A DNA stretch of 64,000 nucleotides, taken from positions 1 through 64,000 of the forward strand of contig CALUMU010000010.1 in assembly GCA_944321825.1 (NCBI GenBank), in the 5' to 3' direction. The notes beneath the pieces were generated by a model that did no database searches, had not been told where the DNA came from, and saw nothing but the letters and a program-made list of their open reading frames with translations. This document shows positions 1-64,000 of this stretch, one piece after another (position 1 is the first letter of the stretch; the number at the start of each line of letters is the position of its first letter). Position numbers and translations under genes: made by a program. Source of the stretch: Candidatus Amulumruptor caecigallinarius. GTDB lineage: Bacteria > Bacteroidota > Bacteroidia > Bacteroidales > Muribaculaceae.

Positions 1-134
1 CCGAGGAATTCCCGGCGACTCATCTTCATCGTGTAAGGATTGCGGATGGCCGGATAATAATCCAGATAAAGAGATATACGGTCGTTACGCAATGGCTTTT
101 GTCTCAAAGTTACGTTGGTGCATGTAAGTGTCAT
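1..134 (-). CDS. Tyrosine recombinase (integrase), N-terminal fragment, runs off the left edge
   Basis: Reading leftward from an ATG at 134, the frame is open to the window edge for about 44 residues. It encodes a strand-rich start with the residues SLYLDYYP followed by a basic MKMSRREFL stretch. This resembles the N-terminal arm/SAM-like DNA-binding region of Bacteroidetes phage-type integrases. The catalytic R-H-R-Y domain would lie outside the window, so activity cannot be judged. It is followed upstream (227-1132) by a multi-HTH protein and then by the 3' end of mnmE, as expected at the end of an integrative element. The start is the only ATG in frame here; no strong ribosome binding site is seen. 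Confidence 0.75.
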   Translation of the reverse strand, partial: MTLTCTNVTLRQKPLRNDRISLYLDYYPAIRNPYTMKMSRREFL

Positions 135-226
135 AGCTATATTGTTTTTTGATTAATACTTGTTTTTGTTGCAAATAAAATAGGTGTTCTAATGGTGGTA
201 TTTATCACCGGAAAATAACTTTTGCT

Positions 227-1132
227 TCATTCTATCTTTGGCGGCTCAAAGAACTTGTCCAGCTCTACCCGCAGGATCTTGGTATATTTACCGACCTTGA
301 TACGGGGGATATTATGGTATTTCACATAATGGTAGAGTTGGTCCCGTGTCAGATTGAATCGCTCCATCGCTTCGGCAATGGTGTAGTATTTGGGCTCTTC
401 TGGAGCTATGAGACCTTTGGCAATGTCCACATGCTTTTTGGAGTAATACACCATAATGCCGACTTTCTTTTTGGGAATGGCATTCTTTGATACAAAAGAA
501 TAGATGGCCGTCAGCGTCATGCCGAACTTCTCCTGCATGTCTTGCGTGCTGTACCATTCCTTGATTTCAGGATCGGGAGCTTTCTTTGCAAAGTAGTCAT
601 CAATATGCTTTTTGCTCCAATAGGTTTTCCCACGGTGAAAGGTTCGTGGAATATTATGTTCCTTAGCGATGTGAAATATCCAGGAATCCTTTACGCCATA
701 CTTTTCCTTAACTTCAGCTGTGGTGTAGAAATCATTAATAGAAGGTTTGTTTCTGACCGGAATTTTAAATTCTATCGGCTTATTGAATAAGTTATCAATA
801 TCTTCCTTTTTCAATAGAAATTTATATCCAAGTCTGGTGGCTTTAAGTTCACCCCTTTTCAGATAGCCATAAAGAGTAGGTCGGGTTACTCCAATGTATG
901 TGGCAGCTTCTGTGATAGTAAGAATAGGCTTGTCTCTGATTTTTGCAATCGGCTTTTCCTTGATGGCTTTTTCGACAACTTGGTTATTAGCCCTAATAGA
1001 AGCCTCACGTTTCTTCTGTTTATACAGAAGGTTTGCACATCTGTGCGAACAACAGGTTGTAGTTGTTTTATGCGCAATGAATTCTTGCTTGCACCACGCA
1101 CAGATTCGTCTGATTTCAATGTTGCTACTCAT
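227..1132 (-). CDS. Zinc-ribbon protein with four excisionase-like HTH modules
   Basis: The protein has 301 aa from the ATG at 1132, which follows a GGAG box; the longer upstream frame lacks such support. The N-terminus has CAWC and CCSHRC pairs spaced like a small zinc ribbon (about residues 9-35). Then come four modules of about 50 residues, each beginning with a TxxEA or S/TxxxM-type helix-turn-helix and ending in a wing with IPR or KVG and a terminal helix (about 72-118, 130-175, 190-235 and 250-297). The first module is closest to MerR/excisionase HTH_17 domains. Role is inferred: a directionality factor or regulator of the neighbouring integrase. A protein with four HTH modules in series is unusual and may bind iterated sites. 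Confidence 0.7.
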   Translation of the reverse strand: MSSNIEIRRICAWCKQEFIAHKTTTTCCSHRCANLLYKQKKREASIRANNQVVEKAIKEKPIAKIRDKPILTITEAATYIGVTRPTLYGYLKRGELKATRLGYKFLLKKEDIDNLFNKPIEFKIPVRNKPSINDFYTTAEVKEKYGVKDSWIFHIAKEHNIPRTFHRGKTYWSKKHIDDYFAKKAPDPEIKEWYSTQDMQEKFGMTLTAIYSFVSKNAIPKKKVGIMVYYSKKHVDIAKGLIAPEEPKYYTIAEAMERFNLTRDQLYHYVKYHNIPRIKVGKYTKILRVELDKFFEPPKIE

Positions 1133-1311
1133 GTTATTTCTCCTTATTTCTCCAATATTTTTGTATAACTCCGTAAAATCCCGTAAAATGGCGTAAAAGT
1201 TCTCCACGACCTTGCCAACGAAAATCCTCAGATTTCGTGGTGAGGTACACAGGAGGTACAAAAAATGGCGTAAAAAGGCTTAGCAACGATTATCAACGAT
1301 ACTTGAGCAAC

Positions 1312-1336
1312 AAAAAAGGCGCCCGTAAAGAGCGCC
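1312..1336 (-). terminator. Rho-independent terminator of mnmE
   Basis: GGCGC (1318-1322) pairs with GCGCC (1332-1336). On the minus strand the stem is followed by six T residues (1317-1312). It sits about 45 nt after the mnmE stop codon. Confidence 0.75.
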
Positions 1337-1381
1337 ATACTAATCGATTGTAATCGATTTAACTATTTGATAATCAGGTAT

Positions 1382-2812
1382 TTATTTACCGATGCAGAAG
1401 TTGGCGAAGATGTTGGAGAGGAGGTCGGGGGTGGTGATTGTGCCGGTGAGGGTGGAGAGGTGGTAGAGTGTTTCGCGGATGTCTTGGGCTACGAGGTCTC
1501 CGGGTATGTTGTCGCGGAGTGCCCGGATGGCTTGCCGGATGGCTCTCGAGGCTGCGGTGAGCGATTGGTAGTGACGGAGGTTTGTGACTGTTATTTCACC
1601 TTCGGGGGACGCGGTGGCAGCGGCTATCTCTGACAGGGTGTCTTGGAGAGTCGTGATGTCGGATTCTGACCGTGCGCTGCCGATAACCCAGTGGACATCG
1701 GAGGATGGGGCTATTATGTCTGTGAGTTCTTTTTGTAAACCTGATGCTTCAGCGTTGATGTCTGATTTGTTTATGAATATTACAAGGTCTGTTTGGTCCT
1801 GGAGCCTGGGGGCTATTCTTGACCATGATGCAATAGCAGATGATAGGGTAGATGTGCTGTCGACCATCCATATGACTATGGATGCCTTGGCTATATTGTC
1901 CATGGCTCGTGATATCCCTATGCTTTCGATTGGGTCCTCTGTGTCGCGAAGGCCGGCGGTATCGATGAATCTGAACAGATGCCCTCCGATATTTACTGTA
2001 TCTTCTATGGAGTCGCGTGTGGTGCCATGTATGTCGCTGACTATGGCTTTGTCTTCGCCGAGCAGACTGTTGAGCAGTGTTGACTTGCCAGCATTGGTCT
2101 CACCTGTGATTGTGACTGGAATCCCCTCTTTGATGACCCTGCCTTTGTCAAATGAATCGGCAAGCTTTGTGACACATGCAAGTATCTCCTCAGCCAATGA
2201 AATCAGCGTCTCTCTTGATGCAAACTCGACGTCTTCTTCGCTGAAATCGAGTTCGAGTTCAAGGAGCGATGCCATTTCAAGCAGACGGTCGTGCAAGAGT
2301 TTAATGCGTGATGAGAATCCTCCTCGCATCTGTGACATTGCCAGTCTGTGCGATGCGGCTGTGCGGGAGGCTATGACATCCGCTATCCCTTCCGCTTGGA
2401 TGAGGTCGATCCGTCCGTTGGAAAATGCCCGTCGGGTAAACTCCCCAGCCTCGGCAATGCGTGCGCCATGTTGCGTGAGGATTGAAAGCACACGTTGCTG
2501 GATGTATGGAGATCCATGTACACTTAGCTCTACCACGTCTTCGCCGGTGAATGAGTGTGGCCCACGGAACACTGTGGCCACAGCTTGATCTACCACTTCC
2601 CCTGAGCCGTCGATTATGTTGCCGAGGTGGGCTGTATGGGATGTTGCTGTAGCGAGCGGTTTCCCATGCCATACATGGCTGACAATATCTATCGTATCAG
2701 GCCCGCTTATGCGGATGACTGCGATGCCACCCGTCCCATGTGGGGTGGATATGGCGCAGATGGTATCATCGCTGATTAACGTCGTGTATGGCTCCATTGC
2801 GGGAAGTTGCAT
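1382..2812 (-). CDS. mnmE: tRNA uridine-5-carboxymethylaminomethyl modification GTPase
   Basis: The 476-aa product, of normal family length, works with MnmG to make cmnm5U at wobble uridine in the cytoplasm. The N-terminal folate-binding domain contains GTGGIAVIRISG (about 26-37). The inserted G domain has a P-loop GETNAGKS (237-244) and a DTAG switch. The C-terminus ends FCIGK, the conserved catalytic cysteine motif (Cys473). The ATG at 2812 follows GGAA and overlaps the 3' end of the upstream nuclease gene by 37 bp; MEPYTT (2797) is an alternative start. The 3' end abuts an integrase-bearing element, so the gene may be its attachment target; the reading frame is intact. Confidence 0.95.
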   Translation of the reverse strand: MQLPAMEPYTTLISDDTICAISTPHGTGGIAVIRISGPDTIDIVSHVWHGKPLATATSHTAHLGNIIDGSGEVVDQAVATVFRGPHSFTGEDVVELSVHGSPYIQQRVLSILTQHGARIAEAGEFTRRAFSNGRIDLIQAEGIADVIASRTAASHRLAMSQMRGGFSSRIKLLHDRLLEMASLLELELDFSEEDVEFASRETLISLAEEILACVTKLADSFDKGRVIKEGIPVTITGETNAGKSTLLNSLLGEDKAIVSDIHGTTRDSIEDTVNIGGHLFRFIDTAGLRDTEDPIESIGISRAMDNIAKASIVIWMVDSTSTLSSAIASWSRIAPRLQDQTDLVIFINKSDINAEASGLQKELTDIIAPSSDVHWVIGSARSESDITTLQDTLSEIAAATASPEGEITVTNLRHYQSLTAASRAIRQAIRALRDNIPGDLVAQDIRETLYHLSTLTGTITTPDLLSNIFANFCIGK

Positions 2813-3576
2813 TGTGATTCCAATTCATTTTCTATCTCGTCAGGCAGAGCGGCAAAAAAGTCATAGCCTGTCAGGGATTCGACACTGTCCACGCTGACTG
2901 CGCATTTTTGCATACCTCCGTCGACATATCCGTTAGGCATGATAAAACCAATGGCTTTAGGTGGCCGAGCTGTGGGCGATAGTATCACCTTGAAAAAACG
3001 CTGGGGTACGGCGACAGATGATAGTCCGATATGCGCAACTGGAGCATCGGTCGGGACAGGACCGCAAACTATAACTACTATGCTGTCGGCAACAGCGCGC
3101 TGTCGGCATTTTTCTTCAAGCTTGCCCCATGAACCGCTGTTGAGCGTATGGGCTTGGGGTACGATGTTTGCCATGGAGAAACACTCCTCCATGGCTTGTT
3201 CGTCCCATTTCATGTCGCCGGCAGGTGCCATGTGGCCTCGGTCGTAGCCGGTGTTGCGGTAATCCGATGTCGAAGCGCATCCTATGACCGACTCGTCAGT
3301 CCAGAATTTGTTTGACCGCTTTACATCGCCTGTAGTATGTTCCCCGGTCAGCACCCACGCCACCCAGTTTGGCGTGTGCGTGTCCCGGTTAAACGAGACT
3401 GTATAGTTGGAGTATTTCTTAATCTGTGACTGCACGTTTCCAGGCATGGATACCTCCGTCAATCGGCTGATTTCAGCAGATGTCGTGGCAGAGTCTATGG
3501 ATGAATCCTTGTCATATTTGTGGGTAGTCCATGCCACAGCCAGCCCGATGACAAGAACGATAATAAATTTTTTCAT
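2776..3576 (-). CDS. Secreted DNA/RNA non-specific endonuclease (beta-beta-alpha-Me family)
   Basis: A 266-aa protein with an N-terminal hydrophobic signal segment (MKKFIIVLVIGLAVAW). It carries the NUC1/EndoG signature DRGH (112-115), preceded by an S-DYRNTGY stretch and followed by a downstream MANIVPQ asparagine region, the Mg-binding part of the site. The family cleaves DNA and RNA without sequence specificity, and here the enzyme would act in the periplasm or outside the cell, perhaps scavenging nucleotides. The ATG overlaps the preceding aminotransferase stop by 4 bp, so it is probably co-transcribed with the sugar-nucleotide genes and mnmE. The coupling to a surface-sugar operon has no obvious functional reason. 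Confidence 0.88.
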   Translation of the reverse strand: MKKFIIVLVIGLAVAWTTHKYDKDSSIDSATTSAEISRLTEVSMPGNVQSQIKKYSNYTVSFNRDTHTPNWVAWVLTGEHTTGDVKRSNKFWTDESVIGCASTSDYRNTGYDRGHMAPAGDMKWDEQAMEECFSMANIVPQAHTLNSGSWGKLEEKCRQRAVADSIVVIVCGPVPTDAPVAHIGLSSVAVPQRFFKVILSPTARPPKAIGFIMPNGYVDGGMQKCAVSVDSVESLTGYDFFAALPDEIENELESQCNFPQWSHTRR

Positions 3577-4730
3577 TTCAATGCGTTTTTGTCGTTAGGT
3601 TGGAATCGGTTTAATATCGAGCATATCGCCTTAATATCATCCGTTGATGTCATCTCGGATATGGGTAACGATAATATACCGTCAGCTAAACGGTCGGTCA
3701 CAGGGAAGTTGTGGGGACAGGGTGCGGTTTCATAGCAGGGCTGATGCAGTGGCGGCACGGCGTAGTGTATGTCCCATCCGACACCTTCTGAATCCAGATA
3801 CCGTTGCAGCTCGTCTCTATACCCCCCGACGTATATGACATATTGATGCCATACGTGTTCGGAATGGTTGGCGGGCATTGTCGGCTTGGTGACGAGTGGA
3901 TGGTTCAGATAACGGTCATATGTAGCCGCGTTTTGGTGTCGTCGGGTGTTAATTTCCTCTATATGGTTTAGCTTCACGTCTATTATTGCCGCTTGAATGG
4001 CATCAAGGCGGCAGTTACGTCCATAGTGGATGTTATGGTAACGCCTGTCTGCACCGTAATTGGCAAGCGCACGGACTGTGGCCGCCAGTTCGGGGTCATC
4101 GGTTGTTACTATTCCGGCATCTCCGAGGGCCCCGATGTTTTTGGTCGGATAGAAGCTGAAGCCGGCAGCGTGTCCGAGTGAGCCTGTGGTTACACCTCCA
4201 TTTATTCCCTCCACATCCGAATGAGTGCCTATGGCTTGTGCGGAGTCTTCGATTGCCAGCAGGTCGTGCGTTATGACGAAATCCTTGACATCTTGTGTCC
4301 AGGCGTTGCGTCCATATAGATGTACCGGCATTATTGCTTTGGCCTGGACTGCATCCTCGTCTCTGATGGATGTTACATCGAGATTCATGGTTGATGCATC
4401 AATATCTGCTGGGATAAGCGTCAGTCCTGCGTCTGTGACAGCCAGCATTGTTGCGATGTAGGTGTTGGCTGGTACGATTACTCCGTCGCCAGGATGCAGT
4501 TTGCCGAGTTGGATATATGCTTTGAGTATAAGCGTCAAGGCATCAAGGCCGTTGCTGACCCCTACGGCATGTGATGTGCCGCACATCTGTGCCATCCGTG
4601 CTTCAAGAGCCTCCACTTCGTCGCCACCGATGTATCTGCCGGAGTTTATAACTCGGGCGGCTGCTTCGTGCAGTTCGTGGATATAAGGTGCGTTTACAGC
4701 GGCGAGGTCGAGAAATGGATACTTCATCAT
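3573..4730 (-). CDS. DegT/DnrJ/EryC1/StrS sugar-nucleotide aminotransferase (FdtB/QdtB type)
   Basis: A PLP-dependent aminotransferase of 385 aa. Lys197 in FSFYPTKNIG is the internal aldimine lysine. EDSAQAIG (161-168) and the RNCRLDAIQAA region are family signatures. Next to rmlA, rmlB and a QdtA/FdtA cupin, the likely reaction is amination of dTDP-3-keto-6-deoxyhexose to dTDP-3-amino-3,6-dideoxyhexose (Fuc3N or Qui3N) for cell-surface glycan. Whether the product has the galacto or gluco configuration depends on the cupin partner and cannot be read here. No matching N-acetyltransferase lies in the operon. Start ATGs at 4730 and 4727 are adjacent. Confidence 0.88.
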   Translation of the reverse strand: MMKYPFLDLAAVNAPYIHELHEAAARVINSGRYIGGDEVEALEARMAQMCGTSHAVGVSNGLDALTLILKAYIQLGKLHPGDGVIVPANTYIATMLAVTDAGLTLIPADIDASTMNLDVTSIRDEDAVQAKAIMPVHLYGRNAWTQDVKDFVITHDLLAIEDSAQAIGTHSDVEGINGGVTTGSLGHAAGFSFYPTKNIGALGDAGIVTTDDPELAATVRALANYGADRRYHNIHYGRNCRLDAIQAAIIDVKLNHIEEINTRRHQNAATYDRYLNHPLVTKPTMPANHSEHVWHQYVIYVGGYRDELQRYLDSEGVGWDIHYAVPPLHQPCYETAPCPHNFPVTDRLADGILSLPISEMTSTDDIKAICSILNRFQPNDKNALK

Positions 4731-4744
4731 TGGTGATTATTGCA

Positions 4745-5185
4745 TTAAGGCAGGGTAGGGATGCGGTCATGCACACGGTTCCACTCCAAAAATTCGTCAA
4801 AATCACGGATGTAATCATCTTCCGAGAACAAAGTGGAATCCAATACCATGCATACACTGCCGGACGCGAAGTTTTCAAGGGTCAACCAGTGTCCCGGCGG
4901 AATGTATAATCCGACGAAAGGGCGGTTGAGTGTAAATGTGGCGGATTTTGTTCCGTCATGCAGTGTCACATCAAAACTGCCGCCAGTGGCTACTATGAGC
5001 TGGTGGGCTTTCTTGTGGCTATGGCTGCCCCTGCTCTCGCCTCCCGGCACGTCATAAATCCAAAACACACGATTTATCTCAAAAGGTATCTGGGCGTTGT
5101 CTTGCGCAAACGACAGGCTTCCCCGCGGGTCATATATGCGCGGAAGTTCGATCAGGCGGGGTTTATTCCACTCCATTGTCGGCAA
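4745..5185 (-). CDS. dTDP-4-oxo-6-deoxyglucose 3,4-ketoisomerase (QdtA/FdtA/WxcM-like cupin)
   Basis: A 146-aa single-domain cupin. The core contains [11 protein letters not shown], the histidine-rich signature of the FdtA/QdtA family, and a later [11 protein letters not shown] strand. The family moves the keto group of dTDP-4-keto-6-deoxyglucose from C4 to C3, giving the substrate for the adjacent aminotransferase. The start overlaps rmlA by 23 bp (ATG 5185) or 14 bp (ATG 5176), indicating translational coupling in the rmlB-rmlA-cupin-aminotransferase order. The family is clear; FdtA versus QdtA specificity is not. Confidence 0.88.
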
Positions 5186-6047
5186 GTTCTATCAGATACT
5201 GGCCGTAAGCATTGTTACGCATCGGTTCGGCAAGTTCACGCAGGCGTTGGGCATCTATGAATCCTCGGCGGAAAGCTATTTCTTCCAATGCGGCCACTTT
5301 GAAGCCTTGGCGCTTCTCGATGGTTTCTATGAAGTTGGATGCTTCCATGAGCGAGTCGGTGGTGCCGGTGTCGAGCCAAGCGAATCCGCGGCCAAACTGC
5401 TGTACATTCAGTTTGTCTCTCTTCATGAACACCTGATTGACGGTCGTGATTTCCAGCTCCCCACGTGCCGACGGCTTGATTTCATGGGCGATGTTGACCA
5501 CTTCGTTAGGATAGAAATACAATCCTACCACTGCATAGTTTGTTTCGGGTTCTTTGGGCTTTTCTACGATATTGACTGCCTTGCCTCGATTATCGATGGT
5601 AACCACGCCGTAACGTTGTGGGTCTTTGACTTTGTAGGCAAAGATGGTGGCTTCCTTGCTGGATGCTGTGCGTTCCACTGCTTGCCTCAGCATCCCAGTG
5701 AAGCCCTGACCGTAGAATATATTGTCGCCGAGCACGAGGCATACGTCGTCATCGCCGATGAAATCCTTGCCGATGATAAATGCCTGTGCCAGCCCTTCAG
5801 GGCGTGGTTGCTCTGCATAACTGAAATTCACGCCCATTTCCTTGCCGTCGCCGAGCAGCCTTTGGAATCCGGGTAGGTCGTGTGGGGTGGATATAATCAG
5901 TATGTCGCGGATTCCGGCAAGCATGAGTACAGATATGGGGTAATACACCATCGGTTTGTCGTAAATCGGCACAAGCTGCTTGGATATGCCGCGTGTGATG
6001 GGGTAGAGGCGTGTGCCGGAACCTCCGGCCAATACTATTCCTTTCAT
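5163..6047 (-). CDS. rmlA: Glucose-1-phosphate thymidylyltransferase
   Basis: 294 aa from the ATG at 6047, where the conserved [16 protein letters not shown] nucleotide-binding start begins; an upstream in-frame extension of 25 residues has no family counterpart and was rejected. Other conserved stretches are KPMVYYPIS, a VLGDNIFYG segment with the metal-binding aspartate, and EKP near residue 160. It makes dTDP-glucose from dTTP and glucose-1-phosphate, the first step before RmlB. The gene lies 49 bp after rmlB in a leftward operon. Confidence 0.96.
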
Positions 6048-6096
6048 GTCAGTGGGTGGAAGTAGGGTGTTTTCGGGGTATGGGGTGTTTTCGGAT

Positions 6097-7299
6097 TCAA
6101 CGGTTGCCGTACATCTGGTCATAATACTTCTGGTATTCGCCTGATGTGACGCTTTCGACCCAGTCCTGATTGTCGAGATACCAGCGGATTGTCTTTTCGA
6201 TGCCTTCGGTAAATGGTGTTTCGGGATACCATCCCAGTTCGGTGGCTATCTTCGTCGGGTCTATTGCATAACGCATGTCGTGACCCGGACGGTCGGATAC
6301 ATACGTGATGAGGTCTTCGTTGATTTGCTCCGGGGTTATCCCCTTGAGCAGAGCCTGATATTTGGGTTCTTCGCGCATGATGCGGCCGATGATGCTGATG
6401 ACAAGACGCACGATGCTGATGTTTTGCTCTTCGTTGAAGCCGCCGATGTTGTAGACTTCGCCGATGCGGCCGTTACGCAGCACCATGTCTATGCCCTTGG
6501 CGTGGTCCTCGACATAAAGCCAGTCGCGCACGTTGTCGCCCTTGCCGTACACTGGCAGTTTTTTCCCTTCAAGTATGTTTTTGATGATAAGAGGGATGAG
6601 TTTTTCGGGAAAATGGTATGGTCCGTAGTTATTGGAGCAGCGGGTGATGTTGACGGGCATACCGTATGTTTCGTGATATGCCTGGGTAATCAGGTCTGCT
6701 CCGGTCTTGGCTGCGGAGTATGGCGAACGAGGGGAGAGGGGGGTGTCCTCAGTGAAAAATCCGTGGCCGAATGTCTGTAGGTTCGTGCGCCCTTTGACCA
6801 CTTCCTTGACTGCATCTGTAAGATGCAGGGGCTGCGGCTCGGCAAAGTCTTTGGGAAGTGAGCCGTACACCTCGTCCGTGGAAATCTGCAGGTATTTTTT
6901 CCCTTCGCGGTAGCGGTTGTGCCCGTTTTCATCCTTTCCGGCAAACCACGCTTCGCGTGCGCAGTCGAGCATGTTCTGTGTGCCGAGGATATTTGTCTCC
7001 AAAAACAGTCGGGGGTTTTCTATGCTGCGGTCCACATGGCTTTCGGCGGCGAAATTCACTACGAAGTCCGGATCGAATTCGTTCATTATCTTTGTTACGA
7101 GCTCGCGGTCGCCGATGTCTCCTTTGACAAATGTGACGTTTGGAAGCTTAATCTCATCTTTGATTGTCATCGGATTGCCGGCATATGTCAATGCGTCCAA
7201 TATGACTATTTCGACATCGTTGCCCCATTTCTTCAGCAGGTATTTCACGAAGTTGGCACCGATGAATCCGGCGGCTCCTGTAACGAGATATTTTTTCAT
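6097..7299 (-). CDS. rmlB: dTDP-glucose 4,6-dehydratase
   Basis: A 400-aa extended short-chain dehydrogenase. The Rossmann GAAGFIG motif is at residues 8-14, [12 protein letters not shown] follows, STDEVYG supplies the catalytic Thr-Asp-Glu, and YSAAK the Tyr/Lys pair. It converts dTDP-glucose to dTDP-4-keto-6-deoxyglucose. It is somewhat longer than enterobacterial RmlB (about 355 aa) because of extra loops after about residue 115 and before [10 protein letters not shown], which is common in Bacteroidales. It heads the sugar operon. RmlC and RmlD are absent here, so the branch shown goes to a 3-amino sugar rather than rhamnose. Confidence 0.95.
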
Positions 7300-7316
7300 G
7301 TTTCAGAATTACGTGT

Positions 7317-7517
7317 GTAAGTGAGTATTCACTTTAAATTAGAATTGTCATTTCTTTAGTGAGCGTCATCGTTTTTGCTTCATCTTCAGTTTCCTTTCGG
7401 CAGCTATTCCTTTCATTGTCAGTAACGTAGCTCGCTACGCTCCCTCCTTTTCAAGAAATATCGCCTCAAAAGCAATCTCGGACTTGAAGCAAAATTGAAA
7501 ATGAACACTCACTTACT
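7317..7517. repeat. About 200-bp element bounded by imperfect 24-bp inverted repeats (MITE-like)
   Basis: The left end 7317-7340 (GTAAGTGAGTATTCACTTT and on) matches the reverse complement of 7494-7517 with about three mismatches. The interior is non-coding and contains a nested GTAGC-TC-GCTAC palindrome near 7429-7441 and a second pair of GCTTCA/TGAAGC arms. It separates rmlB from the glycosyltransferase gene. There is no transposase, so if mobile it would be a non-autonomous element. No target-site duplication was confirmed. Confidence 0.5.
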
Positions 7518-7642
7518 GGTTGTAAAAATAAATTTTGCGCAATTTACGAAAATTTCATGTAATTACCGCAACCATAGTGAATCGTCTGCGAAAAAATTGC
7601 GTTATGGGCAGCTGCTCATGGCAAGAAACGCCAATCGTGTTT

Positions 7643-8785
7643 TTATCGCAGTTTTCTGCGTATGTAGCTTTCTGTTTTCAGCCAGCAGTCGGTTATCATC
7701 AGGGACGATGACAAGAGGCTGATAATGCGCTGCAATGATGAATACTTGCAGTGGATTGCACCGAGATACTGTCCGTATCCCGTTTTGATATGCCGCAGTA
7801 CTTTCCGCCCTTCTGCCGCTTGTCCGTCCATATACGACTGGCGGGCAGCAAGGAGCAGGCGTACCACCGGGCTGCACATATCGTCATTAAGAAGGTCGAC
7901 AAAGGAAGCATCAGGGTGGGTTATCCTGTAGAGCGTAAGGTAGGGGTCGTCAGACGAGTCTGTCACGCCTCCTTCGATAGAGTGGAAATTAAGCAGCCAG
8001 CTTGCCGAGTGTCGGGATATAGTGATGTCGTATTGTCGTTCCAGCCGTAAATACACATTTTGCAGTGCGTTAAAAAGCGTTGCAAATTCGTCATATGACA
8101 GCAGGTATTTGGCAGATGATGGGTTGCTGGTATATACATATCCTGTGTGTGGGACGGTTATAATCGACTCCACATGTTCAAGCAACGTGAAATTAAATAC
8201 GGCATCTTCAGCTAACCGTAACGACGGATTAAAGGTAGCATCGTTCGCCTCTATGGCATGTCGGCTGTAGAGTTTTCCCCAGCAGACTGCTGCATAGTTG
8301 CCGAGGATATGCTTGGCAATGTATTCTCTGATGCCGGATTGGTGTGTGAAATTTTCCTCGGTCAGGTTGCATGTTTTTTGCGTCCGCCAGTCCTTGAACC
8401 CGCCGATGATTATATCCGCTCCGGCATGGCTGATGAGGGATTCAAGGAACTCAGGTTCCCACCAGTCATCTCCGTCGATAAATGTAACATACTCACCCCG
8501 GGATTGTTTCAGTCCCGCATTACGCGCCGCCGACACACCCGCGTTGTCTTGGGTGATGACTGTTACGCGGGGATTGTCGGATGTCGCTTCCTGCGCTAAG
8601 GCAAGTGTCTTGTCCGTACTCCCGTCGTCGATTATTATCAGTTCCCACTCTTTATGGGTCTGTTTAAAGACAGACTCGATGCATCTTTTTATTGTCTCCT
8701 CGCAATTATATACGGGCAGGATTATCGATATGCCCGAATCCCCTAATGTTAAATTGTGTTTATGGGGGGGGGTAGATGTCGGCAT
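7643..8785 (-). CDS. Family 2 glycosyltransferase with a C9 tract in its first codons
   Basis: 380 aa. The GT-A domain occupies about residues 18-125, with ISIILPVYN, IIIDDGSTDKT and the metal-binding FIDGDDWW (DXD equivalent), followed by a helical C-terminal region without membrane segments. It would transfer a nucleotide-activated sugar in the cytoplasm during surface glycan assembly, consistent with the dTDP-amino-sugar operon downstream. Codons 4-8 contain nine consecutive C residues (plus-strand G9, 8764-8772), so slipped-strand replication could switch the gene off. The ATG at 8785 lies immediately before this tract; an internal start after it was not supported by a ribosome binding site. 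Confidence 0.88.
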   Translation of the reverse strand: MPTSTPPHKHNLTLGDSGISIILPVYNCEETIKRCIESVFKQTHKEWELIIIDDGSTDKTLALAQEATSDNPRVTVITQDNAGVSAARNAGLKQSRGEYVTFIDGDDWWEPEFLESLISHAGADIIIGGFKDWRTQKTCNLTEENFTHQSGIREYIAKHILGNYAAVCWGKLYSRHAIEANDATFNPSLRLAEDAVFNFTLLEHVESIITVPHTGYVYTSNPSSAKYLLSYDEFATLFNALQNVYLRLERQYDITISRHSASWLLNFHSIEGGVTDSSDDPYLTLYRITHPDASFVDLLNDDMCSPVVRLLLAARQSYMDGQAAEGRKVLRHIKTGYGQYLGAIHCKYSSLQRIISLLSSSLMITDCWLKTESYIRRKLR

Positions 8786-8789
8786 CAGG

Positions 8790-9575
8790 TTATTTTTGTG
8801 GTCGGGTGGGGGTTGAAGTATGCACTATGTAGTTTTTAACCTGCTTGAACAGCTCGGTCGCGAATACGAAGTCGTTGAGAGCCTCATTGGTGGCGGTGTA
8901 TATTTCGTTCTTGTTGCCGACCCATTCGCGGCGCCCGTTGCGGAGGTAGATGATGTTTTCGCCGATACCGAGCACGGAGTTCATGTCATGCGTGTTGATG
9001 ACGGTGGTGATGTTGTACTCGTGGGTTATGTCGCTCAGCAGCTCGTCTATGAGTATGGATGTGTGCGGATCAAGCCCGGAGTTGGGTTCGTCGCAAAACA
9101 GATACTTGGGATTAAGCGCTATGGCGCGTGCTATGGCTACACGCTTCTGCATACCGCCGGAAATCTCAGAGGGATACTTGTCATCCGCTCCTTTGAGGTT
9201 CACACGTTCGAGGCAGAATTGCGCCCGGTCTTTCCGTTCTGCCGGTGTCATGTCGGTGAACATCATCAGCGGAAACATCACATTGCCCAGCACTGTCTCA
9301 GAGTCAAACAGTGCCGAACCCTGAAACAACATGCCTATTTCCTCGCGCAGCTTCTTTGTCTGGTCCACCGACATCTTCATCACGTCACGTCCGTCATAAA
9401 GTATCTGCCCTTCTTCGGGCTTGAGCAGTCCGACAAGCGATTTCATCAATACCGTTTTTCCCGAACCGCTCTGCCCGATAATCAGATTGGTCTTGCCGGT
9501 GTAAAATGTCGCGTCCACACCGTGAAGGATGGTCTTGTCGTCAAATGATTTGGTTACACCCTTGACTTCTATCAT
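8790..9575 (-). CDS. mlaF: Mla-type phospholipid ABC transporter ATPase
   Basis: A 261-aa ABC ATPase with Walker A GQSGSGKT (about 34-41), signature SGGMQKR, Walker B YLFCDEP and an H-loop INTHDMNSV. Closest in style to MlaF/Ttg2A, which powers movement of phospholipid between inner and outer membranes. The start overlaps the MlaE-type permease stop by 4 bp. MlaD-like and periplasmic partners are not in the window. The C-terminal tail after about residue 240 is short and lacks the usual regulatory extension. Confidence 0.88.
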   Translation of the reverse strand: MIEVKGVTKSFDDKTILHGVDATFYTGKTNLIIGQSGSGKTVLMKSLVGLLKPEEGQILYDGRDVMKMSVDQTKKLREEIGMLFQGSALFDSETVLGNVMFPLMMFTDMTPAERKDRAQFCLERVNLKGADDKYPSEISGGMQKRVAIARAIALNPKYLFCDEPNSGLDPHTSILIDELLSDITHEYNITTVINTHDMNSVLGIGENIIYLRNGRREWVGNKNEIYTATNEALNDFVFATELFKQVKNYIVHTSTPTRPQK

Positions 9576-10321
9576 TGGAGCATAAGTTTGGTGAGTATTA
9601 CATCAAGGAGCAGTATCATGATGCTGCTTGTCACTACGGCGTTGGTGCTGGCTTTGCCCACTTCGAGGGCGCCACCTTTGACGTAGTAGCCGCAATAGCT
9701 TGCCACAGAGGTTATGACCACTGAGAAAAACAGCGATTTTATCAATCCGTACCATACATACCATTCCTGGAATTGGGTCTGTATGCCGTAGATATATTTC
9801 GACACGGAGATGATGCCCGTAGCAGCTGCTATCAGATAGCCGCCGAGCATGGTCGTGAATATGCAGAACACCACAAGTACAGGCATGAAAAACAAGAACC
9901 CTACTATCTTAGGCAGCACGAGGAAGTTGCATGAGTTGATGCCCATTATTTCCAGCGCGTCGATTTGCTCCGTCACTCTCATCGTGCCTATCTCTGAGGC
10001 GATATTACTGCCTACCTTGCCTGCAAGTATGAGGCACAATATGGAGTTGGAGAACTCCAGCAGCACGATTTCTCGTGTGGCGAGACCTGTCGAATAGCTC
10101 GGTACGAGAGGGGAGGAGAAGTTGAGCTGCATCTGTATCGTGATCACCGCTCCGATAAACAGGGCTATGATGATGACAAGCGGTATGGAGTCTACACCTA
10201 ATTTTTGTATCTCGAAAACCGTGCGTGAAAAAAATACTCTCCACTTGTCGGGGATACAGAATACACGCCTCATAAAAAGGCAGTATTTGCCGAAATTGGC
10301 TATGGATTTGGTGAAAATCAT
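9572..10321 (-). CDS. mlaE: MlaE-type ABC permease
   Basis: A 249-aa inner-membrane protein with about five to six hydrophobic segments. It contains the MlaE-family cytoplasmic coupling motif EIGTMRVTEQIDALEIMGI (around residues 110-128). It pairs with the ATPase directly downstream in retrograde or anterograde lipid trafficking to keep outer-membrane asymmetry. It is the first gene of the leftward pair. Confidence 0.9.
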   Translation of the reverse strand: MIFTKSIANFGKYCLFMRRVFCIPDKWRVFFSRTVFEIQKLGVDSIPLVIIIALFIGAVITIQMQLNFSSPLVPSYSTGLATREIVLLEFSNSILCLILAGKVGSNIASEIGTMRVTEQIDALEIMGINSCNFLVLPKIVGFLFFMPVLVVFCIFTTMLGGYLIAAATGIISVSKYIYGIQTQFQEWYVWYGLIKSLFFSVVITSVASYCGYYVKGGALEVGKASTNAVVTSSIMILLLDVILTKLMLQ

Positions 10322-10373
10322 CTGTCGTGTTATCTAACTTGGAGTATTTATAGGACCGTAGTGTAGGTCGCCG

Positions 10374-10381
10374 CAAAGTTA
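10374..10381 (-). promoter_or_regulatory. Bacteroidetes -7 element for mlaE-mlaF
   Basis: On the minus strand this is TAACTTTG, matching TAnnTTTG, about 50 nt before the mlaE start. No clear -33 TTTG is seen. It is divergent from the udk promoter. Confidence 0.5.
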
Positions 10382-10393
10382 CTGAAAAAATCA

Positions 10394-10424
10394 CTTGTAT
10401 TATAAAATTTAATGGTTAACTTTG
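10394..10424 (+). promoter_or_regulatory. Promoter of udk-lptB
   Basis: CTTG at 10394-10397, a 19-nt spacer, and TAACTTTG at 10417-10424. This matches the Bacteroidetes primary sigma consensus and lies about 97 nt before the udk ATG. Confidence 0.65.
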
Positions 10425-10521
10425 CCAATATATGCGTCCAAACGGCGCATAATGTATAGTACCTCATAATATATAGTACATCATAGCACCTCGCCGTTAA
10501 CCACCCCATACATATATCTCC

Positions 10522-11145
10522 ATGTTAGTCATAGGCATAGCCGGAGGCACAGGTTCTGGCAAGACCACAGTAGTAAATAAGATTATTTCGGCTCTCCCTC
10601 CGGGCGAGGTGGCTGTCATATCGCAGGACAACTATTATAAAGACTCAAGCCACGTACCCCCGGAGGACCGTCAGAAAATCAATTTCGACGAGCCTGCAGC
10701 TATCGAGTGGTCTCTGCTCGTGGCGCAGATTAAGGCTTTGCGTGACGGTCACACCGTAGAGATGCCGACCTACAGTTATCTGACTTGCACACGTCAGAAA
10801 GAGACGATAACAATCGAGCCTCGCGATGTGGTGCTTGTGGAAGGCATACTGGTACTCACACAGCCTCAGCTATGCGACATGATGGATGTGAAGGTTTTTG
10901 TCGATGCCGATGCTGATGACCGCTTGATTCGTGTCATCACCCGTGACTGTGTAGAGCGTGGGCGCACCCCCATGATGGTTATCAACCGTTATCAGGATGT
11001 CCTGAAACCTATGCATAACATGTATATCGAGCCTTCGAAAAAGAAAGCTGATCTTATAGTCCCGCAGGGCGGTAACAACATCGTGGCTGTTAATCTTCTT
11101 ACCGATTATATCGAATCACGACTCAGACACCCTAATATAAAATGA
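10522..11145 (+). CDS. udk: Uridine kinase
   Basis: A 207-aa P-loop kinase. GGTGSGKT at residues 8-15 binds ATP; DNYYKDSS and FDEPAA are uridine-kinase family motifs; EGILVL follows. It phosphorylates uridine and cytidine for pyrimidine salvage in the cytoplasm. Full length for the family. The stop codon overlaps the next ATG (ATGA at 11142-11145), so udk and the LPS-export ATPase share a message. Confidence 0.95.
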   Translation: MLVIGIAGGTGSGKTTVVNKIISALPPGEVAVISQDNYYKDSSHVPPEDRQKINFDEPAAIEWSLLVAQIKALRDGHTVEMPTYSYLTCTRQKETITIEPRDVVLVEGILVLTQPQLCDMMDVKVFVDADADDRLIRVITRDCVERGRTPMMVINRYQDVLKPMHNMYIEPSKKKADLIVPQGGNNIVAVNLLTDYIESRLRHPNIK

Positions 11146-11954
11146 TTGACCAGCAGGAGGACATTGCCGGCAGTATTCCCTTGTCCCAAACGCCGGAACA
11201 CGCAGAAGGCGGCAAGATGGTGCTTCGCACTGACAATCTTGTCAAGAAGTACGGTAACCGCATCGTAGCCAATCACGTGTCGATAGATGTCACGCAGGGT
11301 GAAATCGTAGGTCTCCTCGGTCCTAACGGTGCAGGTAAGACCACGACATTCTATATGACGGTAGGGCTTATTACCCCTAACGAGGGGCGGATTTTCCTCA
11401 ATGACCTTGATATAACCAAGTACCCCGTGTACCGGCGTGCCCAGAACGGCATCGGCTATCTCGCCCAAGAACCGTCGGTGTTCCGAAAACTGTCAGTCGA
11501 GGATAATATCCTTTCGGTGCTTGAGATGACAGGCACCTCCAAGGAGTACCAGCGTGACAAGCTCGAATCGCTTATAGAAGAGTTCTCATTGCAGAAAGTT
11601 CGCAAGAATCTCGGCGACCAGCTTTCAGGCGGCGAACGGCGACGCACCGAAATAGCCCGCTGTCTTGCCATCAATCCCAAGTTCATAATGCTCGACGAAC
11701 CGTTTGCCGGGGTTGACCCCATTGCGGTCGAGGATATTCAGTCGGTGGTCTATAAGCTTAAGGAGAAAAACATCGGCATACTAATCACAGACCACAACGC
11801 TCCTGAGACGCTCAGTATCACGGACCGTGCCTACTTGCTTTTCGAAGGTAAAATCCTCTTCCAGGGCACCAGCGAGGAGCTCGCATCTAACCCCATAGTC
11901 CGAGAGAAATATCTCGGTCGCAACTTCATATTCCACCGCAAGCAGTTTGACTGA
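11142..11954 (+). CDS. lptB: LPS export ABC transporter ATPase
   Basis: Up to 270 aa. The ABC domain starts near residue 27 (LRTDNLVKKYGN) with Walker A GPNGAGKT, signature LSGGERRR and Walker B MLDEPFAGVDPIAV, a sequence characteristic of LptB. It drives extraction of LPS from the inner membrane with LptFG and the Lpt bridge. The ATG at 11142 is coupled to udk; an internal ATG at 11217 behind GAAGG would give a more typical 245-aa protein, so the first 25 residues may not be translated. Confidence 0.93.
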   Translation: MIDQQEDIAGSIPLSQTPEHAEGGKMVLRTDNLVKKYGNRIVANHVSIDVTQGEIVGLLGPNGAGKTTTFYMTVGLITPNEGRIFLNDLDITKYPVYRRAQNGIGYLAQEPSVFRKLSVEDNILSVLEMTGTSKEYQRDKLESLIEEFSLQKVRKNLGDQLSGGERRRTEIARCLAINPKFIMLDEPFAGVDPIAVEDIQSVVYKLKEKNIGILITDHNAPETLSITDRAYLLFEGKILFQGTSEELASNPIVREKYLGRNFIFHRKQFD

Positions 11955-11995
11955 TGCCAGGCGGATTTAGAGACTGTCTGTAAAAAGAGCAGGCT

Positions 11996-12265
11996 CTAAA
12001 GTAGTTTTGTAGCGGTGATTTCGCCGGAACCTCCGCATATGGGGCATGGCTGGTGGATGGCGGCCATGGAGTCGGATGCTGCGGCATATGTTTCCACCTC
12101 ATTGCATACGGAGCAGCTTTGATGTATGGCCGAAGCGTATTCAGCTGTATGGTTCTGTATGTCCGCAGGGATAGAGTCATGGTTTTTGCCATCAGTGGTG
12201 AACGCAAGCGCGATTGCCGATACTGATACTGCTGCGGCTATGGCCAAGGAGTGTCGTATTCTCAT
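11996..12265 (-). CDS. Small exported protein with two CxxC pairs
   Basis: 89 aa with an N-terminal signal-like segment (MRIRHSLAIAAAVSVSAIALA). The mature part has CSVC and, at the C-terminus, CPICGGSGEI. The second resembles half of a DnaJ-type zinc repeat, so the two pairs could together bind one metal ion. No close family is recognised. It stands alone between convergent lptB and a divergent lipoprotein gene. The frame is plausible because of the signal peptide and paired cysteines, but expression is unproven. Confidence 0.5.
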   Translation of the reverse strand: MRIRHSLAIAAAVSVSAIALAFTTDGKNHDSIPADIQNHTAEYASAIHQSCSVCNEVETYAAASDSMAAIHQPCPICGGSGEITATKLL

Positions 12266-12572
12266 TGTCAGGATATTTAGTTAACCAGTTTTAATTTAAT
12301 AGAATAATTTCCCAGTCGTATTTTGGAATGATAACACCTAAGTGTGTTTGATTGTTTTATGACTGTTATATTTGGCGCAATCACCTCTGTCTGCCAATTC
12401 GTATTATATTAGGCTGGAAGATATTCATAATGCGTTAAATTGAGTTAAAATGGGGGGGGGTAAAAACTGGATGGATTTATTTTCTTACATTTACAAAAAC
12501 GGATATGCAAAGGTGGGGTGGTATTACACCATTCCGATTAAATAATAGTTACATTTAAAAAACACAAGTGCA
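12266..12572. other. Intergenic region with a G9 tract
   Basis: No gene is seen. A run of nine G (12452-12460) lies about 110 nt before the lipoprotein start. A weak -7-like TACATTTA follows near 12486. Homopolymer length could affect local promoter spacing, but no -33 element is clear. Confidence 0.4.
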
Positions 12573-13172
12573 ATGAAAAAACTGTTGACATTTATGACAT
12601 TGGCTGCAGTAGCTTTGATGCCGATGTCTTGCAAGAAAATCGCGAAGGATCTGATTGATTCAGCTACCGGGACTGAGATGGACAGCTCTGCCGCATTGGA
12701 GAAAGCCGCCGAGGCTGTAGCCAAAATCGATACTACCCAGTATAAAGTTACCATAATCAATCTCTCAGCCGAAGGCCCCTCCGACAAATGCTCCAACAGT
12801 CTTGGTTTCATAATGCTTACCATGGTCAACAAGGACAACCAGTATTATTACCAGCATTTCTATCCCAATGTCGACGCTCCCAAGCCGAAAAACTACCCCT
12901 ATAAGGAAAAATGGGAGGATGTAAAGTCGCTCAGCTTCGACACCAAGAAACTCGAAGGATTGGTAAATGAGTGCAAGAGCATGATTCCGAAAGAATATAA
13001 ATATTTGTGCCTTAATGATATACGTATGACCAGCGATGAGACGGAGCTGACCGTGCATGTCCAGGAGATAGGCAAGGAGAAAGTAGAGTCGGCCGGTGTC
13101 AGCTCCGATGTATATTATGTGATACGGTTCAAAATCACCCCTGACGGGCAGATTGATATGAAATTTGACTGA
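12573..13172 (+). CDS. Lipoprotein of unknown function
   Basis: A 199-aa protein with a lipobox ending at Cys20 (ALMPMSC), so it should be lipid-anchored after signal peptidase II. The mature region is a lysine-rich alpha/beta domain with paired cysteines (KCSN near 69, NECKS, YLCLND). The C-terminal strands end in DGQIDMKFD. I do not recognise the family. It sits 12 bp before a broken DUF6624 gene in the same direction and may have formed a two-gene unit with it. Confidence 0.7.
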   Translation: MKKLLTFMTLAAVALMPMSCKKIAKDLIDSATGTEMDSSAALEKAAEAVAKIDTTQYKVTIINLSAEGPSDKCSNSLGFIMLTMVNKDNQYYYQHFYPNVDAPKPKNYPYKEKWEDVKSLSFDTKKLEGLVNECKSMIPKEYKYLCLNDIRMTSDETELTVHVQEIGKEKVESAGVSSDVYYVIRFKITPDGQIDMKFD

Positions 13173-13184
13173 TTCTGAAAGTAT

Positions 13185-13768
13185 ATGAATCAGGTGGCTC
13201 TCTTTGCGTTTTTCGTCGCGATGTTTTCCTTGTCCGGGTATGCTCAAAGCAATCCGGCATTGAAAGCCGAGTTGGAGCGGATAATGGAATCGGACCAGGT
13301 TCCGCGAAATGAGTATGTTGCTGCACTCCGCGCCCAACATCGTGACAGTGTCTTGATTGAACGTTTGGTTAAGACCATATTGCACAACGACAGCGTGAAC
13401 ACTGTCCGCGTCACGGAGATTCTCGACACGCACGGGTTTCCGACACTGGCTGAGGTAGGGGACATAAACATTGCGGTCTGGGCTGTCTCATACAGCATTC
13501 CGACATCGCGCTGATTGACAAATATATGCCGCAGTTTCTCGATGCCGCTAAAAATGGTGATTTGCCAAAGAGGTATGTAGCTACTATGTATGACCGCTGC
13601 GAGGTTTGGCATGGCCGCCCGCAGAAATACGGCACTCAGGGTACCATGGACGAAAACGGCGCGTTTGTCCCGTCTGATTTGCTTGACCCGGCAAGGGTGG
13701 ACGAATGGCGGGCCGAAATGGGCTTGCCGCCCTTGGAGGAATACATCCGGCAGATGAATCGTAAATGA
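13185..13768 (+). pseudogene. DUF6624-family exported protein, frameshifted
   Basis: The first frame (13185-13514) has a signal peptide ending near GYA and runs to AEVGDINIAVWAV. The second frame begins IQHSDIALIDKYMP and ends at 13768 with the family's DRCEVWHGRPQKYGTQ motif. Deleting the TC at 13488-13489 joins them as AVWAVIQHSD, the expected continuous DUF6624 sequence. The cause looks like a TC dinucleotide duplication in GTCTC, or a sequencing error. No function is known for the family. If the lesion is real, the gene is inactive unless ribosomes slip. Confidence 0.75.
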
Positions 13769-13796
13769 GATGATGCCATTTGTTTTGACGGTCAAG

Positions 13797-13833
13797 GTGA
13801 GTATTCTATTTTGAAAGTGAGTAGAATACTCAC
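13797..13833 (+). terminator. Hairpin after the DUF6624 gene, possible terminator
   Basis: GTGAGTATTCTA (13797-13808) pairs perfectly with TAGAATACTCAC (13822-13833), with a 13-nt loop and TTTCC then TATTTTA after it. The 10-mer GTGAGTATTC also begins the inverted repeat at 7321. Confidence 0.55.
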
Positions 13834-13990
13834 TTTCCTATTTTATCGGTTCGGCAGGGTTATTCTTGGGAAAACGAGACTCAATGTCGGTTATTGTCTG
13901 CCTATATTTTGACTATATCGCTGCGGCGGTTAAAGTTTTTTATATATTATAGTTGTGGATGATATGTTGCGATTCTTTAACTTTGACATA

Positions 13991-14030
13991 GAACTGATTT
14001 AACATTTTGAAATAAGTTTAAATCAGTTCA
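13991..14030. repeat. Dispersed repeat, palindromic 40-bp unit
   Basis: GAACTGATTTAA (13991-14002) is the inverse of TTAAATCAGTTC (14018-14029). Positions 13995-14030 recur nearly exactly at 50465-50500, at the right end of a larger element. Here only the end-like palindrome is present, 31 nt upstream of bcp. Confidence 0.6.
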
Positions 14031-14060
14031 TAATCTCATATCAATCAAATATCAAATATT

Positions 14061-14528
14061 ATGGACTTAAACGTAGGAGACATGATTCCCGATTTCCTCG
14101 GCATAGGGAGCGACGGCAACGAAGTGCACGCATCTGACTTTGGCGGCGTGCCGTTGGTGATATACTTTTATCCCAAGGACAATACCCCCGGATGCACGGC
14201 AGAGGCCTGTTCGCTGCGTGACGGCGATGCCGAAATTGCGGCAAAAGGCTACAAGGTGATAGGCATTAGCAAGGACTCTGTGGCGAGCCATGCGAAATTT
14301 GCCGACAAATACTCCCTGCCATTCACATTGCTGAGCGACCCGGCCACGGAGGTCAATCAGGCTTTCGGTGTCTGGCAGAAAAAGAAGATGGCAGGCCGGG
14401 AATATATGGGTACGGTACGGACAACGTTCGTCACGGATGCATCCCACCGTATCACCCATATCATCCGCAAGGTCGACACGAAAAATGCCGCCTCACAGTT
14501 GCTCGGTCTTATTGGCGGTGGTCAGTGA
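14061..14528 (+). CDS. bcp: Thiol peroxidase of the Bcp/PrxQ family
   Basis: 155 aa, the normal family length, with no signal peptide. The motif NTPGCTAEAC holds peroxidatic Cys45 and the adjacent resolving Cys50, the atypical 2-Cys PrxQ arrangement. Cytoplasmic reduction of hydrogen peroxide and organic peroxides with thioredoxin is the known role. It stands alone, with a terminator-like stem of CCTCCATT/AATGGAGG at about 14555-14590 downstream. Confidence 0.94.
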   Translation: MDLNVGDMIPDFLGIGSDGNEVHASDFGGVPLVIYFYPKDNTPGCTAEACSLRDGDAEIAAKGYKVIGISKDSVASHAKFADKYSLPFTLLSDPATEVNQAFGVWQKKKMAGREYMGTVRTTFVTDASHRITHIIRKVDTKNAASQLLGLIGGGQ

Positions 14529-14554
14529 TGTCGTGTTAAAATGCTACTGAAAAG

Positions 14555-14590
14555 CACCTCCATTGTTAATGTCAATTAATAAATGGAGGT
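14555..14590 (+). terminator. Likely bcp terminator
   Basis: Complementary CACCTCCATT and AATGGAGGT arms flank an AT-rich loop, followed by TAAATTTTTA. It lies about 25 nt after the bcp stop. Confidence 0.5.
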
Positions 14591-14618
14591 TAAATTTTTA
14601 TATTTTATTATTTTTTTG

Positions 14619-14626
14619 TATCTTTG
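14619..14626 (+). promoter_or_regulatory. -7 element of the starch-degradation pair
   Basis: TATCTTTG matches TAnnTTTG exactly. It is about 100 nt upstream of the secreted-protein ATG at 14727; the -33 region is T-rich but lacks a clean TTTG. Confidence 0.55.
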
Positions 14627-14726
14627 CGGTTGGAAAATGCTATGGCTCTCATAGGAGCGCTCTGCTCTGCTATTTGATACTATCAATTAATCCTTATCTT
14701 TCAATTATTAATTTCTACATTCTTTC

Positions 14727-16331
14727 ATGAAGTCAAAGTTGTTTCTTGCTTTGATGGCTTTCGTCCTGCCCTCGGTATGTTGGGCTGACGGACAGTCGGC
14801 ATCCGCTTCGTCGGATCCCTCTCCTGCCGTGACGAATAAGCCTGTGACCGTTAAAGTCACTACCAATTCGATGGGCAACGATGTGTACGCCTACACATGG
14901 TGTATCATATCGGGTGCCGAAGTTTCCCCATTTGCTTGGGATGATGTCATCACTTCTAAATTCAAGATGACGACCGTCGACGGAGGTTATCAGATCCGCA
15001 TCGACGACATCCAGCAGTTCTACGGTCTGACCGAGTCGCAGATGGAAGGTCTGACAGAATTGTGTTTTATAGCCCGCACGTCAAGCGGAGCCCAGACTGC
15101 CGACACCAAAATCAGCGTGGTGCAGGGCCGTAAGACGGCTTACTCCGGGGGTGACGGCACTGCTGCTTCGCCTTTCCTGCTTTCGTCGGCCAAGGATCTT
15201 CAGGACCTTTCGGAGTATCCCGCAGACTGGGCTTCGGACATCTATCTCAAACTTACATCCGACATCACCGCTCCTGCCGGGCTGACTATCGGTTCGATAG
15301 GCTCGCCTTTCAAGGCTCATTTTGATGGTGACGGATATACGATTTCCGACCTCTCGGTGTCGCAGTCCGCACTCGGACAGGCTGCCGGCCTTTTCGGAGC
15401 TATAGACGGTGCAGTCATCAAGGGCGTTGCCGTGACTGATGCCGCTGTCGAGGGTCAAGCCTATGTAGGCATCCTCGTAGGACATGCCATCTCAGGTACG
15501 ATAGACCAATGTTACACTTCAGGAAGCGTAGAAGCAACGTCGCTTGCCGCCGGAGGTTTGGTGGGACTAAACACAGGCGCCACCATCTCCAACTGCTACT
15601 CGACGGCTGATGTAAACGCTGCCGACCAGTATGCTGCCGGAGGTCTTATAGGTAAGAATCTGGGCACTGTCAACAATTCGTATGCTACAGGCGAGGTCCG
15701 TGGCAAGAATTATATCGGCGGCATGGTAGGTGCCAACTACGGCTCTATCTCCAACTCTGTGGCTGTCAATGAGGGAGTCCTCTCTACCAATGACTATGTG
15801 GCACGTTTCGGTGGAAACAACAACCCCGAAAACCGTTCGACTGGTAATCTGGCATGGGACGGCATACCAGCATCCTCGGCGTGGACGCAGTATGGCGACC
15901 ATTCGGTAGGCTCGTCAGACCTGCATGCACAGGCCACCTACAGCAACACTCTCGGATGGGATTTCCCGTCAATATGGAAATGGGAAAGCAAAGAAGGCAA
16001 AGAATATCCTGTGCTTGCCATCATGAAGCAGCCGCAGGGCAATCCGTTCCCTGCATCGTTCTTTGACGAGTCTGCCATAGACAATATAGGTGCTGACGGC
16101 GAATTGACATTGCGTGCATGGCCCAATCCTGTCATGGATATACTCAACGTGGAGTCGCCGAGCGATCTTGAAAGCTATCGCATAGTGGCCATATCGGGCG
16201 CTGATGCCGGAAGCGGCAGTGTGTCGGGCCGCAGCGTGTCCATTGATTTCAGTCATCTTTCTCCCGGTGCTTACGTGCTCAACCTGCGTGGAGCCGAGGG
16301 CGTATATAACCAAATCATAATCAAGCGATAA
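14727..16331 (+). CDS. Secreted GLUG-repeat protein with a type IX secretion sorting domain
   Basis: 534 aa. A signal peptide ends near CWA (residue 20). An N-terminal beta-sandwich (about 25-135) is followed by GLUG-like repeats at about 215-340 (units such as AGGLVGLNTGATISNCYSTADV). The C-terminal 80 residues (WPNPVMDILNV to YNQIIIKR) are a type A Por/T9SS sorting domain. The protein is therefore probably exported by T9SS and held at the cell surface. It lies 15 bp before the giant amylase and shares its promoter, so a role in binding or positioning starch is likely but unproven. The N-domain family is not recognised. Confidence 0.82.
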   Translation: MKSKLFLALMAFVLPSVCWADGQSASASSDPSPAVTNKPVTVKVTTNSMGNDVYAYTWCIISGAEVSPFAWDDVITSKFKMTTVDGGYQIRIDDIQQFYGLTESQMEGLTELCFIARTSSGAQTADTKISVVQGRKTAYSGGDGTAASPFLLSSAKDLQDLSEYPADWASDIYLKLTSDITAPAGLTIGSIGSPFKAHFDGDGYTISDLSVSQSALGQAAGLFGAIDGAVIKGVAVTDAAVEGQAYVGILVGHAISGTIDQCYTSGSVEATSLAAGGLVGLNTGATISNCYSTADVNAADQYAAGGLIGKNLGTVNNSYATGEVRGKNYIGGMVGANYGSISNSVAVNEGVLSTNDYVARFGGNNNPENRSTGNLAWDGIPASSAWTQYGDHSVGSSDLHAQATYSNTLGWDFPSIWKWESKEGKEYPVLAIMKQPQGNPFPASFFDESAIDNIGADGELTLRAWPNPVMDILNVESPSDLESYRIVAISGADAGSGSVSGRSVSIDFSHLSPGAYVLNLRGAEGVYNQIIIKR

Positions 16332-16346
16332 CCGCATTATATAACG

Positions 16347-19300
16347 ATGAAAAATCACAAATTCGACATACGCCGCAAGCTGGCGATGCTGATGTCCGGA
16401 ATTATTGCCGGTGCATCGGTCTATGCTGCAGTCAATTCCGGAGACGCTTCGTTGAGCGACCTCGAGCTGCGTGTTGACGGGCGCAACATCCTCTCTGGAT
16501 TCTCGTCATCGACCACGACTTATAATGTGGACCTTGACGATGCCTCGATGCTGACCATGTCGGCTGTCCCCTCGGCTTCGGATGCCACCGTGGCTATCGA
16601 CTTCAACGGAGTCCCTATGACCAACCATTCGCTCGCCTCTTTGGACGGCGGCGACAATGTCATCACCTATACCGTCAGGAGCGGCAACGCCACCAAGACT
16701 TATACGGTCAATATCAAGACTCCCCAGGTGGTACGTGAGGAGTATTTCACCTGGAAGAATGCCACTATCTATTTTGTACTTACCGACCGTTTCTACAATG
16801 GTGACACATCTAATGATAATTCTTACCATCGCCGCCGCCTTTCGGGCGATGCCGACGTGGCCACTTTCCATGGCGGCGACCTCAAGGGTCTGACACAGAA
16901 GCTCGACTATCTCGACAAACTCGGTGTTAACGCCATTTGGATTACTGCCCCTTATGAGCAGATGCACGGTTGGACCGGCGGTAAGAATGATGCGTTTCCC
17001 CATTACGCATTCCACGGATATTATGCCCTTGACTGGACCTATATGGACCGCAATATGGGTACAATCGAGGACATGCGCAACTTTGTCACCGAGGCGCATA
17101 AGCGCGGCATACGTGTGGTCATGGATATCGTGATGAACCATACAGGCTACTGTACGCTCGATGACGGTGTCGATTATGACTTCGGTAATTTCAACGGTAC
17201 TCCCACTGCCGGATGGGTGCCTTCAAGCACGCCTTATTCGATGTGGGCTGAAAGCAATCAGATTTCATTCAATGCCAACGAACAGGGCAACTGGGGCAAC
17301 TGGTGGGGTCCATGGGTACGCGCCTTCGGTGACCGCAGCTGGGCTACAAGTGCCGGTTATGCACCCGAAGGGGGCGATGATTACACCAAGCCTTTGGCAG
17401 GTTTGCCCGACATTGTCACCGAACGCACCGCAGCGGTCGACATACCTCCGTTCCTCAAGAAGAAATGGGCTGCTGAAAAAGGCGGCGATTACGACCTGTA
17501 TCGTCTTCCAAATCTCGAAAGCTGGCGTACAGGCAGCAAGGGTGCTCCCGCCGACTATCTCGTCAACTGGCTTGCCGGATGGGTGGAATATTTCGGTATC
17601 GACGGTTTCCGTTGCGACACTGCCAAGCATCTTGAAAAAAGCCGTTGGAATCAGCTTAAAACTGCCTGTAAGCAGGCTTTGGTCAACTGGAGGAATTCTG
17701 ACCGTGCCGACGAATATGCCAAGGACTGGGACGAGGACTTCTGGATGACAGGTGAGGCTTTCGGCTGGGATCATGGCGATGTCGGTTACTTCACCGAAGG
17801 CGGTTTCGACTCGATGATTAACTTCGCGTTCAATTCATCCGAAGGCAGCCAAGGCCGTACTCCCACAACTGAAGAATGGAAATACTACTCTAATTATTGC
17901 AATGGCTCTAACGGTCGTCAGGTGCTCAACTACGTGTCGAGCCATGACACCGGCCTGCATCGTCCCGGCGACCAGAAGAAGGTGGCTACAATGCTTTTGC
18001 TCTGTCCCGGCGGTGCCCAGATATACTATGGCGACGAGACATCGCGCCCCTACATGTCGAGCAGCTGTGGCGGTGATCAGTCCATGATTACCCGTAGCGA
18101 TTTCAACTGGGATGCTGTAGATAATGCCGACAACAAGCACTGGCAGATTATCGGCCAGTTCCGTCGCCGCAATGCTGCTGTCGGTGCCGGTACGCAGACC
18201 GATCTCGGCTCTGACACATACGGACGTAAATTCTCCGAGGGTGCGTATAGCAACGCTGTGGTCATCAAACTCAATACTTCTGCAGGGCAGACCTATACAG
18301 TCAGCGTAGGCGACCATTTTGCTGACGGTGCCAAAGTGATGGATGGCTATAACACTGCCAATACTGCCACTGTTTCAGGAGGCAAAGTGACTATTGCTGC
18401 TTCAGGTCCCGTGCTGCTTCTCGAGCCTTACGGTACTATCGGTGGCGGTCCTGGTCCCCAGCCTGTCCGTCCGACTGTGACTGCCAATCCTCCTTCAGGG
18501 ACTACATTCACCGAAAGCGTGACCGTCACTCTTATGTCGACTCAGGGTGCCGATATCCATTACACTACTGACGGGTCTACTCCCTCGTCATCATCTGCCA
18601 CATACAGCACTCCTCTGACATTTACTGAGACTACGACTCTCAAGACCTATGTAGGCAATTCCAACGGCTCTAACATACAGACATTCACATACACCAAGAA
18701 CTCTGGCGGCGACGTCAAGCCTGTGGTTACAGCAAGCCCTGCCGGCGGCGAATTTACTGGCAGTGTATCCGTCACTCTTTCCGTAAATCCTGCGGGTGTC
18801 CCTATCCACTATTCAACTTCGGGCACGGCTACCGCTTCATCACCGGTATATTCATCTGCTCTGACATTTACTGAGACCACCACGCTCTCTACATATGTCG
18901 AGAATGGTGCCGGAAGCAATACACAGTCGTTCACTTACACCAAGCAGGGTGGCCCGGACAATACCCATTACGTGTACTATGATGGTACATTCTCCGCTCC
19001 TCAGGTGTGGGCATGGGTTGACGGTAATACTTCATGTACTACAGCTACCGCATGGCCCGGCGACAACATGGTCAAGAAAGACGGTAAGTGGTACTGGGAG
19101 GTTCCTGCCGGCAAGCCTATCCCTCGTATGATCATCATCCATGAGGGCGATAACAAGATTGGCGGCGGCGACCTGACTTATGTCGACAAGGCTACCTACC
19201 ATCAGGACGGTACATACACTCCTGATGGAGGCGATGACCCTGAGCCGAGCGATGTCAAGGTGTACTACAAAGGCTCGTGGAATCCCGTCAATGTGTACAT

Positions 19301-21167
19301 CTACAAGGCTGGAGCCGGCGAAGGTGCTCCTGCCAACGGCGCGTGGCCAGGAGTGGCTATGACCAAGGAGTCGGGTAAGGACTACTGGAGCTACACAGTG
19401 CCCGAAAATTTGAAGACAGGAGCCAAGGTAATATTTAACAACGGTTCTGACCAATATCCGCAGGATGTGCAGGGTCAGGAATGTGGCCTCGACCTCAATG
19501 GCAAGTCGATGATGTATGACGGTGGCACAGGCTGGTCGGAGTTTTCCGAAGGCCCCCAGAAGCCGTCAATCACCATCACCCCTAACGGTGGCACGGTCAA
19601 AGGGTCAGCCACCATTACTGTGGTAATCAATAATGATGCTACTTCAATCAGCGGGACATTCAACGGCAGCCAGCTTTCTCTGAGCAACGGCAGCAACAGC
19701 ATTTCCGTAAGCCGGTATCTGACCTCTGGTGGAGCTACAGGCAGCTTGTCTGTGACGGCTACCAACGACGTGGGTACAACTACGGCCAGTGCGTCCTTTA
19801 CACGTGACGACTCTACTCCTGTCTATAACCTTACCGGTGACTGGCGCGAGCTTTCCATCTATCAGGTGATGGTGGGTTCATTCCAGCATGGCGACGGCGG
19901 AGCGAGTGGTTACAGCGACATGTGGGGACCTGAAGGTCACCGCAAGAACGGCAACCTCCGTGGTATCATTAATGCCCTTGACTATATCAAGGACCTCGGT
20001 ATGAATGCCATATGGATGACTCCGATATTCGACTCTACTAACGGTCAGGGTGGTGAAAAGCTCCAGGCTACAGGCTATTTCTGCACTAACTATTTTGCTG
20101 TCGATCCGAAATTCGGCACCGAGGCCGAGTTCGATGAACTCGTGCGCAAGGCCCACGAAAAGGGTATCTACATCATCCTTGACGGAGTGTTCGGACACCA
20201 TGGCGGCGTAAGCTCGGCTTCACCTAACGGCAACTGGATTTCGACACAGGACAATACTCCTAACGTTCGAGGTTCGGAATCCGGCAACATACAGTATCCC
20301 GGCTCGTTGGAGTATTTCAAGGAGGTGGTACGTTACTGGATGGAGCGAGGTGTGGACGGCTGGCGTCTCGACCAGTGCTATCAGGTATATCAGGGCGGAC
20401 ACAACTATTGGAAAGAACTCCGCGAGGAAGTGGAGAAGGTAGCCAGCGAGCGCAAGGCGCGAGGCGAGCAGTGGGGAACTCTCGGCTATATGGTCGGAGA
20501 GGACTGGACCAGTGCCGCCAACATCACCGTGACCCAGCAAGACGGACTTAAGAGCGTTATGGACTTCGACGGTAAGGACAATATTGTAGAACTCGGTTAC
20601 GGTGTAGGCTCTATAGGCTGGTTCCTCGCATCCGATGCAGCAGCCAGGGGCTATCGTGACTCTGGTGTGAATCCCACTTTGTTCCTTTCGAATCATGACA
20701 CCGCTCGTGTAGGCGATTTTGTCGATGTCAACAGCAGACCTGAAGAGCTGATGACCCGCCATGCGGCTGTGGCAGCATATTCGGGACCCACATGTACTTA
20801 CTATGGTGACGAGATAGGCGACAAGAGCGGCAACGGAAATCCTGACAATAAGGCTCGTACGTCGGGGCGTATATCCGGATTCAACAGCAACGAGCAGCGT
20901 GTGCACGATTATGTATCGAAGGTGTTCAAGGCTCGTGCGGCCAATCCGGCCCTCTGGCGCGGCACTGTAAGCCGTCAGGAAGGCAACAAGTATGAGGTGA
21001 TTACCAAGACCGATGCCCAGACCGGCAACAAGGTGGTGTGCATCTTCTCCGAGATTGATACCAATGTGTCAATCGGCGGCAGCGGTATCGACCTTATCAA
21101 CGGCGGCAGTGTCAGCGGCACTGTAAGCGTAAAGGCCTGGATTCCGGCCTTCATAAAGCTCAACTGA
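16347..21167 (+). CDS. Multimodular secreted alpha-amylase with two GH13 catalytic domains
   Basis: 1606 aa. Modules in order: signal peptide; cadherin-like sandwich (about 31-124); GH13 domain 1 (about 135-695) with DIVMNH, nucleophile Asp424, acid/base Glu470 and Asp534; two chitobiase-C-terminal-like sandwiches (about 708-785 and 790-866); two starch-binding CBM26-like modules (about 873-960 and 968-1066); an Ig-like linker; GH13 domain 2 (about 1160-1600) with Asp1342, Glu1385 and Asp1451. In domain 2 the first conserved region reads DGVFGHH, with Gly in place of the usual Asn. All catalytic carboxylates are present, so both domains should be active on starch or maltodextrin. No T9SS domain ends this protein. 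Confidence 0.93.
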   Translation: MKNHKFDIRRKLAMLMSGIIAGASVYAAVNSGDASLSDLELRVDGRNILSGFSSSTTTYNVDLDDASMLTMSAVPSASDATVAIDFNGVPMTNHSLASLDGGDNVITYTVRSGNATKTYTVNIKTPQVVREEYFTWKNATIYFVLTDRFYNGDTSNDNSYHRRRLSGDADVATFHGGDLKGLTQKLDYLDKLGVNAIWITAPYEQMHGWTGGKNDAFPHYAFHGYYALDWTYMDRNMGTIEDMRNFVTEAHKRGIRVVMDIVMNHTGYCTLDDGVDYDFGNFNGTPTAGWVPSSTPYSMWAESNQISFNANEQGNWGNWWGPWVRAFGDRSWATSAGYAPEGGDDYTKPLAGLPDIVTERTAAVDIPPFLKKKWAAEKGGDYDLYRLPNLESWRTGSKGAPADYLVNWLAGWVEYFGIDGFRCDTAKHLEKSRWNQLKTACKQALVNWRNSDRADEYAKDWDEDFWMTGEAFGWDHGDVGYFTEGGFDSMINFAFNSSEGSQGRTPTTEEWKYYSNYCNGSNGRQVLNYVSSHDTGLHRPGDQKKVATMLLLCPGGAQIYYGDETSRPYMSSSCGGDQSMITRSDFNWDAVDNADNKHWQIIGQFRRRNAAVGAGTQTDLGSDTYGRKFSEGAYSNAVVIKLNTSAGQTYTVSVGDHFADGAKVMDGYNTANTATVSGGKVTIAASGPVLLLEPYGTIGGGPGPQPVRPTVTANPPSGTTFTESVTVTLMSTQGADIHYTTDGSTPSSSSATYSTPLTFTETTTLKTYVGNSNGSNIQTFTYTKNSGGDVKPVVTASPAGGEFTGSVSVTLSVNPAGVPIHYSTSGTATASSPVYSSALTFTETTTLSTYVENGAGSNTQSFTYTKQGGPDNTHYVYYDGTFSAPQVWAWVDGNTSCTTATAWPGDNMVKKDGKWYWEVPAGKPIPRMIIIHEGDNKIGGGDLTYVDKATYHQDGTYTPDGGDDPEPSDVKVYYKGSWNPVNVYIYKAGAGEGAPANGAWPGVAMTKESGKDYWSYTVPENLKTGAKVIFNNGSDQYPQDVQGQECGLDLNGKSMMYDGGTGWSEFSEGPQKPSITITPNGGTVKGSATITVVINNDATSISGTFNGSQLSLSNGSNSISVSRYLTSGGATGSLSVTATNDVGTTTASASFTRDDSTPVYNLTGDWRELSIYQVMVGSFQHGDGGASGYSDMWGPEGHRKNGNLRGIINALDYIKDLGMNAIWMTPIFDSTNGQGGEKLQATGYFCTNYFAVDPKFGTEAEFDELVRKAHEKGIYIILDGVFGHHGGVSSASPNGNWISTQDNTPNVRGSESGNIQYPGSLEYFKEVVRYWMERGVDGWRLDQCYQVYQGGHNYWKELREEVEKVASERKARGEQWGTLGYMVGEDWTSAANITVTQQDGLKSVMDFDGKDNIVELGYGVGSIGWFLASDAAARGYRDSGVNPTLFLSNHDTARVGDFVDVNSRPEELMTRHAAVAAYSGPTCTYYGDEIGDKSGNGNPDNKARTSGRISGFNSNEQRVHDYVSKVFKARAANPALWRGTVSRQEGNKYEVITKTDAQTGNKVVCIFSEIDTNVSIGGSGIDLINGGSVSGTVSVKAWIPAFIKLN

Positions 21168-21185
21168 TATAATCGCAGTATGAAC

Positions 21186-21228
21186 AAATGAAACGGGCGA
21201 CCCTCCTGCGGGGTCGTCCGTTTCATTT
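21186..21228. terminator. Bidirectional terminator after the amylase
   Basis: An 18-bp stem with a single G-T pair, 21186-21203 against 21211-21228, ending in CCGTTTCATTT, with a short loop. A-runs and T-runs on both flanks allow either direction. Confidence 0.8.
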
Positions 21229-21270
21229 ATATCGTCCTGACAACGTGGGGTGTGGAGCATGGCATCGCGA

Positions 21271-21714
21271 TAGCCACGGCTTGTGCCGCCAGCCCTTGCA
21301 GGGCTAATTTATAGGAAGCATTCTTGTCAACGGGGCTTGCGCCCCGCCCTACTGTCCACCTGCCCCTCCGGGGCTCCGCTACCGCTACACACTCCTCCGC
21401 CAAAACCCCGGCCAATGGCGCATCACCTGTAGGGACGCACGGCCCGTGCGTCCTTGTGTCTGGGTAGTCGTAAAATCATCCGGTTCGGAGCGATTTGCGG
21501 TTGAGGACGCACAGACCGTGCGTCCCTACAGGTGATGTGGCTGATGGTGTTCCGAGGTTATACAACACCTTCCTACAATGTGGACATCGGGTATAGTGCG
21601 TTATACGAAACCCTCGGAGAGGGTAGGTGGACAGTAGGGCGGAGCGCAAGCTCCGTCATAAAGCGAGATGCGGACGGTCAGCCCTGCAGGGGCTGGCGGC
21701 GCAAGCCGTAGCTA
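21271..21714. repeat. Composite inverted array of GC-rich intergenic repeats
   Basis: The left half (21271-21376: ACGGCTTGTGCCGCC, AGCCCTTGCAGGGCT, CGGGGCTTGCGCCCCG) recurs in reverse order and orientation in the right half (21617-21714). Between them lie two oppositely oriented copies of GGGACGCACGGCCCGTGCGT (21431-21454 and 21506-21532). The same modules occur near 41660-41870 and 45995-46130. No coding potential is seen; frames through it are low-complexity. Confidence 0.75.
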
Positions 21715-21764
21715 CCATCAGACGGTTACTTTGCCGCCAATCGCTTTTGGCCGCTGGTCACTTA

Positions 21765-23426
21765 TTAATTGTGGGTGTAGAGGAAGCGTTTGATAGAGCG
21801 TTTGGGTGTCTTTTCAAACTCCTCGTGGTGTATCTTTAGGCGGCGTATCTGCGAATATGCCGGCAGCTCCTTGTTGAGCAGTTTGATGTTGTCGTGCATC
21901 AGCGATTCGAGCTGGTTCAGAGGGATTCCCTGAGCGGTGGCACTCTCAATGTCAGGGTATATAAGGGCGGCAAGCTTGCCGTCGCCGTCATCAATTACCA
22001 GCGATTCGGCCACGAGGGGCATGTTGTTGAGCTTCTGTTCGATTTCTTCGGGGTAGATGTTTTGTCCTGACGGCCCGAGTATCATGTTTTTGTCGCGTCC
22101 GCGCAGGTATATGTATCCGTCGCCGTCTATGGTGCATATGTCGCCGGTGTTGAGCCATCCGCCTTTAAGTGCTTCGGTTGTCGCTGTGGGGTTCTTGTAG
22201 TAGCCCATCATTACGTTGTCGCCTCTGAGCATCAGCACTCCAGGGGCTTTCGTTCCATCGGGCGAGTCGACTTTCATCTCCATGCGCGGAGCTATGAGTC
22301 CGCATGATCCGGGTCTCTGTCGCTCCCAGGGGCAGTATGACACGAGCGGGGCGCACTCGGTCATGCCGTAGCCTACGGTGAATGGGAACTGTATCTTGCG
22401 CAGAAATGCTTCCACGTCCTTGTTGAGCGCAGCTCCTCCTATTATTATTTCTTTGAGCTGTCCGCCGAACACATCGAGTATTTTCGCTCTGATTTTGGCA
22501 AGAATCCTGTCGTTGATTACAGGGACTTTGAGGAGTATTTTCATCACGGGTTTCTCGATTATGGGGAAAACCTTTGACTTGATGATTTTCTCCAATATGA
22601 GCGGCACGGTGATGACCAATTTCGGTTTTACGGATGCAAACGCCTCCATGATGACTCGCGGAGAGGGGGTGCGGCTGAGGAAATGGATGTTGCACCCCTT
22701 GACAAACGGATGCAGCATTTCGACCACAAACCCGTACATGTGGGCCAATGGAAGCATACACACCATGCCGTCGCCCGGCTTGAGGAATGTGAGTCCGTCG
22801 ATGCAAAACTGGATGTTGCTCCAGAGGTTTTTGTAGCTGAGCATCACTCCCTTTGAGAATCCCGACGACCCCGAGGTATAGTTGATCAGGGCTAATGTGT
22901 TCGGGTCGGGCGCGGGATAAGCGACATCGTCGGCTGAGAATCTGTCGGGGTACTTCTCTCCGAAGTACAGGTTGAGCTTGGAGCGTACTTCTGTCAGTTT
23001 TTTCGAGCGTGAGAGCAATATGCTGTAGTCGTGCAGGCGAATGATGCCGGAGAGGGCTGGCATACAGTTGCCGTCGAGGTTGTTCCACTGTGTACCGGTG
23101 GTAAACAGGAGCTTTGCATCGCAGTCGTTGACTAAATGGTGTATGGTGTCGGGCTTGAACTCGTTGAGTATCGGCACGGCCACAGCTCCGTAAGTCAGAC
23201 ATGCCATGGCGGCGACCGACCAGTTGGCGGAATTGCGGCCGCATAGGGCTATCTTGTCGCCTTTTTTGATGCCTGTCTTTTCAAAAAATATGTGGAGCTT
23301 GGCTATCTTGCGGGCTACGTCCTTGTATGTCAGGGAAGCTCCGTGCATGTCGCATAGGGCTTCCAGTTCCCAGTTGTCCCTGATGGATTGCTGGATGTAG
23401 GCTGTTAGTGAAGTCTGTTTGTTCAT
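21765..23426 (-). CDS. AMP-forming acyl-CoA synthetase/ligase
   Basis: 553 aa of the ANL superfamily. The phosphate-binding loop is YTSGSSGFSKGV (about 199-210); GYGMTECAP is motif A5, NTGDICTIDGDGYIYLRGR motif A7-A8, and a C-terminal lysine sits in KTPKRSIKR. It activates a carboxylic acid, probably a fatty acid, to the adenylate and then the CoA thioester, as in FadD-type enzymes. A hydrophobic segment near 295-315 suggests membrane contact. It stands alone, divergent from asd. The substrate cannot be read from sequence. Confidence 0.88.
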   Translation of the reverse strand: MNKQTSLTAYIQQSIRDNWELEALCDMHGASLTYKDVARKIAKLHIFFEKTGIKKGDKIALCGRNSANWSVAAMACLTYGAVAVPILNEFKPDTIHHLVNDCDAKLLFTTGTQWNNLDGNCMPALSGIIRLHDYSILLSRSKKLTEVRSKLNLYFGEKYPDRFSADDVAYPAPDPNTLALINYTSGSSGFSKGVMLSYKNLWSNIQFCIDGLTFLKPGDGMVCMLPLAHMYGFVVEMLHPFVKGCNIHFLSRTPSPRVIMEAFASVKPKLVITVPLILEKIIKSKVFPIIEKPVMKILLKVPVINDRILAKIRAKILDVFGGQLKEIIIGGAALNKDVEAFLRKIQFPFTVGYGMTECAPLVSYCPWERQRPGSCGLIAPRMEMKVDSPDGTKAPGVLMLRGDNVMMGYYKNPTATTEALKGGWLNTGDICTIDGDGYIYLRGRDKNMILGPSGQNIYPEEIEQKLNNMPLVAESLVIDDGDGKLAALIYPDIESATAQGIPLNQLESLMHDNIKLLNKELPAYSQIRRLKIHHEEFEKTPKRSIKRFLYTHN

Positions 23427-23534
23427 TGGTGTTGTAGACAGAATCTTAAGGTTTTGTTAGCTGTCAGATTTATATTTGAATTGTAAAGATAACAATTTAC
23501 TGACACAATGGGTTACATTTTGCCTGAAAATATG

Positions 23535-23542
23535 TAAATTTG
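23535..23542 (+). promoter_or_regulatory. -7 element of asd
   Basis: TAAATTTG, an exact TAnnTTTG match, 51 nt upstream of the asd ATG. A TTTG at 23519 is too close (12 nt) to be the partner -33 box. Confidence 0.5.
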
Positions 23543-23592
23543 CACTTGATTTCAAGACTCATTTTTACATACACACTATCCTAATCGACACA

Positions 23593-24603
23593 ATGAAAGT
23601 AGCTATCGTGGGTGCCAGCGGCGCCGTAGGCCAGGAATTCCTGCGCGTTCTTGACGAACAAAATTTCCCTATCGACGAATTGCGCCTTTTTGGCTCGAAG
23701 CGTAGTGCCGGACGCACTTATAATTTCAAAGGCAAGGAAATAGTGGTCAAGGAGCTTACCCATGACGCAGAGGATTTCCGTGGCATCGACTTCGCTTTCA
23801 CTTCGGCTGGCGCAGGGACATCCAAGGAATATGCTGACACTATCACCAAATACGGTGCTGTGATGATTGATAATTCAAGCGCGTTCCGCATGGACGCTGA
23901 TGTACCCTTAGTGGTTCCCGAGGTCAACGGCGACGATGCATTCAACGCTCCGCGCAATATTATCGCTAACCCTAACTGTACGACCATCCAGATGGTGGTG
24001 GCTCTCAAGCCTATCAATGACCTTACGCCTATCAAGCGTGTGCATGTGGCCACTTACCAGGCCGCGAGCGGAGCGGGTGCGGCTGCGATGGACGAGCTTA
24101 TCGAACAGTACGCCCAGCTCCAGCGTGGCGAAGAGCCTACAGTTGAGAAGTTTGCATATCAGCTTGCATACAATGTCATCCCCCACATTGATGTGTTCAT
24201 GGACAACGGATACACCAAGGAGGAGATGAAGATGTTCAACGAGACCCGCAAAATCATGCATGCCCCGGAGCTGTCGGTAAGCGCGATGTGCGTGCGTGTC
24301 CCGGTCATGCGTGCCCACAGCGAGGCTGTATGGGTTGAGACGGAGCGTCCTGTGACCCCTGCCGAGGCCCGCGAAGCCTTCTCGAAGGCTGAGGGATTGG
24401 TCGTGGTCGATGACCCCGCCAGCAAGCAGTACCCCATGCCTCTCGACATTGCCGGTAAAGACCCGGTGTATGTAGGCCGCATCCGCGAAGACATTGCCAA
24501 CAGCAACGGTCTGTCGTTCTGGATTGTCGGCGACCAGATTAAAAAGGGTGCCGCCCTCAATGCCGTGCAGATAGCCCAATATATGCTTGCTCATAAGAAA
24601 TAA
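23593..24603 (+). CDS. asd: Aspartate-semialdehyde dehydrogenase
   Basis: 336 aa from the ATG at 23593, where the conserved [13 protein letters not shown] start occurs; the open frame extends 39 codons upstream through the promoter and is not coding. GASGAVG (7-13) binds NADP, the catalytic Cys129 lies in NPNCTT, and EAVWVET and PxxxxxxGxDxVYVGRIR follow. It reduces aspartyl phosphate to aspartate semialdehyde for lysine/DAP, methionine and threonine synthesis. The antiporter gene starts 30 bp downstream. Confidence 0.95.
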
Positions 24604-24633
24604 CAAGAGCTTCTTAAACACATTATAAGAGGT

Positions 24634-26772
24634 ATGCCTCTCATCACCTCTCCAGTTGCCATATTCCTGACGGTATTACTTATAATACTGTTGGCTCCTT
24701 TGTTGCTCAACAAACTTAAGGTGCCGCATATCATAGGGCTTATCGTAGGCGGCATACTGGTGGGACCGCATGGATTTGGCCTGCTTGCCCGTGATGCCGG
24801 ATTTGAGGTGTTCGGACAAGTGGGTCTTTTGTATCTGATGTTTCTTGCGGGTATAGAGATTGACATGTACCACCTTAAGAAAAACCTCTCAAAGGGGCTT
24901 GCTTTCGGTGTCATGACTTTTCTTGTGCCTTTGGCTCTCGGCGCGGTAGCCGTGCATTATGCCCTCGGCATGACGTGGCTTACGGCCACGCTGATGGCAT
25001 CGATGTTTGCCGCGCATACGCTTATCGGTTATCCTATCGTCAGCCGTTTCGGTCTGACGAAGTCGCCTGCGGTCATCATTGCCGTGACGGGTACCATTGT
25101 GACAGTCCTCGGCTCGCTGATGGTGCTTGCTTCCATTGCGGATGTCATACGGTTCGGGTCGTTTGAGGTGCAGAATCTTCTGAGGCTGTTCGGTGGGCTG
25201 GTGCTGTATTGTGTGTTTGTGACGGTGGTTTATCCGCGCTTGACACGCTGGTTTTTCAGGCAGTACCACGACGACACCCTGCAGTTCATATACGTGTTGA
25301 CGTTAGTGTTCATCGCGGCGGCTATCGCATCGTTCATAGGGCTTGAAGGGGTGTTCGGGGCTTTTTATGCTGGACTGACGCTTAACCGTTACATCCCCTC
25401 GCGTTCGTCGCTCATGGGGAGGATAGAGTTTGTGGGCAACTCGATTTTCATTCCTTATTTCCTGATAGGGGTGGGTATGCTGATCGATGTCCGCTTGGTG
25501 GCATCGGATGTTAAGACCATAGAAGTGGCGGCAGTGATGTGCGTCGTGGCTATGGCGGTCAAGTGGCTTGCTGCATTTGTAGCCCAGCTGTCGTTCAGGC
25601 TTTCGAGGATTGACCGTTCGATGATGTACCAGTTGAGCAACGCCCACACCGCAGTGGCTCTTGCCGTGGTGATGATAGGTCACAAATTGGGTGTGTTCAA
25701 TGAGGTCGTGCTTAATGCCACGGTGTTGATGATATTGGTCACATGCACGGTGTCGTCGTTTGGCGTGGAGCGGGCCGCGAGGCGGTTGGTGTTGCGTAAT
25801 GTCGAGAGCGAAGCCGACAGTGACGACGGCACGCCCCAGAAAGCCCACCATACGCTTATATCTGTGGCCGAGCCGCACAGCGCGAAGCAGATGGTAGATG
25901 TCGCCCGGTATATGCAAGGCAAGCAGAGCCAATACAATAAGCTATACGCTCTCCATGTGCGTAGCGACAATGCACAGGCTTCGCGAACGGTAGGCAAGAA
26001 CTCGCTTGAGGAGGCGCAGAAAGCCGCCAATGCCACGTCGTCGCGCCTGATACCTATCGAACGCTATGATATAAATATAGTCACCGGGGTGCTTAACACT
26101 ATGGCTGAGAGGGACATCGCTACACTGCATCTCGGCCTGCACCGGCGCAAACGCATCATAGATACTTTCCTCGGGTCTAAAATCGAGCAGCTCCTAAAGT
26201 CCACCAACGCCATGGTGGTCATCAGCCGCATATTTGTCCCGGTCAACACTGTGTCGCGCATAGTGGTAGTGGTGCCGGCGCAAGCCCAGTACGAGGGCGG
26301 TTTCCGTCACTGGGTGGAGGCTGTTGGCAACCTGACACGCGAGGTCGGGTGTAAGGTGGTGTTTTGCGGAGCAGATGACACTAACCGCACGATACGTTCA
26401 GTGCTGGAGCGTGGCCGTTTCGGCATACATCAGGGATATGTGGAGATAAACTATGACGATGACTTCGTGTTGCTTCCCAACCGTATCCATGAAGATGATC
26501 TGTTGGTGGTGGTGGCGGCTCGGCGGTCGTCGGTGTCGTTCAGCCCTTACATGAACGAACTGCCGGAATTTTTGCAGAAATATTTCTCGTCCAATAACCT
26601 TATAATCCTCTATCCCGAACATGCGGGAACTGCTAACGTCATAGTGCCGACTATGGCAGAGACGATGACCGCCGACATCACGGCTCCGTCGCCGATATGG
26701 ATGTTCCTGCGGCGCATATACCGTCGCATCAACCCCTCGGCTGCGGCAACCGACCGCAAGCTTAAGCTCTGA
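24634..26772 (+). CDS. CPA2-family cation/proton antiporter with cytoplasmic USP-like tail
   Basis: 712 aa. About twelve membrane segments fill residues 8-390, including the CPA2-typical LxxxLxxPHIIGLIVGGILVGP start and a GLEGVFGAFYAGL helix. The remaining 320 residues are soluble, with a universal-stress-like domain (starting near HTLISVAEPHSAKQM) and a second similar unit. The known family role is Na+ or K+/H+ exchange at the inner membrane, with the tail sensing ligand or redox state. It lies 30 bp after asd, which may be read-through rather than a functional link. Confidence 0.87.
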   Translation: MPLITSPVAIFLTVLLIILLAPLLLNKLKVPHIIGLIVGGILVGPHGFGLLARDAGFEVFGQVGLLYLMFLAGIEIDMYHLKKNLSKGLAFGVMTFLVPLALGAVAVHYALGMTWLTATLMASMFAAHTLIGYPIVSRFGLTKSPAVIIAVTGTIVTVLGSLMVLASIADVIRFGSFEVQNLLRLFGGLVLYCVFVTVVYPRLTRWFFRQYHDDTLQFIYVLTLVFIAAAIASFIGLEGVFGAFYAGLTLNRYIPSRSSLMGRIEFVGNSIFIPYFLIGVGMLIDVRLVASDVKTIEVAAVMCVVAMAVKWLAAFVAQLSFRLSRIDRSMMYQLSNAHTAVALAVVMIGHKLGVFNEVVLNATVLMILVTCTVSSFGVERAARRLVLRNVESEADSDDGTPQKAHHTLISVAEPHSAKQMVDVARYMQGKQSQYNKLYALHVRSDNAQASRTVGKNSLEEAQKAANATSSRLIPIERYDINIVTGVLNTMAERDIATLHLGLHRRKRIIDTFLGSKIEQLLKSTNAMVVISRIFVPVNTVSRIVVVVPAQAQYEGGFRHWVEAVGNLTREVGCKVVFCGADDTNRTIRSVLERGRFGIHQGYVEINYDDDFVLLPNRIHEDDLLVVVAARRSSVSFSPYMNELPEFLQKYFSSNNLIILYPEHAGTANVIVPTMAETMTADITAPSPIWMFLRRIYRRINPSAAATDRKLKL

Positions 26773-26921
26773 TTTACGATTTCCAGTCTTGTTGCGGCCA
26801 TTTATAGGTTGTTGTCGTGTGCATAAGCGATTTTTTTTTAGCGAAGCGGGATTATATGTGTCTTTCAAGCATAAGTAGAAACTGTGCTGGTGGATTTCTT
26901 GTTTTTTAACAATCATACAGC

Positions 26922-26951
26922 TTGGATAATTGGAAAAAGTTTGTAACTTTG
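26922..26951 (+). promoter_or_regulatory. Promoter of the tRNA-Glu gene
   Basis: TTG at 26922-26924, a 19-nt spacer, and TAACTTTG at 26944-26951, about 60 nt upstream of the mature tRNA. Confidence 0.6.
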
Positions 26952-27010
26952 CAGAGCAAATGTAAGGATGTTGACCTTTGATTTTGCGACATCAATGCGA
27001 AAGTGCAAAT

Positions 27011-27083
27011 GGCGATTTAGTGTAGAGGCCTAGCACGCCGCCCTCTCACGGCGGAAACTCGGGTTCGAATCCCGAATTCGCTA
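27011..27083 (+). tRNA. tRNA-Glu (anticodon CTC)
   Basis: A cloverleaf can be drawn: D stem GTGT/GCAC, anticodon stem CCGCC/GGCGG with loop CTCTCAC (anticodon CTC), T stem TCGGG/CCCGA around TTCGAAT. The acceptor GGCGATT pairs with ATTCGCT with one mismatch and a terminal G-T. CCA is not encoded. Confidence 0.88.
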
Positions 27084-27088
27084 CATCG

Positions 27089-27120
27089 GCTGCCCTGATG
27101 GATTCCATCAGGGCAGTTTC
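27089..27120 (+). terminator. Terminator of tRNA-Glu
   Basis: CTGCCCTGATGGA pairs with TCCATCAGGGCAG, followed by TTTC. It starts six bases after the tRNA. Confidence 0.75.
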
Positions 27121-27429
27121 GTGTATATATCATCTCTGCTGCCCCCCCTTGTTACGGGTCAGTAGAAAATCCTAAAGTGATACAAATAAAGCCTCGATGT
27201 ATGAGGCTTGCGCAAATGCCTTTCGGCGATAAATGGAAAGGTTAAACCGACAAACGGAAAGAAAATGAAGGTGACACTAATTTTCAAAGTTTGGCGTTTT
27301 AAAAATACTCGCTATCACGGTGAAGTTATTCTAAACGCTGAAAGGTTGCTAAAGCATCAAAGAGGGCAAACGCCCCGCCTTTCATCGGTTTAACAGCGCA
27401 AAGATACTACAAACTTTGCAAAGATGCAA
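27121..27429. other. Intergenic stretch, no supported gene
   Basis: A C8 run (near 27144), a small GCCTC/GAGGC hairpin (27192-27209) and an open 61-codon frame without homology or a ribosome binding site are present. The frame is lysine-rich and compositionally like its surroundings, so I do not call it. Confidence 0.4.
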
Positions 27430-27475
27430 AAAGAAGCCCGGCGTTGCATCTGTCGCAGACTTAGGCCGGGCAATA
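27430..27475 (-). terminator. Terminator of the DUF169 gene
   Basis: On the minus strand GCCCGGC pairs with GCCGGGC around a nested TCTG/CAGA hairpin and is followed by TTCTTTTTGC. It lies just after the stop at 27489. Confidence 0.7.
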
Positions 27476-27488
27476 TTCGGTAGTTTTG

Positions 27489-28199
27489 TCAGATTTCGTG
27501 GTTGATGCGTTTCTTGACTGCTGAGAAGGCTTTTCTGAATAGGGCGGAGTCGTCAATGGTCTGCATCATCTTCCGAAAACGGTGTGCCGGTATCGTGAAC
27601 GTTAGTTCGTCGGGAGGGACAAGCGGGCGGGCTGACGGGTCAAGCAGTCCGATGAAGCAGCTGCGTCCCTGCTTCCTGTTTTCGATCGTGGCAAATGTCA
27701 CGATGCTGCAACACCCCGATGCAAACCGTATTGACACGGCATCATCGGCATCGTTGTCATAGAAAGCCCAAGAGCACAGGCCGGAAAGGATGTCGGGGGT
27801 TGCGAAAAAGAGTATCCCTTCCGAATCGTCAAGGGCTGACATTTTGTCTATGCGGACAAAATTAAGATACGGCTTTTCGGTAAGCTGTATGTCGAGATTG
27901 CGGATGTACTGCTTCACCTGTTCAGGTGTCTGTTTGTAATGCTCTGTCTCGGACACGAATGTCGGTATTCTGTCCTGCATAGGGGCAAATGCCGTGTAGA
28001 GGCTTCCGCCACCGCACATGATGTTGTCCGCACTAAGCGTGAGAGGGTCTCCGTCGCATACTCTCCGTATCGCTCCTACCATGCAGCGCGGTATTTTCTT
28101 TACCTCGGCCGCCGGTGCATGGCTATAGCCGAACGCGATAGGAAGCGGAGCGGCCTTGCCGAATGCTTCGATATATTTTTGCAGAAACGTCTGTATCAT
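27489..28199 (-). CDS. DUF169 family protein
   Basis: 236 aa, cytoplasmic, no signal or membrane segment. It shows the DUF169/COG2043 layout: an N-terminal PLPIAFGYS, a central LSADNIMCGGGSLYTAF with a conserved cysteine-glycine cluster, and a SGCCSIVTF segment near 160. Function of the family is unknown; a cofactor or metal role has been suggested from the cysteines, but nothing here tests it. Monocistronic, with its own terminator. Confidence 0.75.
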   Translation of the reverse strand: MIQTFLQKYIEAFGKAAPLPIAFGYSHAPAAEVKKIPRCMVGAIRRVCDGDPLTLSADNIMCGGGSLYTAFAPMQDRIPTFVSETEHYKQTPEQVKQYIRNLDIQLTEKPYLNFVRIDKMSALDDSEGILFFATPDILSGLCSWAFYDNDADDAVSIRFASGCCSIVTFATIENRKQGRSCFIGLLDPSARPLVPPDELTFTIPAHRFRKMMQTIDDSALFRKAFSAVKKRINHEI

Positions 28200-28381
28200 G
28201 GCTATGAATATTTAAGGTTTACAAAGTTAGTGAAAAAACAAACCAATAGTGCACGTATTCTCAGTCCGGCAGTAGATTGCATATTGGATGCCGGATGATG
28301 GCTGCTTTTCATGGAGTTGTGGTCAGCATGTTTGTAGTACCACATCTTGCCGTTACAGCATCGAGGATGGCGGATATGAAA

Positions 28382-28411
28382 CAAGCAGTTAGTGTGGGAC
28401 TAACTGCTTGA
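28382..28411 (-). terminator. Terminator of the tRNA-Met/Ile2 gene
   Basis: CAAGCAGTTAGT (28382-28393) pairs with ACTAACTGCTTG (28399-28410). It lies about ten bases past the tRNA 3' end on the minus strand, with TTTC following. Confidence 0.65.
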
Positions 28412-28420
28412 TTTTGAGAG

Positions 28421-28494
28421 TGGTCCCACTTGGGCTTGAACCAAGGACTCCCTGATTATGAGTCAGGTGCTCTGACCAACTGAGCTATAGGACC
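28421..28494 (-). tRNA. tRNA with CAT anticodon (elongator Met or lysidine Ile2)
   Basis: Acceptor GGTCCTA pairs with TGGGACC, the anticodon arm is CCTGA-CTCATAA-TCAGG, and the T arm is CTTGG-TTCAAGC-CCAAG. The anticodon is CAT. Elongator methionine and TilS-modified isoleucine tRNAs share this anticodon and cannot be separated with certainty by eye. It is not an initiator, since it lacks three G-C pairs in the anticodon stem. Confidence 0.88.
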
Positions 28495-28675
28495 TTGCCG
28501 TAAAGGCAGTACAAAATTACAAAAATATTTTTAATTACAAAAGGTGTTGAGTAAATTTGCGGTGTACCCTTTCGGGGATTTTTGCCCTGACGGTTGTCTA
28601 TAGCTTGCTAATCAGCTGGTTGCAACGCATGTAATTTAGAAACATTTTTACTTAATTTGCTCAATAATTTAATCT

Positions 28676-30010
28676 ATGCTTATGAAAAACGTCGTTTACG
28701 CTTGTCTGCCGCTGTTTTTATGCTTGTCGGGTACACTTGGGGCATCCGGCGAGACATCATATCCTGACTTTGCTCTCGGCGCGGATATCTCGTGGTACAC
28801 GCAGATGGAGGCTGAGGGTGTCGCCGTCTATGATGCCGACGGGAATCAGACTTCAGTGCCGGCTCTGACGCGTGATTACGGTATGGATGCCATAAGGCTG
28901 AGGGTGTTTGTCGACCCGCAGTATGCTTACTGTCTCGGCTCCCCACAGGTGTGGTGTGACAAGGCAGATCTTTTGGTCAAGGCCCGTGCCGCCCGTGACA
29001 ACGGTCAGCGTGTGATGGTGGATTTCCATTTTTCGGACAACTGGTGCCATCCCGGCCAGCAATGGACTCCCTCGGCATGGACAGATACGTCGACCGACGG
29101 TCTGGCTGAGGCTGCTGCGGCGCATGTGACTGATGTGCTCAGCGCTTGCCGGGAGGAAAACATAAATGTTGCATGGGTGCAGATAGGTAATGAAGCCGGT
29201 GGCGGATTCCTGCTTCAAAGCCCTGACGGCACGGATGTAACGAATTACGGTGTCATCGACAATGACGGCGCAGACGGCTTTATCGCTATCTTTAACGCTG
29301 CAGCCAAGGCGGTCAAAGAAATATATCCACAGGCAAAGCGTGTTTTCATGACAGCCCACGGGGCGGAATGGGAAACGCTTGACTGGAGTCTCGGAATGGT
29401 GGATAGCCGGCTCGACTATGACCTGTTCGGGGTGTCGGTATACCCCCAGCCACAGGAAGGGGCGGACAAGGACAACACTACTATGTGGCGCACCCGCGCC
29501 GAGGCTTGCGTGGAGGCTGTCAAGAATGTCTATCAGAAATACGGCAAGCGGACTCTGATATGCGAAACCGGGATGAACAGCTACTATACATCGGCAATCC
29601 CTTGGGGCATAGAAAGTAATTCTGCCAAGTGCAATGAGGACCAGCGGGAATTTATGGAATATTTCGTTCCGGCACTCAAAGCTACGGGCGTATGCGACGG
29701 TGTCATGTGGTGGGAACCCGAGATATATAATTGGAAGTACCAGGCATGGAGTCCCGTCAACCCCGATTGGACTATGCAGCAGGGTGCTATGACTTATCAA
29801 TGGCGACCCGGAGCGGTGTGGGATTATATAAAATCCATATCTGACTTCCACCCTGTGCTGTCGGCCGACGATGTGGCGGATGACGCTTCCGACAGCACAC
29901 CTATATATTATAACCTCACAGGCGAAACGGTCAGCTCTGACAAACTCACTCCCGGAATATACATCAAACGGCAGGGCAGAATTACAGAAAAGATATGCAT
30001 ATCGCATTGA
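28676..30010 (+). CDS. Secreted GH53 endo-beta-1,4-galactanase
   Basis: 444 aa. A signal peptide (residues 1-23) precedes a TIM barrel with GADISWYTQMEAEG, RLRVFVDP and VDFHFSDNWCHPGQQ, which are all GH53 signatures. Acid/base Glu173 lies in QIGNEAGGG and nucleophile Glu297 in ICETG. Known activity is cleavage of beta-1,4-galactan side chains of pectin (arabinogalactan I). The last 35 residues (YYNLTGETV to GIYIKRQGRITEKICI) form a short beta tail frequent in Bacteroidales secreted enzymes. It stands alone with its own terminator; no SusCD pair is adjacent. Confidence 0.92.
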   Translation: MLMKNVVYACLPLFLCLSGTLGASGETSYPDFALGADISWYTQMEAEGVAVYDADGNQTSVPALTRDYGMDAIRLRVFVDPQYAYCLGSPQVWCDKADLLVKARAARDNGQRVMVDFHFSDNWCHPGQQWTPSAWTDTSTDGLAEAAAAHVTDVLSACREENINVAWVQIGNEAGGGFLLQSPDGTDVTNYGVIDNDGADGFIAIFNAAAKAVKEIYPQAKRVFMTAHGAEWETLDWSLGMVDSRLDYDLFGVSVYPQPQEGADKDNTTMWRTRAEACVEAVKNVYQKYGKRTLICETGMNSYYTSAIPWGIESNSAKCNEDQREFMEYFVPALKATGVCDGVMWWEPEIYNWKYQAWSPVNPDWTMQQGAMTYQWRPGAVWDYIKSISDFHPVLSADDVADDASDSTPIYYNLTGETVSSDKLTPGIYIKRQGRITEKICISH

Positions 30011-30037
30011 TATTTTTGGAACGCTATGATAAAAGCC

Positions 30038-30087
30038 AGCCGCCCACTGGACTGTCAAAAGACTTCCAGCGGGCGGCTTCATTTTTC
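30038..30087. terminator. Terminator between GH53 and the convergent exporter operon
   Basis: AGCCGCCCACTGGA pairs with TCCAGCGGGCGGCT with a small bulge; TTCATTTTT follows on the plus strand. It can serve both convergent units. Confidence 0.75.
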
Positions 30088-30104
30088 TGTAATATTATTG
30101 TCGA

Positions 30105-30497
30105 TTACCTGAGTCTAACGTATCGGTCGTAAAGGTCGCCATTTGTAGTGACCTCGGCGTGTCGCTGTTCCATTGCCGCTATGCGTATCGAGTCGGCTGC
30201 TGGTGATACTGTAAAGGATGAGCCGGTCTGCTGCACGTTCGTTGTGGAGTGATCCTGCGCTGTGAAGTGGGATATCAAAGGCTGGCCACTCTTGTATGGA
30301 GATGGTACGAAGCACATGGCGCCGATGATTAGACCTATGACGAGGAGCAGTATGGTCGCGCTCCACCATTTAACCGCCTTGGGTGTCATCCAGAGGTAGT
30401 CGTAAAAATCGTTTGTACGCTCTATTATGTCATGCCACGAGTCGGTGCGGCTTATTCTCAAGTCGTTCTCGTTGTTATTGTTGCTGCTGTTGTTCAT
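30105..30497 (-). CDS. Small single-pass membrane protein coupled to the C39 exporter
   Basis: 130 aa. An asparagine-rich start is followed by a soluble SWHDIIERTNDFYDYLWMTP segment, one transmembrane helix (about 44-66) and an extracytoplasmic tail of about 60 residues. The ATG overlaps the exporter stop by 4 bp. The layout, a short cytoplasmic helix then one membrane span, recalls the N-terminus of HlyD-type membrane-fusion proteins, but the coiled-coil and barrel regions are missing. It may be a truncated adaptor or an accessory subunit. No family is recognised. Confidence 0.6.
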   Translation of the reverse strand: MNNSSNNNNENDLRISRTDSWHDIIERTNDFYDYLWMTPKAVKWWSATILLLVIGLIIGAMCFVPSPYKSGQPLISHFTAQDHSTTNVQQTGSSFTVSPAADSIRIAAMEQRHAEVTTNGDLYDRYVRLR

Positions 30498-32728
30498 GAA
30501 CCGAGTTCGAGTTGGTTTTTAATCAGGTTGTAGTAATGCCCTTTGGCCTGGGTGAGGCTTTCGTGGTTGCCGCGCTCCACGATGCGTCCGTGGTCGAGGA
30601 CCACTATCTGGTCGGCATCGCGCACGGTGGAGAGGCGGTGTGCTACGACCACTACCGTGCGTCCACGGTAGAAATCCTTGAGGTTGTCCACGATGGCGCG
30701 TTCGTTGGCAGCGTCGAGGGAGTTGGTGGCTTCGTCGAGTATGATGAGCTCGGGATTCTTGTAGATGGCGCGGGCTATGAGTATACGTTGCTTCTGTCCG
30801 AGGCTCAGCCCGACGCCGTCACGCCCGATGCGGGTGTCGTAGCGGCGTGGCAGCTCCATTATGAAGTCGTGGATGCAGGCGGCTTTGGCTGCGAACTGCA
30901 GTCGGTCGAAGTCTATCTCCTTGTCCTCGGCGGCGATGTTGCGCGCTATCGATTCGGAGAATATGACACCGTCCTGCATGACCACGCCGCATTTGCTGCG
31001 CCACTCCTTTGGACGGTATTTGCGCAGATCCGTGCCGCCGAGCGTCAGGCTTCCCTCGAAGTCGTTGAAGTAGTTGAGCATGAGCTTGATGAGTGTGGAC
31101 TTGCCGCTGCCCGATGCTCCCACTATCGCCGTCACCTTGCCTTGGGGGATGTGGAGCGATATGTCGGAGAGGGTATCGGTGCGCGAGTGGGGATCATACT
31201 TGAATGTCAGGTGTTCGAAGCGGATGTTGCGGTCGGGAATTTCGAGTTCATAAGGTCGCTGTATGGGGAATGATATCGTATCTTTGCTTTCGTCTTTGGC
31301 GTTGCGCACCTCGTCTATACGCTCCAATGATAGCTGGACATCCTGCAACGCAAGGATGAAGTTCATAAGCTGGTCCACGGGGCTGTTGAGCTGCCCGATG
31401 ATATACTGCACGGCCAGCATCGCTCCGAGCGACATGTCGCCGGCGATTACCGACGTGGCGGCGAGGACGGTGATGACGATGTTCTTCAGTTCGTTGATGA
31501 AGATTCCGCCGGCCTCCTGTATCTGACGCAGCTTGAGCGCCCGCATCTGCACCGCCATCAGGTCGGCCTGCGTGTCCTCCCACTCCGTACTGCGGCGCAC
31601 TTCGCACCCTTGCAGCTTTATCTCGGGCATGTTGGTGACCATCTGGTAGACGATGTTCTGGTTGCGGGCCTGCACGTCGAACAGGTCGTAGTCGAGAATC
31701 CGGCGGCGGTGCAGGAAGATGGTAAGCCATACACCGTAGAGTACGCTTCCACCCACGAACACCGCGAATATGACCCAGTTATAAAAGGCCAGCACCGCCC
31801 CGAACACCACGAAGCTCAACAGCGAGAATGTCATGCCGAGGATGTCGTTGGTAAGGAAATTCTGCACCCTCGTGTGGTCGTTGATGCGCTGGAGGAGGTC
31901 GCCAGTAAGTTTCGTGTCAAAAAAGGTCATGGGCAGCATCATCATCCTCCATAGGAAATCCCGTATCAGCGACACGTTGACCCTCATGGATATGTGGAGC
32001 AGCAGCCAGCGGCGCACGAAGTCGGTGGCTGCGCGTCCGAACACTATCATCAGCTCCCCGAGGAGTATGAGCCAGATGAGATTGATGTTTTTGAAGCGGA
32101 TGCCGTTGTCCACTATGGCCTGTGTCAGGAACGGCATAATCAGCTGCAACACGCATCCGAGAGCCAGCCCGACGATAAGGTGGCCCATGAGCACCTTATG
32201 GCGCGACAGGTATCTCTTGACGTACATAAATCCGCGTGGAGGCTTGTAGGGCTTCGGTGGGCGTGGTTTGAATCCGATGGTCTTGGTCACGGTCATCACT
32301 ATGCCGACGGCATCGTTGCCGGCGGAGGGGTCCGATGCCCAGTGTGACAGAAATTCCTCACGGGAGTAGCATACCCGCCCTTTGGCGGGATCGGAGATGT
32401 GGAAGCGGGTGCCGTTTTTGCTTATCTTGTAGAGTACTACGAAGTGGTTTTGGTCCCAGTGGAGTATCAGTGGACCGCTAAACCAGGCAATAATATTGAT
32501 GAGCTTGGTGCGCGCTACCTTGGTCTGGATGCCTAACGCTTTGGCACCGTCACAGAGAGCCTGCATCGACACTCCCTCTACGGTGGCGTGGCACACGTCA
32601 GCTACGTCCGACAGGTTATAGCTGCCGCCGTAGTGCCGCGCCACGGCTGTGAGGCAGGCGACTCCGCACTGCATGGAGTCGTGCTGCATCACTACCGGGA
32701 ATCTGCGCATGGTGGATGTCTTCTTCAT
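30494..32728 (-). CDS. Peptidase-containing ABC exporter (C39 protease, membrane and ATPase domains)
   Basis: 744 aa, the normal PCAT length. The C39 domain (about 10-140) has Gln15, Cys21 in MQCGVACL, His95 in QNHFVVLY and Asp113 in ISDPAKG, the complete catalytic set. Six membrane helices span about 180-450. The ATPase domain has Walker A GASGSGKS near 537, signature LSLGQKQ and Walker B LIILDEATNSLD. Such exporters cut double-glycine leaders and secrete the core peptide. A matching GG-leader peptide is encoded at 40348-40551, 7.6 kb upstream on the same strand. No full membrane-fusion protein is present in the island. Confidence 0.94.
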   Translation of the reverse strand: MKKTSTMRRFPVVMQHDSMQCGVACLTAVARHYGGSYNLSDVADVCHATVEGVSMQALCDGAKALGIQTKVARTKLINIIAWFSGPLILHWDQNHFVVLYKISKNGTRFHISDPAKGRVCYSREEFLSHWASDPSAGNDAVGIVMTVTKTIGFKPRPPKPYKPPRGFMYVKRYLSRHKVLMGHLIVGLALGCVLQLIMPFLTQAIVDNGIRFKNINLIWLILLGELMIVFGRAATDFVRRWLLLHISMRVNVSLIRDFLWRMMMLPMTFFDTKLTGDLLQRINDHTRVQNFLTNDILGMTFSLLSFVVFGAVLAFYNWVIFAVFVGGSVLYGVWLTIFLHRRRILDYDLFDVQARNQNIVYQMVTNMPEIKLQGCEVRRSTEWEDTQADLMAVQMRALKLRQIQEAGGIFINELKNIVITVLAATSVIAGDMSLGAMLAVQYIIGQLNSPVDQLMNFILALQDVQLSLERIDEVRNAKDESKDTISFPIQRPYELEIPDRNIRFEHLTFKYDPHSRTDTLSDISLHIPQGKVTAIVGASGSGKSTLIKLMLNYFNDFEGSLTLGGTDLRKYRPKEWRSKCGVVMQDGVIFSESIARNIAAEDKEIDFDRLQFAAKAACIHDFIMELPRRYDTRIGRDGVGLSLGQKQRILIARAIYKNPELIILDEATNSLDAANERAIVDNLKDFYRGRTVVVVAHRLSTVRDADQIVVLDHGRIVERGNHESLTQAKGHYYNLIKNQLELGS

Positions 32729-32780
32729 ATTCGGATAATCGGTTATAGGTGGAAGTCAGGTGATATGTATGTAATATGGG

Positions 32781-35117
32781 TTATTCGAAGAGGCCGGAAT
32801 CGGTGTCGGAGTTGTTGAACTTGCGCGTGATGTCTTCTTTCTTCTTGCCGGTATTGAAATTCCAGCTTACGCCTACCACCACCATAGAGCGGTTGTTGCG
32901 GATGACGGTGTGCGTTTTTTCGTGAAAGTAGCGGTTGGGGATACTTTCGGAGCGGTATTCGGCCTGGGTGCCGAGCCAGTAGCATCCGAGGCTGAGGCGC
33001 ACGTTGCGGTGCTGCCAGTAGGCTTGCAGGTTGCTGCTGAGATAGTTCTTGGCTATAGCCGTGCCGTCAAGTTCCTTGTGGGGCAGCGAGCCTTGATATG
33101 CCACTCCCCATGCCCCCTTGCGGAACGACACACCATAGTTGATGGGGCAGTACCAGAGCGAATAGGTCTGGCCGTCGGTCTCTACGCTCTGACGCTGCGC
33201 TATCGCCGACATCATGAAGCTCAGAGTGTTGGGAATTGCGTCGATGCGCATGTTGACCCCGGCGGCTACTGTCGATGACGAGTTGAGGTTGACCTCCGAT
33301 GCCACTACGTACGGGCGGCCGTCGATGACAGCCTCGTGGTATGACATCTCTATCGGTGAAAACGAATGTTGGTAAGCCACCAATGCTTTCATGTCCACAC
33401 GTGACCGGGTGAGCTGGTAGTAGAGCATAGGCGCGACGGTGGTGCCGGAGTGGAGGTGGGGGTTGCCGGCATGTATCATGCGCGGTGTCTGGAGCACGGC
33501 ATTGTCGCTGAGTTGCGATATGGTGGGTATGATGGGCGACGACTGGAACATCAGGCGCAGCGTGTGGTAGCGGGCAAAGGGATATGAAACCATCAGGCGC
33601 GGTGTGAATAGGAATTTGGTATAGGAGGCATCGTCGTTGGAGGCGTGTGCTATGTGTCCGCCGAGGCTTGCCATGAACATGATTTTCTTCCATGCGCCTG
33701 AATATTCGGCATAGATATAGTTGTCGGTGTCGTCGGAGCGGTAGCGCGTCAACTCGTAGGCTGACAGCACGTTGCGCGTGTCGGACCATGACTGCGACAC
33801 CGACGAGCGTACTCCCACGTTGAGAGTGTTGAGACCCATGCGGCGCGAGTAGCCTACTTCACCGATTACGGAGTAGCGGTTGACGCTCTGGTGCATCAGG
33901 TCGGTGTAGCTTTCGGGGGAGTCCGCCCCGGCATCGAGCGAGTTGTTGGTGTTCTGGGAGCTGTGGAAGTATGTCCCCACCACATTGGCGGTGATTTCCG
34001 AGTTCTTGTCGAGCTGCTTGCTCAGGTATATGTCGAGCGAGGGGCTGAATGTGGAGGCATCGTTGTCGCGCCATGCGGTAGCTTCGGCGGTGGCATCGTT
34101 CAGAAGTACAGTCTCGTCGCCGTGGTTAAACCGCTTGTTGAACGCCGGCGAGGCTGTCACTTGCAGCGTCAGGTCGTCAGGACGAGCATATGTATATTTG
34201 AGGCGAGGGGTGTGGTAGGTGTAGCCGAAGTGGTCACGCATTGTGTAGTCATAGGTGTAGGTGTCGCCCCCCAGGAAGTAGGTGTAGTTGCGGTTGCTGC
34301 GGCGGTTGTCATAGTCGCGCAGCTCTATCTGGTAGTCGGCTGAGATGCGGTGGTTGCCGCTGACATAGGTCAGGTAAGCGTTGCCGTTGACAAATCCCGT
34401 GGCGACCGCGCTTGTCACGTCAAATCCGCCGCTTGTGCCGCTGTCGAGCTGTGAGGTGATTACATTGATTACCCTCTGTGACGATGTGGCATATTTGGCA
34501 GGGGGGAGGGTGTATACGTCCACCTTGCGTATCTTGTCGGCAGGGATGGCGCGGAGGTCGTTGAGAGTGGAGTTGATGCCGTTGATGAGGATTTTGACAG
34601 GTGTGCCGTCAAGCTCTCCGAGTACGCCCGTGATGGGGTCGATGGTCAGAGTGCCTACATGCTCCATCAGGTCGGCGGAGTTGCGGGCGGCCTCGCGCTG
34701 CTCCTTGGTGAAGCGGTACACCGTCTTGTCAGCCATCACTGTGGCGCGGTCGGCTGTCACTGTTACTTCAGAGAGCTGCTTGGCCGACGGCTGCAGGGTG
34801 TAGTCGCGTGTCACGGATGCACCGGCTGAGGGCATACGCAGCCGCAGCGGCTCGCGCAGGGTCTCGTAGCCTACATATGATACCTCTATAGTGTAGCGTC
34901 CGGGCTTGAGGTTGCCTATGGAGTATGCGCCGTTGAAGTCGGTAATGCTCCGGGCTACGGCTTTGGTGGAATCGGAGGGCGTGAACAGGTCCACGTGGGC
35001 AAAGGGTACAGTCTCTCCCTCGGCGCGTATGGTGCCGGTCAGTGTTATCTGGGCTTGCAGTGCGTTGATTCCTGCCAGCAGAGCTATTGTAAGTATGGTG
35101 GTAAGTCTTGTTATCAT
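32781..35117 (-). CDS. Outer-membrane beta-barrel receptor with carboxypeptidase-regulatory domain
   Basis: 778 aa. Signal peptide (to about residue 22), CarboxypepD-regulatory-like sandwich (about 25-112), plug-like region (about 115-215, with DGTPVKILINGINSTLNDL), then a long beta-strand-rich barrel of the OMP_b-brl_3 type. It sits between a plug-only secreted protein and the C39 exporter with gaps of 36 and 52 bp, so it is probably in the same operon. TonB-box sequence is not obvious. It might release or take up a peptide at the outer membrane; the direction is inference. Confidence 0.82.
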   Translation of the reverse strand: MITRLTTILTIALLAGINALQAQITLTGTIRAEGETVPFAHVDLFTPSDSTKAVARSITDFNGAYSIGNLKPGRYTIEVSYVGYETLREPLRLRMPSAGASVTRDYTLQPSAKQLSEVTVTADRATVMADKTVYRFTKEQREAARNSADLMEHVGTLTIDPITGVLGELDGTPVKILINGINSTLNDLRAIPADKIRKVDVYTLPPAKYATSSQRVINVITSQLDSGTSGGFDVTSAVATGFVNGNAYLTYVSGNHRISADYQIELRDYDNRRSNRNYTYFLGGDTYTYDYTMRDHFGYTYHTPRLKYTYARPDDLTLQVTASPAFNKRFNHGDETVLLNDATAEATAWRDNDASTFSPSLDIYLSKQLDKNSEITANVVGTYFHSSQNTNNSLDAGADSPESYTDLMHQSVNRYSVIGEVGYSRRMGLNTLNVGVRSSVSQSWSDTRNVLSAYELTRYRSDDTDNYIYAEYSGAWKKIMFMASLGGHIAHASNDDASYTKFLFTPRLMVSYPFARYHTLRLMFQSSPIIPTISQLSDNAVLQTPRMIHAGNPHLHSGTTVAPMLYYQLTRSRVDMKALVAYQHSFSPIEMSYHEAVIDGRPYVVASEVNLNSSSTVAAGVNMRIDAIPNTLSFMMSAIAQRQSVETDGQTYSLWYCPINYGVSFRKGAWGVAYQGSLPHKELDGTAIAKNYLSSNLQAYWQHRNVRLSLGCYWLGTQAEYRSESIPNRYFHEKTHTVIRNNRSMVVVGVSWNFNTGKKKEDITRKFNNSDTDSGLFE

Positions 35118-35153
35118 CAGTAGTATAGTTAGCGTTGAGTGAGTGGAGGAGGT

Positions 35154-35885
35154 TTATTTCCCTTCTAAAGTGTAATCTATATAAGTGCGCGGTTGGAGGT
35201 TGACCGATCCCAAGGCAGGTGCCCACAGGCGAATTACGCCCTCATAGATGCTGTCGCCCTTTATGTCGAAGTAATCTATCTTGGTGATGGCATTGGCTGG
35301 TATCCGGTCGAGGAGGGCAGGTAATTGTGGCATCACGGGAGCGTCGTTGATGAGCAGCAACACTGCGCCGTCGGTTTCTGCCATGTACCAGTCCGTTCCC
35401 TCGTGGGCTATGCCCGGCACAGTGCGGAGTATCAGTTCTGCGGTGTTTGGGGCATCCTTGGCGAGTGCGTCGCCCTCATAGGTAGTCATCACAGGTGCAG
35501 TTGCGCCGGTTATTGGCTTAAGTTCTACGTCTACCGTTCGGTTACCTTCAAAGAGTCGTCCGTCGCTACAGAAAGGATTGAGTTTATTAAGCGTGAACTG
35601 CCGTGTCTCATATCCCGGAGCCGAGACGGTCATATAGTGGGGCTTTGTGTAATCATAAGGTTTCACTTCATACAGCCCCTCATAATTGGACACTGTGAAA
35701 TACTTCTGCTCGTCATGGTTGGTTGCATCGGACAGGGTGATGGTGGCGAAGGGTACAGCTACCTGTGTGGAGTCGGCTTTGGTTGTGAAAATTATGCCGT
35801 TAATCCATATTTCGGCATTTGCGCTTGTGGCGAGGCATGTCATAGCTGCGATGGCGAGAGCTGTTTTCTTGAAAGTGTTAAGCAT
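35154..35885 (-). CDS. Secreted carboxypeptidase-regulatory plus plug-like protein lacking a barrel
   Basis: 243 aa. The signal peptide ends near SANA (residue 24). A CarboxypepD-like sandwich (about 27-125) is followed by a plug-like domain (about 130-240) with TAELILRTVPGI, AVLLLINDAPVMP and IPANAITKIDYFDIKGDSIYEGVI, matching the order of TonB-receptor plugs. The protein then stops without a barrel. It is the first gene of the exporter operon and directly precedes a full barrel protein. It could be a periplasmic or surface partner of that barrel, or a decayed receptor; the clean start and end favour a deliberate short protein. Confidence 0.65.
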   Translation of the reverse strand: MLNTFKKTALAIAAMTCLATSANAEIWINGIIFTTKADSTQVAVPFATITLSDATNHDEQKYFTVSNYEGLYEVKPYDYTKPHYMTVSAPGYETRQFTLNKLNPFCSDGRLFEGNRTVDVELKPITGATAPVMTTYEGDALAKDAPNTAELILRTVPGIAHEGTDWYMAETDGAVLLLINDAPVMPQLPALLDRIPANAITKIDYFDIKGDSIYEGVIRLWAPALGSVNLQPRTYIDYTLEGK

Positions 35886-35920
35886 TGCTGTTGAGTTTTT
35901 TAGTTGAATGTTGAGTTTTT

Positions 35921-35965
35921 ATGAATCCTATGAATCCTATGAATCCTATGAATCCTATAAATCGT
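35921..35965. repeat. Tandem 9-bp repeat upstream of the exporter operon
   Basis: ATGAATCCT is repeated four times (35921-35956) followed by a variant ATAAATCGT. It lies 36-80 nt upstream of the plug-only gene start, in its leader or promoter. Confidence 0.85.
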
Positions 35966-35998
35966 ATAATTGAGTCTTGAGATAGCGTTGGCTAAGTT

Positions 35999-36072
35999 TA
36001 AAAGAAGCGTCGGGGAGTGCTATCTCTTTTGGCTGGGTTGCTTAGGTATAGCACATTCCGACGCTTCTTTTC
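35999..36072. terminator. Long hairpin terminator separating the two halves of the peptide island
   Basis: AAAAGAAGCGTCGG pairs with CCGACGCTTCTTTT, extended by TGCTAT/ATAGCA inside. A- and T-runs on both ends suit either strand. It ends the precursor/maturase unit before the exporter operon. Confidence 0.75.
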
Positions 36073-36124
36073 TGCTGATTATTATATCAGTAACGCTAAC
36101 TGAAGATTTATAACAAACTTATAA

Positions 36125-36544
36125 TTAGGCACTTATTGTTTGGTCGTTGTTGTTTCTAACGAGTCTGCCGGTAACGAGTGCTACGATAGCTGTCACAACC
36201 CATACGCCTGTCAGGGCGGTGGCGGCGGTCAGGTAGTACATCGACCCGGTCAGCGGGTTCATCAGTATAAGTATCTCCGCAATCAGGAGCAGACAGGTTA
36301 GAGCACGAGTGGTGCGTGTGTCAAGTACGCGCTTGCCGCAGTAGTCGTCGGCGGCGATGAAAGCCCGGCTCCACAGGCTCAGGAGCATCCACACTCCCAT
36401 GCAGCATACACCCATTTCGCTCCAGTGCCGCAGGTCTGGGAGGTCTGAGCCGGTCCAGTATATTGCCAAGCACGCGGCGGCAAAGAGGGCATTGATGACG
36501 TAATTGCCGAGATAGGAGAATTTGTACGATTTCTGTTGGTTCAT
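36125..36544 (-). CDS. Small membrane protein, paralogue of 46186-46587
   Basis: 139 aa with four predicted membrane segments (about 16-32, 43-58, 78-96 and 105-128). It is about 80% identical by eye to the 133-aa product at 46186-46587, sharing YKFSYLGNYVINALFAA and GSDLPDLRHWSEMGVCCMGVW. Last gene after the outer-membrane barrel of the RiPP unit. Duplicated small membrane proteins next to exported-peptide genes are often immunity proteins; that role is inference. No characterised family is recognised. Confidence 0.72.
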   Translation of the reverse strand: MNQQKSYKFSYLGNYVINALFAAACLAIYWTGSDLPDLRHWSEMGVCCMGVWMLLSLWSRAFIAADDYCGKRVLDTRTTRALTCLLLIAEILILMNPLTGSMYYLTAATALTGVWVVTAIVALVTGRLVRNNNDQTISA

Positions 36545-36588
36545 AATAAAGTTATAGTATTGTGTTAAATTGAAATATTGGTTTTGAA

Positions 36589-38889
36589 TTAAAGACGTTG
36601 TTTTTCAGCATCTCCAGCACCTTTCCCTTTGTATTTGTCCTGTGAGGTGTTGAAATTATATTGTAAAGTAAGGCTTATGTTCCTTGTATCTGTATGTGGA
36701 TTCATGCGGATACGATAGTCTCCAACATACATTGTTCCACGATTATGTGAATTGTCAAAAATATCAGATACTTGAAGCCAAATGGATAATGTCTTATGTA
36801 AAAATGTTTTGAAAATGCTTATATCAACCGAATTGGTAGGTTTCAAAAAACCATTTTCTTGAGAGCCGCCACTTTTGGCAAAAATATTGACTCCAATCAT
36901 CCATTCGTGAGGTAAGGTAATCCAATTATTGAACTGCATGTATGCAGTCGGAGTTCCAAAGCTTTTTTCTTCACCAAGATAGATTCCTTTATACCATTGT
37001 TTTTCTATTCCGAGTGTTAAATCAGGACTCCATATTCCGAATCGAGGTTGTACCCCTATCACGATGTTCGCTTTAGAATAATTAGGGACGTTTGTAACGG
37101 TAAGTAATCGGACGTTTGGATTGTCAGAGACTGGTAGGGTTGTATTGAATATTGCATCTTTTTTATGTGTAAACGAGGCTTGTAAAAACAGAAATTTCCA
37201 TAACCCTTGAATTTGGGTCGTATATAATTTGGTTGACTTTAGGAGAGGATTTCCCTGTTGGTAAGTCATACGATTGACATACTGTATAGTTCCGTCAAGT
37301 TCGCTATAACTTGGACGTTGTTTTTTTGCTGTGAAATTAAGACCTAATTGGACGTCATGTATTTGAGTTGATAAGAATATAGAGGGAAAAATGTCATCGT
37401 ATTTGAATGTCTTTATATCTTGTTCGGAATCATATGAAGTATATTTATTGTCTACATGTTCGTATCGGATGCCGGTCCCGATTTGGAATATTCCGAATGT
37501 TTGACGTAATTCTGAAAAAATAGTTATATTGGATTCATGAATACTGTTGTCAGACGAGGGTATTGTAGCTCCCGTATAATAATATTTGAAATGTGTGCTT
37601 GTATTTGTATATTCTTGCCCTACTTCCAAATCTCCTTTCCATATAGGGTAGGTGAGTATGGTTTTTTCGGCAAATAGGCGAGCATCTGTGCGATTATGAG
37701 AAATCACATTACGATTACCATCTGATATGGAAGTTTCATATTCAGACCTGTCAGATGTAACCTTATTATCCATATAATCTGCGTTAAAATCAATCAGTAA
37801 CTTCCCTATTGAGCCGTTGTAATATAGATTTGCGCTGTTGCTAGGTCTGGTGGTAGCTTCTGAACTTCCTGATGATTCCCAATGTTCAAACGGCACATTA
37901 TCCATACGTATGTCGCTTATCATATTGTTATATGAGTGATTATCAGTTTGATTTGTTTGCCAAAAGAATCCAAAAGAATGTTTGTCGTTTAGTTGCCAAT
38001 TAACTCCTACTTTCCCAGAAATGCGTTGTGTGGTATATGTATTCAATCCATACATATCTTGAGTGTATATGGCATCAGTAAATGTCGTTTGTTCAAAATG
38101 CTGACGATTGCGTCCTTTGCCCCAAGAATAATAAACTGTACCGAAAAGGTCTATGCCTCCTTTGCGGTACTTTGCATTTAGGATATTGGAGGTTGATGGA
38201 TAGTGGCTAATCCCATTGCGAGACCATAATCCAATGCCTATTCCATCGCCGATAGGCTTTTTAGTCTTTATTTTGATGACAGCACGTATATTTGACGGAT
38301 ATTTAGATCCTGGGTTGGTGATTACCTCCACACTATTTATATTATTAGAGGAAAGCTGTTGCAGTTCTGAAACATCACGTACTTGACGACCATTGATGTA
38401 TACTGTCGGTGTTCCTGCTCCGAATACTGTATAGGCCCCATTTTTACCGTTGACCAATGGAAGTCGGCAGATAACATCGTCAGCAGTACCAACATTGGCC
38501 AGGATTGACCCCGTTACTGTCGTTACCATCCCCTCATTGCTGAGTTTGATTGTCGGTTTCTGTGACAGTACTGTAACCTCACCTAGCACCTTGAAATCGG
38601 GGGATAAAGTAATTATCCCCATGTTGTTTTGAGGTATGCTTGAATAAGTTTGATACCCTGTCATAGATATGTCTATTCTATTGGCTTTTTGAAAGTCAGT
38701 AAATGTAAATAGACCTTTCGAGTCAGTGACTGTGCCGCAAATAAAATTGGAATCCTGATATAAAACCACTTTGGCATATTGCATAGGTGTGTCATACTCA
38801 TCTAAAACCGTTCCTTTAATTTCAGATGCGTTTAGGGGAATAAGTACATTACAAAATGCCATAAGAAATAGAATATAAAACCTGACCAT
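36589..38889 (-). CDS. Outer-membrane beta-barrel protein of the RiPP unit
   Basis: 766 aa. Signal peptide, carboxypeptidase-regulatory sandwich (about 23-95), plug-like region (about 110-205 with GTPTVYINGRQVRDVSEL) and OMP_b-brl_3-type barrel ending QYNFNTSQDKYKGKGAGDAEKQRL-like. The same C-terminal pattern (RFNVTRDRYRGTGAGSAERARF-like) ends the partial gene at 63712. It starts 20 bp after the radical SAM gene. The gene is clearly more AT-rich than the 32.8-35.1 kb barrel, suggesting separate acquisition. Likely role: passage or recognition of the modified peptide at the outer membrane. Confidence 0.82.
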   Translation of the reverse strand: MVRFYILFLMAFCNVLIPLNASEIKGTVLDEYDTPMQYAKVVLYQDSNFICGTVTDSKGLFTFTDFQKANRIDISMTGYQTYSSIPQNNMGIITLSPDFKVLGEVTVLSQKPTIKLSNEGMVTTVTGSILANVGTADDVICRLPLVNGKNGAYTVFGAGTPTVYINGRQVRDVSELQQLSSNNINSVEVITNPGSKYPSNIRAVIKIKTKKPIGDGIGIGLWSRNGISHYPSTSNILNAKYRKGGIDLFGTVYYSWGKGRNRQHFEQTTFTDAIYTQDMYGLNTYTTQRISGKVGVNWQLNDKHSFGFFWQTNQTDNHSYNNMISDIRMDNVPFEHWESSGSSEATTRPSNSANLYYNGSIGKLLIDFNADYMDNKVTSDRSEYETSISDGNRNVISHNRTDARLFAEKTILTYPIWKGDLEVGQEYTNTSTHFKYYYTGATIPSSDNSIHESNITIFSELRQTFGIFQIGTGIRYEHVDNKYTSYDSEQDIKTFKYDDIFPSIFLSTQIHDVQLGLNFTAKKQRPSYSELDGTIQYVNRMTYQQGNPLLKSTKLYTTQIQGLWKFLFLQASFTHKKDAIFNTTLPVSDNPNVRLLTVTNVPNYSKANIVIGVQPRFGIWSPDLTLGIEKQWYKGIYLGEEKSFGTPTAYMQFNNWITLPHEWMIGVNIFAKSGGSQENGFLKPTNSVDISIFKTFLHKTLSIWLQVSDIFDNSHNRGTMYVGDYRIRMNPHTDTRNISLTLQYNFNTSQDKYKGKGAGDAEKQRL

Positions 38890-38908
38890 AGCGCAGACTG
38901 ATTATATT

Positions 38909-40282
38909 TTATATAGAAATTGGTTCATTATCTATCATGCAATTATCTGGCTTTGATAGCATGTTTCCATTTTTGTGATAATATTTTATTCGGCAGTTTC
39001 GTAGTGCGCATGAAGTATTTAATTTACATGTGCCGCATGTCTCAATGTCATGTAAGTTTGTATTTCCTCTGACAGAGTTCCAAGAGCTATGACTTGATTG
39101 CCATATGTCGATTAAAGAGTCCGTTGTTAGATCTCCGGTTTCAAGTTCAGGTATTCCGAATGCATACAGACATGGATATGTTTTGCCATTGGAACTTATT
39201 GCCATTCTTTTAGTGCCGGCTGCACAAAAGACTTTTTCTTCATTACTAAATCCGGACAGTTCTTGCTTTGCGCTTAAATCTGGAAAATCTATTTTGATTG
39301 AGGTTGAATACTCATCGGCTATTTGTCTCAGTATCTTCCTCATATTGTGTTCAATACTCTTGTTAAGAATTAACGGTTTATTTATTGCAGCTCTACCTTC
39401 TGGTTCTACGAAAGAGACCGACATTGCTGTGACGCCTTCTGAAATCATAAATTTTACAAATTCTTTAAAATGAAGGTAGTTTCTGCTATGTAGTGTATGT
39501 GCTATGGCAAATTTTGCATTGTTTTGTTTTAAAAGTCGTATAGTTCTAATGGTAGGAATAAATGTGTTTTTACCACGCAATAATTCGTGAGTTTCTGCAG
39601 TATGACCGTCAAGAGAAATTGTTGCAGAAACATTTTTGTTTTTAAATATGTCTATGTTGTTTTCGTTTATTCTTAATCCATTCGTGAGAATTGCAATGCT
39701 TATGCGCTTTCGTGCTAACTTACGTAATAAGTTGTCGGCATCAGGATACATGAACGGTTCTCCGCCACTGATAACAACACTTAAAACCTTTGCATCTTCC
39801 ATTTGTGAGAATATATTATCCCATGTGTCAGGAGATAACAATGTGCCATGATTGCTGTGCGATGTGGAAGATTGAAAACAATGAAGGCATTTTAGGTTGC
39901 AGTTATGGGTTAGGTGTAGTTCGATATTCATCGGTGTTGAACATACTGGCACCGTATAAACATCGCCGATTTGTTGAATATCAGAGGGTGAATGTAAGGG
40001 AATGGACGACTCAATAAATAGTTTTTCAAGTCCAAATTCGCCTTCTAAATCAGAGGGATTGGCAAACGGCAAGACGATGCCATGCTTTGCCAACTCTGTT
40101 TTTAGAGCCTTATAAGATAGCGAATTGTAATAGAAACAACGTATTATCTGATATAGACCCTCATTAATATAGGTTAGGTTTTCGTTATCAATATTATATA
40201 AGCAATGTTGATTATTGTAATTTAGGTCGTTGCGTAATATCCAACGTGGAGAAATCGTTATGTTTGTATCAGTTGGGATCAT
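38909..40282 (-). CDS. Radical SAM/SPASM peptide maturase with PqqD-like N-terminal domain
   Basis: 457 aa. Residues about 12-100 (WILRNDLNYNNQHCLYN, LTYINEGLYQIIRCFY) resemble a PqqD-like RiPP recognition element. The radical SAM core has CNLKCLHC (Cys128, Cys132, Cys135), GGEPF and a TIM-barrel pattern. The C-terminal SPASM region carries CAAGTKR, YPCLYAFG and a cluster CGTCKLNTSC-LRNC with a final DNC, enough for auxiliary iron-sulfur clusters. It should install thioether, C-C or similar crosslinks in the peptide encoded 65 bp upstream. The exact chemistry cannot be read from sequence. Confidence 0.92.
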   Translation of the reverse strand: MIPTDTNITISPRWILRNDLNYNNQHCLYNIDNENLTYINEGLYQIIRCFYYNSLSYKALKTELAKHGIVLPFANPSDLEGEFGLEKLFIESSIPLHSPSDIQQIGDVYTVPVCSTPMNIELHLTHNCNLKCLHCFQSSTSHSNHGTLLSPDTWDNIFSQMEDAKVLSVVISGGEPFMYPDADNLLRKLARKRISIAILTNGLRINENNIDIFKNKNVSATISLDGHTAETHELLRGKNTFIPTIRTIRLLKQNNAKFAIAHTLHSRNYLHFKEFVKFMISEGVTAMSVSFVEPEGRAAINKPLILNKSIEHNMRKILRQIADEYSTSIKIDFPDLSAKQELSGFSNEEKVFCAAGTKRMAISSNGKTYPCLYAFGIPELETGDLTTDSLIDIWQSSHSSWNSVRGNTNLHDIETCGTCKLNTSCALRNCRIKYYHKNGNMLSKPDNCMIDNEPISI

Positions 40283-40297
40283 TTTGTGTATATTTAA

Positions 40298-40326
40298 TAA
40301 TGTAACGGCTAATAGCCGTTACATTA
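40298..40326 (-). promoter_or_regulatory. Intercistronic hairpin between precursor and maturase genes
   Basis: TAATGTAACGGCTA (40298-40311) and TAGCCGTTACATTA (40313-40326) are perfect inverse arms around one base. No T-run follows on the minus strand, so it is better read as an mRNA-stabilising or partial attenuating structure than as a full terminator. Confidence 0.65.
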
Positions 40327-40347
40327 TAATCGGGATAATCGGTGGAT

Positions 40348-40551
40348 TTAGTTAAGAGGAGGTGTTGTAGGTTCTTTAGGTTGGATGGTATCGTTGGGAT
40401 TATCTTGTTTGAACGGTTGAGTCGTATTGCAGCAATTGTATGCACCTTGTTGGATGAAAACATGTGTAGTGGTTGTAGCACTAAAACCTCCACGGATATG
40501 TTGCAATTCGTTTTCATTAAAAAGTGCGAGTTCCAAATTGTTTTCGTTCAT
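40348..40551 (-). CDS. RiPP precursor peptide with double-glycine leader
   Basis: 67 aa. The leader LALFNENELQHIRGG fits the GG consensus at each key position: Phe(-12), Glu(-8), Leu(-7), Ile(-4), Gly(-2), Gly(-1). The predicted core (45 aa) starts FSATTTTHVFIQQ and contains a Cys-Cys pair (NCCNTT) and a proline/threonine-rich tail. The arrangement, GG leader followed by a radical SAM/SPASM enzyme, resembles the GG-Bacteroidales natural-product precursor systems. The Cys pair and flanking Thr/Asn residues are candidate modification sites. The core itself matches nothing I recognise. Confidence 0.82.
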   Translation of the reverse strand: MNENNLELALFNENELQHIRGGFSATTTTHVFIQQGAYNCCNTTQPFKQDNPNDTIQPKEPTTPPLN

Positions 40552-40653
40552 GATTGTAAATGAAATTTTAATGGTTATAAACTTGGCTACCGTAACGCGC
40601 GTTTAGGTTGCCGTTGGTTATATAATTCAGTACTGTCTTATTTCATTCTAAGG

Positions 40654-41037
40654 TCAGAATACCAAAGTTGCTGACAGGGTTGCGCCGGTATCTGTTGTTG
40701 CCTCTATATATGCTGTTCCGCTCATAGGAGGAATGTCGCAGCAAGGGTCGTCTTGGCTGACAAAGCCGCTCCACATACATCCGTTAGCGTCAGTGATGTC
40801 AACCTCCATATATTCTACGTCGGCTGGCAAGTCAAAGCAGATTTGTTCGCGCGAGTAGCTTAAAAATATGGCTGTAGATTTGATTTGTTTGCCATAAAGA
40901 CCGCGTGAAAAATGGCGGTTGGGTGACTTCGTGTATTGAAGGGCTGCTTGCTGAGTAGTACTGTGTTCCTCAGCACCGACACCTGCGGGGGCGAGGGCGA
41001 GAACCAATGATGTGATTAATGATGTAAGATGTTTCAT
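40654..41037 (-). CDS. Exported DUF3244-like beta-sandwich protein
   Basis: 127 aa with a signal peptide ending near GVGA (residue 22). The mature part, IFLSYSREQICFDLPADVEYMEVDI then a Cys-rich loop and SGTAYIEATTDTGATLSATLVF, has the strand pattern of the DUF3244 family, small Ig-like proteins of Bacteroidales without known function. It is the first gene after the left copy of the 668-bp duplication and lies 102 bp before the precursor peptide. A decayed copy occurs at the equivalent place in the right unit (45198-45371). It may be a surface or immunity accessory. Confidence 0.65.
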   Translation of the reverse strand: MKHLTSLITSLVLALAPAGVGAEEHSTTQQAALQYTKSPNRHFSRGLYGKQIKSTAIFLSYSREQICFDLPADVEYMEVDITDANGCMWSGFVSQDDPCCDIPPMSGTAYIEATTDTGATLSATLVF

Positions 41038-41062
41038 AGCTGTCGTGTTATGTTTACGGCTG

Positions 41063-41070
41063 CAAAGTTA
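41063..41070 (-). promoter_or_regulatory. -7 element for the DUF3244-like/RiPP unit
   Basis: Minus-strand TAACTTTG (then CAGCC), 26 nt before the DUF3244-like ATG at 41037. The same sequence at 45399-45406 serves the right-hand unit, and TATCTTTGCAGCC precedes the TPR gene. Confidence 0.6.
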
Positions 41071-41091
41071 TGCTGTGATAATGGATGAAAC

Positions 41092-41433
41092 CTAAAATTT
41101 CGGGTATTTTCAGTGGACTTTTACTATTTGTAAGTGATTGATTGATAGCGGTGTATGTAAAAGTCCAATCAGACTTTTTGGACTTTTGCGTAAATGCCTG
41201 AAAATTAGAGGATGTGGTTGGACGGCACTGCAATAAAAGTCCAATGAATCCCTGCCGTTGTGCGATATCCAGGGCCTCTGTCACCATAGAGCCTGTATCA
41301 TGTGTCATGCTTTTCACATGATGTATTCTAAGGAGATTCTGTTTGACTGTGCTATCGGCTGGCAGTGTCGCAGTCGATAGAGATAATGTGATAGATTTGA
41401 GCATTGCAGTGTGAGTTTTTTGTTGATTTTCAT
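41092..41433 (-). pseudogene. Internally deleted remnant of a TPR-regulator gene (left)
   Basis: After a TAACTTTGCAGC promoter box (41438-41445) an ATG stub begins at 41433. Near 41237-41265 the DNA matches the 3' end of the intact TPR gene (the region encoding DRDSLDF) but in a shifted frame, and the text downstream of that gene (TTTTCAGGCATTTACGC) also follows. The open frame through the segment has no family match. I infer a start and a tail joined by deletion. Confidence 0.4.
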
Positions 41434-41659
41434 GCTGCAAAGTTAGGGTCTGAGGGTGGGTTAGGAGGGGTCTTTGTAGATTAATGATTGGTTTTTTGAT
41501 AAAATAATCTGACTTGTAATATGTTGATTTGTAGTGTGTTAATTGCTGTAGTGAAATTGAACTATCGGTTTTTGTGGTTTTTTGAGGCGTCGGAGTGGTT
41601 TTGCCTTGCTGGCAGTGGAAGATATGGGCTGCGATGGGAGCAAAATCCGTCATATACGA

Positions 41660-41870
41660 TGGTCACGGCTTGCGCCGCCAGCCCTTGGCAGGGCTGTCTG
41701 GTAGGCGTTGGTTTAATAACGGGGCTTGCGCCCCGCCCTACTGTTTTTACGCACCCTCCGGGAGCTTTTGTGGAGCTGATTGGGCGGATGCACTTCCTGC
41801 AACGTACATGGGCGAGGGTGTTGCAGGACATCGGAACACTGTAGGGACGCACGGCCCGTGCGTCCGAAAC
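41660..41870. repeat. GC-rich palindromic repeat cluster
   Basis: Contains CACGGCTTGCGCCGCC, CAGCCCTTGGCAGGGCTG, CGGGGCTTGCGCCCCG and, at 41843-41867, GGGACGCACGGCCCGTGCGT. These are the same modules as at 21271-21714. They are far more GC-rich than the surrounding AT-rich island. Confidence 0.75.
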
Positions 41871-41980
41871 CGCAAACCGCCCCGAGCTGGATCTCACGAC
41901 TTAGCACCCATCGCTTTGATCTGTCGGGTAATGGTTTGCGTAAATGCCTGAAAATTAATGTATGTGATGATACGTCATGA

Positions 41981-43753
41981 TTATAAAAAGTCCAATGAAT
42001 CTCTGTCGTTTTGCAGATACTTAAGAAAACGTTCGCCTTTGTTGTCCTCAAGTTCTTTCAGCTTGCCGCGCAGGCGTTTTTTCCGCGTGTATACCGGCTC
42101 TATCTTGTCGGCATCAATCAGCCGTGCTATGGCCGCAGATGACAGTCCAAACAGGTTGAACAGGAAAAGTTTGTAATCCTCTTCCTTGATGTTAGGAAGA
42201 GCTTTCCTCAAATCGGCCATAATGTTATCGAAACATTGGTTTGCTATATCTTCCAAAGCTTTAAGTTTTTCGGGCGAGCTGCCCATCTCTTTTGTCAGGT
42301 TGTCGAGCCAGGATGTGAGTTTGCCAGATGCGGCATCTTTAGAGGGATTCTCCCAAAGGATTCTGCACGCCTTGTCAATCATCTGGTAGTGTTTTGTGGC
42401 GTGGAAGGCTGCTATCTGCTTCTGTTGGCTAACAGCATCATTGATTTGGTTGATTTCATCGGTCAACTGGTCGATTGTAGTTTGTTTTTGTTCAACAGTT
42501 TCAGACAGAGATTCGCTCTTGCGCTGTTCCATGGCGCGAAGCTGTATGGTCTGGTGCAGCTTTTGCGCTATTGCCTCGTTTTTAAGGTGTTCGTACCGTT
42601 GCTTGCGCCGTATGATAAAAATAATAGCTGTAGATGTGGATAAAAATAGTATGCTGCATCCTATCGTGAGCCACAGTATTGTTCGGGCTGTCCGGCTCTC
42701 TCTCTTTGCATTTTCTTTCTCCTGTTCATGATGTTGGAGTACGGATAATGTGGCACTTTGTTTAAACCTATCATATATAAGTGCTTCATTCTGTCTGTGC
42801 ATTGATTTTAATGCCTTAAACGCTGAGTCCCTATTTCCATTCCGTGTATAAATCTCATATTTAAGACCATCAATGATATCCGAAGGGGCATCAGGAGTTG
42901 CATTTAGTTTGTGTAAAATGATAGCTGCACTATCGTTTTGACCAGTCAGAGCATAGCATAGTCCGAGAAATGCCATATCTTCAGATGACGATACTGGAGA
43001 GGAGCATAAGTCGCGTAAATAAACTATGGATTCCTTTTCTTTATTGGAAGCTATGAGTGAACGCACCAACACACCCAGTATTTGTTTCTTTAACTCTTCG
43101 TCTGGTCGCTTTTTTAGCGAATCAAGTAATTGATAACTAACAGTTTGGCATTCTTGATTCATCCGATGGTTGTGATAAGCTTCTGCTAAGTCGTATAGAG
43201 ACCAATCCATAAATGGCTGCCGGCCGGATTTTTGCATATAATCATATGCTTTCTTTGCATAATTAACTTCTTCTGCCGGATTAAATGTTTGCTGAAATAC
43301 GACGCATATTTCACGACATATAATTGAAGCATAAAAATAATTGTTGGTTACTTCGGCAATATCTAATGCTTTAATGAGAGATTTTGTACTTGGGATAATG
43401 GAATCATTTCTCATTAAAATAACTCCATGGTACAGCATCGCCAACATCAGGTGGGTCTGTTCGTCAGGGTTATTACTGTAATAATTTACGGCAACATTTA
43501 TCAGAGAGTCGTTTGAATCGTGGTATTGGTTTTTTATACGCGCTTGGGTGTAGAGCAGCGCGTATCGCGCCCGGTCTTTTTCGGTTCTCAGGCTTTCGCT
43601 GCGCAGGGTGTCGAGCATGGCGAGGGCGGAGTCGGGATGCTCCTCCATGACGCTCTCGGCATGGTCAAGCGTCGCGATGATGTCGCCGTCGGTCGATGTG
43701 CATGACACGCACAATGCCATAATGGCTATCAGTATGTAGATTATATGGTACAT
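41981..43753 (-). CDS. Membrane-anchored TPR lipoprotein, probable sensor/regulator
   Basis: 590 aa. The signal ends in a lipobox, IMALCVSC (Cys18). TPR-like helices fill about 25-335 (for example HPDSALAMLDTLRSE). A transmembrane helix lies at about 365-388 (TILWLTIGCSILFLS), then a coiled coil (about 395-470) and a C-terminal cytoplasmic helical domain with GLSSAAIARLIDADKIEPVYTRKKRLRGKLKEL, similar to a helix-turn-helix. This layout is common in Bacteroidales proteins thought to couple outside signals to transcription. It lies between the two effector units and has its own TATCTTTG promoter, so it is a candidate controller of the island. Confidence 0.75.
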   Translation of the reverse strand: MYHIIYILIAIMALCVSCTSTDGDIIATLDHAESVMEEHPDSALAMLDTLRSESLRTEKDRARYALLYTQARIKNQYHDSNDSLINVAVNYYSNNPDEQTHLMLAMLYHGVILMRNDSIIPSTKSLIKALDIAEVTNNYFYASIICREICVVFQQTFNPAEEVNYAKKAYDYMQKSGRQPFMDWSLYDLAEAYHNHRMNQECQTVSYQLLDSLKKRPDEELKKQILGVLVRSLIASNKEKESIVYLRDLCSSPVSSSEDMAFLGLCYALTGQNDSAAIILHKLNATPDAPSDIIDGLKYEIYTRNGNRDSAFKALKSMHRQNEALIYDRFKQSATLSVLQHHEQEKENAKRESRTARTILWLTIGCSILFLSTSTAIIFIIRRKQRYEHLKNEAIAQKLHQTIQLRAMEQRKSESLSETVEQKQTTIDQLTDEINQINDAVSQQKQIAAFHATKHYQMIDKACRILWENPSKDAASGKLTSWLDNLTKEMGSSPEKLKALEDIANQCFDNIMADLRKALPNIKEEDYKLFLFNLFGLSSAAIARLIDADKIEPVYTRKKRLRGKLKELEDNKGERFLKYLQNDRDSLDFL

Positions 43754-43783
43754 TCCTGTGACAGATTATAAAGATTTCGGCTG

Positions 43784-43791
43784 CAAAGATA
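43784..43791 (-). promoter_or_regulatory. -7 element of the TPR lipoprotein gene
   Basis: Minus-strand TATCTTTG followed by CAGCC, 31 nt before the ATG at 43753. Confidence 0.6.
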
Positions 43792-43912
43792 CGAAAATAT
43801 CCTGAAATATATGTGTATAAACATCTGCGCCGCTCCACCCTCGCTGGTTACGAGGACAGGAACGGCGTAGAAAACCTTAAGTCAAACGCGCTAATTACAT
43901 GACTTCGGAGCG

Positions 43913-44251
43913 TCAAGAGATGCTGCTACGCTGCCGCTTTATTGCATACAGATAGAAAAATAATGAGAGAAGTATTGTGCCGATGGCTAAGATACAGCCT
44001 GATATTGCGATGCCTAACCGCATACCGGCAGTGTCTATTTCTTCGGTGAGTGCATCCATGCTCCTTGAAATCATTATGATGCCGGTAGCCCAGGCGGCAA
44101 CTGCCAATATAGACTGGCATATTATCAGGTTGCGGCGGAATTTTTTCTGTTCGAGGCTCTCGGCAGCTGCAATCAGAGGCCCCCATATATTGCCGAAAGG
44201 CAGCACAAGCCCTAAAAGACTTAGCAAAGCCATATTTTTTTCTGCTTTCAT
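43913..44251 (-). CDS. Small membrane protein (DUF4870-like topology)
   Basis: 112 aa with three hydrophobic segments (about 8-28, 42-60 and 79-103) and a basic tail IKRQRSSIS. The start MALLSLLGLVLPFGNIWGPLIAA resembles DUF4870-type proteins. It starts 5 nt after the stop of a 13-codon stub of the 133-aa family (44257-44298), so it seems to have been inserted in place of that gene. Possible immunity protein for the upstream lipoprotein; inference only. Confidence 0.6.
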   Translation of the reverse strand: MKAEKNMALLSLLGLVLPFGNIWGPLIAAAESLEQKKFRRNLIICQSILAVAAWATGIIMISRSMDALTEEIDTAGMRLGIAISGCILAIGTILLSLFFYLYAIKRQRSSIS

Positions 44252-44256
44252 TTGTG

Positions 44257-44298
44257 CTAAAATAAAGGAAGTATATATACTTGCTTGGTTGCGTTCAT
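44257..44298 (-). pseudogene. Five-codon stub of the 133-aa membrane-protein gene
   Basis: MNATK followed by eight unrelated codons and a stop. The leader (AATTGTGATGAATG-GTTACTTATGAAGCGG on the plus strand) and the first five residues are the same as at 46587. It marks where a third copy of that gene was lost. Confidence 0.6.
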
Positions 44299-44325
44299 AA
44301 TCAATAATTGTGATGAATGAGTTAC

Positions 44326-44520
44326 TTATGAAGCGGAGATTATATCGGCTATATGCTCATATGCTGCAGCTGCAAACAGTATCAGCAGCATAGTATTATG
44401 CTCCTTGTATAACTGTTTGTGGTCGTCCGACATGTCTGCGGTGTTCTTTTTCATAAGATCGTGTATGCACATGATTGTTCCGGCGACAAATGCGGCGGCA
44501 AGTATCCAGTGTCTAATCAT
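44326..44520 (-). CDS. 64-aa membrane protein, paralogue of 46612-46803
   Basis: One N-terminal hydrophobic segment (HWILAAAFVAGTIMCI), a charged middle KKNTADMSDDHKQLYKEHNT and a second hydrophobic helix (MLLILFAAAAYEHIADII). It is about 90% identical by eye to the 63-aa product at 46612-46803. It directly follows the lipoprotein gene, with 12 bp between. Paralogues in two positions suggest a small immunity or accessory protein; no family is recognised. Confidence 0.65.
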   Translation of the reverse strand: MIRHWILAAAFVAGTIMCIHDLMKKNTADMSDDHKQLYKEHNTMLLILFAAAAYEHIADIISAS

Positions 44521-44532
44521 ATTTATTATGCT

Positions 44533-45096
44533 TTATTCTGTCATGCAATCGATAAAGTCATATGCGAAAAGACCCCATCCGACAACAGGAACTGCACGTT
44601 TCAATAATGCTTTTGCAATTATTTTGGCTGCTGCTTTTTTGCCGGGACCTTCTATCAATGCTTTTATTCCCAAACCTTCTAATACACAGCCTCCAATCGT
44701 TGTACGTGAGGTGGGTGTTGTATTGAGCGTTCTGTCAATGTCTGCGATTGCTAACGCAACGAGAGCGATTCTGGGATCATCATTGTCAAAGTATTCACTC
44801 AGGTCAATGTCATTTAACTCGAGATAATCTTGTGATAGTGCTACAAAATCATTAATGGACTCTTCCAATGGTTCAGATAATTCTGAGTTTCGACTATCGG
44901 ACTGGCTGAGTTGTTTGATTCGATATAACTCATTTATGTAAGATGCAGTACCAATAATAGGTGATTCAACGTCGTTTGCTCGTTGAGTATTATTTGCTTT
45001 TGGAGCATCATCATTTTCCGAGTCGCATGACTGCAAAGTAAGAGCAGGAATTGACAAAGTTGCAAATAACATGAATGTTAGAAAAAACTTTTTCAT
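44533..45096 (-). CDS. Lipoprotein with cysteine-bracketed cationic, hydrophobic C-terminal tail
   Basis: 187 aa from the ATG at 45096, where a standard signal begins; the frame opens 16 codons earlier without a signal. The lipobox is LTLQSC (Cys24). Residues 25-130 are acidic and helical. The last 51 residues, from IGGCVLEG (Cys137) through KKAAAKIIAKALLKRAVPVVGWG to FIDC (Cys184), are basic and hydrophobic, with a Gly-Gly just before the first Cys. Such a tail could be a membrane-active peptide released or displayed from the lipoprotein, a guess. It occupies the place held by the RiPP precursor in the left unit and is followed by small membrane proteins. Confidence 0.65.
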   Translation of the reverse strand: MKKFFLTFMLFATLSIPALTLQSCDSENDDAPKANNTQRANDVESPIIGTASYINELYRIKQLSQSDSRNSELSEPLEESINDFVALSQDYLELNDIDLSEYFDNDDPRIALVALAIADIDRTLNTTPTSRTTIGGCVLEGLGIKALIEGPGKKAAAKIIAKALLKRAVPVVGWGLFAYDFIDCMTE

Positions 45097-45197
45097 AATG
45101 AAAAATTGAATAAAAATATTGTGATGGATAATTGATATTGACAACTGTGACGCGTATTAGTTGCCGAGGGTTATATAATAAGGGTATACCGTATTAT

Positions 45198-45371
45198 TCA
45201 TTGGTTTATAGTTGTTTGCAATCTACATAAAGGCTTCCGTATGGCCGATGGGGAGATGTCGGTATCTGTGGTTGCCTTTATGATTGTTGACATACCCTTT
45301 GGCAATACTGCATCCGTCAGTGCTGGGTGCTGGTAGGACAAAGGATAATTATTACATGAGAACTGTCGCAT
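45198..45371 (-). pseudogene. Decayed DUF3244-like gene
   Basis: 57 codons. The leader after the TAACTTTGCAGCCGTAA box matches that of the intact gene at 40654-41037, and the segment encoding IIKATTDTDIS aligns with YIEATTDTGATLS. Most of the middle and the signal peptide are missing. The frame happens to stay open but does not encode an exported protein. Confidence 0.55.
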
Positions 45372-45390
45372 ATTGCTGTTGAGTTGTGAT

Positions 45391-46058
45391 TACGGCTGCA
45401 AAGTTATGATGGGATAATGGATGAAACCTAAAATTTCGGGTATTTTCAGTGGACTTTTACTATTTGTAAGTGATTGATTGATAGCGGTGTATGTAAAAGT
45501 CCAATCAGATTTTTTGGACTTTTGTGTAAATGCCTGAGTATTAATGGACGCGATGATACGGCATGGTCATAAAAGTCCAATGAATCTCTGCCGTTGTGCG
45601 ATATTCAGGGCTTCTGTCACCACAGAATCTATGTCATGTGTCATAATTTTCACAAGATGGATTCTAAGGAGATTATGTTTGACCGGGCTATCGGCTGGCA
45701 GCGTAGCAGTCAATAGAGATAATGTGATAAATTTGAACATTGCAGTATGAATTTTTTGTTGATTTTCATGCTGCAAAGTTAGGGTATGAGGGTTGGTTAG
45801 GAGGGGTCTTTGTAGATTAATGATTGGTTTTTTGATAAAATAATTGTAGATGTAATATGTTGATTAACAGAAGTTTAATATTGACGATGTAATTGTACCG
45901 CAGGTTTTTGTGGTTTTTTGAGCTGTCGGAGTGGTTTTGCCTCGCTGGCAGTGGAAGATATGGGCTGCGATGGGAGCAAAATCCGTCATATATTATGGTC
46001 AGGGCTTGCGCCGCCAGCCCTTTGCAGGGCTGTCTGGTAGGCGTTGGTTTAATAACGG
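45391..46058. repeat. 668-bp duplicated segment, right copy
   Basis: Same orientation and length as 41055-41722. It ends in the GC-rich repeat module in both copies. Its minus-strand -7 box (45399-45406) now faces the decayed DUF3244-like gene and the lipoprotein. Confidence 0.88.
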
Positions 46059-46130
46059 AGCGCAAGCTCCGTCACAAGGGCGCACCACATGGAGTTAGCC
46101 CTGCCAGGGCTGGCGGCGCAAGCCCCGGCG
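45995..46130. repeat. GC-rich palindromic repeat cluster
   Basis: CAGGGCTTGCGCCGCC and AGCCCTTTGCAGGGCT (46000-46030) recur inverted at 46092-46125 (AGCCCTGCCAGGGCTGGCG, GCGCAAGCC). CGGAGCGCAAGCTCCG lies between. Shared with 21271-21714 and 41660-41870. Confidence 0.75.
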
Positions 46131-46185
46131 GTTACGCGTCGGTTGTGGACACTTATATTTTATATATATATCGGAACCGTGGCGG

Positions 46186-46587
46186 TTACTTGTTGCTCTT
46201 GACGAGACGGCCTGTGAAGAGGGTGACGACAAGTGCCGCAACCCATACGCCTGTCAGGGCGGTGGCAGCGGTCAGGTAGTCCATCGATCCGGTCATCGGG
46301 TTCATCAAGATAAATATCTCCGCAATCAGGAGCAGACATGACAGAGCACGGGTGGTGCGGGCATCGAGGATGCGCTTGCCGTTGTAATCGTCGGTGGCGA
46401 TGAAAGCCCGGCTCCAGAGGGTCAGGAACGCCCACACTCCCATGCAGCATACGCCCATTTCGCTCCAATGTCGCAGGTCGGGGAGGTCTGAGCCGGTCCA
46501 GTATATTACCAAGCATGCGGCGGCAAACAGGGCATTGATGACGTAGTTGCCGAGATAGGAGAATTTGTAATGTTTAGTTGCGTTCAT
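46186..46587 (-). CDS. Small membrane protein, paralogue of 36125-36544
   Basis: 133 aa with four predicted membrane helices. It is nearly the same as the 139-aa protein at 36125 through the first 115 residues and differs mostly in the C-terminal tail (TLFTGRLVKSNK). It starts 24 bp after the 63-aa membrane gene, forming a pair. A stub of a third copy is at 44257-44298. Immunity or accessory role is inferred from position and duplication only. Confidence 0.7.
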   Translation of the reverse strand: MNATKHYKFSYLGNYVINALFAAACLVIYWTGSDLPDLRHWSEMGVCCMGVWAFLTLWSRAFIATDDYNGKRILDARTTRALSCLLLIAEIFILMNPMTGSMDYLTAATALTGVWVAALVVTLFTGRLVKSNK

Positions 46588-46611
46588 ATTTAATTGTGAT
46601 GAATGGGTTAC

Positions 46612-46803
46612 TTATGAAGCGGAGATTATATCGGCTATATGCTCATATGCCAAGGCTGCGAACAGTATCAGTATCATAGTATTATGCTCCTTGTATAACT
46701 GTTTGTGTTCGTCCGACATGTCTGCGGTGTTCTTTTTCATAAGATCGCGTATGCACATGATTGTTCCGGCGACAAATGCGGCGGCAAGTATCCAGTGTCT
46801 CAT
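46612..46803 (-). CDS. 63-aa membrane protein, paralogue of 44326-44520
   Basis: Two hydrophobic helices flank a charged loop KKNTADMSDEHKQLYKEHNT. Nearly the same as the 64-aa product at 44326. First gene of the rightmost pair, with a TACCTTTG box at 46866-46873 on the minus strand. No effector gene precedes it here. Confidence 0.65.
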   Translation of the reverse strand: MRHWILAAAFVAGTIMCIRDLMKKNTADMSDEHKQLYKEHNTMILILFAALAYEHIADIISAS

Positions 46804-46865
46804 AAAAAGTCTGAGGAATTAACGGTTTGTAGATAATGATGGTTGCTTAAGTAACAAATGCTCCG

Positions 46866-46873
46866 CAAAGGTA
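46866..46873 (-). promoter_or_regulatory. -7 element for the 63-aa/133-aa pair
   Basis: Minus-strand TACCTTTG, 63 nt before the ATG at 46803. Confidence 0.5.
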
Positions 46874-46948
46874 TGAAATTTTTCGGAATTTATCACCGTT
46901 TGTCAGATTTATCAGACTTATTCGAATTTCTCCGCAGTCCGCAGCGCG

Positions 46949-47524
46949 TCAGCGGATGATTTTGACCTGGCCGTCGGCCGACAGCTTGATGATAGATGAG
47001 GCGCGGTGGGGTGCGGTGTCGTCGCGGCGGTGGTATGCCACATAGTCGGCTGCAGCGAGCAGGGCAGGGGTTATCTGGCTGAACAAGGCAGGGGAGGGGG
47101 CGCCGCTGATATTTGCCGAGGTGCTGACTATGGGGCGGCGCAGCATTCTGCACAGACGCGATGCGTAATCATCGGCAGGGATGCGTATGCCCACGCTGCC
47201 GTCGGCTGCCAAAAGGTTGGGCGCGAGGTTGATGCCCCTGTCATAGATGACAGTCAAGGGGCTGACAGCCGCGTCGAGCAGCTCGTAAGCCACATCGGGG
47301 ATGTCTGCCACATACCGCTCGAGCATGGCTATATCGCTTACAAGTGTGATCAGGGCCTTGCTGTCCTCGCGCTGCTTGAGGCGGTAGACCCGGGCAACTG
47401 CGTCGGGATTGGTGGCATCGCACCCGATGCCCCATATGGTGTCGGTGGGGTAGATGATGATGCCGCCTCGGCGCAGGGTGTCGACGGCTTGCCGGAGATC
47501 GTCGGTGAGTGGCAGGTGTGTCAT
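46949..47524 (-). CDS. L-threonylcarbamoyladenylate synthase (Sua5/YrdC/YciO family)
   Basis: 191 aa from the ATG at 47524; an upstream extension of 32 codons lacks conservation. It shows GGIIIYPTDTIWGIGCDA, KQREDSKALI with the KxR...S/T-K nucleotide site, and STSANISG near residue 145. It makes threonylcarbamoyl-AMP for the t6A modification of ANN-decoding tRNAs, or is a YciO-like relative. It marks the return to core genome after the peptide island. Confidence 0.88.
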   Translation of the reverse strand: MTHLPLTDDLRQAVDTLRRGGIIIYPTDTIWGIGCDATNPDAVARVYRLKQREDSKALITLVSDIAMLERYVADIPDVAYELLDAAVSPLTVIYDRGINLAPNLLAADGSVGIRIPADDYASRLCRMLRRPIVSTSANISGAPSPALFSQITPALLAAADYVAYHRRDDTAPHRASSIIKLSADGQVKIIR

Positions 47525-47730
47525 GTCGCAGGATTTGACTCCAAAATTAGCCAAATCGACGCGGATATGCAAATCACGCCGACAGGCAGCCGACGGGTGC
47601 GTAGGGGCTTGTGAATCCATGCGTGAGTAGTCATATATGGCAGAAATCCTACCAATCTGCCATATGTGTCAGTCATAGAGCTTGTCTGGTAAATGGGTGA
47701 TAGTGGCTTCCTGTGCCTCCTCAACCTTTT

Positions 47731-47745
47731 TGGCACAGTGTTTGT
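47731..47745 (+). promoter_or_regulatory. Possible sigma-54-like site upstream of dnaK
   Basis: TGGCAC, five bases, TTGT. This fits -24/-12 spacing except for T in place of C at the -12 GC. It is 115 nt upstream of the dnaK ATG. No CIRCE element or clean TAnnTTTG box is seen in 47525-47859; an (AC)7 run (47840-47853) precedes the gene. Confidence 0.35.
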
Positions 47746-47859
47746 TTGAATGATGTATGAAGTCCGGCTGCAAGCTCTCACCGCAGGCGGGACGAGTGAC
47801 ACTCAATCAGATTATCAATATTAAAAACAAAATAAAATTACACACACACACACAACATT

Positions 47860-49779
<1,920 letters not shown>

Positions 49780-49802
49780 TATAAGTCATAAAAAATTTAA
49801 TA

Positions 49803-49838
49803 TATTGAGTGCGACATTTCAATGCCGCACTCAATTTT
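49803..49838 (+). terminator. dnaK terminator
   Basis: TTGAGTGCG pairs with CGCACTCAA, followed by TTTTC. It begins about 25 nt after the dnaK stop. Confidence 0.75.
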
Positions 49839-49853
49839 CAAAATTGTAGAAAT

Positions 49854-50030
49854 ATGGAAGCAAAAGACAAAGTGTTAGAAACGATGAAGGCAGCCGGCGA
49901 ACCACTCAACGCTGGTAAAATCGCAGAACTCAGCGGTCTGGACCGCAAAGATGTTGACAAGGCAATGAAAGAGCTCAAGGCCGAAGGAGCAATCACATCT
50001 CCCGTCCGCTGCAAATGGACCGTGGCATGA
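49854..50030 (+). CDS. Small winged-helix DNA-binding protein
   Basis: 58 aa from the ATG at 49854. One w[56 protein letters not shown]. The helices and a short wing fit a MarR/transcription-factor-E-like fold. Stand-alone wHTH proteins of this size are common after dnaK in Bacteroidales, but their targets are unknown. A terminator follows. Confidence 0.78.
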
Positions 50031-50059
50031 CCCTCCATCCCGTATTCACACCCAAAAGC

Positions 50060-50098
50060 AAAAATAGCGCCCCACCATGTTGCGGCGCTATTTTTTTT
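50060..50098 (+). terminator. Terminator of the small winged-helix gene
   Basis: AAAATAGCGCC pairs with GGCGCTATTTT and runs into eight T. Confidence 0.85.
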
Positions 50099-50190
50099 AC
50101 TACGGTTTTTTTGATATCTAACAGCGTTTTCGTATTTTCATAAAGTCTATAGCCGCACATCAACACATAGAGATTAAGGCCGGTGTTGCC

Positions 50191-50295
50191 ATGTTAGTCA
50201 AGACCATTATCCTCAGCAAAGACATCGGCCGCTACGACAGCTGCCCCCACGGCTGCCTCTACTGCTACGCCACAAGCGTCAGCACAAGCATGTAA
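50191..50295 (+). pseudogene. C-terminal remnant of a DUF1848 protein
   Basis: The frame encodes SKDIGRYDSCPHGCLYCYAT near its end, the typical C-terminal cysteine motif of DUF1848 proteins (usually about 300 aa). The rest of the gene is missing upstream. A TIR-bounded repeat element begins ten bases after its stop. Confidence 0.7.
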
Positions 50296-50305
50296 AACAA
50301 TTATA

Positions 50306-50500
50306 GAACTGATTTAAATTTATTGCGAATTAACATTTCGCGGCTGGTTTCGAGGTGTTTTTGAGCTTTCTAAGGAGCGATGGGGTTCCATCGTGACCGA
50401 TAAAAGCGAAGAAAACGGACGGAAACAGACCGAAAGGTTAACACAAAGGGTTGCATCAGTTCTGGATTTAACATTTTGAAATAAGTTTAAATCAGTTCAT
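50306..50500. repeat. About 195-bp element with GAACTGATTTAAA-type inverted ends (MITE-like)
   Basis: The left end 50306-50319 is inverse to 50486-50499. The right end region 50465-50500 is nearly identical to 13995-14030. The interior has a GATGGGGTTCCATC hairpin (50377-50392) and no coding potential. It lies between the DUF1848 remnant and a phase-variable-looking promoter. Confidence 0.65.
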
Positions 50501-50555
50501 AGGTTTTAAAGTTGGTCGTGATTTGCTAATTGGATTATTTGTATAAGTTTCATTT

Positions 50556-50616
50556 TTTGTTAAAAATAAAAAATAAAAAATAAAAAATAAAAAATAAAAA
50601 ATAAAAAATAAATTTG
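50556..50616 (+). promoter_or_regulatory. Promoter with heptamer-repeat spacer (candidate phase-variable)
   Basis: TTTG at 50556-50559, then seven TAAAAAA units (50560-50608, exactly 49 nt; the first unit is TTAAAAA), then TAAATTTG at 50609-50616. The Bacteroidetes consensus spacing is 19-21 nt; loss of four units would leave 21. The ATG is at 50646. Confidence 0.65.
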
Positions 50617-50645
50617 TGTATTAACCTTTTTAAATTTATGCGCTA

Positions 50646-51638
50646 ATGAAACGAACCATGATGCTAAGTGTAGCTGTAACTACTCTTCTCGCCACAGCTC
50701 AAACCCCGGTGATTGACATGTTTGGTAAATATGCAATGCCCACCCCGGTGCTTTCGTTGGATGACTTCGGTCTTAAAGGTGACGTGAAGCAGGTGGTAGA
50801 GAAAGTCTATGGGGATGACGGTAACAGGAAGACATATACGTTTGCCAACAGGATGCTTGTGGAGTCAAGTGACGAGACCAAGACTCCATGGAATGATGGG
50901 AGCGTGATTGACCGTGTGACATATTTGATAGGCAACGGAAACAGATGCGACACAATAATAGATTATAACTATTCCGTTGGAAATGATTTATTTGGCAACC
51001 GTGAAACCAGCGAGAGCTACACACTCAATGTACTTTCATATAACGATAAAGGACAGATTAGTGCTATTCGGGAAATCCCGGCAAACTATATCAACGGTGC
51101 GTTAGTGCCAAAAGGAAGCACGGATGACATGGCCTGCGGTATGTACGTACCGCATGGTTCGACTGCTCCTCGACAAAATACCCGTCAGATTGCGGCTGAA
51201 TATTTTTATGGCACCAACGGAGCTCTATCCGAGATATACGATGGCAGATCACGCGCAGTGGACGGCAGAGGTGCATACTATTTCGCTAACGGACGCCTGA
51301 AAAGCATTGACACGAAAAAAACGGTAGTCAGGTCGCTCAACGAAGCGGTTCTCGCATATGACGCTGCCGGGAGGCTTGTTAAGGCGGTAGAAGTCGTTGG
51401 AGGTACTGATGTAAGCTATAAGCAGACCACTACCATTGTTTATAATACCAAGGGGCTGCCCGCCAAAATCACCGTCAAAATCCCGGCTTACGACAGCCCT
51501 GAAGGGTGGCAGGCGGCAAGTACGACCGTAACTACCATTACCTACGCATACGATACTGTCGGCAACTGGATAAAACGTACCGAGACACAGGGTAGAGGAA
51601 AAAACGTGATTATCCGCGATATTACATATCAGGAATAA
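50646..51638 (+). CDS. Secreted protein with YD/RHS-like beta repeats
   Basis: 330 aa. Signal peptide (MKRTMMLSVAVTTLLATAQ), then strand pairs with YD-type signatures: SYNDKGQISAI, YDAAGRLVKA, VYNTKGLPAKI and AYDTVGNWIKR. These resemble single units of RHS/YD beta-cage proteins, but the total is too short for a cage and no toxin domain follows. Function unknown; surface location likely. The repeat-driven promoter suggests ON/OFF expression, as for surface antigens. Confidence 0.7.
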   Translation: MKRTMMLSVAVTTLLATAQTPVIDMFGKYAMPTPVLSLDDFGLKGDVKQVVEKVYGDDGNRKTYTFANRMLVESSDETKTPWNDGSVIDRVTYLIGNGNRCDTIIDYNYSVGNDLFGNRETSESYTLNVLSYNDKGQISAIREIPANYINGALVPKGSTDDMACGMYVPHGSTAPRQNTRQIAAEYFYGTNGALSEIYDGRSRAVDGRGAYYFANGRLKSIDTKKTVVRSLNEAVLAYDAAGRLVKAVEVVGGTDVSYKQTTTIVYNTKGLPAKITVKIPAYDSPEGWQAASTTVTTITYAYDTVGNWIKRTETQGRGKNVIIRDITYQE

Positions 51639-51803
51639 CCAGTGCCAAAACCGCAAGGACAAGAAGCTGGATTTGATGTCAAGTAGCTACATATTGTAAT
51701 AATGGGAATCACATTTACCTCGGATGATAAATAGAATCGGCATTTAAGCGTTCAGCTGGGTCTGTAGGATTCTCCCTGTTCGAGCCATCAATTTCTTATA
51801 AGC

Positions 51804-51854
51804 ACGCCGGATAGCCGCCATCACCCCACATGGGTGATGGCGGCTATCCGGCGT
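51804..51854. repeat. Perfect 23-bp hairpin in a gene-free region
   Basis: The arm 51804-51826 is exactly inverse to 51832-51854 with the loop CACAT. No T-run follows on either strand, so it is not a standard terminator. The rest of 51639-52088 holds no supported gene. Confidence 0.7.
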
Positions 51855-52069
51855 AGGTGTCATGTGTGTTCTGGCAGCCGGCTTAAAAACGGGTAGCGTA
51901 TCTCCGTATCTGTTTTTTTGCTGATAATTTTGCATAATGGAAATTATTTGCTAAGTTTGTCAACAAAATTGTTAAATCGTTTTGATTGATAAATAAGTTA
52001 GTATTAAAAATCAGCTCCAAAAAACCTCGTAAAAGCATCGGCTGTTAGACTAACTTAGAAATATTAAAC

Positions 52070-52077
52070 TAATTTTG
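52070..52077 (+). promoter_or_regulatory. -7 element of the efflux operon
   Basis: TAATTTTG, an exact TAnnTTTG match, 12 nt before the regulator's first ATG, so the message would be almost leaderless. TTAGACTAA (52045-52053) and related TTAG/CTAA repeats nearby are candidate TetR operator half-sites. Confidence 0.45.
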
Positions 52078-52088
52078 AAGACAAACTT

Positions 52089-52703
52089 ATGTCAACGATG
52101 CAGAACGATACCGAGCGGGCCATACTGACGGCTGCCGAGCAGGAATTCATGCTGAAAGGGTATGGCGGAGCGCGGACCACCGCCATTGCCGAGAAAGCCG
52201 GCGTTACCCACGCGATGCTCCATTACTATTACCGCACAAAGGATAGCTTGTTTAATCGTATCATAGAGGAAAAAGCAGCCGAACTCCTCAATCAGGTGTT
52301 GGCTCTGTTTTCTACGGTGGAGCATACTTCTTTTGCCGATAAAATCTGCCATGTGGTAGAGCGGCATTTCGATATGCTGGTGCAAAACCCGTTGCTGCCG
52401 GGCTTCGTATTGACCGAGCTGAGAAACAATCCCGAAAGGCTTGAAGGCTGGTTTACTAAAATCGGGGATGCGGTCAAGATGCTCGCTCCTGATCTTCAGG
52501 CGGAGGTAGAGAGGGTATCAGCCGAAGGGACGATATGCCATCTGCCGGTGCAGGCGCTTCTGTCAGACATCGTGTTTTTGAATATCTCGTCGGTCGGTTT
52601 TGCCGATGTGTTCTGCCGTATTTTCGGTCAGGACAAGGATGCTTATCTTGAGATGCGCCGCAAAGAAAATGTTGAAACAATACGTAAACGTCTGTTGCCA
52701 TGA
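52089..52703 (+). CDS. TetR/AcrR family repressor
   Basis: 204 aa. The N-terminal HTH (about 8-55) has AILTAAEQEFMLKGYGGARTTAIAEKAGVTHAMLHYYYRTKDSLF, a classic TetR pattern. The C-terminal helical domain would bind an inducer. It is the first gene of a six-gene efflux operon and overlaps the TolC-like gene by 4 bp, so it probably autoregulates. The second ATG (52098) is also possible. Confidence 0.9.
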   Translation: MSTMQNDTERAILTAAEQEFMLKGYGGARTTAIAEKAGVTHAMLHYYYRTKDSLFNRIIEEKAAELLNQVLALFSTVEHTSFADKICHVVERHFDMLVQNPLLPGFVLTELRNNPERLEGWFTKIGDAVKMLAPDLQAEVERVSAEGTICHLPVQALLSDIVFLNISSVGFADVFCRIFGQDKDAYLEMRRKENVETIRKRLLP

Positions 52704-53983
52704 ACCGAATACTGATAACTTTGATGGCCATAGGGGCAGCCGTCAGTGCTGAAGCTCTCACCCTGCAGGAGGCGAGGCAGTTGGCCGTTGACAATTATCC
52801 GCTTGTGCGTGACTATGACCTGATTACGCTTACAGAGCGGTACAACCTCCAGAACGCAGCTAAGGCTTGGCTACCTCAAGTCGAGTTGGGTGCGCAGGCC
52901 ACGTGGCAGACCGACGTGTCGGCGTATCCTGACGTGCTGAAAGAAATGCTCAGCCAGCGCGGCATGGATCTGAAAGGGATGAGTCCATGGCAGTGGAAAG
53001 CGCAGGTCGATGTCCGTCAGGTCATATGGGACGGTGGACGGATAAAAGCGTCGCAGGATGTCGCCAAGCGTGAAGCCGAGGAGGACCGCCTGTCCAACGA
53101 GGTAGAACTCTACCGGCTGCGCGAGCGTATCGATGACTTATATTTCAGTCTGCTGCTTCTCTCACAGCAGGGCGAGGCGATAAGGAGTTCTATAGCGTTG
53201 TTGCAGGCTAATCTTGACCGTGTCAATTCGCTCGTGGTCAACGGCGCGGCGATGCAGAGTGACGCTGATGCTATCGAGGCGGAGTTGCTATCCACTAAGC
53301 AGCAGCTCATATCCGTGCAGTCGGCGATGAAGGCATACCGCAATATTCTTGCCCTGTATGTCGGCGCAAGAGCCGATGAAGAGCTTGAAGAACCCTCGCC
53401 GGTGATGCTCCCGTCGGCCAATGACAGCCGTATGCGCCCAGAGCAGCGGTTGATGTCGGCAAGGCAGGAAACTCTATTGGCACGTCAGTCGCAGGTGCGG
53501 AAAGAGTCGATGCCGCAAATCGGTGCTTTCGCTCAGGGATATTTCGGCTATCCGGGCATGAATTTCATGGAGTCGATGATGAGCCGTGATCCGTCATTCA
53601 ACGCCATGCTCGGCGTGTCGGTTTCGTGGAACATTGGCTCGCTCTATACGCGCAAGAATAAGCTGCTGTCGCTGCAGGCTGCGGCCGACAGGGTCGATGT
53701 GTCGCGCCGGGTGTTTGAGTTTAATACGGACGTTCAGGCTACGCAGTACCGCACGGAGATAGACCGTCTGCGCGAAATTTCCGAATCCGACAAGGCCATC
53801 GTGGAGCTGCGAGGACGTGTGCGCAACGCATCCGAGGCGCGTTTGCGTGAGGGGATTGTGGAGCCGACCGACCTGCTCCTGCGCATCACCGATGAGAAAA
53901 ACGCGCTTATCTCTGCCAACTCCCACCGCATCGAATATCTTAAAGCCATATATCAGTTACAAAACATTTTAAACTATGAATAA
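52700..53983 (+). CDS. TolC-family outer-membrane efflux protein
   Basis: 427 aa with a short signal peptide ending near AEA (residue 20). It has two long helical repeats of the OEP type (LTLQEARQLAVDNYPLVRDYDL and ILQNAAKAWLPQVELGAQATW in the first), typical of TolC channels. It forms the trans-envelope tunnel for the downstream HlyD and ABC-2 proteins. It overlaps the next gene by 8 bp. Confidence 0.88.
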   Translation: MNRILITLMAIGAAVSAEALTLQEARQLAVDNYPLVRDYDLITLTERYNLQNAAKAWLPQVELGAQATWQTDVSAYPDVLKEMLSQRGMDLKGMSPWQWKAQVDVRQVIWDGGRIKASQDVAKREAEEDRLSNEVELYRLRERIDDLYFSLLLLSQQGEAIRSSIALLQANLDRVNSLVVNGAAMQSDADAIEAELLSTKQQLISVQSAMKAYRNILALYVGARADEELEEPSPVMLPSANDSRMRPEQRLMSARQETLLARQSQVRKESMPQIGAFAQGYFGYPGMNFMESMMSRDPSFNAMLGVSVSWNIGSLYTRKNKLLSLQAAADRVDVSRRVFEFNTDVQATQYRTEIDRLREISESDKAIVELRGRVRNASEARLREGIVEPTDLLLRITDEKNALISANSHRIEYLKAIYQLQNILNYE

Positions 53984-54887
53984 TATAAGCTACAGAATAC
54001 TGCTTCCAATCGGTGTGTCGATGTTCGCATCATGCTCGTCAACGCCGGATTATGATGCGCAAGGCACATTTGAGGCGACCGAGGTCATCGTGTCGTCAGA
54101 GGGTAACGGCAAAATCCTGTATCTTGACATCGATCAGGGTGACAGTGTCGTCGCCGGACGGACTGTAGGTCAGGTTGATACTGTCCAGCTCTTTTTGCAG
54201 AGACAGGAACTGTCACGCCAGTACGCGGCGTTGGATGCTTCTCGCCCCGATCTTGCGGCTCAGATAGCATCTCTAAAGGAGCAGATTGCCGGTACGTTGA
54301 CTGACCGCGACCGCGTAGCCCGGCTACTTAAGGACGGGGCTGCCACACAGCAGCAGCTCGACAATCTCAACACCAAGTTAGCATCGCTCCAAGGTCAGCT
54401 CGATGCGCAAAGGTCGACCGTAAACAACAGCCGCTCGTCGATTGACGAGCAGATGAACGCTCTCGTGGTAAAATCCCAAGCCGTCGACGACCAGATTGCA
54501 CGGTGCGTTATCGCGTCGCCCATATCTGGTGTGGTCCTTGACAAACTGGCCGAAGCCGGAGAGGTGACATCGTTCGGCAAACCGCTTTTCAAGGTCGCCG
54601 ATATGCATAATATATATCTGAGGGCGTATTTCACCAGCGACCAGCTTTCCGCTCTTCGGCTCGGGCAGAAAGTGACGGTGGTGGCGGATTATGGTGCAGG
54701 CAACGAAAAGTCGTATGAAGGCACAGTGTCGTACATAGCCACCCAGAGCGAGTTTACCCCCAAAACCATCCAGACCAAGGACTCGCGTGCCAATCTTGTG
54801 TATGCTGTGAAGATTGCTGTCAAAAATGACGGATTGCTGAAAATAGGTTTGACAGGCAACGTATATGTCGGCAATAACGGTAACTAA
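53976..54887 (+). CDS. HlyD/YbhG-type periplasmic adaptor lipoprotein
   Basis: 303 aa. Lipobox SMFASC (Cys20). A split biotinyl-lipoyl motif (EVIVSSEGNGKILYLDIDQGD and CVIASPISGVVLDKLAEAGEV) flanks a coiled-coil hairpin (about 75-165), followed by a beta-barrel. It links the ABC pump to the TolC channel. It overlaps the ATPase gene by 23 bp. Confidence 0.9.
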   Translation: MNNISYRILLPIGVSMFASCSSTPDYDAQGTFEATEVIVSSEGNGKILYLDIDQGDSVVAGRTVGQVDTVQLFLQRQELSRQYAALDASRPDLAAQIASLKEQIAGTLTDRDRVARLLKDGAATQQQLDNLNTKLASLQGQLDAQRSTVNNSRSSIDEQMNALVVKSQAVDDQIARCVIASPISGVVLDKLAEAGEVTSFGKPLFKVADMHNIYLRAYFTSDQLSALRLGQKVTVVADYGAGNEKSYEGTVSYIATQSEFTPKTIQTKDSRANLVYAVKIAVKNDGLLKIGLTGNVYVGNNGN

Positions 54888-56352
54888 AGTAAGCAAGAGC
54901 TACAAGGGTGTCAAAGCCCTGTCCGATGTCTCGTTTTCGGTCAACGAAGGCGAGCTCCTCGGTCTCATCGGCCCTGACGGTGCCGGCAAGAGCACTCTGT
55001 TCCGTATTCTCTGTACGATGCTCCTGCCCGATAGCGGTACTGCCGATGTCGCTGGGTTTGACGTGGTGAATGACTACAAAGCCATCCGCAACAGCGTAGG
55101 GTATATGCCCGGACGATTCTCGCTCTATCAGGACCTCACCGTAGAGGAGAACATCAACTTTTTCGCCTCTATATTCAATGTCTCCCGTGATGAAGGGTAT
55201 GGATTGATTGCGCCTATCTATCAGCAGTTGGAGCCGTTCAAGCACCGCAGGGCTGGGAAACTCTCTGGCGGCATGAAGCAGAAACTGGCACTTTGCTGTG
55301 CGTTGATACACCGTCCCAAAGTGTTGCTGCTCGATGAACCTACGACTGGAGTGGATGCAGTGAGCCGACAGGAATTTTGGGATTTGCTCGCCGGATTGAA
55401 GCAGGAGGGCATAACCATCGTTGTTGCTACCCCATATATGGATGAAGCGACACGGTGCGAACGTATAGCGTTGATCAATGGAGGCCGGATTATGGATATC
55501 GACACTCCACGGTCCCTGATGGAACGTTACCGCAAGCCTACCATCGAGGAGGTATTTATACATCTTATGGGGGGCGACGATCTCCATTTCGACCTTTCGG
55601 TAAAGGTGACTCCCCAAGACGCGAAAGCCATATCTGTCAATGACCTTACAAAGAAGTTCGGCAGCTTCACCGCCGTTGACCATATATCTTTTTCGGTGGA
55701 GAAAGGGGAGATATTCGGATTCCTCGGGGCGAACGGAGCCGGCAAGACCACAGCCATACGTATGCTCTGCGGCCTAAGTTACCCCACTTCGGGGAGCGGC
55801 TATGTGGCAGGTTATGACATAACGCGGCAGGCTGAGGATATCAAACGCCATATCGGCTACATGAGCCAGAAGTTCTCGCTCTATGACGACCTGTCGGTAT
55901 GGGACAATATAGAATTTTTCGGAGGTATATACGGCATGTCGAAGTCCGATATAGCTCGGCGTGGGCGGGAAATACTCGAAGACCTCGAGTTTTATGACCG
56001 TCGTAACGATATGGTGGGCGACATCCCGTTGGGGTGGAAGCAGAAGCTGGCATTCAGCGTGGCCCTGCTGCACAGACCGGAGATTGTTTTTCTTGACGAA
56101 CCCACAGGAGGGGTGGACCCGATAGTGCGCCGGCAGTTCTGGGAACTGATATATCGGACGGCATCCAAAGGGGTGACGATATTCGTTACTACGCATTACA
56201 TGGACGAGTCCGAGTATTGCAACAGGTTGAGTATCATGGTAGCAGGCAAGATTAAGGCTCTTGACACGCCGTCCAACCTTAAGAAACACTTCGGTGTCTC
56301 CACGATGGACGAAGTGTTTCGGATTCTTGCCCGGGAAGGAGGTGAGCCGTGA
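54865..56352 (+). CDS. Tandem ABC ATPase (YbhF-like)
   Basis: 495 aa with two full ATPase domains. The first has GPDGAGKST (about 35-43), LSGGMKQKL and LLDEPTTGVD; the second has GANGAGKTT (about 291-299), a degenerate signature (IPLGWKQKL in place of LSGGQ) and FLDEPTGGVDP. Both use the DRA-type C-terminal extensions. It powers the two ABC-2 permeases downstream, like E. coli YbhF, which exports drugs or cations. The second signature's lost LSGG may make that site non-canonical. Confidence 0.92.
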   Translation: MSAITVTKVSKSYKGVKALSDVSFSVNEGELLGLIGPDGAGKSTLFRILCTMLLPDSGTADVAGFDVVNDYKAIRNSVGYMPGRFSLYQDLTVEENINFFASIFNVSRDEGYGLIAPIYQQLEPFKHRRAGKLSGGMKQKLALCCALIHRPKVLLLDEPTTGVDAVSRQEFWDLLAGLKQEGITIVVATPYMDEATRCERIALINGGRIMDIDTPRSLMERYRKPTIEEVFIHLMGGDDLHFDLSVKVTPQDAKAISVNDLTKKFGSFTAVDHISFSVEKGEIFGFLGANGAGKTTAIRMLCGLSYPTSGSGYVAGYDITRQAEDIKRHIGYMSQKFSLYDDLSVWDNIEFFGGIYGMSKSDIARRGREILEDLEFYDRRNDMVGDIPLGWKQKLAFSVALLHRPEIVFLDEPTGGVDPIVRRQFWELIYRTASKGVTIFVTTHYMDESEYCNRLSIMVAGKIKALDTPSNLKKHFGVSTMDEVFRILAREGGEP

Positions 56353-57395
56353 AACTCGCACCGTTCGTCTATAAAGAGATGCTACACGTGCTGCGTGACA
56401 AGCGTATGCTGTTCGTAGCTCTTGCCATACCGATAGTGCAGATGCTCCTGTTCGGCTTCGCCATCTCTACAGAGGTCAACAACATAAACGTGGCTGTCGC
56501 CTATGACAGGTACGATGAGGATGTAAGGCAGGCTATCGAACGGATATCTTCCAACCCATATGTAACGCTCAAAGGGCAGATTGACAACACTCAGGTTTAT
56601 CCCACATTGCAGCGTGGAGCGGCGGATGCCGTCGTTGTGTTCCGCGATGGCAGTGATGTGCAGATTGTGGCTGATGCCTCCAATCCCAACATAGCCCAGT
56701 CATCTACGGGCTACCTTCAGGCGATGATATCGGGCAGCAGCGGCGGCACGGCGGGCAATATCGACACCCATTTCCTGTACAATCCTCAGTTGAAGTCGTC
56801 GTATAATTTCGCCCCAGGTATCATGGGTATGCTGTTCATGCTCGTGTGCGCATTGATGACTGCGGTGTCGGTGGTGCGCGAAAAGGAAACCGGGACCATG
56901 GAGCTTTTGCTCGTCTCGCCGGTGCGTCCTATCCAGATTATCATCAGCAAGATGGTGCCTTTCTTCGTGCTTTCGTGTGTGGATTTGGCATTGATGCTTG
57001 GCATAGCCCGGTGGCTTCTTGATGTCCCTATGAGTGCCGGGGTATTGCCTATTATCCTGTTCTCGTTGCTCTACATATTGCTCTCCCTCGGTTTGGGATT
57101 GCTCGTGTCCACCATCTCCACGAGTCAGATTATGGCCATGCTGATATGCGGCATGGTGATGATAATGCCTGTAGTGATGCTGTCGGGGCTGATTTTCCCG
57201 GTTGAAAATCTGCCCGTCGTATTGAAGCAGATTTCGTTTATCGTCCCGGCTCGGTGGTATATCGATGCCATGCGCAAACTGATGGTTGAAGGACTCGACA
57301 TCGGCATGGCGCTTGACGACCTGCTCATACTTGCCGTCATGACTGTTATATTATTGGCGGTTGCTATACGTAACTTTAAAATCAGACTGTCATGA
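56349..57395 (+). CDS. ABC-2 permease (YbhS-like)
   Basis: 348 aa. One N-terminal membrane helix, a periplasmic domain (about 45-165), then five helices ending in an ABC-2 domain (PGIMGMLFMLVCALMTAVSVVREKETGTMELLLVSPV). It overlaps neighbours by 4 bp on both sides. It pairs with the next gene as the two membrane halves of the pump. Confidence 0.9.
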   Translation: MKLAPFVYKEMLHVLRDKRMLFVALAIPIVQMLLFGFAISTEVNNINVAVAYDRYDEDVRQAIERISSNPYVTLKGQIDNTQVYPTLQRGAADAVVVFRDGSDVQIVADASNPNIAQSSTGYLQAMISGSSGGTAGNIDTHFLYNPQLKSSYNFAPGIMGMLFMLVCALMTAVSVVREKETGTMELLLVSPVRPIQIIISKMVPFFVLSCVDLALMLGIARWLLDVPMSAGVLPIILFSLLYILLSLGLGLLVSTISTSQIMAMLICGMVMIMPVVMLSGLIFPVENLPVVLKQISFIVPARWYIDAMRKLMVEGLDIGMALDDLLILAVMTVILLAVAIRNFKIRLS

Positions 57396-58489
57396 GTGTC
57401 ATATCCGTAATGCTCCGCAAAGAGTTCCGGCAGTTTTTCCACAATGCTTTCCTGCCGCGGCTGTGCGTCATGTTCCCCATAATGATAATGCTGCTGATGC
57501 CCCTTGTGGCCAACATGGAGGTGAAGCATGTGGGCGTAGTCGTGGTTGACAACGACCATTCGCAGCTGTCGCGTCGCATGATGTCTGACATCAATGCCTC
57601 CGAATACCTTAGCCTTTATGCCACGGCTTCGGGTTATGAAGATGCGTTGGATATGGTGGAGCGCGGCAAGGCTGATGTAATCCTTGAGATACCATATGGC
57701 TTTGCACGGTCATTGGATGTCGGTTCGCCGGAGACAATCAACATTTCGGCCAATTCGGTCAATGCCACCAAAGGTGCCATGGGGCTTCAGTATGTGCAGC
57801 AGATTGTCGCGTCGGAATTGGCACGGATGTCTGTCGGTATGCCGGAGGCTAAAGTCCGTTTCTCCACTCTCAATCTCTTTAATCCCACGCTTGACTACAA
57901 GCACTTCATGATTCCTGCGCTGATGATTATGCTTATCGTGATGCTCTGCGGTTTCCTGCCCGCGCTCAACATCGTCGGCGAAAAGGAGGTCGGGACCATC
58001 GAGCAGATCAACGTGTCGCCTATAAGCCAGCTGACGTTTACGCTCGGCAAGATTTTACCCTACTGGATTATAGGGTTCATAGTCTTAACCATAAGCATCG
58101 TAATCGCGTGGCTGGTCTATGGGTTGACACCCGCTGGCAGCCTGATTACCATATATACGGCCACGGCACTGTTTATCATAGTCATGTCGAGCATGGCAGT
58201 GGTATTCGCCAATTTTTCACAGAATATGCAGCAGGTCATGTTCGTAATGTTCTTTTTTGTTATGGTGTTCATCCTGATGAGCGGATTGATGACACCGGTT
58301 CAGTCGATGCCGTCATGGGCCCAGGCGGTGACCTACTGTATACCGCCACGTTACTATGTCGACATCATGCGTGCCACCTATCTCCGCGGAGCCTCGATAG
58401 CCGACCAGACGTTCTCCTTTTCCATGCTCGGCCTCTACGCCCTCCTCTTCACCGCCGTCGCCATCTTCACCTATAAAAAACAAAACTGA
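57392..58489 (+). CDS. ABC-2 permease (YbhR-like)
   Basis: 365 aa with the same layout as its partner: N-terminal helix, extracytoplasmic domain, then five helices with ALNIVGEKEVGTIEQINVSPI. The last gene of the regulator-TolC-adaptor-ATPase-permease-permease operon. The substrate is unknown. Confidence 0.9.
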   Translation: MSVISVMLRKEFRQFFHNAFLPRLCVMFPIMIMLLMPLVANMEVKHVGVVVVDNDHSQLSRRMMSDINASEYLSLYATASGYEDALDMVERGKADVILEIPYGFARSLDVGSPETINISANSVNATKGAMGLQYVQQIVASELARMSVGMPEAKVRFSTLNLFNPTLDYKHFMIPALMIMLIVMLCGFLPALNIVGEKEVGTIEQINVSPISQLTFTLGKILPYWIIGFIVLTISIVIAWLVYGLTPAGSLITIYTATALFIIVMSSMAVVFANFSQNMQQVMFVMFFFVMVFILMSGLMTPVQSMPSWAQAVTYCIPPRYYVDIMRATYLRGASIADQTFSFSMLGLYALLFTAVAIFTYKKQN

Positions 58490-58570
58490 AACACTGATAG
58501 CATCATAATCGAATCACTTCGTGATTTCCTCAATAACGGTTAAGACACTCTCTAAGTAATTGGAATGTAA

Positions 58571-58601
58571 TTGGAAATATGCTGTGTTTCTCCTATTTTT
58601 G
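58571..58601 (+). promoter_or_regulatory. Promoter of the VOC/acetyltransferase/alkyltransferase operon
   Basis: TTG at 58571-58573, a 20-nt spacer, and TATTTTTG at 58594-58601, about 33 nt before the ATG at 58634. Confidence 0.65.
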
Positions 58602-58633
58602 TAGCGGTTTATCATATTTGGAGATTCATACTT

Positions 58634-59008
58634 ATGACGAGGATTGACCATATCGGTGTCTATGTTTCCGACCTTGAGGCTGCGAGGAGGTTCTTTGTGA
58701 CTTACTTTAAGGCTGAGGCTGGTGGGATGTATCATAACCCTGTCACAGGATTCAGCTCTTATTTCCTTAGCTTCGGAGATTCATCGCGGTTGGAGATAAT
58801 GACACGAAAGGACATCGGCGGATATGAATCATTAGGTGAGTGCCATATTTCCATGAGTGTCGGCAGCAAGAATGAGGTTGACCGTCTGACATCGCAACTT
58901 ACCGATGATGGGTATGAACTGCTCGGTGCCCCACGGACCACGGGCGACGGTTACTATGAGAGCAAAATCCGTGGTGTTGATGGCATAATAATTGAAATTA
59001 CCGTATGA
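58634..59008 (+). CDS. VOC-family (glyoxalase/bleomycin-resistance fold) protein
   Basis: 124 aa from the ATG at 58634. Two beta-alpha-beta-beta-beta units with IDHIGVYVSDLEAARRFF at the start and RLEIM in the middle; GVDGIIIEIT closes the fold with the metal-binding glutamate position. His6 of the first strand and Glu near 75 are present. Substrate unknown; such proteins include lactoylglutathione lyases and antibiotic-binding proteins. It overlaps the next gene by ATGA. Confidence 0.82.
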   Translation: MTRIDHIGVYVSDLEAARRFFVTYFKAEAGGMYHNPVTGFSSYFLSFGDSSRLEIMTRKDIGGYESLGECHISMSVGSKNEVDRLTSQLTDDGYELLGAPRTTGDGYYESKIRGVDGIIIEITV

Positions 59009-59568
59009 ATATGACAGAAAAAGAGAAACGTGATGCCGGGATGCTGTATAATCCCAACGTGGCGGAAATACTTGATGAAATACAGCATGGTAGGGAGGTA
59101 TGCCATGAATACAACGCCCTGCATCCGTCGGAAATGGCTGAGAGGGAGCGTATTATCCGCACACTGTTTGGCAAGACAGGTAGCCGCTTTATGATTGAGC
59201 AACCTTTTTATTGCGATTACGGCTACAACATAGAAATCGGCGAAAATTTCTATGCCAATGTCGGATGCAAGATATTGGACGGTGCCAAAGTGACTTTCGG
59301 TAACAACGTGTTTGTGGCTCCTGATTGCGGTTTTTTCACGTCTGGACATGCCGAAGAGCCTGAACTCCGGGCGCAGGGTATCGAATATGCACTCCCTATC
59401 AAGGTAGGCAATGGCGTATGGATTGGTGCCAAATCATCCATACTTCCCGGTGTCACTATCGGTGACAATGCCATTATCGGTGCCGGTTCGGTTGTCACCA
59501 AAGATGTCCCTGCCGATGAAATATGGGCTGGTAATCCGGCGCGGTTTATACGTAAAGTGAGGAGGTGA
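59005..59568 (+). CDS. Maltose/galactoside-type sugar O-acetyltransferase
   Basis: 187 aa. N-terminal Mac domain (KRDAGMLYNPNVAEILDEIQ) and a left-handed beta-helix of hexapeptide repeats. Catalytic His lies in TSGHAEEPELR, and GNGVWIGAKSSILPGVTIGDNAIIGAGSVVTKDVP forms the last coils. It moves acetyl from acetyl-CoA to a sugar hydroxyl. It overlaps genes on both sides by 4 bp, so the three-gene operon is tightly coupled. Confidence 0.9.
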   Translation: MNMTEKEKRDAGMLYNPNVAEILDEIQHGREVCHEYNALHPSEMAERERIIRTLFGKTGSRFMIEQPFYCDYGYNIEIGENFYANVGCKILDGAKVTFGNNVFVAPDCGFFTSGHAEEPELRAQGIEYALPIKVGNGVWIGAKSSILPGVTIGDNAIIGAGSVVTKDVPADEIWAGNPARFIRKVRR

Positions 59569-59888
59569 GCCAGGTCAATACGGTCGCATTTCAAGCCGAT
59601 GTCTACGATATTGTCCGTCAGATACCTGTCGGCAAGGTACTCAGTTATGGCGATGTGGCCAGACTGGCTGGATACCCCAACCATTCCAGGCTTGTAGGTC
59701 GCGTCTTGCGCCAGTGCGCTGATGATGCGGATGTACCGTGCCATCGGGTCGTTGATAGTTGTGGGCGGTTGTCGTGTCGATTTTTGGCTCAGAAAGGCTT
59801 CTTGCAGTCGGAGGGTGTCGCGGTTAAGCCCAATGGATGTGTCGATATGCACTCGTTCCGCTGGCGTGTCGACGATATTGCGCTCTGA
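59565..59888 (+). CDS. Short MGMT/ATL-family protein (methyltransferase C-domain only)
   Basis: 107 aa starting with GTG at 59565, overlapping the acetyltransferase stop as GTGA. It has the DNA-binding helix (VYDIVRQIPVGKVLSYGDVARLAGYPNHSRLVGRVL) and the PCHRVV active site with its cysteine intact (about residue 59). Length matches alkyltransferase-like (ATL) proteins, which usually have Trp in place of Cys, so this could still repair O6-alkylguanine. The residue after the motif region, DSCGRLS, keeps the usual GRL. Confidence 0.85.
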   Translation: MSQVNTVAFQADVYDIVRQIPVGKVLSYGDVARLAGYPNHSRLVGRVLRQCADDADVPCHRVVDSCGRLSCRFLAQKGFLQSEGVAVKPNGCVDMHSFRWRVDDIAL

Positions 59889-59900
59889 CAGAGCGTGGTG

Positions 59901-61274
59901 CTATGTGGCTTGTTTTGGCCGTCTGATAAAATACATGGCTATGATGACACAGCAGGTGACAACCTCGGCAGTGGGAATGGCGAGCCATAGGCCATAGGTG
60001 CCGACTATGCGAGGGAGGAGCAGAAAGCTCGGCACGAGGATGACGACTCCACGCAACAGGGTATAAATGGTTGAAGTAGCAGCTTTTTCAATGCTCTGAT
60101 AATAGCCGATGAATGCTATGTTGATGGCAAAGAACACGGCACATGTGGCAAAATATGGGAGACCCTCTACCGCGAGGTCGTATGCGGCAAGCGAAGGGCT
60201 GAGGAAAAGGGCGGCAACCTTGTCAGCACCCGTAACCAGCAGAAATGTTATGACCGTCCCGCAGATTACAGCTGTCTGTAGGGAGATTCTCAGAGCCTGG
60301 CGCACTCTGACGGTTTGTTGTGCCCCATAGTTGTAACTGATGATAGGCTGTGCGGATTGCGCCACGGCGTTGCTTATGGAGAATACCACAGGAAACAGGT
60401 AGCACGCTATGGCATAGGCAGCAACGCCGTCCTCGCCTAACATTGATATAAACATGTAATTGCCCGTAAGCATCATCAGGCTTATGGCTAATTCGGTCAG
60501 AAGCGTCGCAAATCCGATGCGCATCATGTACCACGTATTGCGCAGCGTGAGCAGCAGCGATGTGACGGACAGTTTCAAGCGGTAGAATCTCAGTTTGTCG
60601 GCTTTATACAGGAAATAGGCTATCACCATCACCCCTCCCGACGCACATGCTATGGACGTGGCAAGTGCCGCGCCCATCGTTCCCCATCCGAGAGGGAATA
60701 TCATGTACCAGTCGAGCGCGATATTGACCACGGCGGCCACAATTTGCACGGTCATGGCATATTTGGGCGAACCGTCAAGGCGTATAAGCATCATGCCCAC
60801 GCACTGTATCAACAGGAATGCCAGTCCGGGCAGGAGCCATAGCATATAGCTCACGGCATGAGGCTCAAGCGGCAGGCTGCAACCGAGCGCATAGATTATT
60901 TCCTTCGGGAATGCAAAGCTTGCGATGCAGATGAGTCCGACGACAACCAGTCCTACTATAAAAGCCTGGGTCATGATGATACGGGCGGCTTTGACATTAT
61001 CTTCAGAGAGTCTGATGCTCGCGACGACCGATGAGCCTATGCCGAGCATCAGACCTACGCCTGTGACCACCATGAATATCGGTGCTACGATATTCACGGC
61101 GGCTATCCCTTCGGCTCCGACTCCGTGACCGACAAAGATACCGTCGATGATAGCCAGTGCGGAGTTGGCTATCATGGCAGCGAGCGTGGGGAAAAACATC
61201 GTGCGGAACAGCCGGCCGATTTTCCCATTCCCAAAGTCCAGCCTGTCCCTGTCAAGATTCCTTTTGCCTGTCAT
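59901..61274 (-). CDS. MATE-family efflux transporter
   Basis: 457 aa with twelve membrane helices in two homologous halves. The start FRTMFFPTLAAMIANSALAIIDGIFVGHGVGAEGIAAVNI is typical of DinF/NorM-type MATE proteins. It exports drugs or metabolites using Na+ or H+. It is convergent with the alkyltransferase operon, with 12 bp between stops. Confidence 0.92.
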   Translation of the reverse strand: MTGKRNLDRDRLDFGNGKIGRLFRTMFFPTLAAMIANSALAIIDGIFVGHGVGAEGIAAVNIVAPIFMVVTGVGLMLGIGSSVVASIRLSEDNVKAARIIMTQAFIVGLVVVGLICIASFAFPKEIIYALGCSLPLEPHAVSYMLWLLPGLAFLLIQCVGMMLIRLDGSPKYAMTVQIVAAVVNIALDWYMIFPLGWGTMGAALATSIACASGGVMVIAYFLYKADKLRFYRLKLSVTSLLLTLRNTWYMMRIGFATLLTELAISLMMLTGNYMFISMLGEDGVAAYAIACYLFPVVFSISNAVAQSAQPIISYNYGAQQTVRVRQALRISLQTAVICGTVITFLLVTGADKVAALFLSPSLAAYDLAVEGLPYFATCAVFFAINIAFIGYYQSIEKAATSTIYTLLRGVVILVPSFLLLPRIVGTYGLWLAIPTAEVVTCCVIIAMYFIRRPKQAT

Positions 61275-61311
61275 ACGTTACTTTATAAAATGCAGATTAA
61301 TAAACGGGCTG

Positions 61312-61342
61312 CAAAGATAGTATTTATGGCCGACATTGCAAA
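61312..61342 (-). promoter_or_regulatory. Promoter of the MATE gene
   Basis: On the minus strand TTTG (61342-61339), 19 nt, TATCTTTG (61319-61312): an exact Bacteroidetes consensus. It is about 38 nt before the ATG at 61274. Confidence 0.8.
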
Positions 61343-61452
61343 ATTTCAGTTAAATTTGCATATTCGTTCCTGAAACTGCAATTGTTGCTGGGGCAGACCG
61401 TAATTATGGCGTATGCAGTTCCCGGTAAAATCCGAATGCACAGTTAATTTAT

Positions 61453-62529
61453 ATGAAGCAGCGCATCTACTATCTCGACTATCTCCGCGTGTTGGCTTGC
61501 CTTATGATTATGGTAATCCACGCTTGTGAATATTTCTACATCGGGTCTGACGGGGGTATTTTGATCCGCAGCCACTATGATGCATTGTTGGTCACCCTGA
61601 TAGACGGGTTCTGCCATAGTGCAGTGCCGCTGTTCGTCATCACAAGCTCGTATCTCCTGCTCCCGGTTAAGGGTACCACGACGGAGTTTTTCAAGCGTCG
61701 GGCTGACCGCATAATCGTCCCGTTCTTAATCTGGTCGGTGCTTTATTGCGTTCTGCCTATGTTGTGGGGCGGGATGTCTGTCGATGAGAGTCTGTCAGGG
61801 CTTTACCGTATCGTCTACAATTTCAACGGCTTTTCGGGTCATCTGTGGTTCGTCTGCACGTTGGTCGGTCTGTATCTGTTCATGCCTGTACTCTCCCCGT
61901 GGCTGAAGACGGTGAGCCGCCGTGGCGAGCAGGCGTTTCTGGTTGTCTGGCTTGTCGCCTCGACATACCATTATGCCAAGCTGCTATGGGGCGACGAAAT
62001 CTGGGGCGAAGCTTTCTGGAACGAGTTCCATACATTTTATTATTTTTCGGGATATATCGGTTACATGGTGCTCGGCCACTACATAAAGGTGTACACCGAC
62101 TGGAGCAAGGTACGTCTGTTGACCGTCGGGGCATCGCTTGCCATGGTGGGTGCGGCGGTGACATGGCTTATAACCTACCATCGGATGACTCTCGGCAGCG
62201 GACAGTCGTTCTACATGCTTGAAATCGGGTGGCGGTTCTGCTCTGTCAATATGATTGCCATAACGGCCGGTGTATTCCTGATGATGAAAGCCATTTCGTC
62301 GCCGGGACGCGCATATCCGCTGGTTGAGAACATATCTAACCTCAGCTATGGCATGTACCTGATGCACATCTTCATCCTTAATTGGATGATACCGCTCATA
62401 GTCCCTCATTTCGGCACATTAAGCTCGATTGTGTTGGTAGGAGCGTCCACGTTTGTCCTCAGTTATGCCGTGTGCAAGCTGCTGTCCGTCACCCCGCTGG
62501 GTAAAGCCGTCGTTGGATATGGCAGATAG
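61453..62529 (+). CDS. Membrane acyltransferase (Acyl_transf_3 family)
   Basis: 358 aa with about ten membrane helices. RIYYLDYLRVLACLMIMVIHACEYF carries the family histidine, and FKRRADRIIVPFLIWSVLY the R-x-R-I-x-P motif. Such enzymes O-acylate surface polysaccharides or other acceptors. It stands alone, and its substrate cannot be read. Confidence 0.88.
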   Translation: MKQRIYYLDYLRVLACLMIMVIHACEYFYIGSDGGILIRSHYDALLVTLIDGFCHSAVPLFVITSSYLLLPVKGTTTEFFKRRADRIIVPFLIWSVLYCVLPMLWGGMSVDESLSGLYRIVYNFNGFSGHLWFVCTLVGLYLFMPVLSPWLKTVSRRGEQAFLVVWLVASTYHYAKLLWGDEIWGEAFWNEFHTFYYFSGYIGYMVLGHYIKVYTDWSKVRLLTVGASLAMVGAAVTWLITYHRMTLGSGQSFYMLEIGWRFCSVNMIAITAGVFLMMKAISSPGRAYPLVENISNLSYGMYLMHIFILNWMIPLIVPHFGTLSSIVLVGASTFVLSYAVCKLLSVTPLGKAVVGYGR

Positions 62530-62544
62530 GCTTCTCTTATCGGC

Positions 62545-63594
62545 CTATATCCCGAAGAGGAAGGGTAGGGGCTTGGAGTCTCTGAATTTCTTGGCAGCAT
62601 CGCCGGCATAGATTGCGCCGTCGGTGAGCGTGAGTTTCTTGATGCCGTTACCGGCAGAGAAGTCGAGGTTGTTGAAGTCGACCCAGAAGATGTCGGGGCT
62701 TAACGTAGATTCGAAGTAATAGACCATGTTTTTCTGGTCTGATACCGTGCGCCATCGGGTTGAGGCGATATTGGGCTGGTCGGGGATGGAGATGCCGAGT
62801 GGTACGGAGACATTGCGCATGACGCTGAACACTCCTGCTACGGCCTGACGGAAATCGGATGTCTGCGGCAACGCATTGATGTAGAATGATGCGCGGACGA
62901 AACGGTCCGATGCACGGTTGGTTCCCGGGAGCATCACCAGGCCTCCTATCTGTTTCCAATAGTCGTTGAGTGTCTGCTGCTTGTCGTATGTGGGCGAATT
63001 GGTCATTATCTGGCAGTCGCGTCCCTGATGTATCACGAGATTGCCGTCAAGATACTCGAATATCGCACTGTTGCCGCCGGAATCGGATATCGACAGGTGC
63101 AGCGTAGACTTGGCTCCGTTGGGGAGGTCGGGGTCATCGATGCGGAATGCCTCTTTGCGCAGCTCAGCCACGGCCTCGTCCACCGTCGCGAAATTGTCCA
63201 AAACGTATTGCGTCCAGATGCTCAGACCCATTACGGGCCGGCGGTCGTCCGGGCGTTTGTAATCCGATTCGGTCAGGAAAAGCAGATTGGCGACCAGCCC
63301 CTTTTCGTTCATGCCGTCGCACACCCCTATGTCATAGCCGGCAGTAACCACGCTGCCGTAGGCCGATGTCCATTTTACAGAGTTGTCGGTGAGACCTCCT
63401 CGCCGTTCTATACCTCGCGGAAAGAAATATATGTTTGACTGCGGATCCTCTTTCCAGTCCATTGTGCGTCCCGTCACCACCATGTTGTCCGGACCGAGGT
63501 ATACGGCGCGTGTACACGCTTCGGTTTGCGATGGTGATGCCATCGCCCATGCGATAGTCACTGTTAATGCCAATGTCAGATATTGTGTTTTCAT
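62545..63594 (-). CDS. Choloylglycine hydrolase-family Ntn amidase (bile-salt-hydrolase-like)
   Basis: 349 aa from the ATG at 63594, where the signal MKTQYLTLALTVTIAWAMA begins; 20 further upstream codons are not signal-like. After the signal comes EACTRAVYLGPDN, whose Cys would become the N-terminal nucleophile, then GRTMDW with the conserved Arg and Asp, and GMNEKGLVANLLFL. The family cuts linear amides: conjugated bile salts or penicillin V. Export to the periplasm matches Bacteroidales enzymes. A role in bile-salt deconjugation in the gut is plausible but the substrate is not proven. Confidence 0.9.
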   Translation of the reverse strand: MKTQYLTLALTVTIAWAMASPSQTEACTRAVYLGPDNMVVTGRTMDWKEDPQSNIYFFPRGIERRGGLTDNSVKWTSAYGSVVTAGYDIGVCDGMNEKGLVANLLFLTESDYKRPDDRRPVMGLSIWTQYVLDNFATVDEAVAELRKEAFRIDDPDLPNGAKSTLHLSISDSGGNSAIFEYLDGNLVIHQGRDCQIMTNSPTYDKQQTLNDYWKQIGGLVMLPGTNRASDRFVRASFYINALPQTSDFRQAVAGVFSVMRNVSVPLGISIPDQPNIASTRWRTVSDQKNMVYYFESTLSPDIFWVDFNNLDFSAGNGIKKLTLTDGAIYAGDAAKKFRDSKPLPFLFGI

Positions 63595-63643
63595 ATAACT
63601 GTCAACGCTCGGCGGGAGGTGATAGTTCGTAGCTGTACATATA

Positions 63644-63685
63644 CATTCCGCCACCCGGATTCTGTGCGAACCGGATGGCGGAGTG
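63644..63685. terminator. Hairpin between the barrel gene and the amidase
   Basis: CATTCCGCCACCCGG (63644-63658) pairs with CCGGATGGCGGAGTG (63671-63685) with two mismatches. It lies just past the stop of the upstream barrel gene on the minus strand. Confidence 0.55.
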
Positions 63686-63711
63686 TCGCTGGAAGGGTGT
63701 GGCGGGAGGTG

Positions 63712-64000
63712 TCAGAATCGTGCACGTTCGGCAGAGCCTGCACCGGTGCCACGGTAGCGGTCACGTGTAACGTTGAAGCGGTATTGTAGCGTCAGCGATA
63801 CTGACCGGCCGTATGAGAAATTCTTTTGTACGAGCTGCACTGCATCGTTGTAAAACCGGAAATCGTACGTTGACGAGTTGAAGATGTCGTTGGCTTCGAG
63901 GGTTACACTGAAAGCATCGTTGAAGAAGCCCTTGTAGAGCTTGGCGTTGACCGTCACAGGTGTGTTTGTGAGGTATGTGTTGTTGTCCCATCCGTGGGTC
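63712..64000 (-). CDS. Outer-membrane beta-barrel protein, C-terminal part, runs off the right edge
   Basis: The last 95 residues are in the window, beginning THGWDNNTYLTNTPVTVNAK. Alternating beta strands (FSVTLEANDIFNSS, SVSLTLQYRFNV) and the end RDRYRGTGAGSAERARF match the end of the RiPP-unit barrel at 36589-38889. It is thus another OMP_b-brl_3/TonB-receptor-like protein. The start is outside the window. It precedes the amidase gene in the same direction by 117 bp. Confidence 0.8.
   Translation of the reverse strand, partial: THGWDNNTYLTNTPVTVNAKLYKGFFNDAFSVTLEANDIFNSSTYDFRFYNDAVQLVQKNFSYGRSVSLTLQYRFNVTRDRYRGTGAGSAERARF

Follow-up and report, generated by a model that had tools for sequence, protein, structure and literature searches.

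Few families of antibacterial toxins are known from the Bacteroidales; one account lists the BSAPs, the bacteroidetocins, Fab1, BfUbb and BcpT (PMC9308784). Fab1 / RFab1 of Bacteroides fragilis is described as an antibacterial proprotein with a released C-terminal fragment, an immunity gene directly downstream, a patchy distribution and orphan immunity genes (PMC8406203). BcpT of Phocaeicola is described as a predicted surface lipoprotein whose C-terminal part is active and whose N-terminal part serves as a chaperone or shield, again with a small immunity gene (bcpI) downstream (PMC9308784). In Caulobacter, Cdz is reported as a surface-held, contact-killing bacteriocin, and its immunity protein CdzI as a small multi-TM protein of the inner membrane that acts against a membrane-targeting toxin (PMC5380434). 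The bacteroidetocins, or class II double-glycine bacteriocins, are likewise products of Bacteroidota, of about 40-50 residues and with cysteines, according to their description (PMC8546649).

The locus studied here lies in a window of 64,000 nucleotides, by which we mean the whole stretch of DNA that was analysed. Its lipoprotein and the adjacent small gene have features of the Fab1/BcpT type, namely a lipobox followed by the acidic residues DSENDD, as read from the sequence, and a small downstream gene, which is found in 20 of the 21 loci of the family described below. By analogy, the window lipoprotein would work like Fab1, BcpT or Cdz, a likeness in presumed mode of action. Fab1 is larger, at about 50 kDa, and releases a fragment of 28 kDa (PMC8406203), whereas the window protein has 187 aa and a tail of 51 residues; RFab1 is reported there as having no recognizable domains, and it is set apart from the window protein by description. 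BcpT, also compared by description, has 499 aa and is activated by C11 proteases at two LTR sites (PMC9308784). A C11 protease has one match in the genome from which the window comes (its own genome).

With a probability of roughly 60%, we read the locus as a two-gene antibacterial cassette, in which a lipoprotein carries a disulfide-closed, membrane-targeting bacteriocin and a 64-aa inner-membrane protein is the candidate immunity protein. We favour this reading because an outward-type signal, an acidic shield and a two-Cys, cationic, Gly-rich tail combine with a small divergent membrane partner, an accessory distribution and a location in the slot of a RiPP precursor. The features are as follows.

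41036-41725, no strand: left copy of a 690-bp block, upstream of the unit of 127-aa protein, RiPP precursor and radical SAM enzyme
41981-43753, minus strand: possible regulator of the unit, a TPR protein of 590 aa that weakly matches DUF6377 and the BT3442 family
43913-44251, minus strand: third gene of the operon, of doubtful membership, for a protein of 112 aa in which three TM helices are predicted
44326-44520, minus strand: candidate immunity protein of 64 aa, 12 nt behind the lipoprotein gene, with two TM helices predicted
44533-45096, minus strand: lipoprotein of 187 aa with an acidic helical N-domain and a Cys-bracketed C-terminal tail, candidate bacteriocin precursor
44536-44688, minus strand: tail, residues 137-187, with invariant Cys137 and Cys184, a cationic middle and a Gly-rich hydrophobic end, conserved family module
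45025-45096, minus strand: type II signal peptide and lipobox LQSC (residues 1-24), then DSENDD, read from the sequence
45243-45302, minus strand: remnant of a paralogue of the 127-aa protein of the left unit, with the promoter block on one side and the lipoprotein on the other (tblastn 45% over 20 aa, E 0.013; 22-bp DNA block at 91%)
45372-46061, no strand: candidate regulated promoter, the right copy of the 690-bp block (89% identical to 41036-41725), which contains TGGACTTTT boxes as well as TAACTTTGC elements that face the lipoprotein
46612-46803, minus strand: 63-aa paralogue (92%) of the candidate immunity protein, with no lipoprotein gene beside it

The frame at 44533-45096 (minus strand) is open. 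Its lipobox, LQSC, ends in the lipidated Cys24 and is followed by DSENDDAP, and the N-part carries a net charge of -16 over 106 residues, in agreement with the preliminary description of a lipoprotein with an acidic N-part. The DSENDD stretch resembles the acidic surface-export signal reported for lipoproteins of Bacteroidetes (PMC5080379). Between Cys137 and Cys184 the net charge of the tail is +3.

Two other details of the preliminary description fared less well. It had stressed a Gly-Gly-Cys in the last 51 residues, and Cys137 is indeed the first of these and directly preceded by Gly-Gly; GGC occurs, however, in no more than 2 of 20 members, one of which is the window protein. Therefore the Gly-Gly is no conserved double-glycine site, and we rejected it as a site of C39 cleavage. 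The amphipathic stretch seen in the tail was not borne out either: its maximal hydrophobic moment over 14 residues is 0.40, which 691 of 1000 shuffles of the window tail reach, and a strong amphipathic helix was accordingly rejected for it. When nine tails were compared with their shuffles, there were two for which at most 15 of 1000 shuffles reached the real value.

A search with the tail alone, as had been suggested, and the profile searches that followed it placed the two-Cys tail in 20 further loci, a recurrence beyond chance. Among 393 genomes of the order, the last 59 residues matched G388 (E 2.6e-7, 39% identity) and G510 (E 0.003); both are lipoproteins of a size similar to that of the window protein, and in both the next gene encodes 63-65 aa with two hydrophobic stretches. 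Iterated profile searches, combined with a reading of the loci, brought the total to 21 distinct loci, the window counted, with the 20 further ones spread across the Bacteroidota. One of these (L050/L093) is without the N-part, and in another (L054/L104) the tail is partly masked. Named hosts are Pontibacter fetidus, Olleya marilimosa CAM030, a Flavobacteriales bacterium, a Balneolaceae MAG and a Bacteroidales MAG.

The class profile matched 15 of 395 genomes at E <= 0.01, over the whole length only in the own genome and G844. At the level of the phylum, 22 of 395 were matched at E <= 0.05 and 13 kept (two fragments or broken, one partly masked). Within the families of G1117, G844 and G1074, matches were found in 9 of 92 genomes (6 kept, one cut by a transposase gene and one a fragment), 7 of 140 (6 kept) and 2 of 3, respectively; matches were dropped after their coordinates or frames had been read.

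Over the whole length, the aligned members are just 14-29% identical to the window protein. All 19 members that were aligned share the lipidated Cys, the two Cys of the tail and one Gly without exception, and the tails follow the consensus C-A-x-x-A-x-G ... K-R-x-L-G-x-(I/V)-G-x-A-I-A-x-Y-x-F-x-D-C-M, which lies close to the C-terminus. The tail Cys are 47-65 apart, the last of them 2-9 residues from the C-terminal end. Tails are positively charged in 17 of 20 members and N-parts negatively charged in 17 of 20.

These proteins form an unnamed family of surface-type lipoproteins with a two-Cys, membrane-active-looking tail and a small membrane-protein gene directly behind them, scattered in the Bacteroidota. 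We found no description of it in the literature searched, a search that covered sources other than subscription papers and preprints. Against Pfam, NCBIfam and PHROGs the window protein gave weak or sub-threshold matches only, and a scan of 19 members against the same libraries and PADLOC revealed no family common to more than one of them. Searched alone and over its whole length, the window protein matched only itself among genome contigs; it had no relative among viral contigs and no tblastn match among plasmids and phages, and the family members had none in the plasmid collection. The best matches to PDB sequences (E 0.052 for the tail profile and 0.01 for the whole profile) were to unrelated molecules, and the window tail alone gave one match, at E 0.25.

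No conserved processing site was seen among the members. In the window protein, Arg131 lies in the linker, six residues ahead of Cys137. Seven of 20 members (L027, L048, L071, L077, L079, L082 and L086) carry, as judged by eye, an A-x-A-type motif [AV][YF]A ahead of the tail. It is suggested that these motifs resemble signal peptidase I sites inside the lipoprotein and may mark a processing point. For the window protein, which is without the motif, such a second signal-peptidase-like site was rejected.

The preliminary description had noted a small downstream membrane protein with a paralogue, and this stands: the 64-aa protein is 92% identical to the 63-aa copy at 46612-46803. One rule served for the members and for control ORFs, the latter taken from the same DNA and no shorter than 150 aa: we recorded the next gene, its size and, by a simple hydropathy scan, its predicted TM helices. 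The next gene was an ORF of 40-130 aa with at least one predicted TM helix in 20 of 21 members, as opposed to 15 of 209 controls; with at least two, the counts were 17 of 21 and 6 of 209. Partner lengths are 44-125 aa in 20 of the 21 loci. The exception, L089, has a longer partner of 154-180 aa, depending on the choice of start, with four predicted TM helices.

Besides the lipoprotein, none of the neighbour families is found at more than two loci (E 1e-8). Since only the lipoprotein recurs among the neighbours and the partner gene is coupled to it, the conserved unit consists of two genes, and the 112-aa third gene of the window is outside this pair. Type I secretion genes are not recurrent among the neighbours, in contrast to Cdz, which is described as two glycine-zipper proteins with type I export (PMC5380434). 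The partner also differs from BcpI, reported as a 57-aa lipoprotein (PMC9308784), in being a candidate with two TM helices.

Class II double-glycine bacteriocins are described as cut from a leader at Gly-Gly (PMC8546649), whereas members of this family carry a lipoprotein signal and rarely GGC. A C39 peptidase ABC exporter was confirmed with Pfam near L028 only. A C39 motif scan of 23 stretches found no other, with a motif that missed the L028 exporter too; a 228-aa ORF in L098 is similar to that exporter.

Immunity proteins often diverge fast. Over 19 pairs, the mean normalised similarity was 0.09 for the partners, which are nearly unalignable, as against 0.23 for the tails. Strong divergence of immunity proteins has been reported for CDI ionophores (PMC11630599). 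Co-divergence of tail and partner was weak and not significant (Mantel rho 0.21, with 326 of 5000 permutations as high).

The duplication of the partner gene covers about 236 bp only and excludes the lipoprotein. The 64-aa gene is a duplicate of its 63-aa counterpart at 46612. Because the start of the 133-aa gene is part of the segment that was duplicated, the one beside the lipoprotein is probably the derived one. The 63-aa and 133-aa membrane proteins form an orphan pair at 46186-46803, with no lipoprotein gene, and could be orphan immunity.

The pair shows an accessory, gained-and-lost pattern. Among 297 genomes of the host's taxonomic family, a relative of the lipoprotein over its whole length occurs in the own genome only; 22 others matched at E <= 0.1 and were dropped as partial or in frames of other size. 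The 64-aa protein was likewise confined to the own genome among 139 genomes of the host's family, with two copies there. One relative, L061, is a fragment. In L073 (1018-1635), a transposase gene directly behind a relative truncates its tail. The locus L055/L105 holds two ORFs like the N-part and the tail of the lipoprotein in different frames, either a broken copy or two separate genes.

That the lipoprotein takes the position of the RiPP precursor in the left unit had also been claimed, and at the DNA level we can confirm it. The 690-bp block (89%) lies upstream of both units, and behind it follow collinear blocks: a promoter block of 65 bp at 89%, 22 bp of the remnant of the 127-aa gene at 91%, and 29 bp at 83% directly ahead of the start of the lipoprotein or the RiPP precursor. 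In the left unit, the block is followed by genes for the 127-aa protein, for a RiPP precursor of 67 aa with a GG leader and for a radical SAM/SPASM enzyme; in the right unit, by the 127-aa-gene remnant and then directly by the lipoprotein. The lipoprotein is thus in the precursor's slot, as the collinear blocks, the remnant and the 29-bp stretch are shared with the RiPP unit. It lacks a Bacteroidales GG leader, and only the left unit has a radical SAM gene. The RiPP unit itself spans 38909-41037, where the enzyme, a GG-leader peptide with Cys-Cys and the 127-aa protein of secreted type were recognized.

The own genome holds two full copies of the 690-bp block and, elsewhere, short matches only. 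In each copy the TAACTTTGC elements are oriented toward its unit; TAnnTTTG is a promoter type of the Bacteroidales. With at most one mismatch, TGGACTTTTAC has 7 matches in the window, all inside the two copies, and 0 of 100 shuffles reach 7. Within each repeat, TGGACTTTT boxes are arranged in inverted pairs (41100-41250 and 45440-45580), likely an array for binding a regulator. No Rfam family was found in 40000-47700. The repeats are direct, lie 4336 bp apart and flank the lipoprotein/TPR segment, which recombination between them could excise or amplify.

AlphaFold was given six sequences with shallow alignments. The full-length lipoprotein is predicted to be all-helical (pLDDT 65, pTM 0.58), with helices at 36-63, 67-94, 110-125, 134-142, 145-148, 153-166 and 171-186. 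Structure prediction of the tail, proposed earlier as a check, gave a mixed answer: its blocks reach a pLDDT of about 61-81 in the full-length model, but modelled alone it is helical and weaker (pLDDT 54.8, pTM 0.28). The tail may therefore be structural, not free but folded onto the acidic domain. Folding best with the N-domain would fit a shielded protoxin such as the one reported for BcpT (PMC9308784), and a structural tail too. Foldseek gave no match at E 0.001; the best, VIA Z 6.3 (rmsd 3.6, 94 aligned), is typical of helical bundles, and against solved proteins the fold searches gave generic, uninformative matches of this kind only.

A structural tail would suit an envelope complex, in which the tail, a helical hairpin that anchors in the membrane, would dock an outer-membrane lipoprotein on a small inner-membrane protein, in a housekeeping or stress role in the own cell. 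The strict pairing with a small membrane protein and the higher AlphaFold confidence of the tail within the whole protein both agree with this. We nevertheless consider it unlikely, since the gene is confined to one of 297 genomes of its family, the partners are nearly unalignable, copies are degraded or interrupted (L073 by the transposase gene; L055, where the tail is out of frame) and the promoter slot is held in common with a RiPP precursor.

The same shared regulation argues against a self-acting envelope toxin-antitoxin pair, whose lipoprotein would hit the own cell once the small protein is lost. The tight pairing of two genes is what such a pair would show, and the orphan 63-aa copy would fit an antitoxin as well; lipidation and acidic export-type signals, however, would point outward and not to the own inner membrane, and we regard this reading as quite improbable.

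We give little credence to superinfection exclusion or another anti-phage role for a lipoprotein with a membrane partner. An accessory distribution would be expected of it, as would the combination of a small lipoprotein with a membrane protein, but no PADLOC or PHROG family is common to the members, no phage or viral contig matched, and a positively charged two-Cys tail would hardly be needed. Least probable is a signal or pheromone precursor, its tail released as a peptide and sensed by the TPR protein, for although a small released peptide is conceivable and the 590-aa TPR protein adjoins in the window, that protein is not conserved beside other members and a hydrophobic two-Cys tail of 51 residues would be large for a pheromone.

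In the bacteriocin reading, the precursor would be exported by Sec, lipidated at Cys24 and transported to the outer membrane, where it would face outward, as the acidic residues after the lipidated Cys suggest. The acidic N-domain would hold the tail soluble and harmless, and a Cys137-Cys184 disulfide, to which the invariance of both residues points, would close the helical tail into a loop. Freed by proteolysis, or delivered by contact or vesicle, the tail would insert into the inner membrane of competing Bacteroidota and permeabilise it, presumably through pore formation, while the 64-aa two-TM protein in the producer's inner membrane would block it.

The antimicrobial role proposed in the preliminary description is thus upheld in part. 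In its favour are the invariant Cys, the coupled membrane gene, the polymorphic partners, the scattered distribution, the RiPP slot and, at L028, a C39 ABC exporter and a class II bacteriocin-like peptide in the vicinity of the pair, but the Gly-Gly is no processing signal, amphipathicity is weak and the tail is perhaps folded on the acidic domain. Against it, too, stand window-tail amphipathicity no better than in shuffles, a tail that may be structural, the weak tail-partner correlation (rho 0.21), three of 20 tails with a net charge of 0 or -2, four of 19 members that, as judged by eye, have fewer than two acidic residues within eight positions of the lipidated Cys, and the lack of a conserved processing site.

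As a new group of antibacterial toxins that carry their own self-protection, the family members are good candidates. Only tentatively do we extend this to a phylum-wide class of lipoprotein-tethered, disulfide-closed, membrane-active bacteriocins, in which a small surface-borne pore-former would use general lipoprotein export in place of a dedicated exporter, be countered by fast-diverging two-TM self-protection and, behind one regulated promoter, be swappable with a RiPP precursor. The compact two-gene cassette, found in several Bacteroidota lineages and outside the family libraries searched, would add a class to the known toxins of the Bacteroidales. It would also show RiPP and lipoprotein effectors to be exchangeable behind one promoter, offer a handle on how contact-independent toxins leave Bacteroidota cells, and provide lipoprotein/partner pairs ready for tests of immunity specificity.

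In the L028 locus, the lipoprotein pair lies in a cluster (6540-14046) together with class II bacteriocin-like peptides, a thioredoxin-like protein and the C39 ABC exporter. The cluster also holds two near-identical HTH-like proteins that end in an ISGGF stretch.

Follow-up and report, generated by a model that had tools for sequence, protein, structure and literature searches.

A TAAAAAA heptamer array between the boxes of a candidate promoter in Candidatus Amulumruptor caecigallinarius: spacer microsatellite or switch?

An array of seven-base repeats lies between the two boxes of one candidate promoter in a 64,000-nucleotide stretch of Candidatus Amulumruptor caecigallinarius DNA (the whole of which is referred to here as the window). 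A sequence-only reading had taken this arrangement for a candidate case of phase variation by promoter spacing, in which slippage could turn the downstream gene on. With modest confidence, we favour a plainer account: the array is a microsatellite that has grown by slippage and fills the spacer of what is probably a weak promoter, and it is incidental rather than a selected switch. Phase variation of the spacing type is an unlikely alternative here; its premise, that a spacing of 21 nt works, is unsupported by this genome.

Phase variation in the Bacteroidales, as it has been described, proceeds mostly by DNA inversion, and the open-access literature (incompletely covered) yielded no case in Bacteroidota of promoter spacing altered by a simple repeat. 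A proven case, if this were one, would widen the range of phase-variation mechanisms known in the phylum. The census of promoter spacings that is described below provides a simple means of judging further candidates.

The array and its neighbourhood

The array occupies positions 50560-50608 on the plus strand. Direct reading shows its 49 nt to be one imperfect unit, TTAAAAA (50560-50566), followed by six perfect copies of TAAAAAA (50567-50608); seven TAAAAAA heptamers had been claimed, of which six stand and the seventh is the imperfect one. Tandem Repeats Finder describes the array as period 7, 7.3 copies and 100% matches with a score of 102, the highest in the window, and (TAAAAAA)3 is found at this site only in the 2.63-Mb genome. 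The array is therefore real, and a chance origin is excluded. It is bounded by the candidate -33 box, TTTG (50556-50559, plus strand), and by the candidate -7 box, TAAATTTG (50609-50616, plus strand); the TAAA that follows the last perfect unit continues the array and is part of the latter box. Direct reading also confirms that the two boxes are exactly 49 nt apart, and the tandem array thus has the position, between the two boxes of one candidate promoter, that characterizes promoter-spacer repeats. That the units are perfectly identical points to slippage in the recent past or still under way, and copy number would then vary. The array is probably slippage-prone; as a place to look for slippage it is a good candidate, and as a switch a putative one.

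The array is located in the intergenic stretch between dnaK (HSP70; 47860-49779) and an efflux operon. A terminator-like hairpin followed by a T-run lies 3' of dnaK (50060-50095, plus strand; fold -16.6 kcal/mol, z -2.2), though a consensus terminator scan of the plus strand does not list it; its presence suggests that the next gene needs a promoter of its own. Further along is a 193-bp MITE-like element (50306-50498) with 19-bp inverted ends (GAACTGATTTAAAYTTATT; 50306-50324 and 50480-50498), of which the genome holds ~12 near-full copies and many fragments. This element ends 58 nt upstream of the TTTG/array promoter and is apparently separate from the array, which none of the other aligned MITE copies has. 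Inversion of the promoter was considered and rejected: the inverted repeats close by belong to this multicopy MITE as its ends, and they lie upstream of the promoter without enclosing it. The sequence-only reading had likewise set the locus apart from inversion. Just before the MITE, a 34-aa open frame with SCPHGCLYCYA (50191-50295) looks by eye like a radical-SAM (DUF1848-like) gene of which only the beginning is left.

The gene that follows the array (50646-51638, plus strand) encodes a 330-aa, probably exported RHS/YD-repeat-like protein that is an orphan in the sampled genomes. It had been called a secreted YD-repeat protein: by eye, the N terminus is indeed signal-peptide-like, and the single RHS/YD repeat match is borderline. 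(A single-sequence structure prediction gave a pLDDT of 32.7 and was set aside.) No relative of the protein was found in 59 further genomes from the order, in plasmids, or by a peptide-pattern search of GTDB species contigs and viral contigs. Weak partial matches occur in 4 of 396 other family genomes sampled; for two of these matches the DNA before the ORF was inspected, over 120 nt in G126 and over the available 81 nt in G324, and neither has an array there. The one same-genus genome lacks the gene, and its synteny with the window breaks off directly after dnaK. Thus, gene and array together lie in a lineage-specific stretch.

(TAAAAAA)3TAAA is present in 3 of 397 genomes of the family: this one; G030, where it is at the 3' end of a gene; and G219, where it forms inverted copies after a gene. 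Neither of the other two occurrences has a promoter role. (In G219, on contig 179 at ~6000-6131, locus L021, inverted TAAAAAA/AGATAAC-type heptamers make up a large potential hairpin after the gene, at the contig end.) The shorter pattern (TAAAAAA)2TANNTTTG marks 83 stretches across 84,980 species genomes. Among the 80 of these that were examined in detail, the Bacteroidota cases (classed by record title) all have two units, and the sole longer array, of five units, is from Methylobacter. The combination of array and promoter is private as far as sampled.

Seven loci from that comparison (L033, L045, L059, L064, L065, L087 and L108) are Flavobacteriaceae/Flavobacteriales genes with similar exported N termini, and have in common CTTTGTGAT...TTTAACA ~34-35 nt before a TAAAAAATAAAAAATANTTTTG-type box. 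This shared layout has the look of a conserved promoter rather than of an array that is expanding. In the genome of Ca. Amulumruptor, short tandem arrays of other kinds are common between genes. They include dispersed, mostly intergenic 9-bp tandem arrays, (AGGANNCWT)n, some of them followed by an inverted copy: at 35920-35967 of the window (minus strand) and on contig 1 near 23088, 50120, 53270, 59409, 78952, 181083, 194953 and 198309. Runs of three or more AGGA with a period of 9 nt number 10 in 464 kb (0-2 for ten other 4-mers), and there are none with periods of 6-8 or 10-12. The copy in the window precedes by 35 nt the ATG for a 243-aa protein that has a signal peptide.

Promoter grammar and the spacing census

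Spacings were counted by pattern searches over the whole genome; promoter-matrix and tandem-repeat statistics were drawn from a sample of 464 kb, made up of the window and 400 kb from contigs 1 and 2. A scan for the sigma-70 consensus was set aside, since this genome does not follow that consensus. Pairs of the form TTTG-N12-28-TANNTTTG number 367 genome-wide and 133 in the reversed control. The Bacteroidota consensus therefore holds in this genome, as the sequence-only reading had supposed. The same reading had put the consensus spacing at 19-21 nt, a range that the census does not support. The genome has 76 pairs at a spacing of 20 nt (4 in the reversed control) and 48 at 19 (7 in the control). 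At 21 there are 19, several of which are near-identical copies of one sequence, to be compared with 16 in the reversed control and with a background of 12.4 per spacing (372 pairs in total at spacings of 35-64). The working optimum is 20, then 19, and 21 is near background. Seven-base steps from 49 lead to 42, 35, 28, 21 and 14; they never reach 19 or 20, and reaching 21 entails the loss of four out of six perfect units. Support for the proposal that slippage could turn the gene on is poor, since the promoters of this organism hardly use the sole "on" distance within reach.

How much weight should be placed on each half of the candidate promoter? TAAATTTG is, by direct reading, the only TANNTTTG site in 50499-50645, that is from the MITE to the gene. 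Its end is 29 nt from the ATG, within the commonest range of 20-40 nt, as fits a sigma-AB-type promoter. Its flanks score low. We regard its identification as a -7 box as plausible. The -33 half is another matter. No TTTG or TTG lies 19-20 nt upstream of TAAATTTG, where AATA/AAAT is found instead, the nearest TTTG being the one 49 nt off; with the array as it stands, the -33-position bases rank in the bottom 4% of comparable sites. The prediction that the present array is OFF or weak is accordingly a fair guess as regards weakness, because there is no usable -33 match at 49 nt. The missing -33 box suggests a promoter that is weak, not necessarily dead, at the present copy number, since only ~35% of pre-gene TANNTTTG sites in the sample have TTG at 19-21 (some of these sites being chance matches).

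The presence of TTTG beside the array is weak evidence for design, because a compatible TTTG often arises by chance and the real one gives only 21. The T-rich 56 nt upstream of the array contain three TTTG, and in dinucleotide shuffles of that sequence a TTTG that some copy number would bring to 19-21 arises in 25% of cases, and one that would come to 19 or 20 in 16%. (With average intergenic composition instead, a TTTG compatible with 19-21 appears in 5% of shuffles.) For the real TTTG at 50556, 21 is the only one of the three distances that can be attained.

The consequences of changing copy number were computed with a small matrix (61 sites) combined with the genome's own spacing weights. 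Since the matrix was trained on sites with TTG at 19-20, it is biased toward requiring a -33 box, and the predicted scores should be read with that in mind: 12.8 for TAAATTTG with two perfect units (spacing 21), which despite the spacing penalty ranks at the 76th percentile among 173 real upstream regions, and an unchanging 2.2 from three perfect units up to nine. For reference, the median is 5.4 for real upstream regions and 0.9 for shuffled ones, the 75th-95th percentile of the latter being 3.7-8.1. A switch, if there is one, would have a single ON allele in this model, and the present array is four units removed from it.

What the array might do

Phase variation of the spacing type would have slippage move TTTG and TAAATTTG closer together or further apart, with the gene ON at 21 nt and OFF in every other allele. 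We consider it unlikely, even with both boxes in place, a slippage-prone array between them, a gene product that appears exported and a modelled score that falls from its two-unit value as soon as the spacing is longer. The near-background use of 21, the inaccessibility of 19 and 20, the number of units that would have to be lost and the ease with which a phase-compatible TTTG turns up by chance all tell against it; the searches turned up no relative in which the gene is accompanied by an array, and the other Bacteroidota sampled have two units at most against a TANNTTTG box. Very doubtful, in our judgement, is a Bacteroidota contingency locus with a heptamer array picking the promoter spacing, one ON copy number among many OFF, an exported YD-repeat-like protein and no recombinase. 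Control might instead be graded: the -7 box would work without a proper -33 box, and the A+T-rich array would act from upstream or from within the spacer, basal promoter activity being tuned by its length. The low proportion of TANNTTTG sites with a TTG in the right place is consistent with this, as is the report that a -33 motif could not be found in F. johnsoniae (PMC7366714), and more heptamers do give less transcript at hmw1A of H. influenzae (PMC8262952). The very poor standing of the -33-position bases among comparable sites argues the other way, and graded control likewise strikes us as improbable. A start farther upstream, which we think quite unlikely, would use another sigma factor or a weak alternative promoter at 50511-50541 (plus strand): GTTG, 19 nt and an imperfect -7 box, ATTATTTG, at 50534. 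The array would then fall in the 5' UTR, where its length could affect the message, and the P2 transcripts of hmw1A do have their heptamer array in that position (PMC8262952). At the present allele no candidate scores better than GTTG-N19-ATTATTTG (3.8 with one matrix, 5.2 with another), but these scores are ordinary when set against the real median and the upper range of shuffled sequences, and ATTATTTG is a poor -7 match (AT for TA).

The reading of the array as an incidental microsatellite runs as follows. A (TAAAAAA)n tract, lineage-specific as far as sampled, would have grown by replication slippage in a fast-changing intergenic stretch between dnaK and the efflux operon, where it came to abut directly the plausible -7 box of a lineage-specific RHS/YD-repeat-like gene whose product is probably exported. 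The promoter through TAAATTTG would be weak and copy number would drift by slippage, most changes leaving the promoter match unaltered; on this account the array is more probably a by-product than a selected switch. The private character of gene and array, the MITE nearby, the non-promoter arrays of G030 and G219 and the frequency of other short tandem arrays between genes of this genome speak for an incidental origin, as do the near-background use of 21, the chance occurrence of TTTG and the flat score at three to nine units. Against it stand the layout, a perfect array exactly between the boxes and a short distance before an exported-protein gene, which is that expected of a contingency locus, the percentile predicted for the two-unit allele, and the perfect identity of the units, with the variable copy number that it would bring.

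Relation to known promoter-repeat systems

In H. influenzae hif, with (TA)n, and in Neisseria porA, a repeat tract between the boxes of one promoter alters their distance, and the variation is proven. The units of such repeats are 1-2 bases long, so that the spacing crosses its optimum by small increments. The candidate promoter described here is like them in having its repeat tract between two boxes of one promoter, but its 7-base unit hits only 21, off the optimum of 20. The invertible promoters of the Bacteroidales provide phase variation on promoters of the TTTG/TANNTTTG type (PMC8748976); in contrast to their inversion between inverted repeats, the inverted repeats here are MITE ends, with the promoter outside them. 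Of the systems on record, hmw1A of H. influenzae comes closest. At hmw1A/hmw2A an (ATCTTTC)n array lies between promoters P2 and P1, its ends overlapping their boxes; copy number is ~13-24, varying among strains, and expression falls stepwise with length (PMC8262952). The two systems share a seven-base repeat in the promoter region with ends that overlap boxes, the hmw gene product being a surface protein. They differ in the class of sigma factor, and in that the TAAAAAA array is placed between the two boxes of one candidate promoter.
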